A stretch of 45,166 bases of DNA. Origin: Acidobacteriota bacterium. Lineage in GTDB: Bacteria; Acidobacteriota; Holophagae; Thermotomaculales; Thermotomaculaceae. The stretch lies in the NCBI GenBank assembly GCA_013151025.1, contig JAADJC010000025.1:34681-79846 (forward strand), in the 5' to 3' direction. How positions within the stretch are numbered: position 1 is the stretch's first letter; each line of letters starts with the position of its first letter. The position numbers were made by a program, and so were the translations under genes. Positions 1 to 45,166 of the stretch are shown one piece after another. The notes under the pieces were generated by a model that saw only the letters and a program-made list of their open reading frames with translations, was not told where the DNA came from and searched no databases.

Positions 1-2
1 AC

Positions 3-221
3 ATGCTGAGCCACGCGCTGAACCGTTTGCCCATCGAACAGCAACAAGTAGTGGTATTGAAGGAAATCAACGGTTTTACCTTTCGTGAAATCTCAGAAAT
101 TCTTCAAATTCCAGAAAATACTGCAAAAACACGGATGTATACTTCCCTGAAAAAACTACGGAGCCTTCTTGCCCAGGAGCAGGACTCAGAAACCACCCAT
201 AAAATGGAGGCACAAAAATGA
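3..221 (+). CDS. ECF RNA polymerase sigma factor, C-terminal part (5' end outside window)
   Basis: Only the last 72 codons are inside the window; the reading frame is open to the left edge, so the visible Met is probably internal. The segment is sigma-70 region 4: a helix-turn-helix with LNRLPIEQQQVVVLKEING followed by FTFREISEILQIPENTAKTR, the part that contacts the -35 element. Region 2 is missing only because of the window edge. The stop overlaps the ATG of the next gene by 4 bases (ATGA at 218-221), the usual arrangement for an ECF sigma factor and its anti-sigma factor. The target promoters cannot be read from here. Confidence 0.9.
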   Translation: MLSHALNRLPIEQQQVVVLKEINGFTFREISEILQIPENTAKTRMYTSLKKLRSLLAQEQDSETTHKMEAQK

Positions 222-682
222 AATGCCTGGAATCTGTCGAAATGATGGAACTACTTTACGGCGAATCAGACGCTGCCACACTTCAGAAATGGCGGACTCA
301 TCTGGTGGAATGTCCAGACTGCCGAAATGCCTACTGGCAATTAAAAGACACCAGGGATTGGGTACGAAAGAATGGTTCCACAGATCAGCCTGTCGTGGTA
401 CTGATGGCCCCATCTCCACAAAAACGAAATTCTGGTCTTAAAGCGGCTGCAGCAGCTGTTATTGCGATTTGCATCGGTATAGCCGGTTTGTACGTCACGC
501 GTTTTCAGAAACAGACCGAAACTCTCCTGGCCCGGCAACAGCAGGTGGAACAGAAACTTCAGAATACGACTCTCCAGGTTCAGGATACCAATCGGAATCA
601 GTACATGATGCTTCTGGCATTGAAAGATTACCTGGACAAAAACTATCAAACAAGGAAGGTGTCATATGAACAATTCCGTTAG
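218..682 (+). CDS. Transmembrane anti-sigma factor with zinc-finger (zf-HC2) domain
   Basis: A 154-residue protein. The N-terminus has the ZAS-type HxxxCxxC motif (HLVECPDC, about residues 28-35), which in this family clamps the partner sigma factor. A single membrane helix follows at about residues 73-94 (AAAAAVIAICIGIAGLYV), then a coiled-coil-like Gln-rich stretch outside the membrane. It is translationally coupled to the ECF sigma gene at 3-221 and very likely holds that sigma at the membrane. Its 3' end overlaps the start of the secreted-protein gene at 666 by 17 bases, so all three form one operon. The signal sensed is unknown. Confidence 0.88.
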   Translation: MKCLESVEMMELLYGESDAATLQKWRTHLVECPDCRNAYWQLKDTRDWVRKNGSTDQPVVVLMAPSPQKRNSGLKAAAAAVIAICIGIAGLYVTRFQKQTETLLARQQQVEQKLQNTTLQVQDTNRNQYMMLLALKDYLDKNYQTRKVSYEQFR

Positions 683-1160
683 AAAATACTTTTTATTTGT
701 TTTTATTGCGACCCTGTCGATTTCATCCGCTTTTGCCGCAGAATTTCAGAGAATTGCGGGTTCGGTAGAAGCCGACCTCCGGCAAACCCTGCAACTTCCC
801 ACCGGTCCTGCCACTCAATTTATCTCTTTCCATATCCCCGACAACGGGCTTTTCATCATTGTCACCACAGACTTCAGCATGCGTCCCAGGGTTCAGACTC
901 CCTTCGGTGGAACCACAAAACGTAGAAATGCGCCGACTCCCGCTCAAATCCGAAAAGCGTTGAAAACCGCCGTTCTCAATTGCCGAACTCTCCCGTTACC
1001 CAACGGAAAAAACGAGTCCCTGTATGTAGTTCTGGTGAACCGATCTCTCTTTTCCCGTCCAGACGCCGGTCAAGCCCGGAGCATCACTTACAAAGCATAC
1101 ATTCCAATCACTGACCTGAAATCAGCCAAAGATACCAACAGCAAAATTCATACGGAATAA
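666..1160 (+). CDS. Secreted protein of unknown function, third gene of sigma/anti-sigma operon
   Basis: A 164-residue protein that I do not recognise. Residues 1-24 form a clear Sec signal peptide (NNSVRKYFLFVFIATL, then SSAFA|AE). The mature part is about 140 residues, with no cysteines except one near residue 105 and no metal motif. Its start lies inside the 3' end of the anti-sigma gene behind an AAGGAAGGTG Shine-Dalgarno sequence. The position suggests a periplasmic partner, such as a sensor for or target of the sigma/anti-sigma pair, but the sequence does not show this. Confidence 0.75.
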   Translation: MNNSVRKYFLFVFIATLSISSAFAAEFQRIAGSVEADLRQTLQLPTGPATQFISFHIPDNGLFIIVTTDFSMRPRVQTPFGGTTKRRNAPTPAQIRKALKTAVLNCRTLPLPNGKNESLYVVLVNRSLFSRPDAGQARSITYKAYIPITDLKSAKDTNSKIHTE

Positions 1161-1180
1161 GAGCAAGAAAAAAAGAAGCT

Positions 1181-1211
1181 TAAGTTTGAGCCTGAGTTTA
1201 AGTAAAGACAG
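1181..1211 (+). repeat. Dispersed AAGTTTGAG-type intergenic repeat, copy A
   Basis: Just after the stop at 1160 the sequence reads TAAGTTTGAG, CCTGAGTTTAAG, TAAAGACAG. The same AAGTTTGAG/AAGGTTGAG/TTAAG words recur on this strand at about 22162, 24254, 26229 and 41498. The function is unknown. Confidence 0.5.
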
Positions 1212-1270
1212 AATATCCAGAGTAGGGTAGTTTTTTTCCGCACACTTTTCATATGCACATGCACATTCAC

Positions 1271-1295
1271 TCACCGGCTGCTTTGCAGCCGGTGA
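1271..1295. terminator. Perfect hairpin after gspF-like gene
   Basis: A 10-bp perfect stem (TCACCGGCTG / CAGCCGGTGA, loop CTTTG) sits directly downstream of the minus-strand stop at 1296. No T-run follows on either strand, so it is a transcript-end or stabilising hairpin rather than a proven intrinsic terminator. Confidence 0.45.
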
Positions 1296-2093
1296 TCAGA
1301 GTGCTTTGCTCAGACCGGAAACCGCAAAGAAGGCGAGGGATGCCAGAATTGTGGCCATAACCAATATGACACCACTGTAGTAAAAACCACGCTCCAGCCT
1401 TACCAGCAGTTTTTCCATTCTTTCCGCTGCTGAAGCCCTGACCTTTTCCAATGCGCTGTCCAGTTTCCCTGTTTCTTCACCGGTCTTTACCAGATTTTCG
1501 TCGTTTTTGGGCATCGGTAATATTTTGTGAAAGTGCCGGGCTTTTGCACGTGTCCGTGAACCAGCTCCCTTTAACTCCCGCTTCGTATCCTCAAAAGATA
1601 ATCCTGAAGCCACGCAAAATGCCATACCGGAAATGTCAATCCAGCGTCGAAGTCCGGGCGCCAGCATCTGTAATATCACCAATCCTGTCCCAAGGATCAT
1701 TACCGCAATGACATACCAGATCTTTATGCCCAGAACCAATTCCATGTCCACTGCCTGAAAAAGAAAATATGAACCCACAATTCCTACCAACAGCACGATC
1801 AGGGATTTCAGAAAGGCAGCCCACAGTTTGGACTCGTAGCTATGGCGTACTTCGTAGAGTTCCACCAGAGCCTGGAAAGCATCTTCCAGCCTCCCGGATG
1901 TCTCGCCGATGCTTAGATACAAGCTGTCCGCAGCCGGAAAGCCTCTCTTCTTTGCCGCCTGCCCCAGAGAGTCACCGGACTCTATGGCAGCTGCCAGCCC
2001 TTTGAACGGTCCACCTGCGCCCAGAAAAGCACCGACCAGTGAGTCTCCAGCCTCCAGTTTGAATTTCAACTGGCGATAGATGTTCGCTTTCAT
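1296..2093 (-). CDS. Orphan GspF/PilC-like inner-membrane protein
   Basis: A 265-residue protein with two T2SSF-type helical domains. The first is at about residues 5-85 (YRQLKFKLEAGDSL, then GETSGRLEDAFQ), followed by membrane helices near 92-115 and 124-145. The second domain (about 150-240) repeats the motif as GEETGKLDSAL, and a last membrane helix lies near 240-262. Family members are the platform protein of type II secretion systems and type IV pili, usually about 400 residues; this one lacks the usual N-terminal extension. No GspE ATPase, pilin or secretin gene is nearby. It starts 18 bases past a strong terminator of the TonB receptor gene, with a GGAGGA Shine-Dalgarno, so expression needs readthrough or an internal promoter. 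Confidence 0.8.
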   Translation of the reverse strand: MKANIYRQLKFKLEAGDSLVGAFLGAGGPFKGLAAAIESGDSLGQAAKKRGFPAADSLYLSIGETSGRLEDAFQALVELYEVRHSYESKLWAAFLKSLIVLLVGIVGSYFLFQAVDMELVLGIKIWYVIAVMILGTGLVILQMLAPGLRRWIDISGMAFCVASGLSFEDTKRELKGAGSRTRAKARHFHKILPMPKNDENLVKTGEETGKLDSALEKVRASAAERMEKLLVRLERGFYYSGVILVMATILASLAFFAVSGLSKAL

Positions 2094-2111
2094 CCCGTCC
2101 TCCGCACAAAC

Positions 2112-2141
2112 AAAAAAAGGGGAGAGGCAATGCCCCTCCCC
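2112..2141 (-). terminator. Rho-independent terminator of the TonB receptor gene
   Basis: On the minus strand, 20 bases after the receptor stop, GGGGAGGGGC and GCCTCTCCCC form a 10-bp stem with one mismatch and an ATT loop, followed at once by seven T residues. It lies between the receptor and the Shine-Dalgarno of the GspF-like gene. Confidence 0.88.
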
Positions 2142-2161
2142 AGTTGGTTAATAAATTCAGA

Positions 2162-5047
2162 CTAGAATCTGTAGGCAATACCAAGCTGAATAGCTCTCGG
2201 CGCCTGCCGTGCATACGGGGTACCGAAATCAACCGTATCTTCTTCCACGAAGGAGATGGGCTGCTGGCTGTTCAGCAGGTTCATCACATCGAGACGGAGC
2301 TGCAATGTGTGGTCATACCATACCTTGAAATCCTTGGTCACGGTTACATCCACCCACAGAAGTGAGCTGGTTTTCCGGGATCCACGGCCTTCCGGGAAAG
2401 TGAAGTAACCGTCATAAGCCGGCTGATACCCTTTCTTTGTCCAGAAGTAACCGGAATTCCACTGCACTGCCGTAGTGATATTGATGTCATAAGGCAGATG
2501 GAAGTTTCCGATGAAGTTAATGGCATTGTCTGTAGAGTCAGACAGCTTGCCGTACCAGCCTTCATCACCGATTCCACGGCCACCGAGGCCTGAGAGAAGC
2601 CAATCCAGGAAGTCGCCCAGACCGGTACCATCAGTAGCAATGTGGTCACCGAACACACCGATGTAGTTTCCGCTTCCGCCGGGGTTGTTCAGGGTTTCAT
2701 TTTCGAAGTTACCGGGGTTGGTTCCCTTGGAATCCGTCCAGGTATAACTTGCATAATAATCCATCCAGTCACCGAAGTTGCCTTTGAAAATCAGGGACAC
2801 ATCTTCATAGTCACGCCGTTTGTATTCGAAATTGGTCAGGAAGAATGAATACCCGCCCGTCGGTACCATGACGCCAATATCATCAATCAGATCATGGGAA
2901 ATAGCTCTGGTGTAGCGAACGGTCATAGCGTGATTGGGATTGATCCGCCAGTTGTATTCAACCAGCCAGCGATTCTGATGTTCCGGCTTCAGATTAGGAT
3001 CATAATCCATGGGTGCCGTTTCCGGACTCTGTTCCCATGTGAATTCCCAGTTTGCCGGGTCATGAATCTCAGCCTCTGTGGCCGTACGATCTGTAGCACC
3101 GGCCCATCCGTACTGGCGATATGCGTTTCCGCCTTCCCGGTTGAAGAATTCAGCGATACGGGTGGTTGTGGCATCAAAGAACTGGCCGTAGGCAAACTTG
3201 AAGATATGCTTCTGGTCACCGTTGAGATCATAAATCACAGACAGTCTCGGGGCTGAGTAATCACTGAAGCCCCAATCCCAAATCTGCAGACCGGTGTCAT
3301 CAAAAACGGTCATGTCGTCAAAACGCCAACCCAGCATGACCACCCACTTGCCGAAGGTGATTCGATCCTGCAGAAAGTAACCGGTACTATGAACTGTATT
3401 CGGGTTCAGAGAGTCCCGACGTTCCGTCAGGGTTGTCGGGACAGAAATCGGGTTGCCGTCGGCACCCATAATGATCTGGCCCTGGTCGTTGGTCATGTAT
3501 TCAAAACTATAGTTAACACCATCGGTAAAACGACTGGAGTCTGCGTCTACGGATACCCATTCATTGGCACCGGTCTGAGCCAGGAGCCAGTTAGTGGAAA
3601 AGTCCTGATAATTCCAGCCCAGAGTATACTCATGGCTGCCCAGGGAAGTAGTGTCAATGTAACCGGTCCACTTCACAGAATAGTCATCCCGATCCTGAAC
3701 CTGTACATCGTAACGGCTGCGGTTGGCATATGACCATGCGATGGTGGTATTGTTACGCGCCGCAATACCGTGGTCAGTCAATCCACCACTGTTATAGTTC
3801 TGATGCTGAGTTCCCCAACGGGCTTCCAACACACCCCATTCACCAACAATCCAGTTGAAGTTGACTTTATAGCGGTATGCGTTGTTTGTGGCCAAACCAT
3901 AGAGGTCCGGGTTACCCGTCATATTGGTAGTCGTTGAAGTAATGTCCAAACCGGAAAACGCTATGTTCATGTTTTCCGTGATATTGTACGTCAATTTGTA
4001 GAAGTATTTCTCCAATGTGGTTTCGGACACGCCATCCGGAAAATTGAAAACAGTATAGTCACTGCCATAAGGACTGCCATCCAGATTCACCAGGTTTTCC
4101 GCGTGGATGATCCGGGGATCGGCGGCAGAAGACAGGTTGGTGGACTTGGTGTAGTTGTAGGATACGAAGAACCACAACTTATCTTTGATGATATATCCAC
4201 CGAGGTTGTACCACTGTTTGTTCCGGGTAAAACCGGTAACGGAACTGTCGTTCTGTACATGCTGGCGTTCTGCCTGCAGGCTGTCGTTCCGATACTGGAA
4301 ACCGGCTTCGCCGTGGAATTCGTTACCACCGGACTTGGTGACAGCGTTGATGGCGCCACCCATGGTCTTACCGAATTCAGGTGAAAACGGATCAGTGATA
4401 ATCTGCAGAGAGTCAATGGAGTCAAAGTTCTGGGCTACATTGTTGTCAAAACCCATGGAAGAACGGACAGATGTACCATCAACCATATACTGGTTACCTT
4501 CCTGACCGGCACCACGGATGTTGGGCTCTCCGCCCTCGCCACCGCTGACGGAATCCATACGGACGCCGGTAACGCCGGGAACAAACTTTGCCACGTCTTC
4601 AACAGAGCGGGACAGAGTCGGAATTGTGTCAAGGGTCTTGGAAGTCATTTCCATAGATGAGTCGGTGGTGGAAGTATCCACCAGCGGAGCTTCCGCCGTG
4701 ACTACAATGGATTCGCTGACTTTCGCCGCCTTCAGAGTGATGTTCATCTTTGCTTTTTCACCGACCTTAACGCCGATACCTTTCTTGGTATAGGTCTGAA
4801 AGCCCGGAATTGAATATGTTGCCGTGTAAGCACCAAACGGCAGCAACGGGAAACGATAAAAACCTTTTGCGTTGGTAACGGTTGTACGGGTTCCCTGCAG
4901 CTTAATACTGCTGACAACTACCGTAACGCCAGGCAGAGCTGTGCCGGATTCGTCAAAAACGTTACCGTTGATTTCACCTTTTGTGGTCTGGGCAAACATG
5001 CTCACGGTGAGCAGTAACCCACAAGCGACCAGAAACAATCTCTTCAT
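2162..5047 (-). CDS. Oar-like TonB-dependent outer-membrane receptor
   Basis: A 961-residue protein. Residues 1-19 are a signal peptide ending SMFA|Q. Residues about 22-108 are a carboxypeptidase-regulatory-like (CnaB-like) domain (GEINGNVFDESGTALPGVTV). The plug lies at about 120-240 (IVVTAEAPLVDT; NIRGAGQEGNQYMVDG; EFGKTMGGAINAVTKSGGNE). The remainder is a long beta-barrel ending in aromatic YRF, as outer-membrane porins do. Oar-type receptors import or handle large substrates in the outer membrane using TonB energy; the ligand cannot be read from sequence. It has its own promoter at 5212-5241, a leader of about 157 nt and a strong terminator, so it is probably monocistronic apart from readthrough into the GspF-like gene. 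Confidence 0.93.
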   Translation of the reverse strand: MKRLFLVACGLLLTVSMFAQTTKGEINGNVFDESGTALPGVTVVVSSIKLQGTRTTVTNAKGFYRFPLLPFGAYTATYSIPGFQTYTKKGIGVKVGEKAKMNITLKAAKVSESIVVTAEAPLVDTSTTDSSMEMTSKTLDTIPTLSRSVEDVAKFVPGVTGVRMDSVSGGEGGEPNIRGAGQEGNQYMVDGTSVRSSMGFDNNVAQNFDSIDSLQIITDPFSPEFGKTMGGAINAVTKSGGNEFHGEAGFQYRNDSLQAERQHVQNDSSVTGFTRNKQWYNLGGYIIKDKLWFFVSYNYTKSTNLSSAADPRIIHAENLVNLDGSPYGSDYTVFNFPDGVSETTLEKYFYKLTYNITENMNIAFSGLDITSTTTNMTGNPDLYGLATNNAYRYKVNFNWIVGEWGVLEARWGTQHQNYNSGGLTDHGIAARNNTTIAWSYANRSRYDVQVQDRDDYSVKWTGYIDTTSLGSHEYTLGWNYQDFSTNWLLAQTGANEWVSVDADSSRFTDGVNYSFEYMTNDQGQIIMGADGNPISVPTTLTERRDSLNPNTVHSTGYFLQDRITFGKWVVMLGWRFDDMTVFDDTGLQIWDWGFSDYSAPRLSVIYDLNGDQKHIFKFAYGQFFDATTTRIAEFFNREGGNAYRQYGWAGATDRTATEAEIHDPANWEFTWEQSPETAPMDYDPNLKPEHQNRWLVEYNWRINPNHAMTVRYTRAISHDLIDDIGVMVPTGGYSFFLTNFEYKRRDYEDVSLIFKGNFGDWMDYYASYTWTDSKGTNPGNFENETLNNPGGSGNYIGVFGDHIATDGTGLGDFLDWLLSGLGGRGIGDEGWYGKLSDSTDNAINFIGNFHLPYDINITTAVQWNSGYFWTKKGYQPAYDGYFTFPEGRGSRKTSSLLWVDVTVTKDFKVWYDHTLQLRLDVMNLLNSQQPISFVEEDTVDFGTPYARQAPRAIQLGIAYRF

Positions 5048-5160
5048 ATTTTAGCCTCCTTAATACCCCTAAATCCTCAAAACATCACAATACATAGACT
5101 GCAATAACAAACTAAATCGTTCTTTTCCCTTTCCACCTCCCTTTAAATTTAATAATTAGC

Positions 5161-5214
5161 AAAGTTTCTGAGCCAAAGTGGCAACTTTTCTGAAAACGTA
5201 GTTACAGAAACTTT
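5161..5214. promoter_or_regulatory. Inverted repeat spanning the receptor promoter and leader
   Basis: AAAGTTTCTG at 5161-5170 and CAGAAACTTT at 5205-5214 form a perfect 10-bp inverted repeat separated by 34 bases. The right arm overlaps the -10 hexamer and the left arm falls about 35-45 bases into the transcript, as expected for a two-site operator or a leader structure. The regulator is unknown. Confidence 0.45.
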
Positions 5215-5241
5215 ATACATGTTTTTCATAGCTCCTGTCAA
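5212..5241 (-). promoter_or_regulatory. Sigma-70-type promoter of the TonB receptor gene
   Basis: On the minus strand, TTGACA (5236-5241) and TATAAA (5212-5217) are separated by 18 bases. Transcription would begin near 5204, giving a leader of about 157 nt. Confidence 0.65.
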
Positions 5242-5332
5242 GATGTTTTTTTCATTTTAGCCTTTTTTTCTCGTTACTTTCGATAACGCGAACGCTTATC
5301 GGGAAAAACCAGTGCTTCCATCCAACATCCTG

Positions 5333-6241
5333 TTACTTTTTACTCTCTTTTGCCTTGAGAGCCGCCTCTTCCTTCATGCGCTTCCGGATTTTCTCAACCG
5401 TTTCCTGAACCTGCTTTGTCAGTTTGTTGGATGGGAACTCCTTCAGAAAGGTCTGGCAATGCTCAATCGCCTCCGAGTACTGTTTCAATTCAATATGGCA
5501 ATTGATGATCAGAGGAAATACCTTCTCCCGCATCTCGGGAGCTTTTGCCGCCCTGTTCAGCAGGGGCAAGGCTTCGTCATACTTCTGGTGATCGTGGAGA
5601 TAACCGCCGAGGCGATAGTCAATTTCCGGGTTGTCCACACCATTGTCCACGGCCTTCTGAAACAGCTGATAGGCTTTCGAGGCATGGTGGGTTATCATGT
5701 AGATTTTGCCAAGGTTCAGGTAGGCGTATGAGTAGTCCGGACGTAATTCCATCAGCTGTTTATACAGCTCGCCGGCTTTCTCCATCTGTCTATTCTGGGC
5801 ATAAGCCACTGCAAGCACATCCACACGTCCCACGTCATTGAGTGTGGCATCGGCTCCCAACGCTTTGACTTTCATCAGCGCGTACTTAACCCGGCCATCC
5901 AGGTTGTTCTTCTTTGTTTCCACGCTGTACAGGTAATCCAGTGACTCAATCGCATCTTTCCCGCCCTGTTTGTAAGCGGTATTCAACTGTGTCTTCGCTT
6001 CATCCAACTTTTCCTGGTTATAGTAGACTTTTCCAAGTTCCAGGTGGGCTTCGTAGAAGCTCGCATCCCGTTTCAAGGCCTTCAACAGCCATTTCTCCGC
6101 TTTTTTAAGCTTACCGTCTTTCGCACTTTCCAGTGCTTTGTTGTACTGCTTGAGAGCCTTCTTATCTGTACTCATTGCGTTTCCGCTCATTGAAAGCGTG
6201 ACCATCACGATGACCACAGCCAGTTTCCGCATTAATGACAT
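5333..6241 (-). CDS. Exported tetratricopeptide (TPR) repeat protein
   Basis: The start is set at 6241 because an AGGAGG Shine-Dalgarno lies 8 bases before this ATG and the protein then begins with a normal signal peptide (MSLMRKLAVVIVMV, ending SGNA|M). This gives 302 residues. An upstream in-frame Met at 6319 has no such support. The mature protein is a series of TPR units (for example AEKWLLKALKRDASFYEAHL, GKVYYNQEKLDEA, AYLNLGKIYMI, then YRLGGYLHDHQKYDEA), ending in a Lys/Glu-rich helix. TPR proteins are assembly scaffolds in the periplasm or at the inner membrane; the partner is unknown. It lies between two TonB receptor transcription units and could be the last gene of the TetR operon (135-base gap). 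Confidence 0.85.
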   Translation of the reverse strand: MSLMRKLAVVIVMVTLSMSGNAMSTDKKALKQYNKALESAKDGKLKKAEKWLLKALKRDASFYEAHLELGKVYYNQEKLDEAKTQLNTAYKQGGKDAIESLDYLYSVETKKNNLDGRVKYALMKVKALGADATLNDVGRVDVLAVAYAQNRQMEKAGELYKQLMELRPDYSYAYLNLGKIYMITHHASKAYQLFQKAVDNGVDNPEIDYRLGGYLHDHQKYDEALPLLNRAAKAPEMREKVFPLIINCHIELKQYSEAIEHCQTFLKEFPSNKLTKQVQETVEKIRKRMKEEAALKAKESKK

Positions 6242-6376
6242 TTGATGTTTCCTCCTGATCAAAAAATCGTCACGAATTATACCACATTCATGAAAAACTG
6301 ATCTCACTGTTTTTGTCACAAAAATTCAGAAAAATTGTATTTTCGAAAGACCATGATATTGGTTCTGATTCCCAGT

Positions 6377-7183
6377 TTATACTTCCGTTACTGTTCCCGC
6401 TGCTTTGAGAATTTCCGCAGCTACTGCTTCCGGATTTTCCACAACAACAGCGTGGCCGGCCTCCGGAATAATTTGAAATGCACTGCCGGGGATTAAATCC
6501 GAAATGGCTTTTGTCCTTTCAAGAGGGATAAACCCGTCCTTTTCTGACGCAACGATCCGTGACGGACATTCAATGCGCGGGATTTCCCATGAAAGGTCTA
6601 TCCCTTCCGTTGATTCCATCAGACGATCCAGATCCTGAAACCAACGGATCGGAACGCCCTGCATCTGATTTCTGCGAGCCGTGAGAAGCGTACTGTGGGT
6701 TTCCCTGTACCTGCTGGAATACACAGTGGGACCCATCACGTCCAGCAGATAGCCATGATCACCGGATGCGACGACCTGTTTCACAGCCTGTCGCCAGCAA
6801 CGCACTTCCACCGTCATGGCGCTGTCAAACCGGTCGGCGGAAGCAATCACGGTCAGTGAACGGATGTCGTCGGATCGCCTGGCGGCAAGATACATGGCCA
6901 CCAGCCCGCCGAAAGAGGTCCCTGCCACATGCACTGGGCCATCCACCAGACTGTCCAGAAGCCTGTCTACATCTTCCACATGGCTGTCCACATTTGAGGA
7001 TACCGGACCCGGGCTCCGCAACTGGCCACGGAAATCACATCGAATCACAGTAAACCGGGTTTTCAGCAGGGCCACCACCGGCTCCCATGAAGAAACCGAC
7101 ATGGCAATTCCGTTCAATAAAAGGAGGGGCTCTCCGTGACCGTCCTGTACATGGTAAAGCAAAGAGTCAGAACCGGACATCAC
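6377..7183 (-). CDS. Alpha/beta-hydrolase (third of operon)
   Basis: A 268-residue soluble alpha/beta-hydrolase. The nucleophile elbow is GTSFGG (Ser90); the acid is probably Asp216 (SEKDGFIP) and the base His244 (EAGHAVVVENP). The oxyanion region is LLLNGIAMSVSSW, close to that of its neighbour at 7167-8036, so the two are probably diverged duplicates. The 5' end overlaps the neighbour by 17 bases. Family members hydrolyse esters, thioesters, lactones or C-C bonds; the substrate cannot be told. It is the last enzyme of the TetR-headed operon. Confidence 0.87.
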   Translation of the reverse strand: MMSGSDSLLYHVQDGHGEPLLLLNGIAMSVSSWEPVVALLKTRFTVIRCDFRGQLRSPGPVSSNVDSHVEDVDRLLDSLVDGPVHVAGTSFGGLVAMYLAARRSDDIRSLTVIASADRFDSAMTVEVRCWRQAVKQVVASGDHGYLLDVMGPTVYSSRYRETHSTLLTARRNQMQGVPIRWFQDLDRLMESTEGIDLSWEIPRIECPSRIVASEKDGFIPLERTKAISDLIPGSAFQIIPEAGHAVVVENPEAVAAEILKAAGTVTEV

Positions 7184-8036
7184 CGGCCTTCATGAAGCGC
7201 TTCACCATGGGGAAAAACAGGTCCGCTCGCTCCAGATACACCACATGGCCGGACTCCGGAATGGTTTCCCAGCGGGATTGAGGAAAAATGTTTAAGAGTT
7301 TTTTCTGTTGCCACATGGGAATGGCACGATCCTGCTCCCCGGCCATGAGCAGTACCGGTGTCTCAACAGCCTGATAGTCAGGTAGATTTTGCTCAATTCC
7401 AGCAAAAAAGGGATTCTGGGCCTCAGTCAGACGAATCAGGCAATGGCGGTCATCTACATACCGGTCATAGAATCGCCTACGCATTTCGCCAAGTTGTTCG
7501 GGTACCAGTTTTGTCACAAAGGATTCGCCGAATATTTTTTCATACATGTAGTAGGTGTAGAGTTCAAATTCTTCTTTTGTACCCCGGTAGAACCGGAGGG
7601 AAATTTCCTGGTACATTTCAAACAGTCGCTCATGAGAAAGAAGAATGCCGGAAAGGGTCAGAGTACACAGTCGCCCCTGGAAAAGACGAGCGAAATCCAT
7701 CGCCACAAAACCGCCATACGAAATGCCAACGAGATGGACTTGATCCACTTCATTCAAATCCATGATATCTACAAGCAACCTGGCCATGTCAGGAATATAG
7801 TAGGGAACGTCTTCTTTAGATGACTGGCCCTGGCCGGGGAAATCATAGAGAATTACATCATATTCATCCAGGATCAATGGCAAAAAGCTGTACCATGCTC
7901 TGGTATGCATCGCGAGCCCATTCAACAGGCAGACAGCTTCCCTTTTCCCTTCACCATGATACTCCCACCAGATGGAATGGGCGCCTGTTTCCAGGCGCCC
8001 GGTTTTTGTTGGTTCAATTGTTTTGTTCACGACCAT
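7167..8036 (-). CDS. Alpha/beta-hydrolase (second of operon)
   Basis: A 289-residue soluble alpha/beta-hydrolase. The nucleophile elbow is GISYGG (Ser106), the acid Asp236 (AGEQDRAIP) and the base His264 (PESGHVVYLER). It shares the LLNGLAMHTRAW oxyanion region with the next gene, which suggests tandem duplication. It has no signal peptide, so it acts in the cytosol. The gap to the upstream thiolase gene is 15 bases and the 3' end overlaps the next hydrolase by 17, consistent with one mRNA. The substrate is unknown, though the setting with thiolase and acyl-CoA ligase makes a thioester, ester or ring-cleavage substrate plausible. Confidence 0.87.
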   Translation of the reverse strand: MVVNKTIEPTKTGRLETGAHSIWWEYHGEGKREAVCLLNGLAMHTRAWYSFLPLILDEYDVILYDFPGQGQSSKEDVPYYIPDMARLLVDIMDLNEVDQVHLVGISYGGFVAMDFARLFQGRLCTLTLSGILLSHERLFEMYQEISLRFYRGTKEEFELYTYYMYEKIFGESFVTKLVPEQLGEMRRRFYDRYVDDRHCLIRLTEAQNPFFAGIEQNLPDYQAVETPVLLMAGEQDRAIPMWQQKKLLNIFPQSRWETIPESGHVVYLERADLFFPMVKRFMKAGDVRF

Positions 8037-8051
8037 ATTTCTTTAATAAGC

Positions 8052-9260
8052 TTATTTCCCCGGTTTCAAAACGGTGCAGACAGACGCGCAGATGGGGCCG
8101 CCAATGTTGAAGGTTGCTGCAACATTTGTATTTTTCACCTGCAGAGGTGCCGGTGCTTTGCCCATCAACTGCAACGCGCTCCAGCCAATCATGGCAATAC
8201 CGGTTGCCCCCACCGGATGGCCCTTTGCGATGAGGCCACCGGAGGTATTGATGGCACAGGAACCGTCCACCGCAGCATGACCGTCCCGCCAGAATGCCGC
8301 GCCTTTACCGTATTCCGCCACACCGAGGACTTCCGCCGCGATGGCGCCCATGACAGTGAAACAGTCATGGACTTCCGCCACATTGACATCCTGCGGTGTA
8401 ACACCGGCCATTTTGTAAGCATCATTCATGGCTCGGAAGGCGCCGGTGGGTTTAAGTACATCCCGGCCACTTACCCGAAGGGGATCGGTTGCCTGAGCAT
8501 AGCCCGCCACTTCCACACAATCCGCTTTGTCCACGCCCAGTTTGGCCAGACCCTTTTCCGTTGCAAGAATCAGTGCGCCGTAACCATCTGTAATCTGCGA
8601 ACAATCATAGGTTTTCAGGGGCAAGCCTTCCACAATGTACCGGTTCCGTCCCTCTACCTTTGTCGCTTCATCAAGGGAAACCTGAATGCCGTTCATCTGG
8701 GCATAGGGATTGTGCTGAGCGTTTGCATATTCCAACGCAGAAATAGACGCCAGATCCCGTTCCGTCACATTATGGGTATCCATGTATTTCTTCATAATCT
8801 CCGCAAAAATGTGCGGAAATACGTAAACCTTCCCTTCCCTGTCTTCCGGATGGGAAAAATAGCCCAGGGCTTCCCCTACCAGCTTTCCATCCATCTTGCC
8901 TATGTCGTTGCGCATTTTTTCATAGCCGACAGCGATACCAATATCACCCAAACCAAGAAGTAGTTTGTGAATGACGGACACTACCGCCTGCCCGCCGGAC
9001 GCGCAGGCAATTTCAATCGCTTCAATAGGCTTTGCCGCAAGGCCCGGGACATCCGCCATGAGACCGGCAATGAGTCCCTGCCCATTAAGGGAAATGTTGC
9101 AGACAGCACCAATGGAGCCTACATCCATCATGGACGGCTCCGCGCCGATTTCCGCGCAGGTTTCAGTAACGGCATTGGAAATAATCTCCGGCACGCTCAT
9201 GTCAAAGAGCTTTCCGAACTTCGACTGATGGTAAGCAGCAATGTAAATGGGTTCTCTCAC
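8052..9260 (-). CDS. SCP2-type thiolase / acetyl-CoA acetyltransferase-like
   Basis: A 402-residue protein of the SCP-x (SCP2 thiolase) branch. The nucleophilic Cys86 lies in IEIACASGGQAV, and downstream are EVHDCFTVMGAI and the NTSGGLIAKGHPVGATG loop that carries the second active-site region. It has the HDCF pattern of this branch rather than the NEAF motif of FadA-type thiolases. The expected reaction is reversible thiolytic cleavage or condensation of 3-oxoacyl-CoA; many SCP2 thiolases act on bulky or branched substrates. It lies 11 bases from the acyl-CoA ligase. The FadA-type enzyme at 30242 is a separate gene. Confidence 0.9.
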   Translation of the reverse strand: MREPIYIAAYHQSKFGKLFDMSVPEIISNAVTETCAEIGAEPSMMDVGSIGAVCNISLNGQGLIAGLMADVPGLAAKPIEAIEIACASGGQAVVSVIHKLLLGLGDIGIAVGYEKMRNDIGKMDGKLVGEALGYFSHPEDREGKVYVFPHIFAEIMKKYMDTHNVTERDLASISALEYANAQHNPYAQMNGIQVSLDEATKVEGRNRYIVEGLPLKTYDCSQITDGYGALILATEKGLAKLGVDKADCVEVAGYAQATDPLRVSGRDVLKPTGAFRAMNDAYKMAGVTPQDVNVAEVHDCFTVMGAIAAEVLGVAEYGKGAAFWRDGHAAVDGSCAINTSGGLIAKGHPVGATGIAMIGWSALQLMGKAPAPLQVKNTNVAATFNIGGPICASVCTVLKPGK

Positions 9261-9271
9261 GGTTATCCTCC

Positions 9272-10795
9272 TTATTTTGAAAACATTTCCACAAGAGCTG
9301 CGCGTAATACCTTTCCGTAAGCGGTCCTTGGCAACTGATCCAGAACAACGATCTGCTTCGGAACTTTGTATCGCGCAATTCGTTTTTCAAGCCATTTTAT
9401 CACTTCATCGGGCTTTATTTCCATATTCTCTGCCAAAACCAGAAATGCGACGCCGACCTCTCCCCATTTTTCATGGGGCACCCCAACAACTGCGCAGTCC
9501 AGAACCGCCGGATGCCGGGACAGGACCGACTCAATCTCAGCAGGATAAATATTCACACCCCCGGAAATGAACATCTCTTTTTGACGCCCGACAATATAAA
9601 AAAAGCCGTCTTCATCCTGCGTCGCCAGATCTCCGGTGTGGAAGAAGCCTTTTTCGTCGTACGCATCGGCAGTGGCATCCGGATTGTGCCAGTAACCTGC
9701 TGAAACGTGGGGGCCCCTCAGGAGCAATTCCCCGACCTCGCCTGCAGGTACTTCCCGGCCGTCTTCGTTGACAAGCCTTCCCTCAGTGAACATCATGGGC
9801 TTTCCGATGGAACCCTTGCGCTCCCATGCGTCATTGTCTGTCATGGCAAAGCAATTGACCCCGACTTCAGTGAGACCATAACCCTGGCGAAGAACCAACC
9901 CCCGCTTATGATAAACCTCAACCAGTGATGAAGGCAGGGGAGCGCCCCCGGAAATCAGCCATCGGATCCGGGAAATATCCGTTCTCTCAAAATTCGGACT
10001 CTCCGCCAGCATCTTCCAGATGGCGGGGACGCCCAGAACTACGGTGCATCCTTCTTTTTCAATGGTATGCCAGACTTCCCGGGGCTCAAACCGGCTGTGA
10101 AGGACGATTCTCCCCCCCACTGTAAAGATGGGTATCAGAAAAGCACCCAACCCCCCGGCATGGTACAGGGGCGTAAAAATCGGGCTGACGTCATCGGAGC
10201 GAAGCTGCCAGCACATCACAGTGTTGTAGCCATTGAATACCGGCATCCGGTGGGGAATCATCACTCCCTTCGGACTGCCGGTTGTGCCACTGGTGTACAG
10301 TAATGCACAGAGATCTTCCGGCAGGCTGTTCTGAGTGCAAACAGCAGAACCCACTAAATGCAACAGAGCCTCTGCTGTCCGGTCACCAGGGATTATTGGT
10401 GTGTCCAGTGCAATCCGGTTTTCCACCGCAACCTGCAGATGCAGAGTCTGAACGATTTCACTGAATTCACCGTCATAAATCAATGAGAGAACGCCAGCGT
10501 CCTTTATTATCTCTTCAAGCTCAGGAGCTGCCAGATGAGTATTCAGGGGAACCAGAACCACCCCGGCCTTGATTGCACCAAAAAACACATCAAGAAACTC
10601 CACCCGGTTTCCACAGAGCAATCCTACCCGATCTCCTTTTGAGAGGCCCAGGCTATTTCGAAAAATTCCGGCCCACTTCAGAGCCCGGCTATTCAATTCT
10701 CCGTAGGAAAATCGCCGGTTGGTTTTCAGCTCCAGTAATGCCTCCGAGTCCGGTGTCAACCGGGCACGCTCTCCAAGGATGTCGCCGTGTATCAT
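9272..10795 (-). CDS. Class I adenylate-forming acyl-CoA ligase
   Basis: A 507-residue protein. It has the P-loop YTSGTTGSPKG (residues 167-177), the YGLTEVG core motif, the GFFHTGDLATQDEDGFF hinge region, GRQKEMFISGGVNIYPAEIE and the C-terminal catalytic lysine in RTAYGK (Lys495). The enzyme activates a carboxylic acid with ATP and transfers it to CoA in the cytosol. Chain length or ring specificity cannot be read. It is 4 bases from the membrane hydrolase gene and 11 from the thiolase, suggesting that the acid it activates is later cleaved by the SCP2 thiolase. Confidence 0.92.
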   Translation of the reverse strand: MIHGDILGERARLTPDSEALLELKTNRRFSYGELNSRALKWAGIFRNSLGLSKGDRVGLLCGNRVEFLDVFFGAIKAGVVLVPLNTHLAAPELEEIIKDAGVLSLIYDGEFSEIVQTLHLQVAVENRIALDTPIIPGDRTAEALLHLVGSAVCTQNSLPEDLCALLYTSGTTGSPKGVMIPHRMPVFNGYNTVMCWQLRSDDVSPIFTPLYHAGGLGAFLIPIFTVGGRIVLHSRFEPREVWHTIEKEGCTVVLGVPAIWKMLAESPNFERTDISRIRWLISGGAPLPSSLVEVYHKRGLVLRQGYGLTEVGVNCFAMTDNDAWERKGSIGKPMMFTEGRLVNEDGREVPAGEVGELLLRGPHVSAGYWHNPDATADAYDEKGFFHTGDLATQDEDGFFYIVGRQKEMFISGGVNIYPAEIESVLSRHPAVLDCAVVGVPHEKWGEVGVAFLVLAENMEIKPDEVIKWLEKRIARYKVPKQIVVLDQLPRTAYGKVLRAALVEMFSK

Positions 10796-10799
10796 CCCC

Positions 10800-11729
10800 T
10801 CACTCCTTTCGACTCCCCTGAGATTCTTTTAGAATCTTCAGAAGTGTCTGAGTAAAATGGCCGGGACATTGCCTTTGCGGCACATGTCCGCAGTCTTCCA
10901 GAATTGAGATTCGGGCTGCAGGCAACCCGTCCATCATGCGGTTTGCATAAGATAAATTAAACATCCGGTCCAGTTTTCCCCATAGCAGGTTCACCGGAAC
11001 CTTAACTTCACTCAGTTTCCCGTCAAGGAGACTGACCCCCATTCCAGACGGATTCGCCATCAGTCGCGCCAACGGCCCCCGGTGGGCTTCCCGGATCACG
11101 TCCTTCAGGATAAAATCAGGAATAGTTTTCCCCTTCGGTCCCATCAAAACAATCATAACGGCCCGTGCTTCCGCCATATTATTCGGAATCAGTCCCGGCC
11201 CTTTGTAGTCTCCCCGAATCGCTCCGCCATTTACAAGCACCAGACTGCTCACTTTTTTCGTCTGCCGGACCGCTATCAACATGGCCACCCATGCCCCGAG
11301 AGAATTTCCTACGATTGTGACCGGTTCACCCGGCAAAATTGCGTCCAGCATTTCATTTACTGCAGTAAACATCATCTCAATGTCCAATGGCCCTTCAGTG
11401 GGTTCGCTGTCACCATGTCCCGGCATATCCGGGGCCAATACCCGGTATTTCCCCACCAGATGTGGCACGACCTTCGACCATGTCCCGGCCTGCTCCCCCG
11501 CCCCGTGGAGGAGGAGAACGGCGGGGCCGTTTCCCCCTTCCCACAGCGTCAGGTTTCCCGTGGAAACGGGAATGAGACGGGCCTGGAGGCCACCGGTCCG
11601 CTTCAAAGCCTTTCGTTCAAAAAAACTGTTTGCTGCCAGCGGGTGCCGATAAAACATAACACCGGCCAAAATAGCCGGAACCAGCAATAATCCACCGACA
11701 ATTATAAAAATAATTGTCCAACTATTCAC
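10800..11729 (-). CDS. Membrane-anchored alpha/beta-hydrolase
   Basis: A 309-residue protein with an uncleaved N-terminal membrane helix (residues 4-26, TIIFIIVGGLLLVPAILAGV) and a complete hydrolase domain: oxyanion LLLHGAGEQAGTW, nucleophile GNSLGA (Ser143), acid Asp254 (WGKLDRMF) and base His282 (DCGHVPQRQ). Its ATG overlaps the stop of the KASIII-like gene by 4 bases, so the two are translationally coupled. The family is broad (esterases, lipases, thioesterases). The anchor and coupling suggest it handles a lipid-like substrate or product of the KASIII-like enzyme at the inner membrane. Confidence 0.88.
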   Translation of the reverse strand: MNSWTIIFIIVGGLLLVPAILAGVMFYRHPLAANSFFERKALKRTGGLQARLIPVSTGNLTLWEGGNGPAVLLLHGAGEQAGTWSKVVPHLVGKYRVLAPDMPGHGDSEPTEGPLDIEMMFTAVNEMLDAILPGEPVTIVGNSLGAWVAMLIAVRQTKKVSSLVLVNGGAIRGDYKGPGLIPNNMAEARAVMIVLMGPKGKTIPDFILKDVIREAHRGPLARLMANPSGMGVSLLDGKLSEVKVPVNLLWGKLDRMFNLSYANRMMDGLPAARISILEDCGHVPQRQCPGHFTQTLLKILKESQGSRKE

Positions 11730-12727
11730 AATTTTCCAACCCTGAAAGCGGATCCGGCCTGGTTATATCCCACGCCGGAACCCACAAACACCACCAGGTT
11801 TCCTGGTTTTATTTTTTTCTGCTGGACCGCATCGTCAAATGCCATCCCGACACAGGCAGAGCCGGTATAGCCCCATTTCTCCATTACAGTGTGTGTCTTT
11901 TCCAAAGGGATACCCAGTTCTCCCATCACAAGCTCAATGGAGGGGCGGCGAACCTGAGTGAAAATCGCCATATCAATATCAGAAACAGCGAATCCCCCAT
12001 TTTTCGCCAGGGTTCGGACAATACGGGGCCATCCATTATGGTTGATTTCCGGTGGATAGCGATCCACCATCCGCACCTGAGTCCGGCCGGCCTCTACAGA
12101 TTTGGCAGTGGCCGGTTCAAAGGTACCGCCGGAATAAATTCCCCAGCTTCGGTGATAGGAACCGTCAGCCAGAAATGCGGAACTGATAAATCCAGGTTCA
12201 TCTGACGGTTCTACTACAGCCGCCCCGGCTCCATCCCCATAGAAAAAAATCATCGGGTCATCAGCGCTGGCCAGTTTGTGCATCAGGTAAACCCCCACCA
12301 CGAGGATTGTTCGTATGGATGGATTCGCAACTATCATACCTGCCGCAAGATCCAGACCGGTGGGAAAAGAAGCACAGGCGCATCCCACGTCGAACGTACC
12401 GGCATTTTTTGCTCCCAGTTTATGCTGCAACACGACCGAAGTTGCCGGTGTAATATAATCCGGGGAATCTGTCCCGAGAATGATCAGATCCACATCTTCA
12501 GGCTTTCGTCCCGCCCGTTCCAACGCCTGTCTGGCTGCCGGCAGCGCCACATCCGAAGTCGCCCAGTCATCCGGCGCGTAAAATCTACTTTTAATACCAC
12601 TGCCCGCTTCCATCTTGTCAATAAAATCCGGAACAATGAGATCGAATCGCTTGCGAAGCATATCATTTGACATTTCATGTTCCGGAACGTATCGTCCGGT
12701 TGAAACTATCTGTGCGTACCGTTTCAT
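11726..12727 (-). CDS. KASIII (FabH)-like thiolase-fold enzyme with altered catalytic triad
   Basis: A 333-residue protein of the 3-oxoacyl-ACP synthase III superfamily. The nucleophile is retained (Cys118 in FDVGCACASFPTGL), as is the C-terminal GSGVGYNQAGSAF loop. The usual HQAN motif reads TQVR, so the catalytic His is Thr257, and the usual GNT reads GYT (Tyr287), so the Asn is lost too. A decarboxylating FabH reaction uses Cys-His-Asn; this protein therefore probably does a different acyl transfer or condensation, or uses other residues (His279 is close in sequence). It sits between the SDR and the membrane hydrolase in the TetR operon. Confidence 0.88.
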   Translation of the reverse strand: MKRYAQIVSTGRYVPEHEMSNDMLRKRFDLIVPDFIDKMEAGSGIKSRFYAPDDWATSDVALPAARQALERAGRKPEDVDLIILGTDSPDYITPATSVVLQHKLGAKNAGTFDVGCACASFPTGLDLAAGMIVANPSIRTILVVGVYLMHKLASADDPMIFFYGDGAGAAVVEPSDEPGFISSAFLADGSYHRSWGIYSGGTFEPATAKSVEAGRTQVRMVDRYPPEINHNGWPRIVRTLAKNGGFAVSDIDMAIFTQVRRPSIELVMGELGIPLEKTHTVMEKWGYTGSACVGMAFDDAVQQKKIKPGNLVVFVGSGVGYNQAGSAFRVGKL

Positions 12728-12789
12728 GTGTCCTCCTGAAGGTCAGATTTTTCGCACACTAAGGGATACGGATCCTGAAAATCTATATC

Positions 12790-13572
12790 TCATGTCCCCA
12801 CTACCAGGCCACCATCCACCGACAGCACGGTACCGCTCACATAAGCCGCTGCGTCGGAGGCCAGCCAAAGATACGCGTTGGCGATGTCTTTTGGGTCCCC
12901 CATCCGCTTTAACGGGGTTCTTGCCCTCATCCCATCCAACACCTTCTCCGGCATGGATGCCAGTATCTCTGTCGCCACAAACCCCGGTGCCACAGCGTTT
13001 ACCCGGATACCGTATCTACCCAGCTCACGGGACCATGTTTTCGTCATACCAATTACACCGGCTTTGGTCGCCACATAGTTGGTTTGGCCAAAATTCCCGT
13101 AGAGGCCCACAACCGAAGATGCAGATAAAATGACGCCCTTTCCTGCTTTGATCAGATAGGGAATCACCGCACGGGTACAATTGAACACACCCTTCAGGTT
13201 TACCCCAATCACCGCATCCCACTGAGCGTCTGTCATCTGCTTCACCACGTTTCCATCTTTCCACTTAACAACCTGGCCATCCCTGACAATGCCGGCATTG
13301 TTCACCAGTACGTCCACCGTTCCCCAGCGTTCAATCACTTCCGCCACAGCGGCATCGACTTCTTTACTGTCTGCAACATTCACCTTCTGAAAAACAGCAT
13401 CATGTCCATGGTTCGCCAACTCTTCGGCTGTTTTTCTGCCCGAATTTTCGTTCACATCCCATAAAGCAACCCGGCTTCCTTCTTTTGCAAAGGCTGTCGC
13501 TGTGGCTTTTCCGATACCCGCAGCCGCACCCGTAACAATTACGAACCGCCCCGAAAGGCCAGTTTCAATCAT
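12790..13572 (-). CDS. Short-chain dehydrogenase/reductase, FabG-like
   Basis: A 260-residue classical SDR: cofactor motif TGAAAGIG (14-21), NNAG (91-94), catalytic Ser153, Tyr166 and Lys170 (YVATK), and the usual PGFVATEI and SVDGGLVVGT ends. Asp39 after the second beta-strand (ALWDVNEN) points to NAD(H) preference. It probably interconverts a 3-hydroxyacyl and a 3-oxoacyl thioester, or another secondary alcohol and ketone, feeding the KASIII-like enzyme or the thiolase. It follows the TonB receptor after a 56-base gap that contains a GC-rich hairpin. Confidence 0.9.
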   Translation of the reverse strand: MIETGLSGRFVIVTGAAAGIGKATATAFAKEGSRVALWDVNENSGRKTAEELANHGHDAVFQKVNVADSKEVDAAVAEVIERWGTVDVLVNNAGIVRDGQVVKWKDGNVVKQMTDAQWDAVIGVNLKGVFNCTRAVIPYLIKAGKGVILSASSVVGLYGNFGQTNYVATKAGVIGMTKTWSRELGRYGIRVNAVAPGFVATEILASMPEKVLDGMRARTPLKRMGDPKDIANAYLWLASDAAAYVSGTVLSVDGGLVVGT

Positions 13573-13592
13573 ATTTGTTCTCCTTTAAACAC

Positions 13593-13619
13593 GCCCCGGA
13601 CAGTATTCCTGCCCGGGGC
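13593..13619 (-). terminator. Intercistronic GC-rich hairpin between receptor and SDR genes
   Basis: GCCCCGG (13593-13599) pairs with CCGGGGC (13613-13619), with an inner CAG/CTG pairing. On the minus strand only a weak T-stretch (GTGTTTAAAG) follows, so it is more likely a partial terminator or mRNA-stability element that sets receptor and enzyme levels apart. Confidence 0.45.
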
Positions 13620-13628
13620 TATTCGTTC

Positions 13629-16430
13629 TTACCAATGATATCGCAAACCCAACTGGATTTCCCGCGGATCCAGAGTGGCTCTGTAATTTCCAAAATTCTC
13701 GTTGGGAACTAAAGCCGCAGCCGGGTTTGAAAGGGTCGGCCCGGCAAGAAATTCCGCAGCGTCCACCGAGCTGACATCATAGTTGACTGTGTTGAAAATA
13801 TTGAATCCCTCAACAATGACATCCAACCTGCCGGAACCCAGCTTAAAGGTCTTGGTGATCCGAAGGCTCAGATTCCGGTAAAGGGGGCCATGTTCACTGT
13901 TTCGCGTCACGCCCTCGGGGCGATCAGAGTTTTTCCCGTCTCCATTGAAATCATAACCCAGACGGTGGTTCCAGGGCTGGCCGGAACCATATTCATAAAT
14001 CGGCGCCACTATCATGTTCCATGGAAGATGAAAAATCCCGCTTAAAACCAGGCGAACCCGTTCGTCGTTCCGGCTTCGACCCCATTCACCGTCAATATTT
14101 GCCGGATCTGAAGGGTAACCATAGGGGAAAACGGGGCTGAAATCATCTGAGATATTCTTTTTACTCGCCACCGTTAATGATGCAGTCACAAGATCCCCAC
14201 GCTTCAATTGCCCGTTCAAACTGGCTATAAGCGCTTTGTAGCGGGAACTACCCTGATTGGTATAGACATTGACCTGATTCCATGCCGGATTTAGCCGAAC
14301 CGGATTGGCATTCCCGCCGAAATTGGTGTCCCGGACAATAATCTCATCCCGTCCCTTGGCATATACAGCTTCCACATCCAGGAAAAGACCGGTATCTCCC
14401 AGCTTCTGTGTCACGCCGACGCTGGCCTGTGTGGCCTGTGGTGCCTTCAGGCTGGGTGCCAGCAATGTACTGTCAGGTGGCAACGGAAGGCCGGAATGTT
14501 CCGGGTCTGCCGGATTCAACCAGAAGGCAGGGGGCAACCCGAAGAGCATTCCATTAACATTGGTGTGCAGAATCCGACCCGTCACACCGTTCTGCTGTAA
14601 TTCCGTGAAAGCCGGTACCAGCAGGTACCGGCCGGTAAAGAGCCCGACACCGCCACGAACCACAGTTTCGCCATTTCCCTTCGTGTCCCACACAAAGGAA
14701 AAACGCGGCTGGATATTATTGGTATCTTTGCTTCTCTTCTCCGGCTCCAGCGGATGGGTGAAATCGGGATTGTTTCCATCGGTATCCAGGTCGTAGCGAA
14801 GACCAAATGTCAACGTCAGGTTGGAGCTTACCTGCCAGTCGTCCTGGACAAACGCGCCGTAGAGCGTTGTGTCCTTGTCAATGTCCGAAGACCCGATACC
14901 ATAGGCATACAACAGCGGAAGCGTCCGGTCATCGGTGAGATAAATCCATAATCCGTTGGCATACAGGGGAATATCGGATTCCTCCGAAATCCACTGTATT
15001 GAGCCACCAAACTTAATGTCGTGAGTGGTGTTTCCAACCATCATCTGCAAATGGTAAGTGTCACTGATTCCGTAATAATCACCACTGCCCAGAATGTGGC
15101 CGGTGATATTGGTTCCTGTCTGCAGCGTAGCACCGGATGAAAACCACTCGGCAGCCGCATTGGAATTGGTCGGCTCATCATACTTGCGATGTCCCGCCTG
15201 GACGTGCAATTCGTTGAGTTGAGTATCACTGATAACCCAGGTATGATTCAAAACCAGATTCCAGTTTTTCCGATCCAGCGCGTTTCCATAGGAAACATCT
15301 GCCACACCGCCCACATGGAAATTGTCCATGCTATAGTCCTCGTAAACCAGCTTTGCGGTCAAGGTCTGGGAATCCGAAATCTGGTGGTCCAGGCTTGCCA
15401 TAAGCATCAACTGGTTGAAAGGATTGCTCACATCCTCAGCCTGGTCGGCGAAAGCGCCTCCCGGTCTAAACAGCGTGATATTTTGTTCATTTACATATTC
15501 TGCGGAAACAAAAAAGTGGGTCTTGTCCTTTACAATGGGGCCGCCAAGGGTAAAACCGGTCTGGTAACGGGAAAAATCCTGTGTTCCTTCTTCAAGTGCA
15601 CCCTGCGTTCTCAGGGAATCTGACCGGTAAAACGCGAAAGCAGAACCATGAAGCTCGTTTGTCCCGGATTTTGTTACAACTGCCAGTGCACCGGCGGCAG
15701 AATTTCCCACTTCTGTGTCAAACCGGTTTGTAATCACCCGAAATTCCCGGATTGCGTCCTGGCTGAAACGGGTCCTGGCCAGTCCCAGCGCCTGATCCGT
15801 AAAGTCTACGCCATCCACGACAATTGTGGACTGGGAAGCGTTGCCGCTGGAACCAATAACCGGGGAACCGGAAATAAAGCGATAAGAACCCCGTTCCCGC
15901 TGAACACCGGGCGCGATAAACGCCAACTTCTCAAAATCACGGTTTGCAACCGGCAACTGCTCAATCTGCTCCGGCACAATGTTTGTAGACGTGTCCGACT
16001 TATACACTTCCACCACCGACATTTCCGCAGTCACCGTCACATTCGCAGATTCTGCCAGCGTCATTTTCAGATTCAGTTTTGCCGTCTGCCCTGAATACAA
16101 CACGATACCCTTTTGATTAACAGAGGTAAATCCTGTCAATTGCACAGAAATATCATAAGTTCCCGGCGGCAATGCACGAAACAATGCCAGCCCCTGAGCG
16201 TTGGTCACGGTCTGGCGCTGCAATCCCGTCTCAGAATTCACTGCTTTTACCATCGCGCCCGGTACGGCGACACTCCCTGCCGCATCCAGGGTGTGCACTT
16301 CAATACTACCCCGGGTCACCTGCGCTTTAGCAGGGAGGCTTCCAAACATCCCAAACAAAGCGCAAACCGCTGTTACTAAAAAAATACCAATGTTAAACCG
16401 GTACATCCGCACCATTTTCTCGACCTCCAT
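13629..16430 (-). CDS. TonB-dependent outer-membrane receptor (Oar-like) of the TetR operon
   Basis: A 933-residue protein from the ATG at 16430 (GGAGGG Shine-Dalgarno); the in-frame ATG at 16415 also has a GGAGG 8 bases upstream and may be the true start. The signal peptide ends LPAKA|Q. A carboxypeptidase-regulatory-like domain (about 38-125), a plug (about 140-260; STIVVDGVDFTDQ, NSAAGALAVVTKSGTNE) and a barrel ending in aromatic RYHW follow. It sits 17 bases after the TetR gene and before the acyl-handling enzymes, so it probably imports the substrate of this operon across the outer membrane. The ligand is unknown. Confidence 0.92.
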   Translation of the reverse strand: MEVEKMVRMYRFNIGIFLVTAVCALFGMFGSLPAKAQVTRGSIEVHTLDAAGSVAVPGAMVKAVNSETGLQRQTVTNAQGLALFRALPPGTYDISVQLTGFTSVNQKGIVLYSGQTAKLNLKMTLAESANVTVTAEMSVVEVYKSDTSTNIVPEQIEQLPVANRDFEKLAFIAPGVQRERGSYRFISGSPVIGSSGNASQSTIVVDGVDFTDQALGLARTRFSQDAIREFRVITNRFDTEVGNSAAGALAVVTKSGTNELHGSAFAFYRSDSLRTQGALEEGTQDFSRYQTGFTLGGPIVKDKTHFFVSAEYVNEQNITLFRPGGAFADQAEDVSNPFNQLMLMASLDHQISDSQTLTAKLVYEDYSMDNFHVGGVADVSYGNALDRKNWNLVLNHTWVISDTQLNELHVQAGHRKYDEPTNSNAAAEWFSSGATLQTGTNITGHILGSGDYYGISDTYHLQMMVGNTTHDIKFGGSIQWISEESDIPLYANGLWIYLTDDRTLPLLYAYGIGSSDIDKDTTLYGAFVQDDWQVSSNLTLTFGLRYDLDTDGNNPDFTHPLEPEKRSKDTNNIQPRFSFVWDTKGNGETVVRGGVGLFTGRYLLVPAFTELQQNGVTGRILHTNVNGMLFGLPPAFWLNPADPEHSGLPLPPDSTLLAPSLKAPQATQASVGVTQKLGDTGLFLDVEAVYAKGRDEIIVRDTNFGGNANPVRLNPAWNQVNVYTNQGSSRYKALIASLNGQLKRGDLVTASLTVASKKNISDDFSPVFPYGYPSDPANIDGEWGRSRNDERVRLVLSGIFHLPWNMIVAPIYEYGSGQPWNHRLGYDFNGDGKNSDRPEGVTRNSEHGPLYRNLSLRITKTFKLGSGRLDVIVEGFNIFNTVNYDVSSVDAAEFLAGPTLSNPAAALVPNENFGNYRATLDPREIQLGLRYHW

Positions 16431-16447
16431 CTTTCCCTCCCCGGCTC

Positions 16448-17101
16448 TCAGCCGTGTAATTTGTCGGGCTGCCGTCCGTCATTGCCACGGGGCAGCACTC
16501 CATAACGCATGATCCTGATAAACTCATCAATTGCCTGCCGGTTATCCATGCCAAAATGCATGGGCACACCAAAACTCTTTTCCACCGTGAAAAAATAGAA
16601 AAACCAGCGAACTGCCAGCATGACACCAACCAGCGGGTCTCCTCCAGTCAACTCTCCTTTCTTCTTTCGTTTTGCCAGATTCTTCCCGTATTGCGCCTCA
16701 AACCGCACTGCCATGGTTTCGTAGAATTTTCGAATGTGCGCCCCCCTGAACTCAATTACATCCACATAGATCAGAAGGATCTTCCGGGAATGGTTGTTCA
16801 CCACTTCTTCAATCGCATCGGCAAGGTCTTCCAGGTCATCAGGAAATTCAGCCTTTGAAAAAATCCGATTCAGTTTCAATTCCGGGTCCAGGACAATTTC
16901 CCAGTATCGATCCAGCAACCGCTGAAAAATTAACTCTTTATTCTTGAAATGATGGTAAATATTCCCAACCGAAACCCCCGCCTTCTCTGCAATCTGGCGC
17001 ATGGACGTCGCTCCGTACCCCTGACTGGAAAAAAGCTCCAATGCCGCCTCCAGCACCGCCTCAATGGAAATATCGGATTTTAACGTCTTTGCCCTTGCCA
17101 T
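16448..17101 (-). CDS. TetR-family transcriptional regulator
   Basis: The start is set at 17101 (217 residues): AGGAGG lies 8 bases upstream and the protein begins MARAKTLKSD, as TetR proteins do. The in-frame ATG at 17152 would overlap the operator and has no Shine-Dalgarno. The N-terminal helix-turn-helix is complete (AALELFSSQGYGATSMRQIA, then EKAGVSVGNIYHHFKNKELI). The C-terminal ligand domain contains AVRWFFYFFTVEKSFGV. It heads the nine-gene operon and almost certainly represses it, including itself, through the palindrome at 17123-17144. An acyl-CoA or the imported substrate is the likely inducer, by inference from neighbouring enzymes. Confidence 0.92.
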   Translation of the reverse strand: MARAKTLKSDISIEAVLEAALELFSSQGYGATSMRQIAEKAGVSVGNIYHHFKNKELIFQRLLDRYWEIVLDPELKLNRIFSKAEFPDDLEDLADAIEEVVNNHSRKILLIYVDVIEFRGAHIRKFYETMAVRFEAQYGKNLAKRKKKGELTGGDPLVGVMLAVRWFFYFFTVEKSFGVPMHFGMDNRQAIDEFIRIMRYGVLPRGNDGRQPDKLHG

Positions 17102-17122
17102 TTCCAGCCTCCTTTCCTCATA

Positions 17123-17144
17123 ACAAACCGAACGTTCGTTTTGT
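17123..17144. promoter_or_regulatory. TetR operator of the nine-gene operon
   Basis: A 22-bp near-perfect palindrome centred on CGAACGTTCG, with flanks ACAAAC and TTTTGT and one mismatched pair. It lies in the leader just after the probable start site and before the Shine-Dalgarno of the TetR gene, a standard autorepression site. Confidence 0.82.
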
Positions 17145-17154
17145 AATTTCATTT

Positions 17155-17183
17155 AGTCTAAACAAAGTATCAAAGGCTGTCAA
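17155..17183 (-). promoter_or_regulatory. Promoter of the TetR-headed operon
   Basis: On the minus strand, TTGACA (17178-17183) and TAGACT (17155-17160) are separated by 17 bases. Transcription would start near 17148, right before the operator. No other clear promoter was seen between here and 6377. Confidence 0.7.
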
Positions 17184-17252
17184 GAAAAATAGTTGAAAAA
17201 TCCCCTTTCCGGCAATTCACCATACACGTGGCCCAACGGGACGCCATCTCCT

Positions 17253-18218
17253 TCATGCCCGGCGCCGAAGGCGCAATCTTTCAGTTCGGTTTCTGAATCG
17301 AATTGAGGGACGGCGGATCAGGCGTCCGGGTGCCGAACAGGGATGAGACAAGGAAGAGCGAACCTGCTGGTTGCTGGTGTACGAAGCTTCATCCCTGTTC
17401 GGTGCCGTGCCCGGAGGTCCGAGCCGGCCGGCCCCGGACTGGGAAGTGCTTCTCGTCAGGAGAAGCGTGACGGCGTAGATGCCGAAGGCAAAGATGAAGG
17501 TATCGGGGATGGCAGCGGGGGTGCCCAGAACCAGAAAAAAGATAATTGCGAGATACTGGAAACCAGGGCCCAGTGCACTGGAAAATTCCATAAATCGACT
17601 ATTGGGAGTCGGGGCGTCCCGCCCCGCCACAAAGCGGTCCAGTATTGCCACCCCATGGTCCTGCCATGAGTAAAATATCCGGTACATGAAGAAGAGGATA
17701 CTCATTGCACGGGGATCGTCGTAATCGTAAGGAGAATCTCCCGTTTCCACCAACTTGCTTGTAGCGTCTCCGTTGTGGGTACTTCGGTACCAGACCGCGT
17801 AAAAATTAAATATGGAGCCTTGGAAGATAAAGGCAAGGAAGCCTGCAATTCTGCCTTCAAGGGAAAATTCCGGAATTGCGAGAAACAGGACGAGGTTTCC
17901 AATAAAATCCAGGTCGGAATCCAGAAACCGCCCTACCCTGGACGGACGATTCTGTAGCCTTGCCAATGAACCGTCTACGGCGTCAAAGAGATTTTTCAAC
18001 CCAATCAACAACGCAGCCCATCCCATCGAAATTATCGTTCCCCGGTGCAGGCAAAAGGCCGCACCCAGCATCAACAGGAAATGAAACCAGGTAACCTGTG
18101 CCGCATGGATGGACGTGGGCGCCAGCATTCGCGCAATGAAAACGGCAGTATCCCGTGCATAATCACTCAAATCCACGTAAGTGGAATCACCCATTTTCAG
18201 ACCGTCAGGTTTCTTCAT
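17253..18218 (-). CDS. CDP-alcohol phosphatidyltransferase family membrane protein
   Basis: A 321-residue protein with the full family signature D79-xx-D82-G-xx-A86-R87-x8-G96-xxx-D100-xxx-D104 (DAVDGSLARLQN, then VGRFLDSDLD) and several membrane helices. These enzymes move a phospho-alcohol from CDP onto a hydroxyl acceptor in the inner membrane, for phospholipid or inositol-lipid synthesis; the exact alcohol is not evident. The last 68 residues (from about 254) are a Ser/Pro/Arg-rich low-complexity tail with no similarity to the fold, and its DNA contains a long inverted repeat (17329-17406). The tail may come from a repeat inserted near the original stop or from a frameshift. No Shine-Dalgarno is evident at the start used. 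Confidence 0.82.
   Translation of the reverse strand: MKKPDGLKMGDSTYVDLSDYARDTAVFIARMLAPTSIHAAQVTWFHFLLMLGAAFCLHRGTIISMGWAALLIGLKNLFDAVDGSLARLQNRPSRVGRFLDSDLDFIGNLVLFLAIPEFSLEGRIAGFLAFIFQGSIFNFYAVWYRSTHNGDATSKLVETGDSPYDYDDPRAMSILFFMYRIFYSWQDHGVAILDRFVAGRDAPTPNSRFMEFSSALGPGFQYLAIIFFLVLGTPAAIPDTFIFAFGIYAVTLLLTRSTSQSGAGRLGPPGTAPNRDEASYTSNQQVRSSLSHPCSAPGRLIRRPSIRFRNRTERLRLRRRA
17329..17406. repeat. Long inverted repeat inside the 3' end of the phosphatidyltransferase gene
   Basis: Arms of 18 bases at 17329-17346 and 17389-17406 match at 16 positions (core CCGAACAGGGATGA), with a 42-base spacer. The repeat encodes part of the odd Ser/Pro/Arg tail and looks like non-coding repeat DNA captured by the reading frame. 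Confidence 0.6.
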
Positions 18219-18264
18219 GTGCAGATTTTACATGAATTTCCTGCAAAGCAGAACCAAAATACTC

Positions 18265-18270
18265 TATAAT
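18265..18270 (+). promoter_or_regulatory. Probable -10 element for the cobO operon
   Basis: A consensus TATAAT lies 26 bases before the ATG at 18297. No good -35 hexamer was found at 16-18 bases spacing, so this is tentative. Confidence 0.35.
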
Positions 18271-18296
18271 TAAAGATAATGGTAGGGAGTTTAATT

Positions 18297-18821
18297 ATGG
18301 CTAAAATGTCACCGGGTCTGGTGCAGGTGTATACCGGTAATGGGAAAGGAAAGACAACAGCGGCACTGGGACTGGCTGTACGGGCAGCGGGCCGGGGTTT
18401 CTCCATATTCATCGGCCAGTTTATGAAGGGAGTTCAGTATGGGGAACTTGCCATTGAAAAATTCACGGACGGCCTTGTACGCATTCGTCAGTTCGGCACC
18501 GATTCCCTTGTTCATACGGCGGATGAAAATGACCGCCGCAAGGCACGGGCAGGACTTGAAACCTGCCGAAAAGCCATTCAATCCGGGAACTTCGACATCT
18601 GTGTACTGGATGAGGTGAATATCGCGATTCACATGGGCCTTCTGAATGTAAAATCCGTGGTGGAGATTGTCAAAAACCGCCCGCAAGGTGTGGAACTGAT
18701 TCTCACCGGCCGATACGCGCCTGAAGAAATTCTGGAACTGGCAGATTTGATTACAGAAATGAAAGAAATCCGGCATCCTTATCAGAAGGGGATTCCGGCC
18801 AGGGAGGGGATTGAAAGATGA
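18297..18821 (+). CDS. cobO: Cob(I)yrinic acid a,c-diamide adenosyltransferase (CobO/BtuR)
   Basis: The start is set at 18297 because GGGAG lies 6-7 bases upstream, giving 174 residues. The N-terminus has the P-loop TGNGKGKTTAALGLAVRAAG (P-loop Gly14-Thr21), then IGQFMKG and VCVLDEVN-like CVLDEVNIAI (Walker B) and ELILTGRYAP, all typical of CobO. The enzyme adenosylates the reduced cobalt of corrinoids using ATP, in the cytosol, to make coenzyme B12. No other cobalamin gene is close and there is no room for a B12 riboswitch upstream. Its stop overlaps the next ATG by 4 bases. Confidence 0.93.
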   Translation: MAKMSPGLVQVYTGNGKGKTTAALGLAVRAAGRGFSIFIGQFMKGVQYGELAIEKFTDGLVRIRQFGTDSLVHTADENDRRKARAGLETCRKAIQSGNFDICVLDEVNIAIHMGLLNVKSVVEIVKNRPQGVELILTGRYAPEEILELADLITEMKEIRHPYQKGIPAREGIER

Positions 18822-19801
18822 AACTTTTCGCCATTTCATTGAAGCAGAAAACGATTCCACTTTATCTGTTTGCAGCCCGGGCATCCGACCTTACAAAAAT
18901 TGTCCGGCTGACCCACCGGAGCCGGGATGAGCGCCTGGCACTCCAACGAACGCTGGATCGGAAACGACTGAAGGAAATTGCCCTGTATCTCCGGGAACCC
19001 CATTCCCTCATTGCAAACAATATTATCCTGAACTTTGATGAATTCGTGAGCTTTAAACCGGTAAAAGACCACGGGATTGAAAACGCGGGCTACCTCACAA
19101 TCCCGGACGATAGTCCCTGCGCCACCATCCTTGACGGCCAACACCGCCTGATGGGGTTTCAGCTCGCGGATCAGGTGGATTTTGAGCTTTCCTGCATCGG
19201 CTTTCTCAACCTGGACGAGACCCAGGCAGCCGACGTATTCACCGTCATCAACACAACCCAGAAACCCTTGAGCAAGAGTTTGCTCCTGGATATCCGCCAC
19301 TATATCGGCAAAACAGAAGGAGAAGAGAAAAAGGCAACCGATATCGCCTTTTACCTCAACAACAATACCCACTGTCTACTTCACTCACAGATCCGGGTAG
19401 CCGGCGGTGAAAAAGGCGTCATTGCGCTGGACGCCCTGACCCGGCTGATCATGCCCTTTATTGATCTGGGAGGGGTATTGGAGCGGGGCGTGAAGAAACC
19501 GGAACCCATTTTTTCTCACTACATCAACACGTTCTTCAAGCTCTACAAGTTGCCTATAAACACAGCGACCATTTCCGTCGCACTGTCCCCTGTTTTTGAA
19601 CGAGTTATCCGACGGGGCCGGGCACTGGAAAAAGAACCTTTTTCAGAAGAGGGAATTGAGGATATTCTATCCCCGGTTTCTGATTTTCGCTGGGAAGCCG
19701 CCCTGCTGAAAAACCGGGAAGGGCGCACCCGACTGATTCGGGAATTCCTGATGCGATTGCCGGAAGGAATCAACCGGGAACTGCAGGAATGGCTTTTGTG
19801 A
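18818..19801 (+). CDS. DGQHR-domain protein (DndB-like family), orphan
   Basis: A 327-residue protein with the hallmark ILDGQHRLMGF (Asp106-Arg110) and a following VINTTQKPLSKSLLLDI segment, both typical of the DGQHR family. Characterised relatives include DndB (regulator of DNA phosphorothioation) and DpdB (7-deazaguanine DNA modification). Here no dnd or dpd genes flank it; instead it is translationally coupled to cobO (ATGA overlap at 18818-18821) and followed after 46 bases by the STAS gene. It may be a nucleotide-dependent regulator or the remnant of a DNA-modification system. No membrane segment is present. Confidence 0.8.
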   Translation: MKLFAISLKQKTIPLYLFAARASDLTKIVRLTHRSRDERLALQRTLDRKRLKEIALYLREPHSLIANNIILNFDEFVSFKPVKDHGIENAGYLTIPDDSPCATILDGQHRLMGFQLADQVDFELSCIGFLNLDETQAADVFTVINTTQKPLSKSLLLDIRHYIGKTEGEEKKATDIAFYLNNNTHCLLHSQIRVAGGEKGVIALDALTRLIMPFIDLGGVLERGVKKPEPIFSHYINTFFKLYKLPINTATISVALSPVFERVIRRGRALEKEPFSEEGIEDILSPVSDFRWEAALLKNREGRTRLIREFLMRLPEGINRELQEWLL

Positions 19802-19847
19802 AAACTTTTTTAACGGGAATCCGTTTAACTATCAGACAGGAGGACGT

Positions 19848-20204
19848 ATGGAACTGACAATAACAATCGAACAAAAAGAAGGCACGGCTGTTATCTACCC
19901 CGATGGCTTTATCAACGCCCACACCGTGAACCGGTTCGAGGAAGCCCTGCAGAACCTGGTTAAAGAGAAACAATATCGCCTTGTTGTCAACGGACAGAAT
20001 CTGCAGTACATTTCCTCCGCAGGCCTTGGCGCCCTGATGGGCGTGATTGAGGAAATCCGGGACAATGATGGAGATATTCACCTGAGCAATCTCAGTGAAA
20101 GTGTTTTCAATGTATTTGACATTCTTGGCTTTACAGAATTGTATGAGATTTTTGACGAGGAGGGGCCCGCGATCCGAGCTTTTGACGGGCACAACAGAAA
20201 ATGA
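19848..20204 (+). CDS. STAS-domain anti-sigma factor antagonist (SpoIIAA/RsbV-like)
   Basis: A 118-residue single STAS domain. The phosphorylation site region is QYISSAGLGAL (Ser56/Ser57), with the usual DILGFTELYEIF end. In partner-switching modules, the unphosphorylated STAS protein binds the RsbW-type kinase and frees the kinase's target. A good AGGAGG Shine-Dalgarno precedes the ATG. Its stop overlaps the kinase gene by 4 bases, and the phosphatase gene follows, so the module is complete. The target could be a sigma factor or another protein; none is encoded next to it. Confidence 0.92.
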   Translation: MELTITIEQKEGTAVIYPDGFINAHTVNRFEEALQNLVKEKQYRLVVNGQNLQYISSAGLGALMGVIEEIRDNDGDIHLSNLSESVFNVFDILGFTELYEIFDEEGPAIRAFDGHNRK

Positions 20205-20632
20205 AACAGTTTTTCAATGTTGAATTCGCCGCCGACACGACCTTTCTCAAGCTGGCAACAGACGTAACGATTTCCATGTGCCGGCTGGCGGGTTTCAACG
20301 ATTCCACCGCAAAGGACATTTCCCTTGCGGTGGATGAAGCAGTAACCAACACCATCAAGCACGCCTACCATTTTGACAGGACCCGGCGCGTCACCCTTCA
20401 ATTCACCATTACGGAAACGGAACTCACTATTGATGTGCGCCACAATGGCAAACCAATTTCCGATACCGAAATTCATCTTCCAGACATGGAAGAATATATG
20501 AAACAGTACCGAAAAGGGGGACTGGGCATCGTTTTAATGACACGCATCATGGATAGTGTCGACTATGGCAGCATTGCCGGTATCCATTACTGCCGCCTGG
20601 TCAAGAAACGGAGCCAGCAACATGCCCACTGA
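20201..20632 (+). CDS. RsbW-like serine kinase / anti-sigma factor (HATPase fold)
   Basis: A 143-residue GHKL ATPase domain: N-box DEAVTNTIKHAY (Asn50), G1 region DVRHNGKPI and G2 box KGGLGIVLMTRIMD. It has no membrane or sensor domain. It is expected to phosphorylate the STAS protein encoded just upstream (4-base overlap) and to hold a target protein when that STAS protein is phosphorylated. The 3' end overlaps the phosphatase gene by 11 bases. Together with the flanking genes it forms an antagonist-kinase-phosphatase set. Confidence 0.9.
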   Translation: MKQFFNVEFAADTTFLKLATDVTISMCRLAGFNDSTAKDISLAVDEAVTNTIKHAYHFDRTRRVTLQFTITETELTIDVRHNGKPISDTEIHLPDMEEYMKQYRKGGLGIVLMTRIMDSVDYGSIAGIHYCRLVKKRSQQHAH

Positions 20633-22163
20633 CAGAACCCGGCTGATTGAATGCTCCTCCTTCCTGGAATTTGCCGCAAACGCCAACCAGATCCAGACCC
20701 GCCAGGAAATATGTGACCATCTGCTGTTGACGGTTATGGGCCGTTTCGCTATTCCCCGGGGCCAGGTTGTCCTGTCAGACGGCAGCCGTTACAGCCGTGG
20801 TGGTAATAGTAACGACGATTTTCCCCATCGGTTCTCCCTCACTTTCGACGAACAGAAACTGGGGGAACTCCTCCTCGGCACCCGGCTCGTAAAGAAACCC
20901 CTGGAAAAAGAGGAAGAATCCTTCATAATCGGCCTCTGCTCCCTCACCGCCACATTCACGAAAAATATCATGGGCCGGGAAGAGCTGAAACAGGCCAACC
21001 GAAACCTCAGCAAGAAAATACTGGAATTGAATTCTCTTTTTGAATTAAGCAGGGAACTCCTGCTGACCAAAGAAATCGGCCGGGCCGCCGCCCTCTGTCT
21101 CAACGAACTGTCCGGTCAGTTACTCCTGAAACAAATGCTTATTGCTGTGCGGGATCAGTTCAGCGACAAATACACCTGTTACGGACGCAACATCAGCGTA
21201 CCGGAAGGATTACTGTCCCGGGAAGAAATCCACTCCCGGAGCGGGTTGAAAAACGAAGTGGATGTGGACGGCAAAGTTTTTCTCCTTGCCGATGAAAAAA
21301 TGAACCGTAAACCTTTCAGCCATTCTGATAAGGCATTCTCCCACATCCTGCTGAACTTTCTGGTCACAACACTGGACAACATCCGTATGGTGGAAGAACG
21401 GGTGGCAAGGGAAAAACTGGAGAGGGAAATCCTCATCGCCCGTGATATCCAGCAAAAACTTCTTCCCCTGAAGCTCCCGGAAATTCCCGATGTGCAAATG
21501 CAGGCAGCAATGGAGACATACGGAGAAGTGGGCGGAGACTACTACGACGCCATACGGCTTTCAAGCACGAAACTGTTCTTCCTGATGGCTGATGTTACCG
21601 GGAAAGGGATACCCGCTTCCCTCATTATGTCCGCTGTTCAGTCTTCACTGAAAACCCTCATCACAACCGGACACCACAACCTGGTCCAGATTGCCGAATC
21701 GCTGAACAAACTGATCTCGGAAACCACGGAGACAAATAAATTTGTCACCATGTTCCTGGGAATCCTGGACACAGAAACCCGCACCCTGGGCTATCTCAAC
21801 GCCGGGCACAACCACCCCATTCTCTTTAATTCCGGCCATTCAGAAACCCGGGAACTGTCCATCGGCGGCATGGTACTGGGCCTCTTTGAAGATGCCGTCT
21901 TTGAATCCGCTACCCTCCCTGTTGAACCCGGCGATACGCTGTTTCTCTACACCGACGGCCTCACCGAGCTCTGTGACACAGAAGGAAATGAGTACGGGGA
22001 ATCCGCACTGCGGGATCTTTTGCTGAAAACCCGAGCCCAATCCTGCGAGCTCATCGTGTCCAACGCCGTCAAAGAAGCCAGTGACTTTGGAAACGGCCGC
22101 CTCGTGGACGATGTCACCGTCATGTGTATCCGCTACCGACCGCAAGGAGACAAGACCAGATAA
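20622..22163 (+). CDS. SpoIIE/RsbU-type PP2C phosphatase with N-terminal sensory region
   Basis: The start is set at 20622 (GGAG 8 bases upstream), giving 513 residues; an in-frame ATG at 20556 lies deep in the kinase gene and is less likely. Residues about 1-280 resemble GAF-like sensory modules without a clear signature. A helical linker (REKLEREILIARDIQQKLLP) leads into the PP2C domain, whose metal-binding aspartates lie in GGDYYD, ADVTGKG, YTDGLTE and VDDVTVM. It should dephosphorylate the STAS protein of this operon and so switch on the target. There is no membrane helix, so the signal is cytoplasmic. Confidence 0.92.
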   Translation: MPTDRTRLIECSSFLEFAANANQIQTRQEICDHLLLTVMGRFAIPRGQVVLSDGSRYSRGGNSNDDFPHRFSLTFDEQKLGELLLGTRLVKKPLEKEEESFIIGLCSLTATFTKNIMGREELKQANRNLSKKILELNSLFELSRELLLTKEIGRAAALCLNELSGQLLLKQMLIAVRDQFSDKYTCYGRNISVPEGLLSREEIHSRSGLKNEVDVDGKVFLLADEKMNRKPFSHSDKAFSHILLNFLVTTLDNIRMVEERVAREKLEREILIARDIQQKLLPLKLPEIPDVQMQAAMETYGEVGGDYYDAIRLSSTKLFFLMADVTGKGIPASLIMSAVQSSLKTLITTGHHNLVQIAESLNKLISETTETNKFVTMFLGILDTETRTLGYLNAGHNHPILFNSGHSETRELSIGGMVLGLFEDAVFESATLPVEPGDTLFLYTDGLTELCDTEGNEYGESALRDLLLKTRAQSCELIVSNAVKEASDFGNGRLVDDVTVMCIRYRPQGDKTR

Positions 22164-22196
22164 GGTTAAGTAAAAACAAGGTTGAGTTAAGAAAGG
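22162..22196 (+). repeat. Dispersed AAGTTTGAG-type intergenic repeat, copy B
   Basis: Beginning at the rsbU-like stop codon the sequence reads AAGGTTAAGTAAAAACAAGG then TTGAGTTAAG, sharing the AAGGTTGAG word with copies C and E. Confidence 0.5.
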
Positions 22197-22225
22197 AAAT
22201 AGCTCTTTTCCCTTTTGTATCTTCA

Positions 22226-22268
22226 TTCTAACATTTAACATCATCTAACATCCGGCCCTTGAGGCCGC
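22226..22268 (-). repeat. Dispersed hairpin repeat (CGGCC..GGCCG + ATGTTAGATGAT), copy 1
   Basis: Read on the minus strand: a CGGCC/GGCCG hairpin with a 5-base loop, then ATGTTAGATGAT, then a TGTT-rich end. The same arrangement occurs on the plus strand at 32606-32645. Confidence 0.6.
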
Positions 22269-22317
22269 AGCCGTGTTACAATGCTTCTATGCTGCCAAAG
22301 AACAGGAATAGAGACAA

Positions 22318-24243
22318 ATGAACAGAATATTGAGGCCAGAAAAAAGGAAAAGAGACGTTCTGGCCATCACGGGGATTTTGATTCTGTCCTTTGCCGTTCG
22401 TATCATCAATATTACAAAAGTGTACTACCTCGGCACTTACACAACCCCCAACATTGACGGAATGTATCACCTGCGGATTGTGGAACTTTTCTACCACGGT
22501 TTTATCCATTCGCCCCTGAAAGACAGTTATCTCGCCTTCCCCATCGGGGGAGCCATTTATTGGCCCCTGGGGTTTGACTTCTTCCTCGCCGGACTGGGAT
22601 GGCCGGTTTTTCTTTTTACCGGCAGCATGCACCTTACAGCCGAATTCCTCGCTTGGTGGATTCCAATAATTGGCGCACTATCCCCTGTTGTCATTTACTT
22701 CATCCTCCTTCGCCTTTCCCGCCACCGGGTAACAGCAGTTGCCGGCGCCCTTTTTGCGGCGTTGAACTGGCAATTGGCCCGGGTCGGACTCCTTGCCACA
22801 ATTGACCATCACGTGGCAGGAACCCTGTTATTTGCCCTGTTTACCCTTCTTGTCGTCAAACAGTCACTGGGGGGGGATTCCCCGAACACCGACCGCATAT
22901 TGGGTATCCTTACAGGGCTGGCTCTCTGGTTCTACACCGCAGCCATTACCCTTGCACTGATGCTCGGTGCCATTTATGTAATTCAGGAATTTGTCGGAAA
23001 CAACGAAACCCTAACCCCCCGCTGGCAACGAACATTCAAATGGGCTTTTTTAACCGCATTGATTGTCGTCATCGGATACGGAAGCATCTGGACAAAGCCA
23101 TTCTCCACCGTATATCTCTCCGGCTTTCACCTGTGCGTTTTCGGCGCGGGCTGGCTCGCGCCTGTACTTCTAACCTGGCTGAAACAGCATAACATCGGGA
23201 ACAGGCAGGGTGTTTTCATTCTGGTTCTGTCTGGAATTTTCGGGATTATCCTCGTCTTTCTGTTCAGCCCGGATGCCGCAGGCATTTTCCTGAAACAGGA
23301 CCCTAATGCAATGGTGGTACGGGAATCCCAATCCCTCCTCGCCTTCTACAAACCGTTCCAGTTCCTGTTTATGCCGACCCTTCTGTTTGCCCCGGTCTTA
23401 CTTTTTTTCTTCGTTTCACAAGCAGGGAAAATCCACAAAAACAGGAACAGCACATGGGTTGCCCTCATCGTCCTGTTCTTTTCGACAGCCATTATGGGGA
23501 TTTCCCAGATTCGCTTCCTCCACTACACAGCCGTCATCATCCTTGTGGGGATTCCGTTGATGGCTGAAACGATGGGTGGCTGGATGATGGGTCGGTGGAA
23601 ACGGTTTGGGCGACCCCTTTTTCACGTGGCCATTGCCCTGATATTTGCGGTTCAACTGGCTGTCTGCTGGGGAATGGCAACGGGATACAAGAAGCTCAAA
23701 CATGAACCGGACACCATTCGACTGGCGAAAATCATGTATTGGATCCGTCAGAACACCCCCGAAACCAGCGGTTATTTCAACCCGGTGGCAAAACCGGAAT
23801 ATGGAATTCTGATCCCCCAGTGGCATTACAGTCACCACCTGCTATTTCTTGCCCACCGTCCGGAAATCGGAACACCGGTAGGGGGCACATCCCCTTTTAT
23901 TGAACGAATTGACAACTGCCTCACTGCCATGGCAGCCGAAACTGAAAAGGAACTGGCTGAAACCTGTAAGTCCACCCAGGCCCGCTACATTCTGGTTCAG
24001 TCGCTGGGAGAAAGCAGCCTGGCCAGTTACATGGAAGCGGCGGCCCGTCAGCTGAAACCTTTCGACCACCCCCTGCCCATGCAGTGGAATCAATCTTTCC
24101 TGTTTCAACTCACCAACCATGCTGCTGAGATTCAACCGAAATTGAAGTATTTTCACCTGGTATACGAAGAACCGGAGATTCAAGGTATTGCAGACAAAAA
24201 CCGCTGGCGGTTGTATGAACTCAGAGTACCGCAGAGCCGATAG
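22318..24243 (+). CDS. STT3/AglB/PglB-like oligosaccharyltransferase family membrane protein
   Basis: A 641-residue protein with about 11-13 membrane helices in the first 450 residues and a C-terminal globular domain. Features of the STT3 family: a first-loop acidic motif (NIDGMYHLR, Asp47), ATIDHHVAG (Asp163, like DHHVxE), a VVRES stretch (Glu336) that fits the TIXE/SVSE position, and QIRFLHY. After MYWIRQNTPETSG, where the family has WWDYG, this protein reads QWHYS (501-505), so the signature is degenerate. STT3 proteins transfer lipid-linked glycans to Asn; here the activity is uncertain. No glycan biosynthesis gene is adjacent. The Shine-Dalgarno is weak (AGGAATAG). Confidence 0.78.
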   Translation: MNRILRPEKRKRDVLAITGILILSFAVRIINITKVYYLGTYTTPNIDGMYHLRIVELFYHGFIHSPLKDSYLAFPIGGAIYWPLGFDFFLAGLGWPVFLFTGSMHLTAEFLAWWIPIIGALSPVVIYFILLRLSRHRVTAVAGALFAALNWQLARVGLLATIDHHVAGTLLFALFTLLVVKQSLGGDSPNTDRILGILTGLALWFYTAAITLALMLGAIYVIQEFVGNNETLTPRWQRTFKWAFLTALIVVIGYGSIWTKPFSTVYLSGFHLCVFGAGWLAPVLLTWLKQHNIGNRQGVFILVLSGIFGIILVFLFSPDAAGIFLKQDPNAMVVRESQSLLAFYKPFQFLFMPTLLFAPVLLFFFVSQAGKIHKNRNSTWVALIVLFFSTAIMGISQIRFLHYTAVIILVGIPLMAETMGGWMMGRWKRFGRPLFHVAIALIFAVQLAVCWGMATGYKKLKHEPDTIRLAKIMYWIRQNTPETSGYFNPVAKPEYGILIPQWHYSHHLLFLAHRPEIGTPVGGTSPFIERIDNCLTAMAAETEKELAETCKSTQARYILVQSLGESSLASYMEAAARQLKPFDHPLPMQWNQSFLFQLTNHAAEIQPKLKYFHLVYEEPEIQGIADKNRWRLYELRVPQSR

Positions 24244-24253
24244 CTCTGCGCTG

Positions 24254-24312
24254 CAGTTTGAGTAGAAGCAAGGTTGAGGTTAAGTTAAGACAAGATTCAA
24301 GAGTAAAACGGG
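24254..24312 (+). repeat. Dispersed AAGTTTGAG-type intergenic repeat, copy C
   Basis: Eleven bases after the STT3-like stop: CAGTTTGAGT, AGCAAGGTTGAG, GTTAAGTTAAG, then AAAACGGGGACTG. Copy D on the other side of the insertion sequence ends in AAAACAGGGACTG. Confidence 0.5.
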
Positions 24313-24325
24313 GACTGGCAACGTC
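24307..24325. terminator. Hairpin downstream of STT3-like gene
   Basis: GGGGAC (24307-24312) pairs perfectly with GTCCCC (24320-24325) across a 7-base loop. There is no T-run, so it is only a possible transcript end. Nothing else with coding support was seen between 24244 and 24486. Confidence 0.3.
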
Positions 24326-24398
24326 CCCGGTACCTGTACCCGCTTTACGGCCAGTTGCACTACCAAAATGAGATAACTGCCCCGCTCTTCCGAGAGCA

Positions 24399-24427
24399 GA
24401 AAGAGACTCACCGCCGAGGTCGCAGAG
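24399..24427 (-). repeat. Dispersed CTCTGCG...GGTGAGTC repeat, copy 1
   Basis: On the minus strand CTCTGCGACCTCGGCGGTGA continues GTCTCTTTC. It matches the plus strand at 27753-27781 at 22 of 29 positions, including an unbroken GGTGAGTC. Confidence 0.4.
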
Positions 24428-24486
24428 ATACCCCGTACAAAGTCAATATCAAATAATGACAAGAACTAAGAAAGTGCCATATTGTG

Positions 24487-25890
24487 TTATGGGAAGGTGA
24501 CCTCGTTTAAATTCTTGGGGCATGACCCCGCAGAGGTATCGCAAGATACTTGAGGCCCTTCCCGTTTTTTGTTTTGCAGTTCAATGATCCGTTTTCTTCT
24601 CTTAGCCTCACGGATGGAAATGGGAGCATCCAATGCAAGTGAAGTATAGGTATTTTGTGAAGCCCGTAGTTTCTTTTGACCACGATCCCGTTCGGACTGC
24701 TCGAGCGCTTTCGGAACATCTTCATAATTCAGATCAAAGGCATTCGCTGACTTCAGCATGGCATACAGGATCACAGTCAATTTCCGCATACATGCAGTAA
24801 TGGCATAGTAGTGAGGTTTTCCCTGCTTGGTCAATCGTGCATAGAATCGGCCGATCGGATGATTTTGGTCGGAGCACATAGAGAGACACTGCATATACAA
24901 CACCCGACGAACCATTCCGGGTCCTCGTTTGGAAATATGACGACGGTGTTGCAAATCTCCACTTTCACGTACCAGTGGATCCAACCCGAAGAAAGCGACC
25001 AGTGCCTTTGCCGAATGAAACCGATGAACATTACCAATGTGCGCCATGATCACAGCCGCGCCATAGGAAGAAACTCCCTTGATCGTTGGCAACGGACAAT
25101 TTGGATGAATCCTTTGAAATCGCTGTTCCAGCTCCTTTCTCAATGTCTTTTCCTGGTCCATCGCCTGTAATAAACGGGTAGCCAGATAAACAATGAGCGG
25201 GGCGAAATCCGGATGATTGTCTGACCCCCGGGAAGACTTTGCCAAAGAAATGAGATTTCTGGCTTTGTCTGGTGTAATGCCTGGAATACGCGTCACTCGG
25301 GACATGCGCCCGCGAGCCAGTTTTTGAGGGATAGGATACTGTAGCAACAGTTGCAGTAACCATCGTGGTTTGTCCCCTCTCGTTAGACTGAGCAACTCCG
25401 GCCAAACTGTGAACAGAAGATTGTCCAGTCGGTTTTTCAGTCGGGTCATGTCCCGGGAAAGACCGTCCAATATGCGTACCATACGTTTCAGAGCGCGTTC
25501 GGATGTTCCTTCCGTTTCCACCTTAACCGAATCCGGGTGCTGAAGTGCAAACAACGCAATATCCCGTGCAGAGCTGGGATCCGTTATCGCATGGTGAAGT
25601 TCCAATTGGCGAAAGCTGTGGATGCTTTTGGGGTTCAATACACTGACCGGCACACCGTGTTGTCTGAAGCACTGAGCAATATTGGCTTCATAGCCCCCGG
25701 TGTTTTCCATAGCGGCAATAACTGTTTCTTGGGGGTAGTTTTTTCGCAATACACTGATCTGTTGGAAAATCCGAGATTCACCCTGTGCACTGTCATCTGC
25801 ATGGAAAGGAGGCAATACCAACTCTCCTCTTTCATTTACAACAGCAATATCAACGTACCCCCTGCTGACATCACATCCCAATACAAACAT
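24487..25890 (-). CDS. IS110-family transposase
   Basis: The start is set at 25890: GGAGG is 8 bases upstream, whereas the ATG at 25896 is almost on top of it. The product has 467 residues. The N-terminal RuvC-like DEDD domain shows Asp7 (LGCDVSRGYVDIAV), Glu62 (AMENTGGYEA) and Asp104 (ITDPSSARDIA); the fourth position of the usual TDxxDA is Ser107. The C-terminal Tnp domain has IPGITPDKARNL, TIKGVSSYGAAVIMAHIG and GLDPLVRESGDLQHRRHISK with the candidate catalytic serine of ESG. The last 45 residues are Lys/Arg-rich and extend beyond typical members. The enzyme would recombine DNA with a bridge RNA. Confidence 0.92.
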   Translation of the reverse strand: MFVLGCDVSRGYVDIAVVNERGELVLPPFHADDSAQGESRIFQQISVLRKNYPQETVIAAMENTGGYEANIAQCFRQHGVPVSVLNPKSIHSFRQLELHHAITDPSSARDIALFALQHPDSVKVETEGTSERALKRMVRILDGLSRDMTRLKNRLDNLLFTVWPELLSLTRGDKPRWLLQLLLQYPIPQKLARGRMSRVTRIPGITPDKARNLISLAKSSRGSDNHPDFAPLIVYLATRLLQAMDQEKTLRKELEQRFQRIHPNCPLPTIKGVSSYGAAVIMAHIGNVHRFHSAKALVAFFGLDPLVRESGDLQHRRHISKRGPGMVRRVLYMQCLSMCSDQNHPIGRFYARLTKQGKPHYYAITACMRKLTVILYAMLKSANAFDLNYEDVPKALEQSERDRGQKKLRASQNTYTSLALDAPISIREAKRRKRIIELQNKKREGPQVSCDTSAGSCPKNLNEVTFP

Positions 25891-25896
25891 AATCAT

Positions 25897-26200
25897 TCCT
25901 CCTTCATGAGTATTTACCAGAGCTTCTCCCCCGGTTCCGGCCCTTGTTCATCCTGGTCGCATGATGCGGACTCACGGTCCAAGATACCGACCACGAACTC
26001 TTGGTTCCGGATCAGGGAGGACGATTCTCTGCGACAAGCTCGCAGCCTACTACGCAATGATCCGTTTTCTCCCTGGCTCCAGAAAATATCGCTCCTTTCC
26101 ACATTTGATGCACACTTTTCCGGTTGGATTTTCTAAACACACCCAACTGATCAAAACCGGCAATTTACTCATACCAGGCCGCAGAGTGGGATGAGGAAGA
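25897..26200 (-). ncRNA. Candidate IS110 bridge RNA region
   Basis: About 300 bases upstream of the transposase gene contain no gene but have strong pairing: CTGCGA/TCGCAG (26029-26034 with 26040-26045, loop CAAGC) enclosed by CAGGGAG/CTCCCTG (26012-26018 with 26069-26075), plus a competing GGATC/GATCC pairing (26009 and 26059). GGTTCCGG occurs twice (25933 and 26003). In IS110-group elements this is where the guide bridge RNA is encoded. The exact ends and the target- and donor-binding loops could not be assigned. Confidence 0.4.
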
Positions 26201-26228
26201 AGAGAAGGGATTTGGCACAAGATACAAA

Positions 26229-26264
26229 TTCAAAGTTAAGATAAGAAAACTCAAAACAGGGACT
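26229..26264 (+). repeat. Dispersed AAGTTTGAG-type intergenic repeat, copy D
   Basis: CAAAGTTAAGATAAGAAAAC, TCAAAACAGGGACTG: a degenerate copy lying past the insertion sequence. It resembles the 3' half of copy C. Together with the bridge-RNA region it fills the gene-free stretch 25897-26427; the rest of that stretch holds only the inverted repeat and promoter listed below. Confidence 0.4.
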
Positions 26265-26340
26265 GATAGCTTCTCTTATTGTTCCCTTGTCTGTTTCTCT
26301 TTACACCGAGCGTTCAGTACAACGTGCCGTAGTCCGGGCC

Positions 26341-26368
26341 TGGTCTCATTCTGCCCCATTTGAGACCA
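26341..26368. promoter_or_regulatory. Operator-like inverted repeat upstream of the DUF4143 ATPase
   Basis: TGGTCTCA (26341-26348) and TGAGACCA (26361-26368) form a perfect 8-bp inverted repeat with a 12-base spacer, ending 25 bases before the -35 hexamer. The binding protein is unknown. Confidence 0.4.
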
Positions 26369-26393
26369 AAATGGACAATATTCCTTTTTAGTC

Positions 26394-26421
26394 TTGACTT
26401 TTCGGGACTTGGGGCTATAAT
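26394..26421 (+). promoter_or_regulatory. Strong promoter giving a probably leaderless mRNA
   Basis: TTGACT (26394-26399), a 16-base spacer, then TATAAT (26416-26421). The expected start site, 6-8 bases further on, coincides with the ATG at 26428, and no Shine-Dalgarno is present. Confidence 0.7.
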
Positions 26422-26427
26422 AGTCAT

Positions 26428-27555
26428 ATGGATAGAGAACTGATACCAAATATTCAGGTGGATTTGAAAAGGAAGATGGTGCTTGTTTCCGGGCCACGGC
26501 AGGCCGGGAAGACCACTTTGGCAAAAATGCTGGCGGATAACGTGGAATATTTCAATTATGATAACCCGGATGACCACCTGCTTTTGAAAGAAAAGAGTTG
26601 GAAACGGAAAACAGACCTGTTGATTCTGGACGAACTCCACAAAATGAAAAACTGGAAATCATGGTTGAAAGGGGTGTATGACACCGAAGGGATTCATCCA
26701 CCAATTATTGTGACCGGAAGCGCGAGAATGGATATCTTCAGGAAGATGGGGGATTCGATGGCAGGCCGGTATTTTCACTACACACTTCATCCCTTCACCC
26801 TGAAAGAGCTGAAAGGAAAACTGGATGCAGACAAGGCCTTTCATCTGTTATTGTCTATCAGTGGTTTTCCTGAACCGTTCTTAACGGAAGATCTTACCTT
26901 TTACAAGCGATGGAAAAGAACACATCTTGACATTATTTTGAGGCAGGATCTACTGGATTTTGAAACCGTCAGGAACATCAAGTCTATTGAAATACTGGTT
27001 TCCCTTCTTAAAAAACGGGTAGGATCCCAAATCTCATACAGGTCCCTTGCAAGGGACCTTGACTGTGACCCAAAAACGGTGAAGCGGTGGCTGGAAATAC
27101 TGGAAAATCTTTACGTTATTTTTAAGGTGTCTCCATTTCACCGGAATGTTGCGAGGTCTCTGTTGAAGGAACCCAAATACTATTTCTTTGATACCGGTCA
27201 GGTGGAAGGGGACAACGGGGCAAAAATGGAAAACGTAATCGCTGCTTCCCTTTTGCGGGAATGCCACTTTCTCAGAGATACGAAAGGAACAGAAGCCGAA
27301 CTGTATTATCTGCGTACCAAAGATGGCAGAGAAGTGGATTTCCTGATTGTCCTCGATGACCGACCAACCCTGATGATTGAATCGAAATGGAAAAGCGATA
27401 ATGTATCCCCCGGTTTAAATCATTTCAAAAAGCATTTTCCAGAAGTCAAACGAATTCAACTGACGTACAACCTGGCCCACGAAAAACAGTACCCTGATAA
27501 TCTATTTGTACTGGATGCCGTACCCTGGCTGACAGACATGCCGATCAGTGAATGA
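26428..27555 (+). CDS. AAA-type ATPase with DUF4143 domain
   Basis: A 375-residue protein. The N-terminal ATPase half has Walker A GPRQAGKTT (22-30), Walker B LLILDELHKM and sensor IIVTGSARMD. A winged-helix-like segment (SLARDLDCDPKTVKRWLEIL) follows. The C-terminal DUF4143 half has REVDFLIV and MIESKWK, which resemble the D...ExK core of PDDEXK nucleases. The family is common in genomes as lone genes of unclear function, sometimes linked to mobile elements or toxin-antitoxin-like roles. It is next to an insertion sequence, has its own promoter and is probably translated from a leaderless mRNA. Confidence 0.9.
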   Translation: MDRELIPNIQVDLKRKMVLVSGPRQAGKTTLAKMLADNVEYFNYDNPDDHLLLKEKSWKRKTDLLILDELHKMKNWKSWLKGVYDTEGIHPPIIVTGSARMDIFRKMGDSMAGRYFHYTLHPFTLKELKGKLDADKAFHLLLSISGFPEPFLTEDLTFYKRWKRTHLDIILRQDLLDFETVRNIKSIEILVSLLKKRVGSQISYRSLARDLDCDPKTVKRWLEILENLYVIFKVSPFHRNVARSLLKEPKYYFFDTGQVEGDNGAKMENVIAASLLRECHFLRDTKGTEAELYYLRTKDGREVDFLIVLDDRPTLMIESKWKSDNVSPGLNHFKKHFPEVKRIQLTYNLAHEKQYPDNLFVLDAVPWLTDMPISE

Positions 27556-27752
27556 TCAGAAATATTCAAGATAACGTAAGATCTTCTGAGAAAGATAGAC
27601 AGGCACATCAGAAAATTGCATAAGATAACAACTTGGCTGGATAGAGATGTGCTTAGTTCAGATTTCTCACATCTCAGCATGCCCTTCCCTTTCTGAACCC
27701 CATCCATCTCATTTCTGAACTTTGCCTTGGTGTTAAATTCCTGTCTTTTCTG

Positions 27753-27781
27753 CTCAGCGTGCTCTGTGGTGAGTCCCTCTC
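27753..27781 (+). repeat. Dispersed CTCTGCG...GGTGAGTC repeat, copy 2
   Basis: CTCAGCGTGCTCTGTGGTGA then GTCCCTCTC, in opposite orientation to copy 1 at 24399-24427. The rest of the 298-base space 27556-27853 holds a direct repeat TTTCTGAAC and the fadN terminator, with no gene visible. Confidence 0.4.
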
Positions 27782-27789
27782 TGTGTCCC

Positions 27790-27832
27790 CAAAGCAAAAC
27801 CGGGGACACGTGATTACCACATGCCCCCGGTT
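27790..27832 (-). terminator. Terminator of the fadA-fadN operon
   Basis: AACCGGGG (27798-27805) pairs perfectly with CCCCGGTT (27825-27832), with further CACGTG/CACATG pairing inside the loop. On the minus strand the stem is followed by TTTTGCTTT. It lies 21 bases past the fadN stop. Confidence 0.6.
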
Positions 27833-27853
27833 GATGGTTATTACAAGGTTCGC

Positions 27854-30214
27854 TCAGTTGCGAAGCGGCTTTCCGGTTTTGAGCATGTGCTCAATCCGTG
27901 CCTGGCTCTTGGGATTCGCGGTAAGTTCTACGAATGCTTCCCGTTCCAGTTCCAGTAACCGATCCTCACCGACTATGGTTCCTTCCGGAACACCGCCACC
28001 GGTGAGGACGTGCGCAATCTTGGAGCCGATGAGCATATCATGTTCCGAAATGTATCCACCATCCAGCATGTTGGTGAGACCAAGGATCAATGCAGTATAG
28101 CCAACTTTCCCCGCAACCTTGACAGTTTCTTTTGCCCGTCTCGGCCGGAATCCTTCCCGAACCATGGACAATGCAGCCTGCTTGGCGTAGTAGATCTGGC
28201 TGTCCCCGTTCATGACTTCCATATCGGTTGGCCGCAAGTGGCCGTATATTTCCCGCGCTTCCCTTGCGGACGTGGCGACCTTTGCCATGCCGATGGTTTC
28301 AAATACTTTCTGTGTGGCCGTCATCGGATCCGCTGCGATACGATTGTCGTTGAGAGTGCGAATCAGCAGTTCTTTGGTACCGCCGCCGGCAGGCAACAGG
28401 CCGACACCCACTTCCACAAGTCCGATGTAGGTTTCCACAGCAGCCACGGCACGATGCCCGTGCATGGTGATCTCGCAGGCGCCGCCAAGGGTCAGACCGT
28501 AGGGTGCAGTCACAACCGGCTTTTCACAGTATTTTAACCGCATGTTGGCATCCTGGAAAGCCTTTGTCATTTCTTCCACTTCCCACCAGCGGCCTTCCTG
28601 AGCCGACTGGAGTAACATGAAAATATTGGCGCCGGCACCGAAATGCTGGGCCTGAGAACCGATCACCAGTGCTTCGTATTTGTCCTCCACCATATCCACT
28701 GCCCGGTTAAGCATTTCAATAACTTTGTCGTCCACCGTGTTCATCTTGGTGTGTACGGTCAAACAGATAACGCCATCACCGATATTGAGGATATCCGCAC
28801 CCTCGTTTTCAGCCAGGACTTTGCCGGTGGCTTTCAGTTTATTCAGGAAAATAACGTTATCCCGAACCGGAACCTTGACATAGTCTTTTTTGGCAAAATC
28901 AAAGTAGTAACGATCGCCATCTATGGTTTTGTAGAAAGTTTCCGCGTTTTCAAGCAGAATGTTCAGCTTTTCCGGCACATCAAAGCCATCAGCTTTCATC
29001 CGTTCAGCAGACTCTTTCACACCGATGGCATCCCAAACTTCAAAGGGGCCCAGATCCCAGTTGAATCCCCATTTCATACCGTTGTCAATATTGACGATGT
29101 CGTCGGCAATTTCGCCCAGGCGGTTCAGGGAATAAATAAGGGTGGCGGCGGTGTTTTTCCAGGCCAGTTTTCCGCCGGGATCGTCTGTGCCGATGACGAC
29201 TTTAATTCTTTCCCCGGCATCGGAAACCTCTTTGGCCTTCTTGATGCATTTCCAGTCCGGCTTTTCCGCCGGGACATATTCCATTGTTTTCAGATCCAGT
29301 TGAAGTTTCTGTTTGTTTTTGTCACGGGTAAAGAAACCCCTCTTGACTTTCCGGCCCAGAAGGCCCTTTTCCATCATTTTCTCGATAAATTCGGGCATTT
29401 TGAAGGTTTCCCGCATTTCATCGTTGACCAGGGCTTCGTATGAGTTTTTAACCACATGGACCATGGTGTCAATACCCACCAGGTCATTGGTTCCAAATAC
29501 GGCACTGCCGGGTCGGGACATGGCTTTACCCAGAACAGAATCCACCTGCTGGGGGGTCAGGTTGTCTTCCAGCGCAACCCGCATGGCATTTGCCAACGCA
29601 AACACGCCGACCCGATTGCCGACAAAGTTCGGGGTGTCTTTACCGAGAACCACACCCTTGCCCAGCGTGTTTTCACCGAAATCCTTCATGAACTCAATCA
29701 GTTCAGGGTCTGTCAACTCGCCGGGAATGATTTCAAGAAGTTTCATGTAGCGAACGGGATTAAAGAAATGTGTTACCAGAAACCGCTTCTTCAACCCTTC
29801 ATCAAAATCTTCCGTCATCATCTTGATGGGAATGCCGGAGGTGTTGGATGTCAGAATGGCATCTTTTTTCAGGTAGGGTGTGATGTTCTTGAACAGCATT
29901 TTTTTGATGTTCACGTTTTCCACAATCACTTCAACAATCCAGTCACAATCTTTCAATTTGTCCAGATCGTCTTCCAGGTTTCCGGTTTCAATAAGTGTCA
30001 GAACCGTTTTGTTGAAAATCGGGGAGGGCTTCTGCTTCAGAAGTTTCTTCTTGGATATCTCGGCAATCACACTGCGGCTCTGCCCTTCTTTCAGGTCTTT
30101 GGGGACAATGTCCAGCATCACAACCGGGATTCCGGCACCTGCAAGGTGAGCGGCAATGCCACTTCCCATAACGCCGGAGCCAATTACTGCTGCTTTTTTA
30201 ATTTTTCTTTTCAT
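27854..30214 (-). CDS. fadN: FadN-type 3-hydroxyacyl-CoA dehydrogenase / enoyl-CoA hydratase
   Basis: A 786-residue bifunctional protein with dehydrogenase first and hydratase last, the FadN order rather than that of FadB. Residues 8-190 are the NAD-binding domain (GSGVMGSG at 12-19; catalytic region VTHFFNPVRYMKLLEIIPG), about 200-400 the C-terminal dehydrogenase domains, and about 480-700 a crotonase domain (SQAQHFGAGANIFML oxyanion region, then LPAGGGTKELLIR). It carries out two steps of fatty-acid beta-oxidation: hydration of enoyl-CoA and oxidation to 3-oxoacyl-CoA. It follows the thiolase gene by 27 bases in one operon under a FadR-like palindrome. No acyl-CoA dehydrogenase gene is next to it. 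Confidence 0.93.
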   Translation of the reverse strand: MKRKIKKAAVIGSGVMGSGIAAHLAGAGIPVVMLDIVPKDLKEGQSRSVIAEISKKKLLKQKPSPIFNKTVLTLIETGNLEDDLDKLKDCDWIVEVIVENVNIKKMLFKNITPYLKKDAILTSNTSGIPIKMMTEDFDEGLKKRFLVTHFFNPVRYMKLLEIIPGELTDPELIEFMKDFGENTLGKGVVLGKDTPNFVGNRVGVFALANAMRVALEDNLTPQQVDSVLGKAMSRPGSAVFGTNDLVGIDTMVHVVKNSYEALVNDEMRETFKMPEFIEKMMEKGLLGRKVKRGFFTRDKNKQKLQLDLKTMEYVPAEKPDWKCIKKAKEVSDAGERIKVVIGTDDPGGKLAWKNTAATLIYSLNRLGEIADDIVNIDNGMKWGFNWDLGPFEVWDAIGVKESAERMKADGFDVPEKLNILLENAETFYKTIDGDRYYFDFAKKDYVKVPVRDNVIFLNKLKATGKVLAENEGADILNIGDGVICLTVHTKMNTVDDKVIEMLNRAVDMVEDKYEALVIGSQAQHFGAGANIFMLLQSAQEGRWWEVEEMTKAFQDANMRLKYCEKPVVTAPYGLTLGGACEITMHGHRAVAAVETYIGLVEVGVGLLPAGGGTKELLIRTLNDNRIAADPMTATQKVFETIGMAKVATSAREAREIYGHLRPTDMEVMNGDSQIYYAKQAALSMVREGFRPRRAKETVKVAGKVGYTALILGLTNMLDGGYISEHDMLIGSKIAHVLTGGGVPEGTIVGEDRLLELEREAFVELTANPKSQARIEHMLKTGKPLRN

Positions 30215-30241
30215 GATATTACCTCACGTTCACCGTTACGG

Positions 30242-31450
30242 TTAAACCCGTTCCAGCAGGGTTGCGATACCCTGGCCGCCGCCAATGCACATGGTTCCGA
30301 CACCCAGTTTCACATCTCTGCGAATCATTTCGTACACCAGGGTAGTCAGAATCCGGGTACCGGAAATGCCCAGCGGATGTCCCAATGCAATGGCGCCGCC
30401 GTTGACATTCACCTTTGATGGATCAATTCCCAACTCACCCATGGACACAATGGACTGGGTGGAAAAGGCCTCGTTAATTTCCCACAGATCAATATCATTC
30501 ACTGTTAAACCAGCCCGATCCAGCAGCCTTCTGGTTGAATAAATCGGACCCAGCCCCATAACATCCGGTTCCAGCGCCCGAACTGCAGTGGCCTTAACCC
30601 GCGCCAACGGCTTTAACTCCAGTTCCTTAGCTTTATCAGAAGACATGAGAATCATAGCCGATGCGCCATCGGTAATGGGAGAAGAGTTCCCGGCCGTGCA
30701 ACGTCCCTTTACCCGAAATACCGGTCTCAATTTGGCCAGTACTTCCATGGTGGTATCGGCACGGGGACACTCATCATTTTCCATGAGCACAAAGTCTTTG
30801 GGGATTTCCTTTCCCTCTTCCCAGATATGAATCTCACCGCTTTTCAGATTGACCATAAGGGGAATGATTTCATCCTTGAATCTGCCTTCCTGCTGGGCCT
30901 TGACGGCTTTCATGTGGCTGTTGTAGCCAAAGCGATCAAGAGCTTCCCGAGACAGGTCATATTTGTCGTCATAGCGGTCAACAACCTTTTCTGCGGTTTC
31001 CCCCATGGGAACATACGCGTTGGGAATGTCACTCTCAATAAACCGTGGGTTCGGGGAAAATTTGTTGCCGATCATGGGAACCCGGCTCATGCTTTCACAC
31101 CCGCCTGCAATGAAAATATCCCCGGCGCCGCTCATAATAGCATGGGCTGCGGCATGGAGACCGGTCATGGCAGAACCACAAAACCGGTTAATGGTAGCTG
31201 CGGGAACATCCACCGGCAATCCGGCCATCAGACAAGCCAGACGGCCTACATTCATCCCCTGTTCCGCTTCCGGAAAAGCACAACCAATGAGAGCATCTTC
31301 AATCTGTTCATGGTCAAACTCACCTGCTTGCGTCAGGCATCCGGTAATGGCCTTTTCCAGAAGATCATCCGGTCTTGCCTTTGCAAGCAGACCCTTTTTG
31401 CCGCGTCCGATTGGTGTTCTTTTGGCGGCAACGATTACTGCGTCACGCAT
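30242..31450 (-). CDS. fadA: FadA-type acetyl-CoA acyltransferase (thiolase)
   Basis: A 402-residue classical thiolase: nucleophile Cys91 (INRFCGSAM), NEAFS (His/Asn region), GGAIALGHPLGISGTRI (catalytic His) and the second cysteine in GTMCIGGGQGIA. It performs the last beta-oxidation step, cleaving 3-oxoacyl-CoA with CoA. It is the first gene of the fadA-fadN operon; a promoter with a FadR-like operator lies at 31483-31511. A divergent mglA-like gene starts 126 bases away. Confidence 0.94.
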   Translation of the reverse strand: MRDAVIVAAKRTPIGRGKKGLLAKARPDDLLEKAITGCLTQAGEFDHEQIEDALIGCAFPEAEQGMNVGRLACLMAGLPVDVPAATINRFCGSAMTGLHAAAHAIMSGAGDIFIAGGCESMSRVPMIGNKFSPNPRFIESDIPNAYVPMGETAEKVVDRYDDKYDLSREALDRFGYNSHMKAVKAQQEGRFKDEIIPLMVNLKSGEIHIWEEGKEIPKDFVLMENDECPRADTTMEVLAKLRPVFRVKGRCTAGNSSPITDGASAMILMSSDKAKELELKPLARVKATAVRALEPDVMGLGPIYSTRRLLDRAGLTVNDIDLWEINEAFSTQSIVSMGELGIDPSKVNVNGGAIALGHPLGISGTRILTTLVYEMIRRDVKLGVGTMCIGGGQGIATLLERV

Positions 31451-31482
31451 GTCGTCCTCCTTACAGGTTTTCAGATAAAAAC

Positions 31483-31511
31483 ATTATAAAACTGAATGAG
31501 CGCTCATTCAA
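31483..31511 (-). promoter_or_regulatory. Promoter of the fadA-fadN operon
   Basis: On the minus strand, TTGAAT (31506-31511), exactly 17 bases, then TATAAT (31483-31488). The operator at 31493-31510 fills the spacer, so a bound repressor would directly block RNA polymerase. Confidence 0.75.
31493..31510. promoter_or_regulatory. FadR-type (TetR-family) operator of the fad operon
   Basis: TGAATGAGCGCTCATTCA is a perfect 18-bp palindrome. Its half-site TGAATGA equals that of the Bacillus FadR (TetR-type) box, a regulator that is released by long-chain acyl-CoA and controls fadN-fadA there. The repressor gene is not in this window unless the TetR at 16448 also binds here, which its different operator makes unlikely. 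Confidence 0.82.
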
Positions 31512-31575
31512 GTTTTTTTATGGTTTTTTTTGGAAAAAATACGGTTATATGGTACATTATCGCAAGGAGAAAAAA

Positions 31576-32601
31576 ATGGTTAATTTTAACTATACCTCTC
31601 GTGAAGTAACAGTAAAAATTGTGTATTACGGGCCGGGTCTTTGCGGAAAAACCACCAGCCTTCAACACATATACAAACATATTCCCCGGAGTAAGAAAGG
31701 GAAAATGGTTTCCCTCGCCACTCAAACCGACCGAACTCTCTTTTTTGACTTCCTGCCGATAGAACTGGGTAAAATCAAGGGTCTGAACACCAAGATTCAG
31801 CTCTATACCGTACCGGGCCAGGTATTTTACGACGCCACACGAAAGCTGGTGCTCAAAGGAGCAGATGGTATTGTATTTGTGGCCGACTCTCAGAAAGATA
31901 TGCTCCAGGCCAACGTTGACAGTTTCGGCAATTTAGTTTCCAATCTCCGGACACTGGGGTTTGAACTGGAACAACTCCCCCACGTCATACAGTACAACAA
32001 ACGGGATCTGGACAATATTCTGGATGTAAACGTACTCAACAAGGAAGTGAACCAATTCGATGTGCCCCACTTCAAAACCTCTGCCATCACCGGTGAAGGC
32101 GTAGTGGAAACCCTGCGGGAAATCGCCCGGATTGTACTTTTGAATATTTCGGAAAAGTACGATGTGGAGCTGGAGGAGCTGGCGGCAGAAGAATTCCTGT
32201 CCCAACCGGGAGATGAGCCCATTTCAGAAATAGATGACATGGATGTCCAGGGCATGGATGATTCCATATCACTGTCGGATCTGCCATATCCGGACTCTTT
32301 TTCCACCGACCTGGAAGAATTGAACGGGAACGAGTTGAGCAATTCTTACGAAGTCCAACTACTGGAAGAATCCGTAGATTCCTCCAATTCAGAAGTAGAA
32401 GAATTATCTGCAGATTCAGAAATCATGGAGAAAAAAGAAACCCATGAACCATCAGACGATGGCATTCAAACATTCCCCGGAACCCCTATCCGAATTGACC
32501 AATATCACTATTCCCTTCCCCTCACTATAGAAATTCCCAAGAATATAGATTTAAGAAACATGCGTTTCACTGTGGACATCAACTTTCGCAAGAAGGTATA
32601 G
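31576..32601 (+). CDS. MglA-like small GTPase with long acidic C-terminal extension
   Basis: The start is set at 31576 (AAGGAG 6 bases upstream), giving 341 residues. Residues 1-200 are an MglA-type GTPase: P-loop GPGLCGKTT (19-27), QLYTVPGQVFYDATRKLVLKG in pieces (TVPGQ replaces DxxGQ, as in other MglA proteins) and NKRD (141-144). MglA sets cell polarity and gliding motility in myxobacteria. Residues about 205-290 are a very acidic, Ser-rich linker, and the last 45 form a small beta-rich end. MglA is normally about 195 residues, and no roadblock MglB gene is adjacent. A weak promoter (TTGGAA, 17 bases, TACATT at 31530-31558) may serve it. Confidence 0.85.
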   Translation: MVNFNYTSREVTVKIVYYGPGLCGKTTSLQHIYKHIPRSKKGKMVSLATQTDRTLFFDFLPIELGKIKGLNTKIQLYTVPGQVFYDATRKLVLKGADGIVFVADSQKDMLQANVDSFGNLVSNLRTLGFELEQLPHVIQYNKRDLDNILDVNVLNKEVNQFDVPHFKTSAITGEGVVETLREIARIVLLNISEKYDVELEELAAEEFLSQPGDEPISEIDDMDVQGMDDSISLSDLPYPDSFSTDLEELNGNELSNSYEVQLLEESVDSSNSEVEELSADSEIMEKKETHEPSDDGIQTFPGTPIRIDQYHYSLPLTIEIPKNIDLRNMRFTVDINFRKKV

Positions 32602-32605
32602 TCTA

Positions 32606-32645
32606 CGGCCTCCGGCCGAATGTTAGATGATAAGTGTTGGGTGTC
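32606..32645 (+). repeat. Dispersed hairpin repeat (CGGCC..GGCCG + ATGTTAGATGAT), copy 2
   Basis: CGGCC TCC GGCCG hairpin followed by AATGTTAGATGATAAGTGTT. It begins 5 bases after the mglA-like stop and is in inverse orientation to copy 1 at 22226-22268. Confidence 0.6.
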
Positions 32646-32676
32646 AGGTGAAGAAAAATCAGGGAAGTGTCACTCA

Positions 32677-33438
32677 TCACCTTTCACTCATCCCGCTTAC
32701 AATTACCCCTTCTGTTCCCACAACCTCCAATAGAGGGTTCTCCCATTTTATACCTGAAATACCCACTTCCGGGATGTCTATACCCTGTTTCAGCGGCATT
32801 CGAATCAGCTCATCATCGGTCAGAGATTTCAACGGACCCTGGGCAAGATACACTGGGACTTTCGCCCCGACAGCAAGAGCAATCAGGCTTCGGGTACCAC
32901 TTCGGTTGACAAACCAACCGGGACTGACGGCATCACATCCCAAAATAATGGCTTCCACTTCCAGTATACGGCTGAAGTACGGGCAATCCCCCCACAGACA
33001 TGGCATCACACCGGAAATTCCGTCCAACCGCTGCGCCATGGCCAACCCCTCTCCGTCAGGGCCGCACAGTGCCACATCCACTTTCAGTGGACGATTCAAA
33101 GCTGCCAGAGCCTTCAATACCATACCGGAAAAGCTGTACACCGCCACATGCCGGATTTCCCCGGGGAAAGAAACACGAAAGGATTGCAGCATAATCTCTT
33201 CTTCCCGTGCAATTTGCCGACAAAATTCATTCAAAGATGTTTCGGACAATCTGTTTTCTGAAAAAAAACGCTTAAGATGAATAAAACAGGCCATCCCACT
33301 GTGTGCCTTTATCAGGCGCTCCGGCATTCCTTCAGGAAATGGCTTCCCGGATGCCGCCAGGGATTTCATAAAATCCAATGTCTTTGATAAAAGCACGCTG
33401 GAACCACTGGTTCTGTCATTCAGAATTGCCTGAAACAT
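32677..33438 (-). CDS. eIF2B/MtnA-related family protein, function unknown
   Basis: A 253-residue protein similar to the initiation factor 2B alpha/beta/delta and methylthioribose-1-phosphate isomerase fold. An N-terminal helical half is followed by a Rossmann-like half with VDVALCGPDGEG, VEAIILGCDAVSP (167-173), NRSGTRSLIALAV (178-) and GAKVPVYLAQG, close to the GADAV / NKxGT motifs of the family. Bacterial members outside MtnA are often ribose-phosphate isomerase-like; the substrate here is not evident. It overlaps the end of the histidine kinase gene by 23 bases, so it is the last gene of the BMC-headed operon. Confidence 0.75.
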   Translation of the reverse strand: MFQAILNDRTSGSSVLLSKTLDFMKSLAASGKPFPEGMPERLIKAHSGMACFIHLKRFFSENRLSETSLNEFCRQIAREEEIMLQSFRVSFPGEIRHVAVYSFSGMVLKALAALNRPLKVDVALCGPDGEGLAMAQRLDGISGVMPCLWGDCPYFSRILEVEAIILGCDAVSPGWFVNRSGTRSLIALAVGAKVPVYLAQGPLKSLTDDELIRMPLKQGIDIPEVGISGIKWENPLLEVVGTEGVIVSGMSER

Positions 33439-36400
33439 GAATCCCTTCCGTTCTCAGGATAATACGAAAATGGGCGCCTTCTTCACAGGGAACGGCTTCG
33501 ATCTCTCCCCCCATTTCATGCATGAATTCTCTGGAAATGAACAATCCCAGTCCCGTTCCACTTTCCCGTGTGGAAAAATAGGGCTCAAATACTTTGGCTA
33601 CATTTTCAGGAGGAATTCCCTTTCCGTTATCCCGATAGTCCAAGATGACTTTTTCTCCAGTCTCATGAATCTCTATTCTTACCTCCCCGGATTCCCCTGA
33701 AAAACTGTACGTGTTTTCCAGAAGGTTCCCCAATACCCGGGTCAATTTAAGACTGTCCCCCATTACCACAACCTCCGGGCCGATAATTTCCACGGACAGG
33801 TTCAGGTATGTTTCCACCAGGGAACTGATAAATTCCTTCAAGTTAATTCTACGGAGTCTTTCCGGAGATTTCCGGGAAGCCCTCACCAGATCCGAAAATT
33901 GTGCTGAAATAGCTTTCAGTTCTTCTGTCTTCTTGAGGATATTTTCTACCACCCGGGGAATTATCCCCGCCAGTTTCCGGGGCTCCTTCTTCGCCACCGA
34001 CTCCAGGAATTCGGCATTAAGCCGGATGGGCGTCAACGGGTTCTTGATGTCGTGGGCCACCTGACGCGCCATATCGCCGATGACAGACAAACGACTGGCC
34101 CGTACAACATCCGTAACATCGTCCACGATTACAACATGATTCCCGTTTTCAAGCTGTACGACAGAAATCTGATAGTTTCGTCCATGGAGTACAAGGTCTG
34201 TTTTGAAAGGGCCTTTTCCAGCCACCAGCCCCTCTGTTATTTCTACAGGCAATTTCCCGAAAAGGGGATTGGATGCAACCACTTCCTTCCCCTGCCCGAC
34301 AAGCGCCACCGCCGATGAAACATTGCCCAGCAACGCCTCCAGGTTGAGCCGCTGATTTTTCAGGGAAAGCGCCATTTGTTCCATGGCGGATATCAAGGTT
34401 CCCATTTCATCATCATAATCATAGTGTATAGCCACCTTGTAATCACCCCGGGAAATGCCTTCTGAGGCCTCTGACAGTAAAAGAATCGGATCCACAATCT
34501 TCCTTGTAAGAAAAGCGGAAATCAGAAATGAAACCAACAGAAACAACACCAATACAATCATCAAAGCCCGGACTCCGTTGAGAAACGGGGTTGTTTCCCA
34601 ACTGCCCAAAGGCCGGATCTGAAGAACTGATGCCGGGTAACGGTTGAGGGTGAGTGGGACATAGAGATATTCTCCTTCAAAAAATGCTTCCCGGCTCTCA
34701 CCAGTTGTTGACTTAAGGTAGGCCGGATAGCTCAACAGCACCGGGGTCTGCAGGTGATTGGTACTGAACACCACCAGGCCTTTGCTGTAAAGGGAATAGT
34801 CGCCGTGTATCAGGGTCTTCAGAAAACCAAGATAACTATCGGAAAGCATCGGCTCATCCCGCTCCAGCAGATGACTGGCCATATCTGCTGTACGGTAAAG
34901 CCCCTCTTTAGAAACGCTGCGGGTAAAGGTTCGGGATTGAAACATCAGTAAAATACCCACCAAGGTGAGAAAACCGGTTAGAACGGCAAACTGGCCCAAC
35001 ACGGTTCGGGCAAACAGGCCCCGTGTACCCGGCCCGGCCATCTTTGAAAAGCTGACGTACAGGATCATTCCCAGAAGGATCAGAAAAGCGAGATCAGAAA
35101 GGACCTGGAAAATGCCCGGCGTTACTATCCGAACAACTTCCCTGCCGGCCAACCGGCGAATCTGAAAACTCCCGCTGTACAAGCCCCCGGGTTTCAGGAA
35201 AGACAATGTATACAAGTCCGCAGACAAACGCAAAGACAAAATTCCATATTTGAATGGGGCGGTTCCTGCAACCACACGGCGACCGCCCCTTCCGGCAGAC
35301 AGTGTCTCCACAGAATGCTCTGCAGGCAAACTCATCACTTCCGGTATCCCCCTGGAATAGAAACTGATAATTTCCCCGATCTGGTTAAAATAAACAGCTT
35401 CAAAGTCATATGTGGAATCCACCAGTCCCGAAGATCTCAAATAATCCAGCAAATCGCGGAATCCACCGGTTTCTGCAATTTCAAGGTAGCGATCCAGATC
35501 CTGAAACGCCCGGGCCTCAATTTCAGCGGGTTCAGTTACATTCTGCGACACCAGGCGGCTCATGCGAAACCAGGTCTCCCCGTACAGTGTGGCCAGAACC
35601 AGAATCGCCACTGTAGAAATCAACAGAATTGCGTGCCAGGGCTTTCCCAAACGTTGAAACAGGTAGGCAACGGTGCCAATCAACGCACAAAGGATGAAAG
35701 CCGGCACTGAAAAAAACACCGTGGATAACAGGATGAGAACAGAAAACCAGTGAAGGCGGGTGGCGGAAAAAAATGCCCCTGCCAGCCAGGCCAATCCAAA
35801 TGTTGCCAGTACCGGAGAGTGATAAAGCGCAGTATAAAAATGAAACGCGTTGAAGCCCCGCTGAAAAAGCATCACAAAGAACAGGGCCATGAAGCCGGCA
35901 AAAAGCGGGTTCAACCATTGGCGAAGAGCCGGAATCCGATGACTTCTCAGATGAAGTGCTCCCGCAAACAGAAAAAGGTAACAGGGCAAAGGAGAAAGAA
36001 TGACCTGCAAAAGGAGAATCATTGCAAACAGAGTAATTGCCCATTGACTCCCGACGGCTATCATGCCCAGAAGAACAAAAGCCAACAGAACCGCCAGTGA
36101 GCCATTGGGACTGTTTCGTTTTACCACAAGCTGATGGCCCTGAACCACTCCCACAGTTCCAATCCGGACCCCATCCAGAACCACAGGCAACGTATCCTCG
36201 TATTCACCCTCAAAGCCCCTGGCGGAGTCGTTCCACAGTATCGGCTTCATGTTCAGGTTGAAAACCGCAACAGGGTTTCCAAAGCGGTTCAATCGGCTAT
36301 AAACAAGAGCTTTCTCCGCCTCGTTTCCCTTTCCCGAAAGTATTTTTGTCAAAAGCTTATTTGAATGAGACACAACCTGCCCCGGGCCGGTACAAATCAC

Positions 36401-36508
36401 ACGCTTTGAGGGTGGTGGGGGATAGAAATGAGCCATTCCCCCCAGTGCGACAATTACCAGCAGGAATCCAGCCATGTTCCGAGAAAACCTGTTCTTTTTC
36501 ATGGTCAT
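33416..36508 (-). CDS. NtrY-like membrane sensor histidine kinase
   Basis: A 1030-residue protein. The N-terminus (1-310) has about nine membrane helices, with an extracytoplasmic loop at about 35-130. A second sensory loop lies at about 315-465. Helices near 465-490, 505-525 and 645-668 follow, then HAMP (about 669-720), a short PAS-like region (about 725-800), the phosphoacceptor His819 in RQVAHDIKNPLTP, and the ATPase domain (NLLENTYSF; RDNGKGIPP; STRESGTGLGLF). The HDIKNPLTP H-box is the NtrY type. No response regulator is adjacent. It has a promoter of its own at 36529-36556 but is in line with the sigma/anti-sigma genes. The start may be 36508 or 36502. Confidence 0.9.
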   Translation of the reverse strand: MTMKKNRFSRNMAGFLLVIVALGGMAHFYPPPPSKRVICTGPGQVVSHSNKLLTKILSGKGNEAEKALVYSRLNRFGNPVAVFNLNMKPILWNDSARGFEGEYEDTLPVVLDGVRIGTVGVVQGHQLVVKRNSPNGSLAVLLAFVLLGMIAVGSQWAITLFAMILLLQVILSPLPCYLFLFAGALHLRSHRIPALRQWLNPLFAGFMALFFVMLFQRGFNAFHFYTALYHSPVLATFGLAWLAGAFFSATRLHWFSVLILLSTVFFSVPAFILCALIGTVAYLFQRLGKPWHAILLISTVAILVLATLYGETWFRMSRLVSQNVTEPAEIEARAFQDLDRYLEIAETGGFRDLLDYLRSSGLVDSTYDFEAVYFNQIGEIISFYSRGIPEVMSLPAEHSVETLSAGRGGRRVVAGTAPFKYGILSLRLSADLYTLSFLKPGGLYSGSFQIRRLAGREVVRIVTPGIFQVLSDLAFLILLGMILYVSFSKMAGPGTRGLFARTVLGQFAVLTGFLTLVGILLMFQSRTFTRSVSKEGLYRTADMASHLLERDEPMLSDSYLGFLKTLIHGDYSLYSKGLVVFSTNHLQTPVLLSYPAYLKSTTGESREAFFEGEYLYVPLTLNRYPASVLQIRPLGSWETTPFLNGVRALMIVLVLFLLVSFLISAFLTRKIVDPILLLSEASEGISRGDYKVAIHYDYDDEMGTLISAMEQMALSLKNQRLNLEALLGNVSSAVALVGQGKEVVASNPLFGKLPVEITEGLVAGKGPFKTDLVLHGRNYQISVVQLENGNHVVIVDDVTDVVRASRLSVIGDMARQVAHDIKNPLTPIRLNAEFLESVAKKEPRKLAGIIPRVVENILKKTEELKAISAQFSDLVRASRKSPERLRRINLKEFISSLVETYLNLSVEIIGPEVVVMGDSLKLTRVLGNLLENTYSFSGESGEVRIEIHETGEKVILDYRDNGKGIPPENVAKVFEPYFSTRESGTGLGLFISREFMHEMGGEIEAVPCEEGAHFRIILRTEGIHVSGNSE

Positions 36509-36528
36509 CCTACTTCTTTGTTGTTGTG

Positions 36529-36556
36529 ATTATACCGGAATATGTGAGAGTTGCAA
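36529..36556 (-). promoter_or_regulatory. Promoter of the histidine kinase gene
   Basis: On the minus strand, TTGCAA (36551-36556), a 16-base spacer and TATAAT (36529-36534), inside the 65-base gap after the anti-sigma gene. The kinase and eIF2B-like genes can thus be transcribed apart from the BMC genes. Confidence 0.6.
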
Positions 36557-36573
36557 AATAAGAGTCAGTTGTA

Positions 36574-36816
36574 TCAGTTGTTTTTCTTCCTGCATGATTC
36601 TCTGAACGCCTGGAGGACAGATTCGCAGACATCTTGTGGCGGAAGTTTCTTATCCAGACCGTGGGCAATTTCAAGGCTCTCCCTGAACGTCTCCACAAAC
36701 TCCCGGCAATGGGGACAAACCTCAAGGTGCTCCTGAATCCGTTGACACTGGCCCCGGGCCAACTCTCCGTCTACGTAATCGGAAAGAATATCCAGAATTT
36801 CCTCACATTTCATCAC
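36574..36816 (-). CDS. Cytoplasmic zinc-finger anti-sigma factor
   Basis: An 80-residue ZAS-type protein: CEEILDILSDYVDGELARG, then HLEVCPHCREF with the HxxxCxxC motif. There is no membrane helix, so unlike the anti-sigma factor at 218-682 it is soluble and probably responds to a cytoplasmic or redox signal. Its ATG overlaps the stop of the ECF sigma gene by 4 bases. It should inhibit that sigma factor. Confidence 0.9.
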   Translation of the reverse strand: MMKCEEILDILSDYVDGELARGQCQRIQEHLEVCPHCREFVETFRESLEIAHGLDKKLPPQDVCESVLQAFRESCRKKNN

Positions 36817-37373
36817 CGACCCCTTTTGAAATAATCCGCCACCTGGTTCCGCAGCAATAATCTTGCCCGATGGACTCTTACCTTTGCATTGGAAAGGGAC
36901 GTTTCCAGAATTTCTGCAATTTCCTTATGGGGCAATCGCTCCACTTCCCTGAGAAGAAAAGGAATTCGATAGTGTACCGGAAGATTCAAAATCGCATTTT
37001 CAATCACCCTTGCCGCTTCCTTCTGCTCCAGTTTGTCCTGGGGATGGTAGCGGTTGTCACTTCCTGCATCATGAGAAGTTTCCAGCAGTTCATCCAGGCT
37101 GCTTTCCTGCCCGCTTTCCTTGCGACGCTTCTGAAGACAGGCATTGGACGCAACCCGGTAGAGCCACGTGGTCAGCTTGGCGTTTCCTTTAAAATTTCGG
37201 ATGTATTTAAAGGTATTGATCAGAGTTTCCTGGAGAATATCGCTGGCGTCCTCCGGATTTCCACAGAAGCGAATGCCGAAATTGTAAATGGTATCCCGAT
37301 ACTGGTCAAAAAACTGGGTAAAGGCTTCTTCATCGCCGGATTTCATTCGTTCGATCAGCTGCTGCTCCGACAT
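36813..37373 (-). CDS. ECF sigma factor (RpoE-like), coupled to the BMC operon
   Basis: The start is set at 37373 (MSEQQLIERMKSGDEEAF), giving 186 residues; an ORF start at 37463 would run through the end of the preceding gene. Region 2 (FDQYRDTIYNFGIRFCGN; DASDILQETLINTFKYI; LTTWLYRVASNACL) and region 4 (LPVHYRIPFLLREVERLP; HKEIAEILETSLSNAKVRVH) are complete. Only one base separates the upstream DUF711 stop from this ATG (TGA-A-ATG), and no good Shine-Dalgarno is present, so translation is coupled to the BMC-associated gene. It probably controls this operon or a stress regulon; its promoter motif is not evident here. Confidence 0.92.
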   Translation of the reverse strand: MSEQQLIERMKSGDEEAFTQFFDQYRDTIYNFGIRFCGNPEDASDILQETLINTFKYIRNFKGNAKLTTWLYRVASNACLQKRRKESGQESSLDELLETSHDAGSDNRYHPQDKLEQKEAARVIENAILNLPVHYRIPFLLREVERLPHKEIAEILETSLSNAKVRVHRARLLLRNQVADYFKRGR

Positions 37374-37374
37374 T

Positions 37375-38745
37375 TCAATTCCGCATACTGGTAATCGGGG
37401 CCGGAATTCGTCCACCCCGCTGGATGAAGCGGTCACAAGAATATTTGTTGATATCCTGAACAATGGCCATCCCCAGAAGCCCGCCGAAATTCACCACATC
37501 CCCGACTTTACTTCCCGGCGGTACAATTACACGGACAGCGGTGGTTTTTCCATTGACCACGCCGATGGAAATTTCATCGGCAATGAGACCGGAAATTGTC
37601 GATGCCGGCGTATTCCCCGGAACCGCCACCATATCCAGACCCACCGAGCAGACCGCAGTCATGGCTTCCAGTTTCTCCAGGGTCAGCGCGCCGATTTTCA
37701 CCGCCTCAATCATAGCAGCATCCTCTGAAACCGGAATAAACGCGCCGGACATGCCGCCCACGTAGGACGACGCCATCACGCCGCCCTTTTTCACCGCATC
37801 GGTCAACAACGACAGTGCTGCTGTGGTTCCCGGCGCACCGGGCTGTCCCAGGCCCATGTTCATCAGGATTTCACCGATGGAATCCCCCGCTACCGGTGTG
37901 GGCGCCAGGGACAAGTCCAGAATCCCGAATTGTACGCCCAGACGTCGAGCCGTTTCCCTGCCAATGAGCTCACCGGCACGGGTAATTTTGAAAACCGTCT
38001 TCTTGATGATTTCAGAAAGGGAACCCAGATCCACCGGACCGGCATCTTTAACCGCGTGGTTGACCACTCCCGGCCCACTGACCCCGACATTGATAACACA
38101 TTCCGGTTCCGATACCCCATGGAATGCCCCTGCCATGAAGGGATTGTCTTCCACCGCGTTGGCAAAAACCACAAACTTGGCATTCGCCAGTGCGCCCCGG
38201 TCTTTCGTAATCTCCGCCATCTCTTTGATGACTGTCCCCATTTCCCGAACCGCGTCCATGTTAATACCGGCACGGGTAGATGCCACGTTGACGGAAGAAC
38301 ATATATGGTCTGTCTCCGCTAATGCCTGGGGAATGGATCGGATAAATTCTTTCTCTACCCGGTTGGCCCCTTTCTGCACCAGAGCTGAATATCCACCGAG
38401 AAAATCTGCACCGATTTCATCACAGGCCTTATCCAGGGCTTTTGCAATTTCCACAAAGCCGTCCCGGTCTATTGAAACACCACCGATCAGGGACACCGGT
38501 GTAACAGAAACCCGCTTGTTGGCTGCCCGGATACCGAATTCCTCTTCAATGCCATTGACCACCTTTACCAGATTTCCGGCATACTTCATTACCTTGTCAT
38601 AGATACGGGTTTTCGTTTCTTCCACGGAAGAAGAAATGCAATCAAACAAGGAAATCCCCATAGTGGTAGTGCGGATATCCAGATGTTCCTTTTGAATCAT
38701 TTTGATCGTTTCGAGAATCTCTCTTGTACTAAAGCTACCAAGCAT
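37375..38745 (-). CDS. UPF0210 (DUF711) family protein
   Basis: A 456-residue member of UPF0210, often called 'PFL family' although it is not a pyruvate formate-lyase. Typical segments are [92 protein letters not shown] and [14 protein letters not shown]. The biochemical function is not established. In many bacteria its gene lies beside a UPF0237 ACT-domain gene, as here (33-base gap). A GGGAG Shine-Dalgarno lies about 11 bases before the ATG. What is unusual is its place in an operon with a BMC shell gene and an ECF sigma factor. Confidence 0.9.
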
Positions 38746-38778
38746 TTAACAATTATCTCCCTGAGCACTCTTCGGTTG

Positions 38779-39222
38779 TTACACCTTGTGCATGAACTGG
38801 AACAGTTCTTCGTGCTGAGAAAAGATGCCGACGCCCAGCTCTTCACCTTTTTTCGTCAGCATTTCCTTCAATTCTGAAAAACTGCAATTTGACCCCACCA
38901 GATTAACAATCACAATCATGGCAAAATTCTCACCCAGTAAGGTCTGGGTAATATCGGTAATGTCTATGTTTTTTTCTGCAAGAATACCTGTAATTCCGGC
39001 TACAATCCCAGGCTGACTCTTCCCGAAAGCAGTGATAATAGCAGCCTGGCTCTCTGCCGGGTCCGCATTTAAAACCTGGGCTCCGGCACCATCCTCACCC
39101 ATCGGAACGGTGGTAATCAGGTCCCGAACCATCTGCTTTACAATTTCCGGATTTGCAGAATCACCGAGGTGCTTGAAAATAATCTCGGTAATTTTATACA
39201 CGATATCTCGTCTGTCCATCAA
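38779..39222 (-). CDS. UPF0237 ACT-domain protein with extra N-terminal BMC-type helix
   Basis: A 147-residue protein. Residues about 58-147 are a normal UPF0237 ACT domain (AAIITAFGKSQPGIVAGITG; ILAEKNIDITDITQTLL; SQHEELFQFMHKV), which by itself is the usual full length of about 90. Residues 1-40 are an addition: an amphipathic helix (RRDIVYKITEIIFKHLGD) and a second short helix (EIVKQMVRDLI), then a flexible linker. This resembles encapsulation peptides of BMC cargo proteins. ACT domains bind small ligands such as amino acids and regulate partners. The ATG overlaps the aldehyde dehydrogenase stop by 4 bases. Confidence 0.85.
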   Translation of the reverse strand: MMDRRDIVYKITEIIFKHLGDSANPEIVKQMVRDLITTVPMGEDGAGAQVLNADPAESQAAIITAFGKSQPGIVAGITGILAEKNIDITDITQTLLGENFAMIVIVNLVGSNCSFSELKEMLTKKGEELGVGIFSQHEELFQFMHKV

Positions 39223-40790
39223 TCCACCTTCCTGAAAACATCATGCTCCCGTGCGGTATCCTTCGCCAATGGCGTAACCATGGTCCGGGAGGAAATAAGT
39301 ATTTTCCGGCCTTCTCTCACAGCATCCACTACATCCCGTTCCGACACAAAATCCACTACATCATGAGGCGTTTCCGCCACCACGCGGCCCTGAAGCTTCC
39401 GGTCAATAATGTCAACCAGACCGGAGGAAGCACCCACCTGCAGCGGAGATTCAGTACCGATATTTACCGGATTGGTCTCAAAGGCCACCCTTTTCACATT
39501 GATCATGTGCTTTGCCGTGATATTTTCGGATGTAATATTATTGCCGAAAGTCCCGCAACCTAGTGTCATGGAGGGCATCAACCGGGTCGTGTACCCAACA
39601 GCTCCGTGGGTCGTAGGGGTATTAACCAGAATCCGGAAAGCGGGTTTTTTCAACGCGAATTCACGGATTACATCGAGATTCCTGGAATGAATCCCAAGGG
39701 AATGGCCCAGCCCACCGAAATTCAACAACTGGATGCAACGCTCACAGGCAGCCTGCCAGCCATCTGCCACATAGAAGCATAGAATCGGAGACAACTTTTC
39801 AATGGAAAGCGGATGATTTTTTCCCACCCCATCCATTGGCACAAGCAACACCCGTGTTTCTTCCGGCACGGAAAAACCTGCAATCCCGGCAATCACCGCC
39901 GGGTCTTTCCCTACAATCTTCGGATTGGCCGTAAACTTGGGGGTCACAACCACCTGTTCCAGCTTCTTCTTTTCTTCATCGTTGACTACGTAACAACCAT
40001 TTCGCTTAAAGGCGTCCAGCATGCGGTCCGCAATGGGCTGATCCACAATCACCGACTGCTCGGACGCACAGACAGTGCCGTTATCGAAAGATTTTCCTGC
40101 AACAACGTCTTTTGCCGCTTTCTCCACTTCGGCGGAACGCTCCACAAAAACAGGTACGTTTCCCGGCCCGACGCCATATGCCGGTTTTCCGGACGAATAG
40201 GCCGCTTTCACAAGGCCCAGCCCACCGGTAGCCAGAATTACCCCGGTTTTCGGATGACGCATCATCTCGTTGGTCAGCTCAATGGTGGGGCTTTCCAGGA
40301 CCTGTACTGTGTCTGACGGCGCTCCGGCCTGCTTCAGCGCGTTCTGTATAACCCTCACGGTTTCCCCGATGCACTCCTTTGCGGATGGATGGGGAGAAAA
40401 CAGAATTGGGTTCCTTCCTTTCAACGCTATAATCGCTTTATACAATGTTGTGGAAGTGGGGTTTGTAGATGGAATAACAGCCGCCACAATGCCGACAGGC
40501 GCAGCGACTTCCCATATGTTCCGATTCGAGTCTTCCCGAATAATTCCAACAGTCTTTTCATCCTTAATGGAGTCCCAGAGAATCGTAGTGGACAGCTCAT
40601 TCTTAATCATCTTGTCCGCCACTCTGCCGAAACCGGTTTCAGAAACCGCCAGCTCAGCCAACCGCCGATTTTCCCTCACACCGGCATCCACAATTGAGTG
40701 AACCATCTGATCCACCTGCTCCTGGGAATATCCCTCTATGATTTTTCCCGCTGCTTCAAGACGGGCAAAAACCGCATCCAACTGGCTCAT
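39219..40790 (-). CDS. CoA-acylating aldehyde dehydrogenase, BMC type (EutE/PduP-like)
   Basis: A 523-residue protein of the CoA-acylating branch: VAAPVGIVAAVIPSTNPTST, GPGNVPVFVE, the catalytic Cys241 in FDNGTVCASEQS, FGGLGHSLGIHS and a VNTPTTHGAVG region. It oxidises an aldehyde to acyl-CoA with NAD and CoA. Residues about 450-523 are an extension beyond the catalytic fold, with an amphipathic helix (DVVDFVSERDVVDAVREG) and an ILISSRTMVTPLAKDTARE end, resembling targeting tails of microcompartment enzymes. It is 9 bases downstream of the BMC shell gene, so it is probably cargo. The alcohol- or aldehyde-producing enzyme is not in the window. Confidence 0.92.
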   Translation of the reverse strand: MSQLDAVFARLEAAGKIIEGYSQEQVDQMVHSIVDAGVRENRRLAELAVSETGFGRVADKMIKNELSTTILWDSIKDEKTVGIIREDSNRNIWEVAAPVGIVAAVIPSTNPTSTTLYKAIIALKGRNPILFSPHPSAKECIGETVRVIQNALKQAGAPSDTVQVLESPTIELTNEMMRHPKTGVILATGGLGLVKAAYSSGKPAYGVGPGNVPVFVERSAEVEKAAKDVVAGKSFDNGTVCASEQSVIVDQPIADRMLDAFKRNGCYVVNDEEKKKLEQVVVTPKFTANPKIVGKDPAVIAGIAGFSVPEETRVLLVPMDGVGKNHPLSIEKLSPILCFYVADGWQAACERCIQLLNFGGLGHSLGIHSRNLDVIREFALKKPAFRILVNTPTTHGAVGYTTRLMPSMTLGCGTFGNNITSENITAKHMINVKRVAFETNPVNIGTESPLQVGASSGLVDIIDRKLQGRVVAETPHDVVDFVSERDVVDAVREGRKILISSRTMVTPLAKDTAREHDVFRKVD

Positions 40791-40799
40791 TGTTCAGTT

Positions 40800-41093
40800 C
40801 TACGCCTTTCTCGGTGCTTTGTACCCCGGCAGAATAGTCTCTACATCGCCATGGGGGCGCGGAATCACGTGGACCGAAATCAACTCACCAACCCGGCGTG
40901 CTGCGGCAGCACCTGCGTCAGTAGCCGCCTTCACAGCGCCAACGTCTCCCCGTACCATCACGGTAACATAGCCGCCACCGATATATTCCTTTCCAATAAG
41001 CTCAACATTGGCCGCTTTGACCATTGCATCTGCCGCTTCAACTGACCCGATAAGGCCCTTGGTTTCAATCATGCCCAGCGCTTCTCTATTCAT
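40800..41093 (-). CDS. Bacterial microcompartment shell hexamer (BMC-H)
   Basis: The start is set at 41093 (GGAGG 5 bases upstream), giving 97 residues. It is a canonical single BMC domain: [60 protein letters not shown] and [14 protein letters not shown]. Such proteins form hexamers that tile the facets of microcompartments. Only one shell gene is present and there is no pentamer (BMC-P) or trimer gene in the window, so further shell genes must lie elsewhere if a compartment is made. It is the first gene of the eight-gene minus-strand operon. Confidence 0.95.
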
Positions 41094-41241
41094 CATTCCC
41101 TCCATCATGAAATCCTGTTTTATCTTACCACACAACCCGGAAATGCGTCCAATTTCCTGATTCGCTCCGGAAACCTCTGCTTCTATTTATCGTACAATCA
41201 AATGAATCTCATAAAAAGGATATAACAAAGGGAGGTCACAA

Positions 41242-41484
41242 ATGGAAAACAATGCTCAAAACCGGCCAATGACAGTGGGAGACTGGTTTGTAACCATTCT
41301 CATTCTGGCAATACCACTTTTAAACATCGTCATGTACCTGTACTGGGCGCTCAGTAGTACCGGCAACCTCAACCGGAAAAACTTCTGCATCGCGTCACTA
41401 ATCTGGATGCTCATCGGAATCGCCATTGCTGTTCTGGTCATTGGCTTCGTCTCCCTCATTGGCGTCGCCGCCATGAGTCACTGA
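41242..41484 (+). CDS. Small two-helix membrane protein
   Basis: An 80-residue protein of unknown function with a strong GGGAGG Shine-Dalgarno. Two membrane helices: about residues 14-37 (WFVTILILAIPLLNIVMYLY) and 49-77 (IASLIWMLIGIAIAVLVIGF). The short loop between them contains GNLNRKNF. Similar small proteins with an IPLxNIxMYxYWA start occur in many bacteria without known role. It is divergent from the BMC operon, starting 148 bases from the shell gene's ATG. Confidence 0.8.
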   Translation: MENNAQNRPMTVGDWFVTILILAIPLLNIVMYLYWALSSTGNLNRKNFCIASLIWMLIGIAIAVLVIGFVSLIGVAAMSH

Positions 41485-41497
41485 CACCTATGCAGCC

Positions 41498-41535
41498 AAG
41501 TTTGAGTCGGAGGCAAGGTTGAGTCCGGACAAAAT
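41498..41535 (+). repeat. Dispersed AAGTTTGAG-type intergenic repeat, copy E
   Basis: AAGTTTGAGTCGGAGGCAAG, GTTGAGTCCGGACAAAA, 13 bases after the small membrane protein stop. It matches copy C at about 21 of 25 positions over AGTTTGAGT...CAAGGTTGAG. Confidence 0.55.
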
Positions 41536-41547
41536 CCAGACAGGACG

Positions 41548-41569
41548 GGAAACGGGTCAATCCGTTTCC
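41548..41569 (+). terminator. Hairpin after the small membrane protein gene
   Basis: GGAAACGG pairs perfectly with CCGTTTCC across a 6-base loop; TGAGTTTTCTG follows. It is a weak terminator candidate. Confidence 0.4.
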
Positions 41570-41641
41570 TGAGTTTTCTGCCTCGCACTCGCACTTTTCT
41601 GCTCAAACCTCAAAGATTGTCAAAAAAGCTGTTCCAGACGC

Positions 41642-41669
41642 TTGTGTTGAAAAAGAAAAAGTGTATGAT
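41642..41669 (+). promoter_or_regulatory. Possible promoter of the malic enzyme gene
   Basis: TTGTGT, a 16-base A/G-rich spacer, then TATGAT, ending 42 bases before the ATG at 41712. Both hexamers are imperfect. Confidence 0.4.
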
Positions 41670-41711
41670 ACCTGCCGAGATGGCCTGACGGCTGACTCCG
41701 GAGGAAAGAAT

Positions 41712-43049
41712 ATGCGCAATAATATCATTAAAAGAACCCGATTGAAATTTGACGATGTGGCCGGTTTTCTCGGGCGTTTTGCCACTATGATCGGAGAATA
41801 CGGTGCCCTCTTCGGTGAAATTTCCACCGTTCATGTGGGAAAACGGACGAAAATCAGGGATATTGACCTGTACGTATCGGATGAAGAAACCTTCGACAGA
41901 ATCTGCGATGAAATCCGGAAAATGGACGGCGTGGACCTGATCGAAGTGAAAGATGCGGTCAATGAAGCCCATGTGGACGGAAAAATCGAAATCCGCCCAC
42001 GGGTGAAAGTCGAATCCATTGACGATCTCAGTATTGTATACACCCCCGGTGTCGCATCCGTCTGCAAAAAAATTGAGGCGGATCCCGAACTGAAATACAA
42101 GTACACCGGCATCCAGAACAGCGTGGCAATTGTTACCAACGGAACCGCCATCCTCGGACTGGGGGACATCGGCGCCGTGGCCGGCATGCCGGTCATGGAA
42201 GGAAAGTCCCTGCTTTTTAAAATTTTATCCGGGGTCAACGGATATCCCATTCTTATTGAAAACAAAGACCCGGAAGTGGTGATTCAGGCGATCAAAGCCA
42301 TTGCGCCCACTTACGGCGCCATTAAACTGGAAGATATCAAGGCGCCGGAATGTTTTGAAATTGAAGACAGGCTGGATGCGGAACTGGATATTCCGGTGGT
42401 TCACGACGACCAGCACGGCACCGCCGTCGTGGTATTGTCGGCACTTCTGAACATTGCCCAGTACACCTATCTGAACCTGAAACGGGCCACCGTCGGCATT
42501 GTCGGGCTGGGTGCCGCGGGAATCGGCATCTCAAAACTGCTCAGAGCATACGGGATCAAACAGATATACGGCACCGACATCAACAAAGAAGCAACAGAAC
42601 GATTTGAGGCGCTGGGAGGTATTCCCACCGATCTGGAAGGGGTGATGAAAGAAGCCAGAATCGTCATTGCCACCACCGGTGTGCCGGGACTGATTAAACC
42701 GGAAATGATCCAACCCAAACAGGTGATTCTGGCGCTGTCCAACCCCAATCCGGAAATTACGGCGGAAGACGCGCTGAGTGCCGGTGCCGCCTATGCGGCG
42801 GACGGACGTTCCGTCAACAATGCCATTGCTTTTCCCGGGCTGTTCAAAGGGGCGTTGATGGCACGGGCCACCCACGTCAATAATGCCATGAAAATTGCCG
42901 CCGCCACCACCATCGCCAGCTTCACTATGGTCGGTGATCTGGTCCCCAACATCCTTGATACAAAGCTCCACCGGGCTGTTGCCAAAGCAGTGGAAGAATC
43001 CGCCCTTAAAACAGGTGTTGTCAAATACGTAAAATCTGTAGCAGATTGA
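41712..43049 (+). CDS. NAD-dependent malic enzyme with N-terminal ACT-like domain
   Basis: The start is set at 41712 (GGAGG 7 bases upstream), giving 445 residues. An ACT-like domain occupies about 1-80 (RLKFDDVAGFLGRFATMIGE). The malic enzyme core follows: SIVYTPGVASVC, VTNGTAILGLGDIGAVAGMP, the metal-binding VHDDQHGTAVV, and the NAD-binding GIVGLGAAGIGISKLL. It decarboxylates malate to pyruvate; Asp in YGTDINKE after the Rossmann strand suggests NAD. The ACT domain points to allosteric control by a small ligand. It is monocistronic, with a strong terminator. Confidence 0.93.
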   Translation: MRNNIIKRTRLKFDDVAGFLGRFATMIGEYGALFGEISTVHVGKRTKIRDIDLYVSDEETFDRICDEIRKMDGVDLIEVKDAVNEAHVDGKIEIRPRVKVESIDDLSIVYTPGVASVCKKIEADPELKYKYTGIQNSVAIVTNGTAILGLGDIGAVAGMPVMEGKSLLFKILSGVNGYPILIENKDPEVVIQAIKAIAPTYGAIKLEDIKAPECFEIEDRLDAELDIPVVHDDQHGTAVVVLSALLNIAQYTYLNLKRATVGIVGLGAAGIGISKLLRAYGIKQIYGTDINKEATERFEALGGIPTDLEGVMKEARIVIATTGVPGLIKPEMIQPKQVILALSNPNPEITAEDALSAGAAYAADGRSVNNAIAFPGLFKGALMARATHVNNAMKIAAATTIASFTMVGDLVPNILDTKLHRAVAKAVEESALKTGVVKYVKSVAD

Positions 43050-43072
43050 CATTTTAACCCACGATATCGTCA

Positions 43073-43099
43073 GGGGGGGCGTCTTCGCGCCCCTTTTTT
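43073..43099 (+). terminator. Rho-independent terminator of the malic enzyme gene
   Basis: GGGGCG pairs with CGCCCC around a TCTTCG loop (with a possible extra T-G pair), followed by six T residues, 24 bases after the stop. Confidence 0.9.
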
Positions 43100-43224
43100 A
43101 TTATCAGAAAAATTGAACATTTTCGTGCCGGACAAGAATAAAAATACAGAAAAAAACGTAAGAAGAAACAGATAACCGGCTTTATCGGTTACAATCCAGT
43201 TGCAATCTTCAACAGGAGGGGCGT

Positions 43225-43965
43225 TTGATCGAAGCAAAAAAACTCAAAAAAGTATTCAAATCCCGGGGAAAATCAGTGGAAGCCCTGAAGGGAATTTCGT
43301 TTACCGCGAAAGACGGCGAAATTTTCGGCCTGCTTGGGCCAAACGGCGCCGGTAAAACCACAACCCTTCGAATTCTCTCCACCATGCTTTCCCCCACCGG
43401 CGGAACCGCCATTGTAGAAGAACATGACATTCTAAAAGAAAAGGCTGAAATACGCCGGAAAATCGGCTTCTTGTCCACGGAAACCGGGCTTTATGACCGG
43501 CTGACACCGGATGACACGTTGAAATTTTTTGGCAAACTTGCCGGAATGGAAATGACAGACATTGCGAAACGTGCCGATTACCTTTTTGACCGATTGGACC
43601 TGAAAAAGGACAGAAAGCGGTTGATATCCGGTTTTTCCACCGGCATGAAGCAGAAAGTATCCATCGCACGGGCACTGATTCACGACCCCTCCGTGATTAT
43701 TTTTGACGAACCCACCAACGGGCTGGATGTTCTCACCGCGAAAACAGTCACGGATTTCCTGAAAGAAATGCGGGACGAAGGCAAAACAGTGATAATCTCC
43801 ACCCACATCCTCAGTGTGGTGGAAAAAATCTGCGACCGATTTGTCATCATTGATACCGGAAGCATTGTGGCGGAAGGCACATTGCCGGAACTCCTGGAAA
43901 AATATGAAGCAGTAGAACTGGAAGATATTTTTTTCAAGCTGGTGCCGGAAAGGAGGGACGCGTGA
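43225..43965 (+). CDS. natA: ABC transporter ATP-binding protein (NatA-like)
   Basis: A 246-residue protein starting at TTG (43225) behind an AGGAGGGG Shine-Dalgarno; no ATG fits. It has Walker A GPNGAGKTT, signature FSTGMKQKV, Walker B VIIFDEPTNGLD and the H-loop ISTHI. The order and spacing are those of the NatA/CcmA class of exporters. It pairs with the permease gene that follows with a 4-base overlap (GTGA). NatAB proteins export Na+ or other solutes in some bacteria; the solute here is unknown. Confidence 0.92.
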   Translation: MIEAKKLKKVFKSRGKSVEALKGISFTAKDGEIFGLLGPNGAGKTTTLRILSTMLSPTGGTAIVEEHDILKEKAEIRRKIGFLSTETGLYDRLTPDDTLKFFGKLAGMEMTDIAKRADYLFDRLDLKKDRKRLISGFSTGMKQKVSIARALIHDPSVIIFDEPTNGLDVLTAKTVTDFLKEMRDEGKTVIISTHILSVVEKICDRFVIIDTGSIVAEGTLPELLEKYEAVELEDIFFKLVPERRDA

Positions 43966-45146
43966 ACAACATCCTGACAATATTTCAAAAAGAATTCAAA
44001 GTTTTTCTCCGGGACAGACGAACCCTCTTTATGATATTCGTGGTACCAATCGTATTTTATCCCCTTATGTTCAACGTAATCGGACATTTTTCCTCCAAGA
44101 ACCGAAGCGAATTGAAAACAACTACCTTCAAGGTTTATCTCGCACCTTCGGTCCCGGCTGAATTCCAGCGGTACTTTCCTGAAGACGCCCACATCCGCGT
44201 GTTAAACACCGTTTCCGGAGAGCCGGAAACACTGCTTCAGGACAACAAGATTCAGGCCATTGTGAAAATGACGAACAACCTCGAAATCCGCTATCTGTCC
44301 AGCGAACGGACCTCCCGGGTAGCTGCCGCAAAACTGAAGACAACTGCCGAGGCGTACCGGGACGCAGTGGTGACGAAACGGTTGAAAGAAGCAGGGCTTC
44401 CGGAATCCGCCATCCACCCCTTCAAAATCAAGCGGAAAGATGTGGCATCCAAGGCAAAGGTCAGCGGCATGTTTCTGGGGAGAATTCTCCCATACATGAT
44501 AATTATCATGCTCTTTTCCGGCGCAATGGGGTTCGGGCTGGAAGTTTCAACGGGAGAAAAAGAAAAAGGAACCATCGCGACACTGCTGGTGAGTCAGGCA
44601 TCCCGTTCCCAGATTGTACTGGGGAAACTCCTTTATGTCGTATCAATTGAATTCCTCTACGGCATTCTGAACGTAATCGGTTTCGTCGTCGCCATCGGCC
44701 TGCAGGCCTCCACCATTGAGCCGGGAATGGTTAAAAAGGCCGGCGAAACCGCAGCAGGCAGCGGATTCGCCTTCAGCATCATGCCCCAGACCTTCATCCT
44801 GCTCCTGCTGTTGATACTGCCCATCGCACTGATTGCCGCCGCACTGATTATTGCCATCGGCTCCTACGCCAAGAGTATGAAAGAAGGGCAGACCCTGTTT
44901 ACGCCGTTTTTAATGGTATTCATCCTTATCGGCATCATTTCCATGACCGCGCCGCTGAAAATTCCGGAATACTATTTCTGGATTCCGGTGGTCAATACCT
45001 CATTCAGCATGCAGGAACTGTTGACATTCAAATTCCAGTTCGGCCACTTCCTGTCCACCATGCTGACCACAACCGGCGCTGCCGGCGTTATCATCGCGAT
45101 TACCATCTGGATGTTTAACCGGGAATCCATACACTTCAGAAGCTGA
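43962..45146 (+). CDS. natB: ABC transporter permease (NatB-like)
   Basis: A 394-residue protein starting at GTG (43962), overlapping the ATPase stop. A first membrane helix (FMIFVVPIVFYPLMFNVIG), a large extracytoplasmic domain (about 45-165), then about five helices (LPYMIIIMLFSGAMGFGLEV; FILLLLLILPIALIAAALII; LFTPFLMVFILIGIISM; ending IIAITIWMF). EVSTGEKEKGTIATLLVSQA is the typical coupling segment of ABC-2/NatB permeases. Together with the ATPase it makes a full exporter. The window ends 20 bases after its stop. Confidence 0.92.
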   Translation: MNNILTIFQKEFKVFLRDRRTLFMIFVVPIVFYPLMFNVIGHFSSKNRSELKTTTFKVYLAPSVPAEFQRYFPEDAHIRVLNTVSGEPETLLQDNKIQAIVKMTNNLEIRYLSSERTSRVAAAKLKTTAEAYRDAVVTKRLKEAGLPESAIHPFKIKRKDVASKAKVSGMFLGRILPYMIIIMLFSGAMGFGLEVSTGEKEKGTIATLLVSQASRSQIVLGKLLYVVSIEFLYGILNVIGFVVAIGLQASTIEPGMVKKAGETAAGSGFAFSIMPQTFILLLLLILPIALIAAALIIAIGSYAKSMKEGQTLFTPFLMVFILIGIISMTAPLKIPEYYFWIPVVNTSFSMQELLTFKFQFGHFLSTMLTTTGAAGVIIAITIWMFNRESIHFRS

Positions 45147-45166
45147 CCAGTCCGGGGCCAGCAGGC

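Follow-up and report, generated by a model that had tools for sequence, protein, structure and literature searches.

A six-gene operon in a 2.6-Mb acidobacterial genome, at positions 36574-41093 of the 45,166-nt stretch of DNA that was analysed (hereafter, the window), is probably the aldehyde dehydrogenase (AldDH) satellite of a dispersed microcompartment that resembles the sugar-phosphate (SPU) type but is without PduL; the UPF0237 and UPF0210 proteins encoded in the same operon would represent an optional accessory cassette, which we propose is docked by an N-terminal hairpin of UPF0237.

All six genes lie on the minus strand and gave strong family matches in profile searches (Table 1), in agreement with the gene set named in the initial annotation. 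They follow the order BMC-H, AldDH, UPF0237, UPF0210, ECF sigma factor and zf-HC2 anti-sigma factor, with intergenic gaps of 9, about -1, 33, 1 and about -1 bases, the second (AldDH/UPF0237) and fifth (ECF sigma/anti-sigma) of which become -4 if a TTG and a GTG start, respectively, are taken. All four other family genomes sampled, which represent two genera, show this same order (5/5 family genomes in total), as does the metagenome-assembled genome L063, so the arrangement is not due to chance. The next gene, encoding a histidine kinase, is preceded by a sigma70-like site (36529-36557; the promoter scan returned 13 sites versus 8.5 expected by chance), suggesting that the anti-sigma gene is probably the last one of the operon. 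At the opposite end, a TTGTGTG-TAAGAT block is found upstream of the BMC-H start in four genomes of the genus, and TGTGATATTAT occupies this region in the sister genus; the promoter scan yielded no match to the full sigma70 consensus at this candidate promoter. No structured RNAs were detected at the gathering threshold.

Table 1. Features of the operon and its upstream region (positions in the window).
Feature	Position	Strand	Evidence
Soluble zf-HC2 (HxxxCxxC) anti-sigma factor, 79-80 aa	36574..36813	-	PF13490, 49.3 bits
ECF sigma factor	36813..37373	-	sigma70 regions 2 and 4; TIGR02937, 99.5 bits, above cut-off
UPF0210/DUF711 protein, 456 aa	37375..38745	-	PF05167, 591.5 bits
UPF0237 protein, ACT domain preceded by an additional helical hairpin and a flexible linker	38779..39219	-	NF001220, 92 bits
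UPF0237 N-terminal extension, residues 1-58, proposed docking element	39046..39219	-	homologous extensions
CoA-acylating AldDH, 523 aa	39219..40790	-	TIGR02518
BMC-H shell hexamer subunit, EutM-like, 97 aa, ATG at 41093	40800..41093	-	PF00936
Possible operon promoter element, extended -10 box (TGTGG-TAAGAT)	41122..41127	-	conserved upstream block

The BMC-H subunit, the start codon of which is conserved in six genomes, is recognized by PF00936 (102.6 bits) and, above cut-off, by the EutM-type model NF012018 (136.6 bits). The best model for the AldDH, TIGR02518 (acetylating acetaldehyde dehydrogenase), scores 567 bits, which is below the 620-bit cut-off; the reaction is presumed to be the conversion of acetaldehyde to acetyl-CoA. 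An alignment shows that the C-terminal extension of this protein (39219-39467; DFVSE-DV-A--EGRKILI--RT-VTPLA) is common to other acidobacterial microcompartment AldDHs.

As the initial annotation had pointed out, the operon itself encodes neither a pentamer nor a trimer nor a signature enzyme. The rest of the genome does contain them: the whole-genome search that it had suggested uncovered, on two other contigs (C102 and C128), a second hexamer, a two-domain BMC-T trimer, six BMC-P pentamers, DeoC and RpiB, for a total of two BMC-H, one BMC-T and six BMC-P genes. DeoC and RpiB mark SPU microcompartments. Here, RpiB (PF02502, 184 bits) and DeoC (PF01791, 64 bits) are encoded among three pentamer genes (locus L012), a unit that recurs in three other genomes (G013, G124 and G212), and a class II aldolase gene accompanies a BMC-H gene in L011, within which no hydroxyacid dehydrogenase was noticed; the two loci together also account for a PduS-like protein. 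The relatives carry the same compartment gene content, distributed over three loci in the genome of the window versus five in the complete sister-genus genome G124, in which the AldDH satellite (L046) is separate from the class II aldolase locus (L061). Six pentamers are present in four of the five family genomes, and three were found in the fragmented fifth (G228). None of the five family genomes yielded a match to the PduL model PF06130, which leaves the CoA-recycling step without an explanation under the preferred reading. Of the two readings offered by the initial annotation, a satellite locus is thus supported, with too few shell genes in the operon and further ones elsewhere in the genome alongside DeoC, RpiB, the aldolase and the PduS-like protein. 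By contrast, a core reaction handled by UPF0210 fits poorly with a recognizable aldehyde source (DeoC and the class II aldolase) and with the optional nature of UPF0210, addressed below.

The linkage of BMC-H and AldDH to UPF0237 and UPF0210 extends well beyond the genus, contrary to the refuting outcome named in the initial annotation (no conserved linkage in any related genome), and the two proteins are not strays; the ECF/anti-sigma pair was seen beside these genes only in this family. Three further acidobacterial families also have AldDH satellites with UPF0237. Both cassette proteins are encoded together in the satellites L064, L067, L071 and L100, in those of genomes G025, G075 and G086 and, split over contigs, in that of G197, whereas in G219 and G267 an extended UPF0237 is located at the satellite and UPF0210 elsewhere. 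Nine genomes without UPF0210, among them members of family f22, possess an AldDH satellite that is otherwise similar but has no UPF0237.

UPF0237 of the window is longer than its structurally characterized homologue: PDB 1ZPV covers only residues 58-145, and the AlphaFold2 model comprises helices 3-21 and 24-37, a low-confidence linker (38-58) and then the ACT domain. The UPF0237s of Acidobacteriota with pentamers carry homologous extensions, as do those from the class of genome G301, which belongs to a second phylum and in which an extended UPF0237 lies upstream of UPF0210 in 30/30 cases. Such extensions are missing from the examined Bacillota UPF0237s and from that of the pentamer-negative acidobacterium G187. 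Encapsulation peptides consist of an amphipathic terminal helix and a flexible linker, whereas the extension is predicted to form two helices plus a linker. It is only moderately amphipathic, with a hydrophobic moment in the 78th-95th percentile of other N-termini; the N-terminus of UPF0210 itself ranks equally high (93rd percentile), and no sequence match of the extension to other compartment proteins rose above noise. Based on this modelled architecture and its distribution, we propose that the hairpin may dock the UPF0237/UPF0210 pair at the compartment.

UPF0210 is closely related to PDB 2HA9 (E 7e-159), which is also its best Foldseek match (TM 0.86-0.95), followed by the anaerobic ribonucleotide reductase structures 4con and 4coj at E of about 1e-4. 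The protein has the barrel fold of ribonucleotide reductases and glycyl radical enzymes, but shares with the latter neither the radical glycine, which was not found in the family member SP0239 (PMC4390871), nor the finger-loop cysteine: the invariant loop after strand 5, which judging from the strand order would correspond to the finger loop, contains no Cys. The AldDH relatives that were examined first had no UPF0210; the linkage was seen at the loci of the nearest UPF0210s.

Among Acidobacteriota, pentamers are encoded in 23 of the 24 genomes with a full-length UPF0210 versus 99 of the 273 others (Fisher 5e-9), and in the class of G301 in 30/30 UPF0210 genomes versus 43/167 others (Fisher 1e-15), although both values ignore kinship and the counts are clustered by phylogeny. 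Conversely, full-length UPF0210 is missing from 99 of the 122 pentamer-bearing Acidobacteriota genomes sampled. Given that most of these genomes and the nine AldDH satellites mentioned above do without the cassette proteins, UPF0210 looks like an optional accessory rather than a core enzyme. Its chemistry cannot require a compartment, since the protein is also present in pentamer-free Bacillota genomes.

The anti-sigma factor is matched below cut-off by RsrA/ChrR-like models, and the ECF/anti-sigma pair, a lineage-specific addition, might sense redox or electrophile stress. No consistent ECF-type promoter motif was found upstream of the shell loci, and the operon and the other shell loci display, by eye, TG-n-TAnnAT extended -10-like boxes; that the ECF factor drives the shell loci is not claimed.

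In the proposed scheme, DeoC, acting on 2-deoxyribose-5-phosphate, and perhaps also the aldolase would supply the lumen with an aldehyde, which the AldDH of the operon would convert to acyl-CoA, with the PduS-like flavo/iron-sulfur protein helping to reoxidise NADH. The hairpin and linker of UPF0237 would dock the ACT-domain protein and, as a putative complex with it, its usual partner UPF0210, which might then serve as a ligand-controlled auxiliary enzyme. A more speculative possibility, which we consider somewhat doubtful, is that, in two or more phyla, the docking hairpin brings UPF0210 into microcompartments, where this radical-free member of the ribonucleotide reductase/glycyl radical superfamily would perform a new reaction, such as one on acyl-CoA or on sugar phosphates exchanged by the AldDH and the aldolases, in a setting where no PduL was found.

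Alternatively, UPF0237 and UPF0210 could be a housekeeping pair co-inherited by chance with compartments, the extension being a clade trait unrelated to docking. The two genes form a unit in pentamer-free Bacillota, compartment-linked UPF0210s group by phylum, a single control acidobacterium carries UPF0210 but no pentamer, and, within the family, UPF0210 is better conserved between genera than the AldDH (85% versus 64-66%). We nevertheless regard this explanation as unlikely, because extended UPF0237s reside in AldDH satellites of several families even where UPF0210 is encoded elsewhere, the satellites of UPF0210-negative genomes, among them members of family f22, are without UPF0237, and UPF0210 co-occurs with pentamers in two phyla.

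That UPF0210 could serve as signature enzyme for a novel kind of compartment, an idea for which its place in one operon with an AldDH and its kinship in fold to the glycyl radical enzymes defining GRM compartments could be invoked, appears very improbable: the protein is optional, being missing from most pentamer-bearing Acidobacteriota and occurring in genomes without pentamers, its family has no known radical glycine (PMC4390871), and aldehydes are already supplied by DeoC and an aldolase. We give still less credence to the operon being an orphan or stray that has lost its connection with a functional compartment. The shell genes are indeed scattered and PduL was not found, but every component is intact and conserved in all five family genomes, which span two genera, four of these genomes have six pentamers (three were found in the fragmented G228), and dispersed compartments are an already described class (FRAG; PMC8217296).

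UPF0210 and UPF0237 are widely conserved proteins with crystal structures available since 2005-2006, for which no function has been found, and the main texts of the literature searched contained no link between DUF711, UPF0210 or UPF0237 and compartments. The compartment association in two phyla, together with the matching addition on UPF0237, provides a first contextual lead on the function of both proteins, and points to compartment AldDH satellites as sites that can acquire or lose an accessory cassette. Our analysis also adds a dispersed SPU-like compartment in a lineage, apparently the Thermotomaculaceae.

With SPU compartments (Axen 2014, PMC4207490; Sutter 2021, PMC8217296), the system shares a DeoC-type aldolase (pfam01791) and RpiB (pfam02502) encoded with shell genes, an acylating AldDH, here at a separate locus, a PduS-like protein and hexamer, trimer and pentamer shell proteins. 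It differs in the addition of a class II aldolase, in having the AldDH encoded at a satellite together with UPF0237/UPF0210 and the ECF/anti-sigma pair, and in that no PduL was found, a phosphotransacylase present in most but not all SPU loci (Axen 2014, PMC4207490). Furthermore, signature enzymes, AldDH and shell genes do not share one locus but are spread over three (in the genus of the window) to five (in the complete sister-genus genome); we therefore refer to the compartment as 'SPU-like, dispersed' rather than as SPU, an assignment that rests on gene content, the loci not being contiguous. The ACI compartments of Acidobacteria (PMC8217296) likewise have the AldDH on a satellite locus and the class II aldolase elsewhere, and the UPF0237/UPF0210 cassette can also be part of the satellite in genomes that have ACI-like loci, although the main text describing them mentions neither DUF711 nor ACT domains. 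As described, ACI is not defined by DeoC/RpiB, and its main locus combines the class II aldolase, a hydroxyacid dehydrogenase and a pentamer triplet, whereas here the triplet adjoins RpiB/DeoC and the aldolase resides in L011. FRAG compartments (PMC8217296) resemble the present system in their pentamer triplet and in the dispersal of their shell genes over as many as six places, but most of these genes lie far from known enzymes, whereas here DeoC, RpiB and the aldolase adjoin shell genes. Finally, the Bacillota UPF0237-UPF0210 pair (1ZPV and 2HA9, Streptococcus pneumoniae) has the same gene order and folds as the pair in the window, but its UPF0237 is without the N-terminal hairpin and no shell genes adjoin it in the Bacillota loci taken for comparison.

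All six genes of the operon proposed in the initial annotation were confirmed, on a single strand, with intergenic distances ranging from a slight overlap up to 33 bases (see the table). Because a sigma70-like site precedes the histidine kinase gene, the next one downstream, the operon is taken to end at the anti-sigma gene. The histidine kinase and IF-2B-like genes are also kept downstream of the operon in three other genomes of the family (G228, G124 and G212).

Features of the operon, its surroundings and two compartment loci (window coordinates unless a locus is named)
Feature	Position	Strand	Remark
BMC-H	40800-41093	minus	operon gene
acylating aldehyde dehydrogenase (AldDH)	39219-40790	minus	operon gene
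AldDH C-terminal segment (DFVSE-DV...RT-VTPLA-D)	39219-39467		beyond a variable linker; common to acidobacterial BMC AldDHs
UPF0237/ACT	38779-39219	minus	operon gene
UPF0210/DUF711	37375-38745	minus	operon gene
ECF sigma	36813-37373	minus	operon gene
soluble zf-HC2 anti-sigma	36574-36813	minus	operon gene
sigma70-like site	36529-36557		ahead of the histidine kinase gene
NtrY-like histidine kinase	33416-36508		1030 aa
IF-2B-like protein (PF01008)	32677-33438		overlaps the histidine kinase gene
small membrane protein	41242-41484		between operon and malic enzyme
malic enzyme	41661-43049		N-terminal ACT-like domain; divergent from operon
acyltransferase-like reading frame	L011 (C128 locus), 7441-8160		between BMC-H and BMC-P
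pentamer pair; one gene on, 3-hydroxyacyl-CoA dehydrogenase and acetate kinase	L060 (G124), 6217-10347

The initial annotation, which saw neither pentamer, trimer nor signature enzyme at the locus, gave a satellite locus as one of two possible readings, and the rest of the genome (2.6 Mb in 142 contigs, the window being on C16) supports this reading. Further shell genes, namely, a second BMC-H, a two-domain BMC-T and six BMC-P, reside on two other contigs: C128 carries class II aldolase, BMC-H, BMC-P, a PduS/RnfC-like protein, BMC-T and two more BMC-P, and C102 carries BMC-P, RpiB, two BMC-P and DeoC. Sugar-phosphate-utilising (SPU) compartments are defined by DeoC and RpiB (PMC4207490; PMC8217296), and we call the operon's compartment a dispersed SPU-like compartment. 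In G124, a single 2.32-Mb contig, the corresponding genes lie at 632, 906, 1442, 1786 and 2107 kb; G212 shares these units, the C128-type unit is present in G013 and G228, and the C102 unit in G013. DeoC and RpiB (N-terminus) and the aldolase (C-terminus) bear short helix-like terminal segments, as expected of cargo, with uneven hydrophobic moments. PduL was found in none of the five family genomes, and the acetate kinase and 3-hydroxyacyl-CoA dehydrogenase of G124 are a possible outlet for acetyl-CoA.

The order BMC-H/AldDH/UPF0237/UPF0210/ECF/anti-sigma is identical in 5/5 genomes of the window's family, for which few genomes exist, and at L063, from a named MAG; among named records that share this operon, Acidobacteria MAG CG_4_9_14_3_um_filter_49_7 is nearest (UPF0210 95% identical). 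The first 11 AldDH loci from outside the family mostly have BMC-H beside AldDH and none includes UPF0210, which initially resembled a negative result for linkage. Among the nearest UPF0210s in the genomes of 84,980 species, however, other Acidobacteriota (L064, L067, L100 and L071, the contig of which starts inside AldDH) show a BMC-H/AldDH/BMC-P/UPF0237/UPF0210/BMC-H arrangement, which recurs in family f22 (G025, G075 and G086; split across two contigs in G197). Elsewhere, UPF0237 stands at the AldDH satellite and UPF0210 at another place (G219 of f69, G267 of f77), or the pair lies away from AldDH (families f5, f31 and f32). The conserved linkage that the initial annotation proposed to look for is thus real and extends past the window's family into other Acidobacteriota.

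Possession of UPF0210 tracks that of pentamers. Among 297 Acidobacteriota, 24 encode full-length UPF0210 of the window's type (nine with distant members or fragments were scored as negatives), and pentamers are present in 23 of these versus 99/273 others (Fisher 5e-9), and, in the class of G301 ('bacterium BRH_c32', locus L080; n=197), in 30/30 positives versus 43/167 others (Fisher 1e-15), although these values overstate the strength of the association because genomes are counted as independent, yet the UPF0210 tree groups phylum-wise. We take this class to be Ignavibacteria. More telling is the contrast within f22, in which UPF0210-positive members carry UPF0237 and an additional pentamer gene at the satellite, whereas six negative members (G141, G038, G114, G243, G204 and G283) have a BMC-H/AldDH satellite without either, as do G275, G291 and G028 from other families. 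At L215, L217 and L218, the extra pentamer gene, missing from cassette-less satellites, sits between AldDH and UPF0237; genomes with these cassette satellites have four pentamers versus three in those without the cassette.

Compared with the ~90-residue UPF0237 of Bacillota, the window's protein is ~55 residues longer at the N-terminus, with predicted helices (3-21 and 24-37) and a low-confidence linker up to residue 58 preceding the ACT domain. Recognisably the same extension is found in the window's family, the other pentamer-bearing Acidobacteriota for which UPF0237 was found (none was located for G235 and G051) and 30/30 of G301's class. The examined Bacillota UPF0237s lack it, as do Synergistes L103 and G187, which is the sole acidobacterium with UPF0210 but without a pentamer. 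In G187, UPF0210 adjoins an unusual, longer ACT protein (L157; 198 aa), apparently with two ACT domains. Given that the pentamer-bearing Bacillota genome G307 has a short UPF0237, the extension is not tied to every compartment kind. Its distribution and architecture lead us to hypothesise a docking element, and we go no further because its amphipathicity is moderate (78th-95th percentile), the UPF0210 N-terminus scores equally high and no sequence match to other compartment proteins was detected.

The suggestion that UPF0210 handles the compartment's core reaction was not borne out, the UPF0237/UPF0210 cassette being optional, as satellites lacking it show. UPF0210 matches the Streptococcus pneumoniae structure 2HA9 along its entire length; the next structural match is anaerobic ribonucleotide reductase (E ~1e-4), whereas the compartment enzyme choline TMA-lyase gives only a weak match (E 0.02 and above). 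DUF711 has been assigned to the ribonucleotide-reductase-type barrel superfamily, with no radical glycine found (PMC4390871), and the invariant loop following the fifth strand contains no cysteine, so that radical chemistry is not anticipated for UPF0210. Its conservation argues for an active site.

The ECF/anti-sigma pair is conserved beside UPF0210 within the window's family and was not seen next to the cassette outside it. In its HxxxCxxC motif and its lack of a membrane segment, the anti-sigma is similar to soluble factors of the redox type. Upstream of the shell loci, extended -10-like boxes were seen, but nothing like an ECF promoter.

The searchable literature, the supplements of the 2021 catalogue excepted, yielded no earlier description of a link between cassette and microcompartments. 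The new element is a cassette of hairpin-extended UPF0237 and UPF0210 that is linked to microcompartments in two phyla but is optional.

Follow-up and report, generated by a model that had tools for sequence, protein, structure and literature searches.

A microcompartment operon with an extended ACT-domain gene

Proteins of the UPF0237 family are typically bare ACT domains of about 90 residues. The member encoded in the window (here, the whole 45,166-nucleotide stretch of acidobacterial DNA that was analysed) is 146 residues long and lies in an operon with a bacterial microcompartment (BMC) shell gene, which raises the question of what its additional N-terminal residues are and whether they could direct the protein to a shell. 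The operon, on the minus strand throughout, has the order BMC-H, AldDh, ACT and UPF0210 (DUF711): an EutM-like BMC-H shell protein (40800..41105, with the real start probably MNREALGM at 41093); an acylating aldehyde dehydrogenase (AldDh) of 523 residues, EutE/SauS-like (39219..40790); the ACT protein (38779..39219); and a UPF0210 partner of the PFL/RNR-like ten-stranded barrel family without a tag, a relative of 2ha9 (37375..38745). Directly downstream of BMC-H and AldDh, the ACT gene is near a BMC locus, as is expected of cargo bearing an encapsulation peptide (EP). The UPF0210 protein is a full-length homologue of SP0239 (2ha9) and differs from it in being situated in a BMC operon; three cysteines and many glycines are invariant in the bare and extended groups alike.

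Directly after UPF0210 are genes for an ECF-type sigma factor and a zf-HC2 anti-sigma-like protein (36574–37463, minus strand), the sigma gene occupying the same position in all genomes of family f1 that were read with enough flank; the operon may thus be controlled by a dedicated factor. Upstream of BMC-H is a small 80-residue membrane-type reading frame without a Pfam match (41242–41484, plus strand), conserved in locus L012 (344–586). A malic enzyme gene divergent from the BMC operon (41661–43049, plus strand) has a weak N-terminal ACT_4 match at residues 27–92.

The NCBIfam model NF001220 (PRK00194; length 90) matches residues 59–146 of the ACT protein over all 90 of its positions (E = 2.5e-26; 91.9 bits; cut-off 74), which places the protein in the UPF0237/PRK00194 ACT family, where the bare length is typical and is not required by the model. 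By profile match and structure comparison, the ACT domain (residues 58–146; 38782..39048, minus strand) has the fold of 1zpv, with residues 59–136 of the AlphaFold2 model matching that structure. Residues 1–57 are extra relative to the family domain. These results agree with an earlier, sequence-only reading, which had described a family that is normally bare (bare homologues measured 86–95 residues), about 55 additional N-terminal residues (the domain begins at residue 59 of 146) and hydrophobic residues at I6, V7, I10, I13, I14 and L18 (all in the sequence as given). Compared with SP0238-type UPF0237 proteins (PRK00194; 1zpv), the window protein thus shares the ACT fold and sequence and the pairing with a UPF0210 gene, and differs by an N-terminal extension of 55–60 residues comprising two helices and a linker. 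A misplaced start codon or faulty gene model, with a bare ACT domain as the true protein, would account for the usual 90-residue family length and nothing else; the ATG at 39219 has a good Shine-Dalgarno sequence (AGGAAGGTGG) just 5' of it and overlaps the AldDh stop codon by one base, the start and helices are conserved in eight families, and the pN/pS of the extension is 0.12. We therefore rejected such an artefact, which has next to no chance of being correct.

Two conserved helices and a free linker

AlphaFold2 predicts, from a 5-sequence alignment and with low confidence (pLDDT about 50 in the helices), a helix at residues 3–21 (39157..39213), a second helix at residues 24–36 (39112..39150) and coil at residues 37–57 (39049..39111), all on the minus strand; likewise, in an alignment of 4 Acidobacteria MAGs and 26 further genomes, the ACT domain follows a two-helix module and a linker whose length varies. 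Helix 1 is near-invariant in family f1 and keeps its register in eight families, with positions 6, 7, 8, 10, 13, 14, 15 and 18 hydrophobic in about 90–100% of 28 sequences from those families. Across the window gene and loci L011–L013, the helices have a pN/pS of 0.12 and are under strong purifying selection, the linker, at 0.65, is nearly unconstrained, and the value in the ACT domain is 0.065. A conserved helix, a free linker and a conserved domain make up the layout described for encapsulation peptides (PMC8217296; PMC12339742), and the low-confidence terminal helices and coil, taken with the pN/pS contrast, give the ACT protein the helix and poorly conserved linker of EP cargo.

The second helix and linker proposed in the sequence-only reading agree with this prediction; amphipathicity, which that reading placed in the first helix, formally applies to the second. 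Helix 2 is amphipathic, with a hydrophobic moment exceeding that of its shuffles (P = 0.013–0.016 in the window and 0.001–0.003 in the family), whereas the moment of helix 1 is not above that of its own shuffles (P = 0.47, Eisenberg; P = 0.12, Fauchere-Pliska) in a test of low power, its hydrophobic surface being broad and taking in all eight positions named above. The EP-like helices of neighbouring cargo fail the same test, which is thus weak on control helices; as proof of amphipathicity the helical moment was set aside, having failed for helix 1 and being uninformative since the controls fail too.

Like the EPs of PduP/PduD type, the extension has an N-terminal helix with hydrophobic residues at 6, 10, 13, 14 and 18, followed by a poorly conserved, disordered linker, on a gene in a BMC operon. 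Unlike them, it has two helices rather than one, further hydrophobic residues at 7, 8 and 15 and a polar residue at 9, and it lacks the E7/R11 pair of PduP; no known encapsulation peptide was found to be homologous to it in sequence. The departure from the usual single helix counts against reading the extension as a tag. Searches with pieces of the extension gave no meaningful match in Pfam and only weak matches in the PDB, where the hits were coiled coils and designed helical proteins; a known domain was accordingly rejected, and the want of a matching family or solved structure likewise counts against a tag. In 29 genomes the two-helix module was found on no other protein or cargo above chance.

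The same anatomy would also suit a cytosolic interaction or oligomerisation domain for AldDh or UPF0210, linked to the BMC through metabolism and with no role in shell targeting: a hairpin that packs on a partner would combine, as these do, a helix with more than half of its surface hydrophobic (helix 1) and an amphipathic one (helix 2). The unconstrained linker between this module and the ACT domain argues the other way. Such a pathway-specific cytosolic hairpin is the main rival to a targeting tag, and on all the evidence, including the gene neighbourhoods below, we judge it unlikely.

The extension occurs in genomes with shell genes

A screen of 396 genomes across the phylum with NF001220 yielded 29 above the cut-off; on reading the genes, 27 of the 29 UPF0237 proteins were extended and two (in genomes G308 and G332) were bare. 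PF00936 was present in 26/26 extended genomes tested, plus the window's own, and in 0/2 bare ones, against a phylum background of BMC shell genes of 173/396 (44%); the naive hypergeometric P values for extension and PF00936 (6e-11 by genome and 1e-5 by genus) ignore kinship. A second sample, covering two more classes and the window's own, added 43 further UPF0237 genomes, all 43 with long open frames and a BMC, and the 19 that were read (20 loci) all have the module. The extension is thereby sequence-verified in 46 Acidobacteriota genomes of eight families, every one with shell genes, and shell genes are also present in all of 24 further genomes with long unread frames; the only two acidobacterial genomes with bare UPF0237 have none. 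This restriction to BMC-bearing genomes (46/46 verified versus 0/2 bare) is phylogenetically confounded. The sequence-only reading had named, as the outcome that would refute it, an extension just as common where BMC genes are missing; the verified genomes do not show this.

Most BMC-positive genomes are without the UPF0237–UPF0210 pair, and where the pair occurs its position varies. In 15/27 genomes about 5 kb or less separates the ACT gene from a shell gene; most of these ACT genes share an operon with AldDh, and this direct linkage spans families f1, f22, f69, f70 and f77. The order BMC-H, AldDh, ACT, UPF0210 is identical in all f1 genomes read; f22 and f69 have BMC-H, AldDh, BMC-P and ACT (with UPF0210 nearby in f22), and f77 has a similar arrangement without BMC-P. 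The remaining 12/27 ACT genes are unlinked to shell genes, with UPF0210 still adjoining in most. Distance from shell genes and conserved pairing with UPF0210 are both features that a cytosolic interaction domain would share; set against that explanation, UPF0210 in Firmicutes pairs with bare UPF0237, the module being absent, and among verified genomes the extension was never seen without shell genes.

A different possibility is that acidobacterial UPF0237 acquired the extension as a lineage-specific decoration unrelated to BMCs, with which it would coincide through shared inheritance. A single origin (see below) fits this, as does the universal presence of BMCs in the class of families f5 and f31; co-occurrence there is uninformative because all 13 genomes carry a BMC, and their ACT–UPF0210 pair is away from shell genes. 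The proximity of 15/27 ACT genes to shell genes speaks against mere decoration, as do the limited spread of BMCs in the phylum (44% of the genomes sampled), the strong purifying selection on the helices and the pattern within family f32, where three genomes have both the pair and a BMC and seven (g79) have neither. This explanation is already disfavoured, and we regard it as improbable. The weight of the BMC association rests on the locus linkage, the f32 contrast and the selection pattern.

A single origin within the Acidobacteriota

In the trees of both the ACT protein (support 87/91) and its UPF0210 partner (100/100), a single branch separates the extended group from the rest, and both trees are most simply read as recording one gain of the extension. 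Because of this single origin, the genome counts are not independent and represent persistence rather than repeated gain. Elsewhere the family is short (91 residues for 1zpv; 89–95 for coding sequences on large replicons of Listeria innocua, Peptoclostridium and Collinsella), and in Listeria and Peptoclostridium the bare UPF0237 gene stands beside a PFL-family (UPF0210) gene. Listeria has pdu/eut BMCs, and the bareness of its UPF0237 despite them indicates that possession of a BMC does not in general bring the extension; the association is a particular property of these acidobacterial systems. In both trees the bare pair of G308 and G332 (L045 and L046; genus g12 of family f2) clusters with the Firmicutes proteins, which points to lateral transfer; for the same reason, loss of the extension within this genus was rejected.

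An ACI-like compartment

The source genome is an acidobacterial MAG (2.6 Mb, 92% complete) with a second BMC locus, on contig C128, encoding a class II aldolase with an EP-like terminal helix, BMC-H, BMC-P, a PduS/RnfC-like protein and a tandem BMC-T. An apparently truncated lipid A acyltransferase-like frame is also present there, between the BMC-H and BMC-P genes (L008, 7441–8160). No PduL was found in the genome at its 92% completeness. The C-terminal end of the aldolase (L008, 8644–9378) is FSRNELVNLIQEILNEVGG, and the aldolases of the extended-ACT genomes end in an EP-like helix; AldDh is on another contig, in the window. Published ACI BMCs of Acidobacteria, mainly from subdivisions 4 and 6, combine a BMC-P triplet and a hydroxyacid dehydrogenase with a class II aldolase that bears a C-terminal EP, and their AldDh is always on a satellite locus (PMC8217296). 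The present genome is like them in its aldolase and its separate AldDh locus, and unlike them in that contig C128 has one BMC-P in place of a triplet, a BMC-T and a PduS/RnfC-like protein, and no hydroxyacid dehydrogenase. With its single BMC-P, we call the compartment an ACI-like metabolosome and stop short of ACI identity. The main text of the published BMC catalogue makes no mention of an ACT or DUF711 protein (PMC8217296).

AldDh may carry a targeting element of its own. A C-terminal domain of about 45 residues (DFVSExDVRxA...KIxxxxKTIITPxAxDxxE..xIF), without a Pfam match, is common to the AldDhs (window 39219–39425, minus strand; L047–L061, L074, L077, L083 and L088). In those of families f1, f22, f69 and f77 and in one of f32, an internal EP-like helix flanked by disordered linkers comes before this domain (SREEISAIVDRFLANR is one example, and the f1 form is STIESIIETKLGEI). 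In the window, alignment of AldDh tails across families places this possible helix at about residues 456–468 (SGLVDIIDRKLQG; 39387..39425, minus strand), between the catalytic part and the C-terminal domain. The f31 AldDhs seem to be without it. An AlphaFold model of AldDh from 5 sequences (pLDDT 39) was set aside.

A candidate tag for the UPF0237–UPF0210 pair

Taken together, the extension is best explained as a BMC-targeting tag, a two-helix module with a flexible linker acquired once by an acidobacterial UPF0237–UPF0210 pair, a reading to which we assign a probability of roughly 55%. The resemblance to BMC cargo proposed in the sequence-only reading is partly supported, by the 46/46 co-occurrence, the operon context, the helix and linker pattern and ACI-like loci in other families; it is weakened by a first helix that is not formally amphipathic and by the single origin, which makes the co-occurrence one association kept over time. 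Through the tag, the ACT protein would be held at the luminal face of the shell, or at the cargo condensate, in an ACI-like metabolosome with a class II aldolase and an acylating AldDh, and it would act as an adaptor or regulatory subunit taking UPF0210 to the compartment. In the PDU dehydratase, tagged subunits carry untagged ones; by analogy, the extended ACT protein probably also tethers UPF0210, because the two genes are encoded together and UPF0210 has no tag. Gene pairing suggests that the two proteins bind each other, and the ACT fold suggests ligand sensing; encapsulation, a binding partner for the tag and the piggy-backing of UPF0210 would follow from the targeting reading. The fuller proposal, in which the pair entered an acidobacterial BMC by way of a novel, two-helix type of tag carried by its ACT subunit, is tentative, and we hold it at rather less than even odds.

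Encapsulation-type tagging is already known; what is new here is its candidate occurrence on a protein family that searchable papers do not report as BMC-associated. Among those papers, none was found that links ACT domains or PF13740 with microcompartments or encapsulation peptides, and no functional assignment was found for UPF0237 or UPF0210. If the fuller proposal is correct, BMCs would have their first resident ligand-sensing ACT protein and their first resident DUF711 protein, and a sensor or regulator-type protein would join the known classes of metabolosome cargo. ACI-like BMCs would gain a candidate component, and the uncharacterised, very widespread UPF0237–UPF0210 pair would be tied to aldehyde metabolism within a shell, its first testable context.
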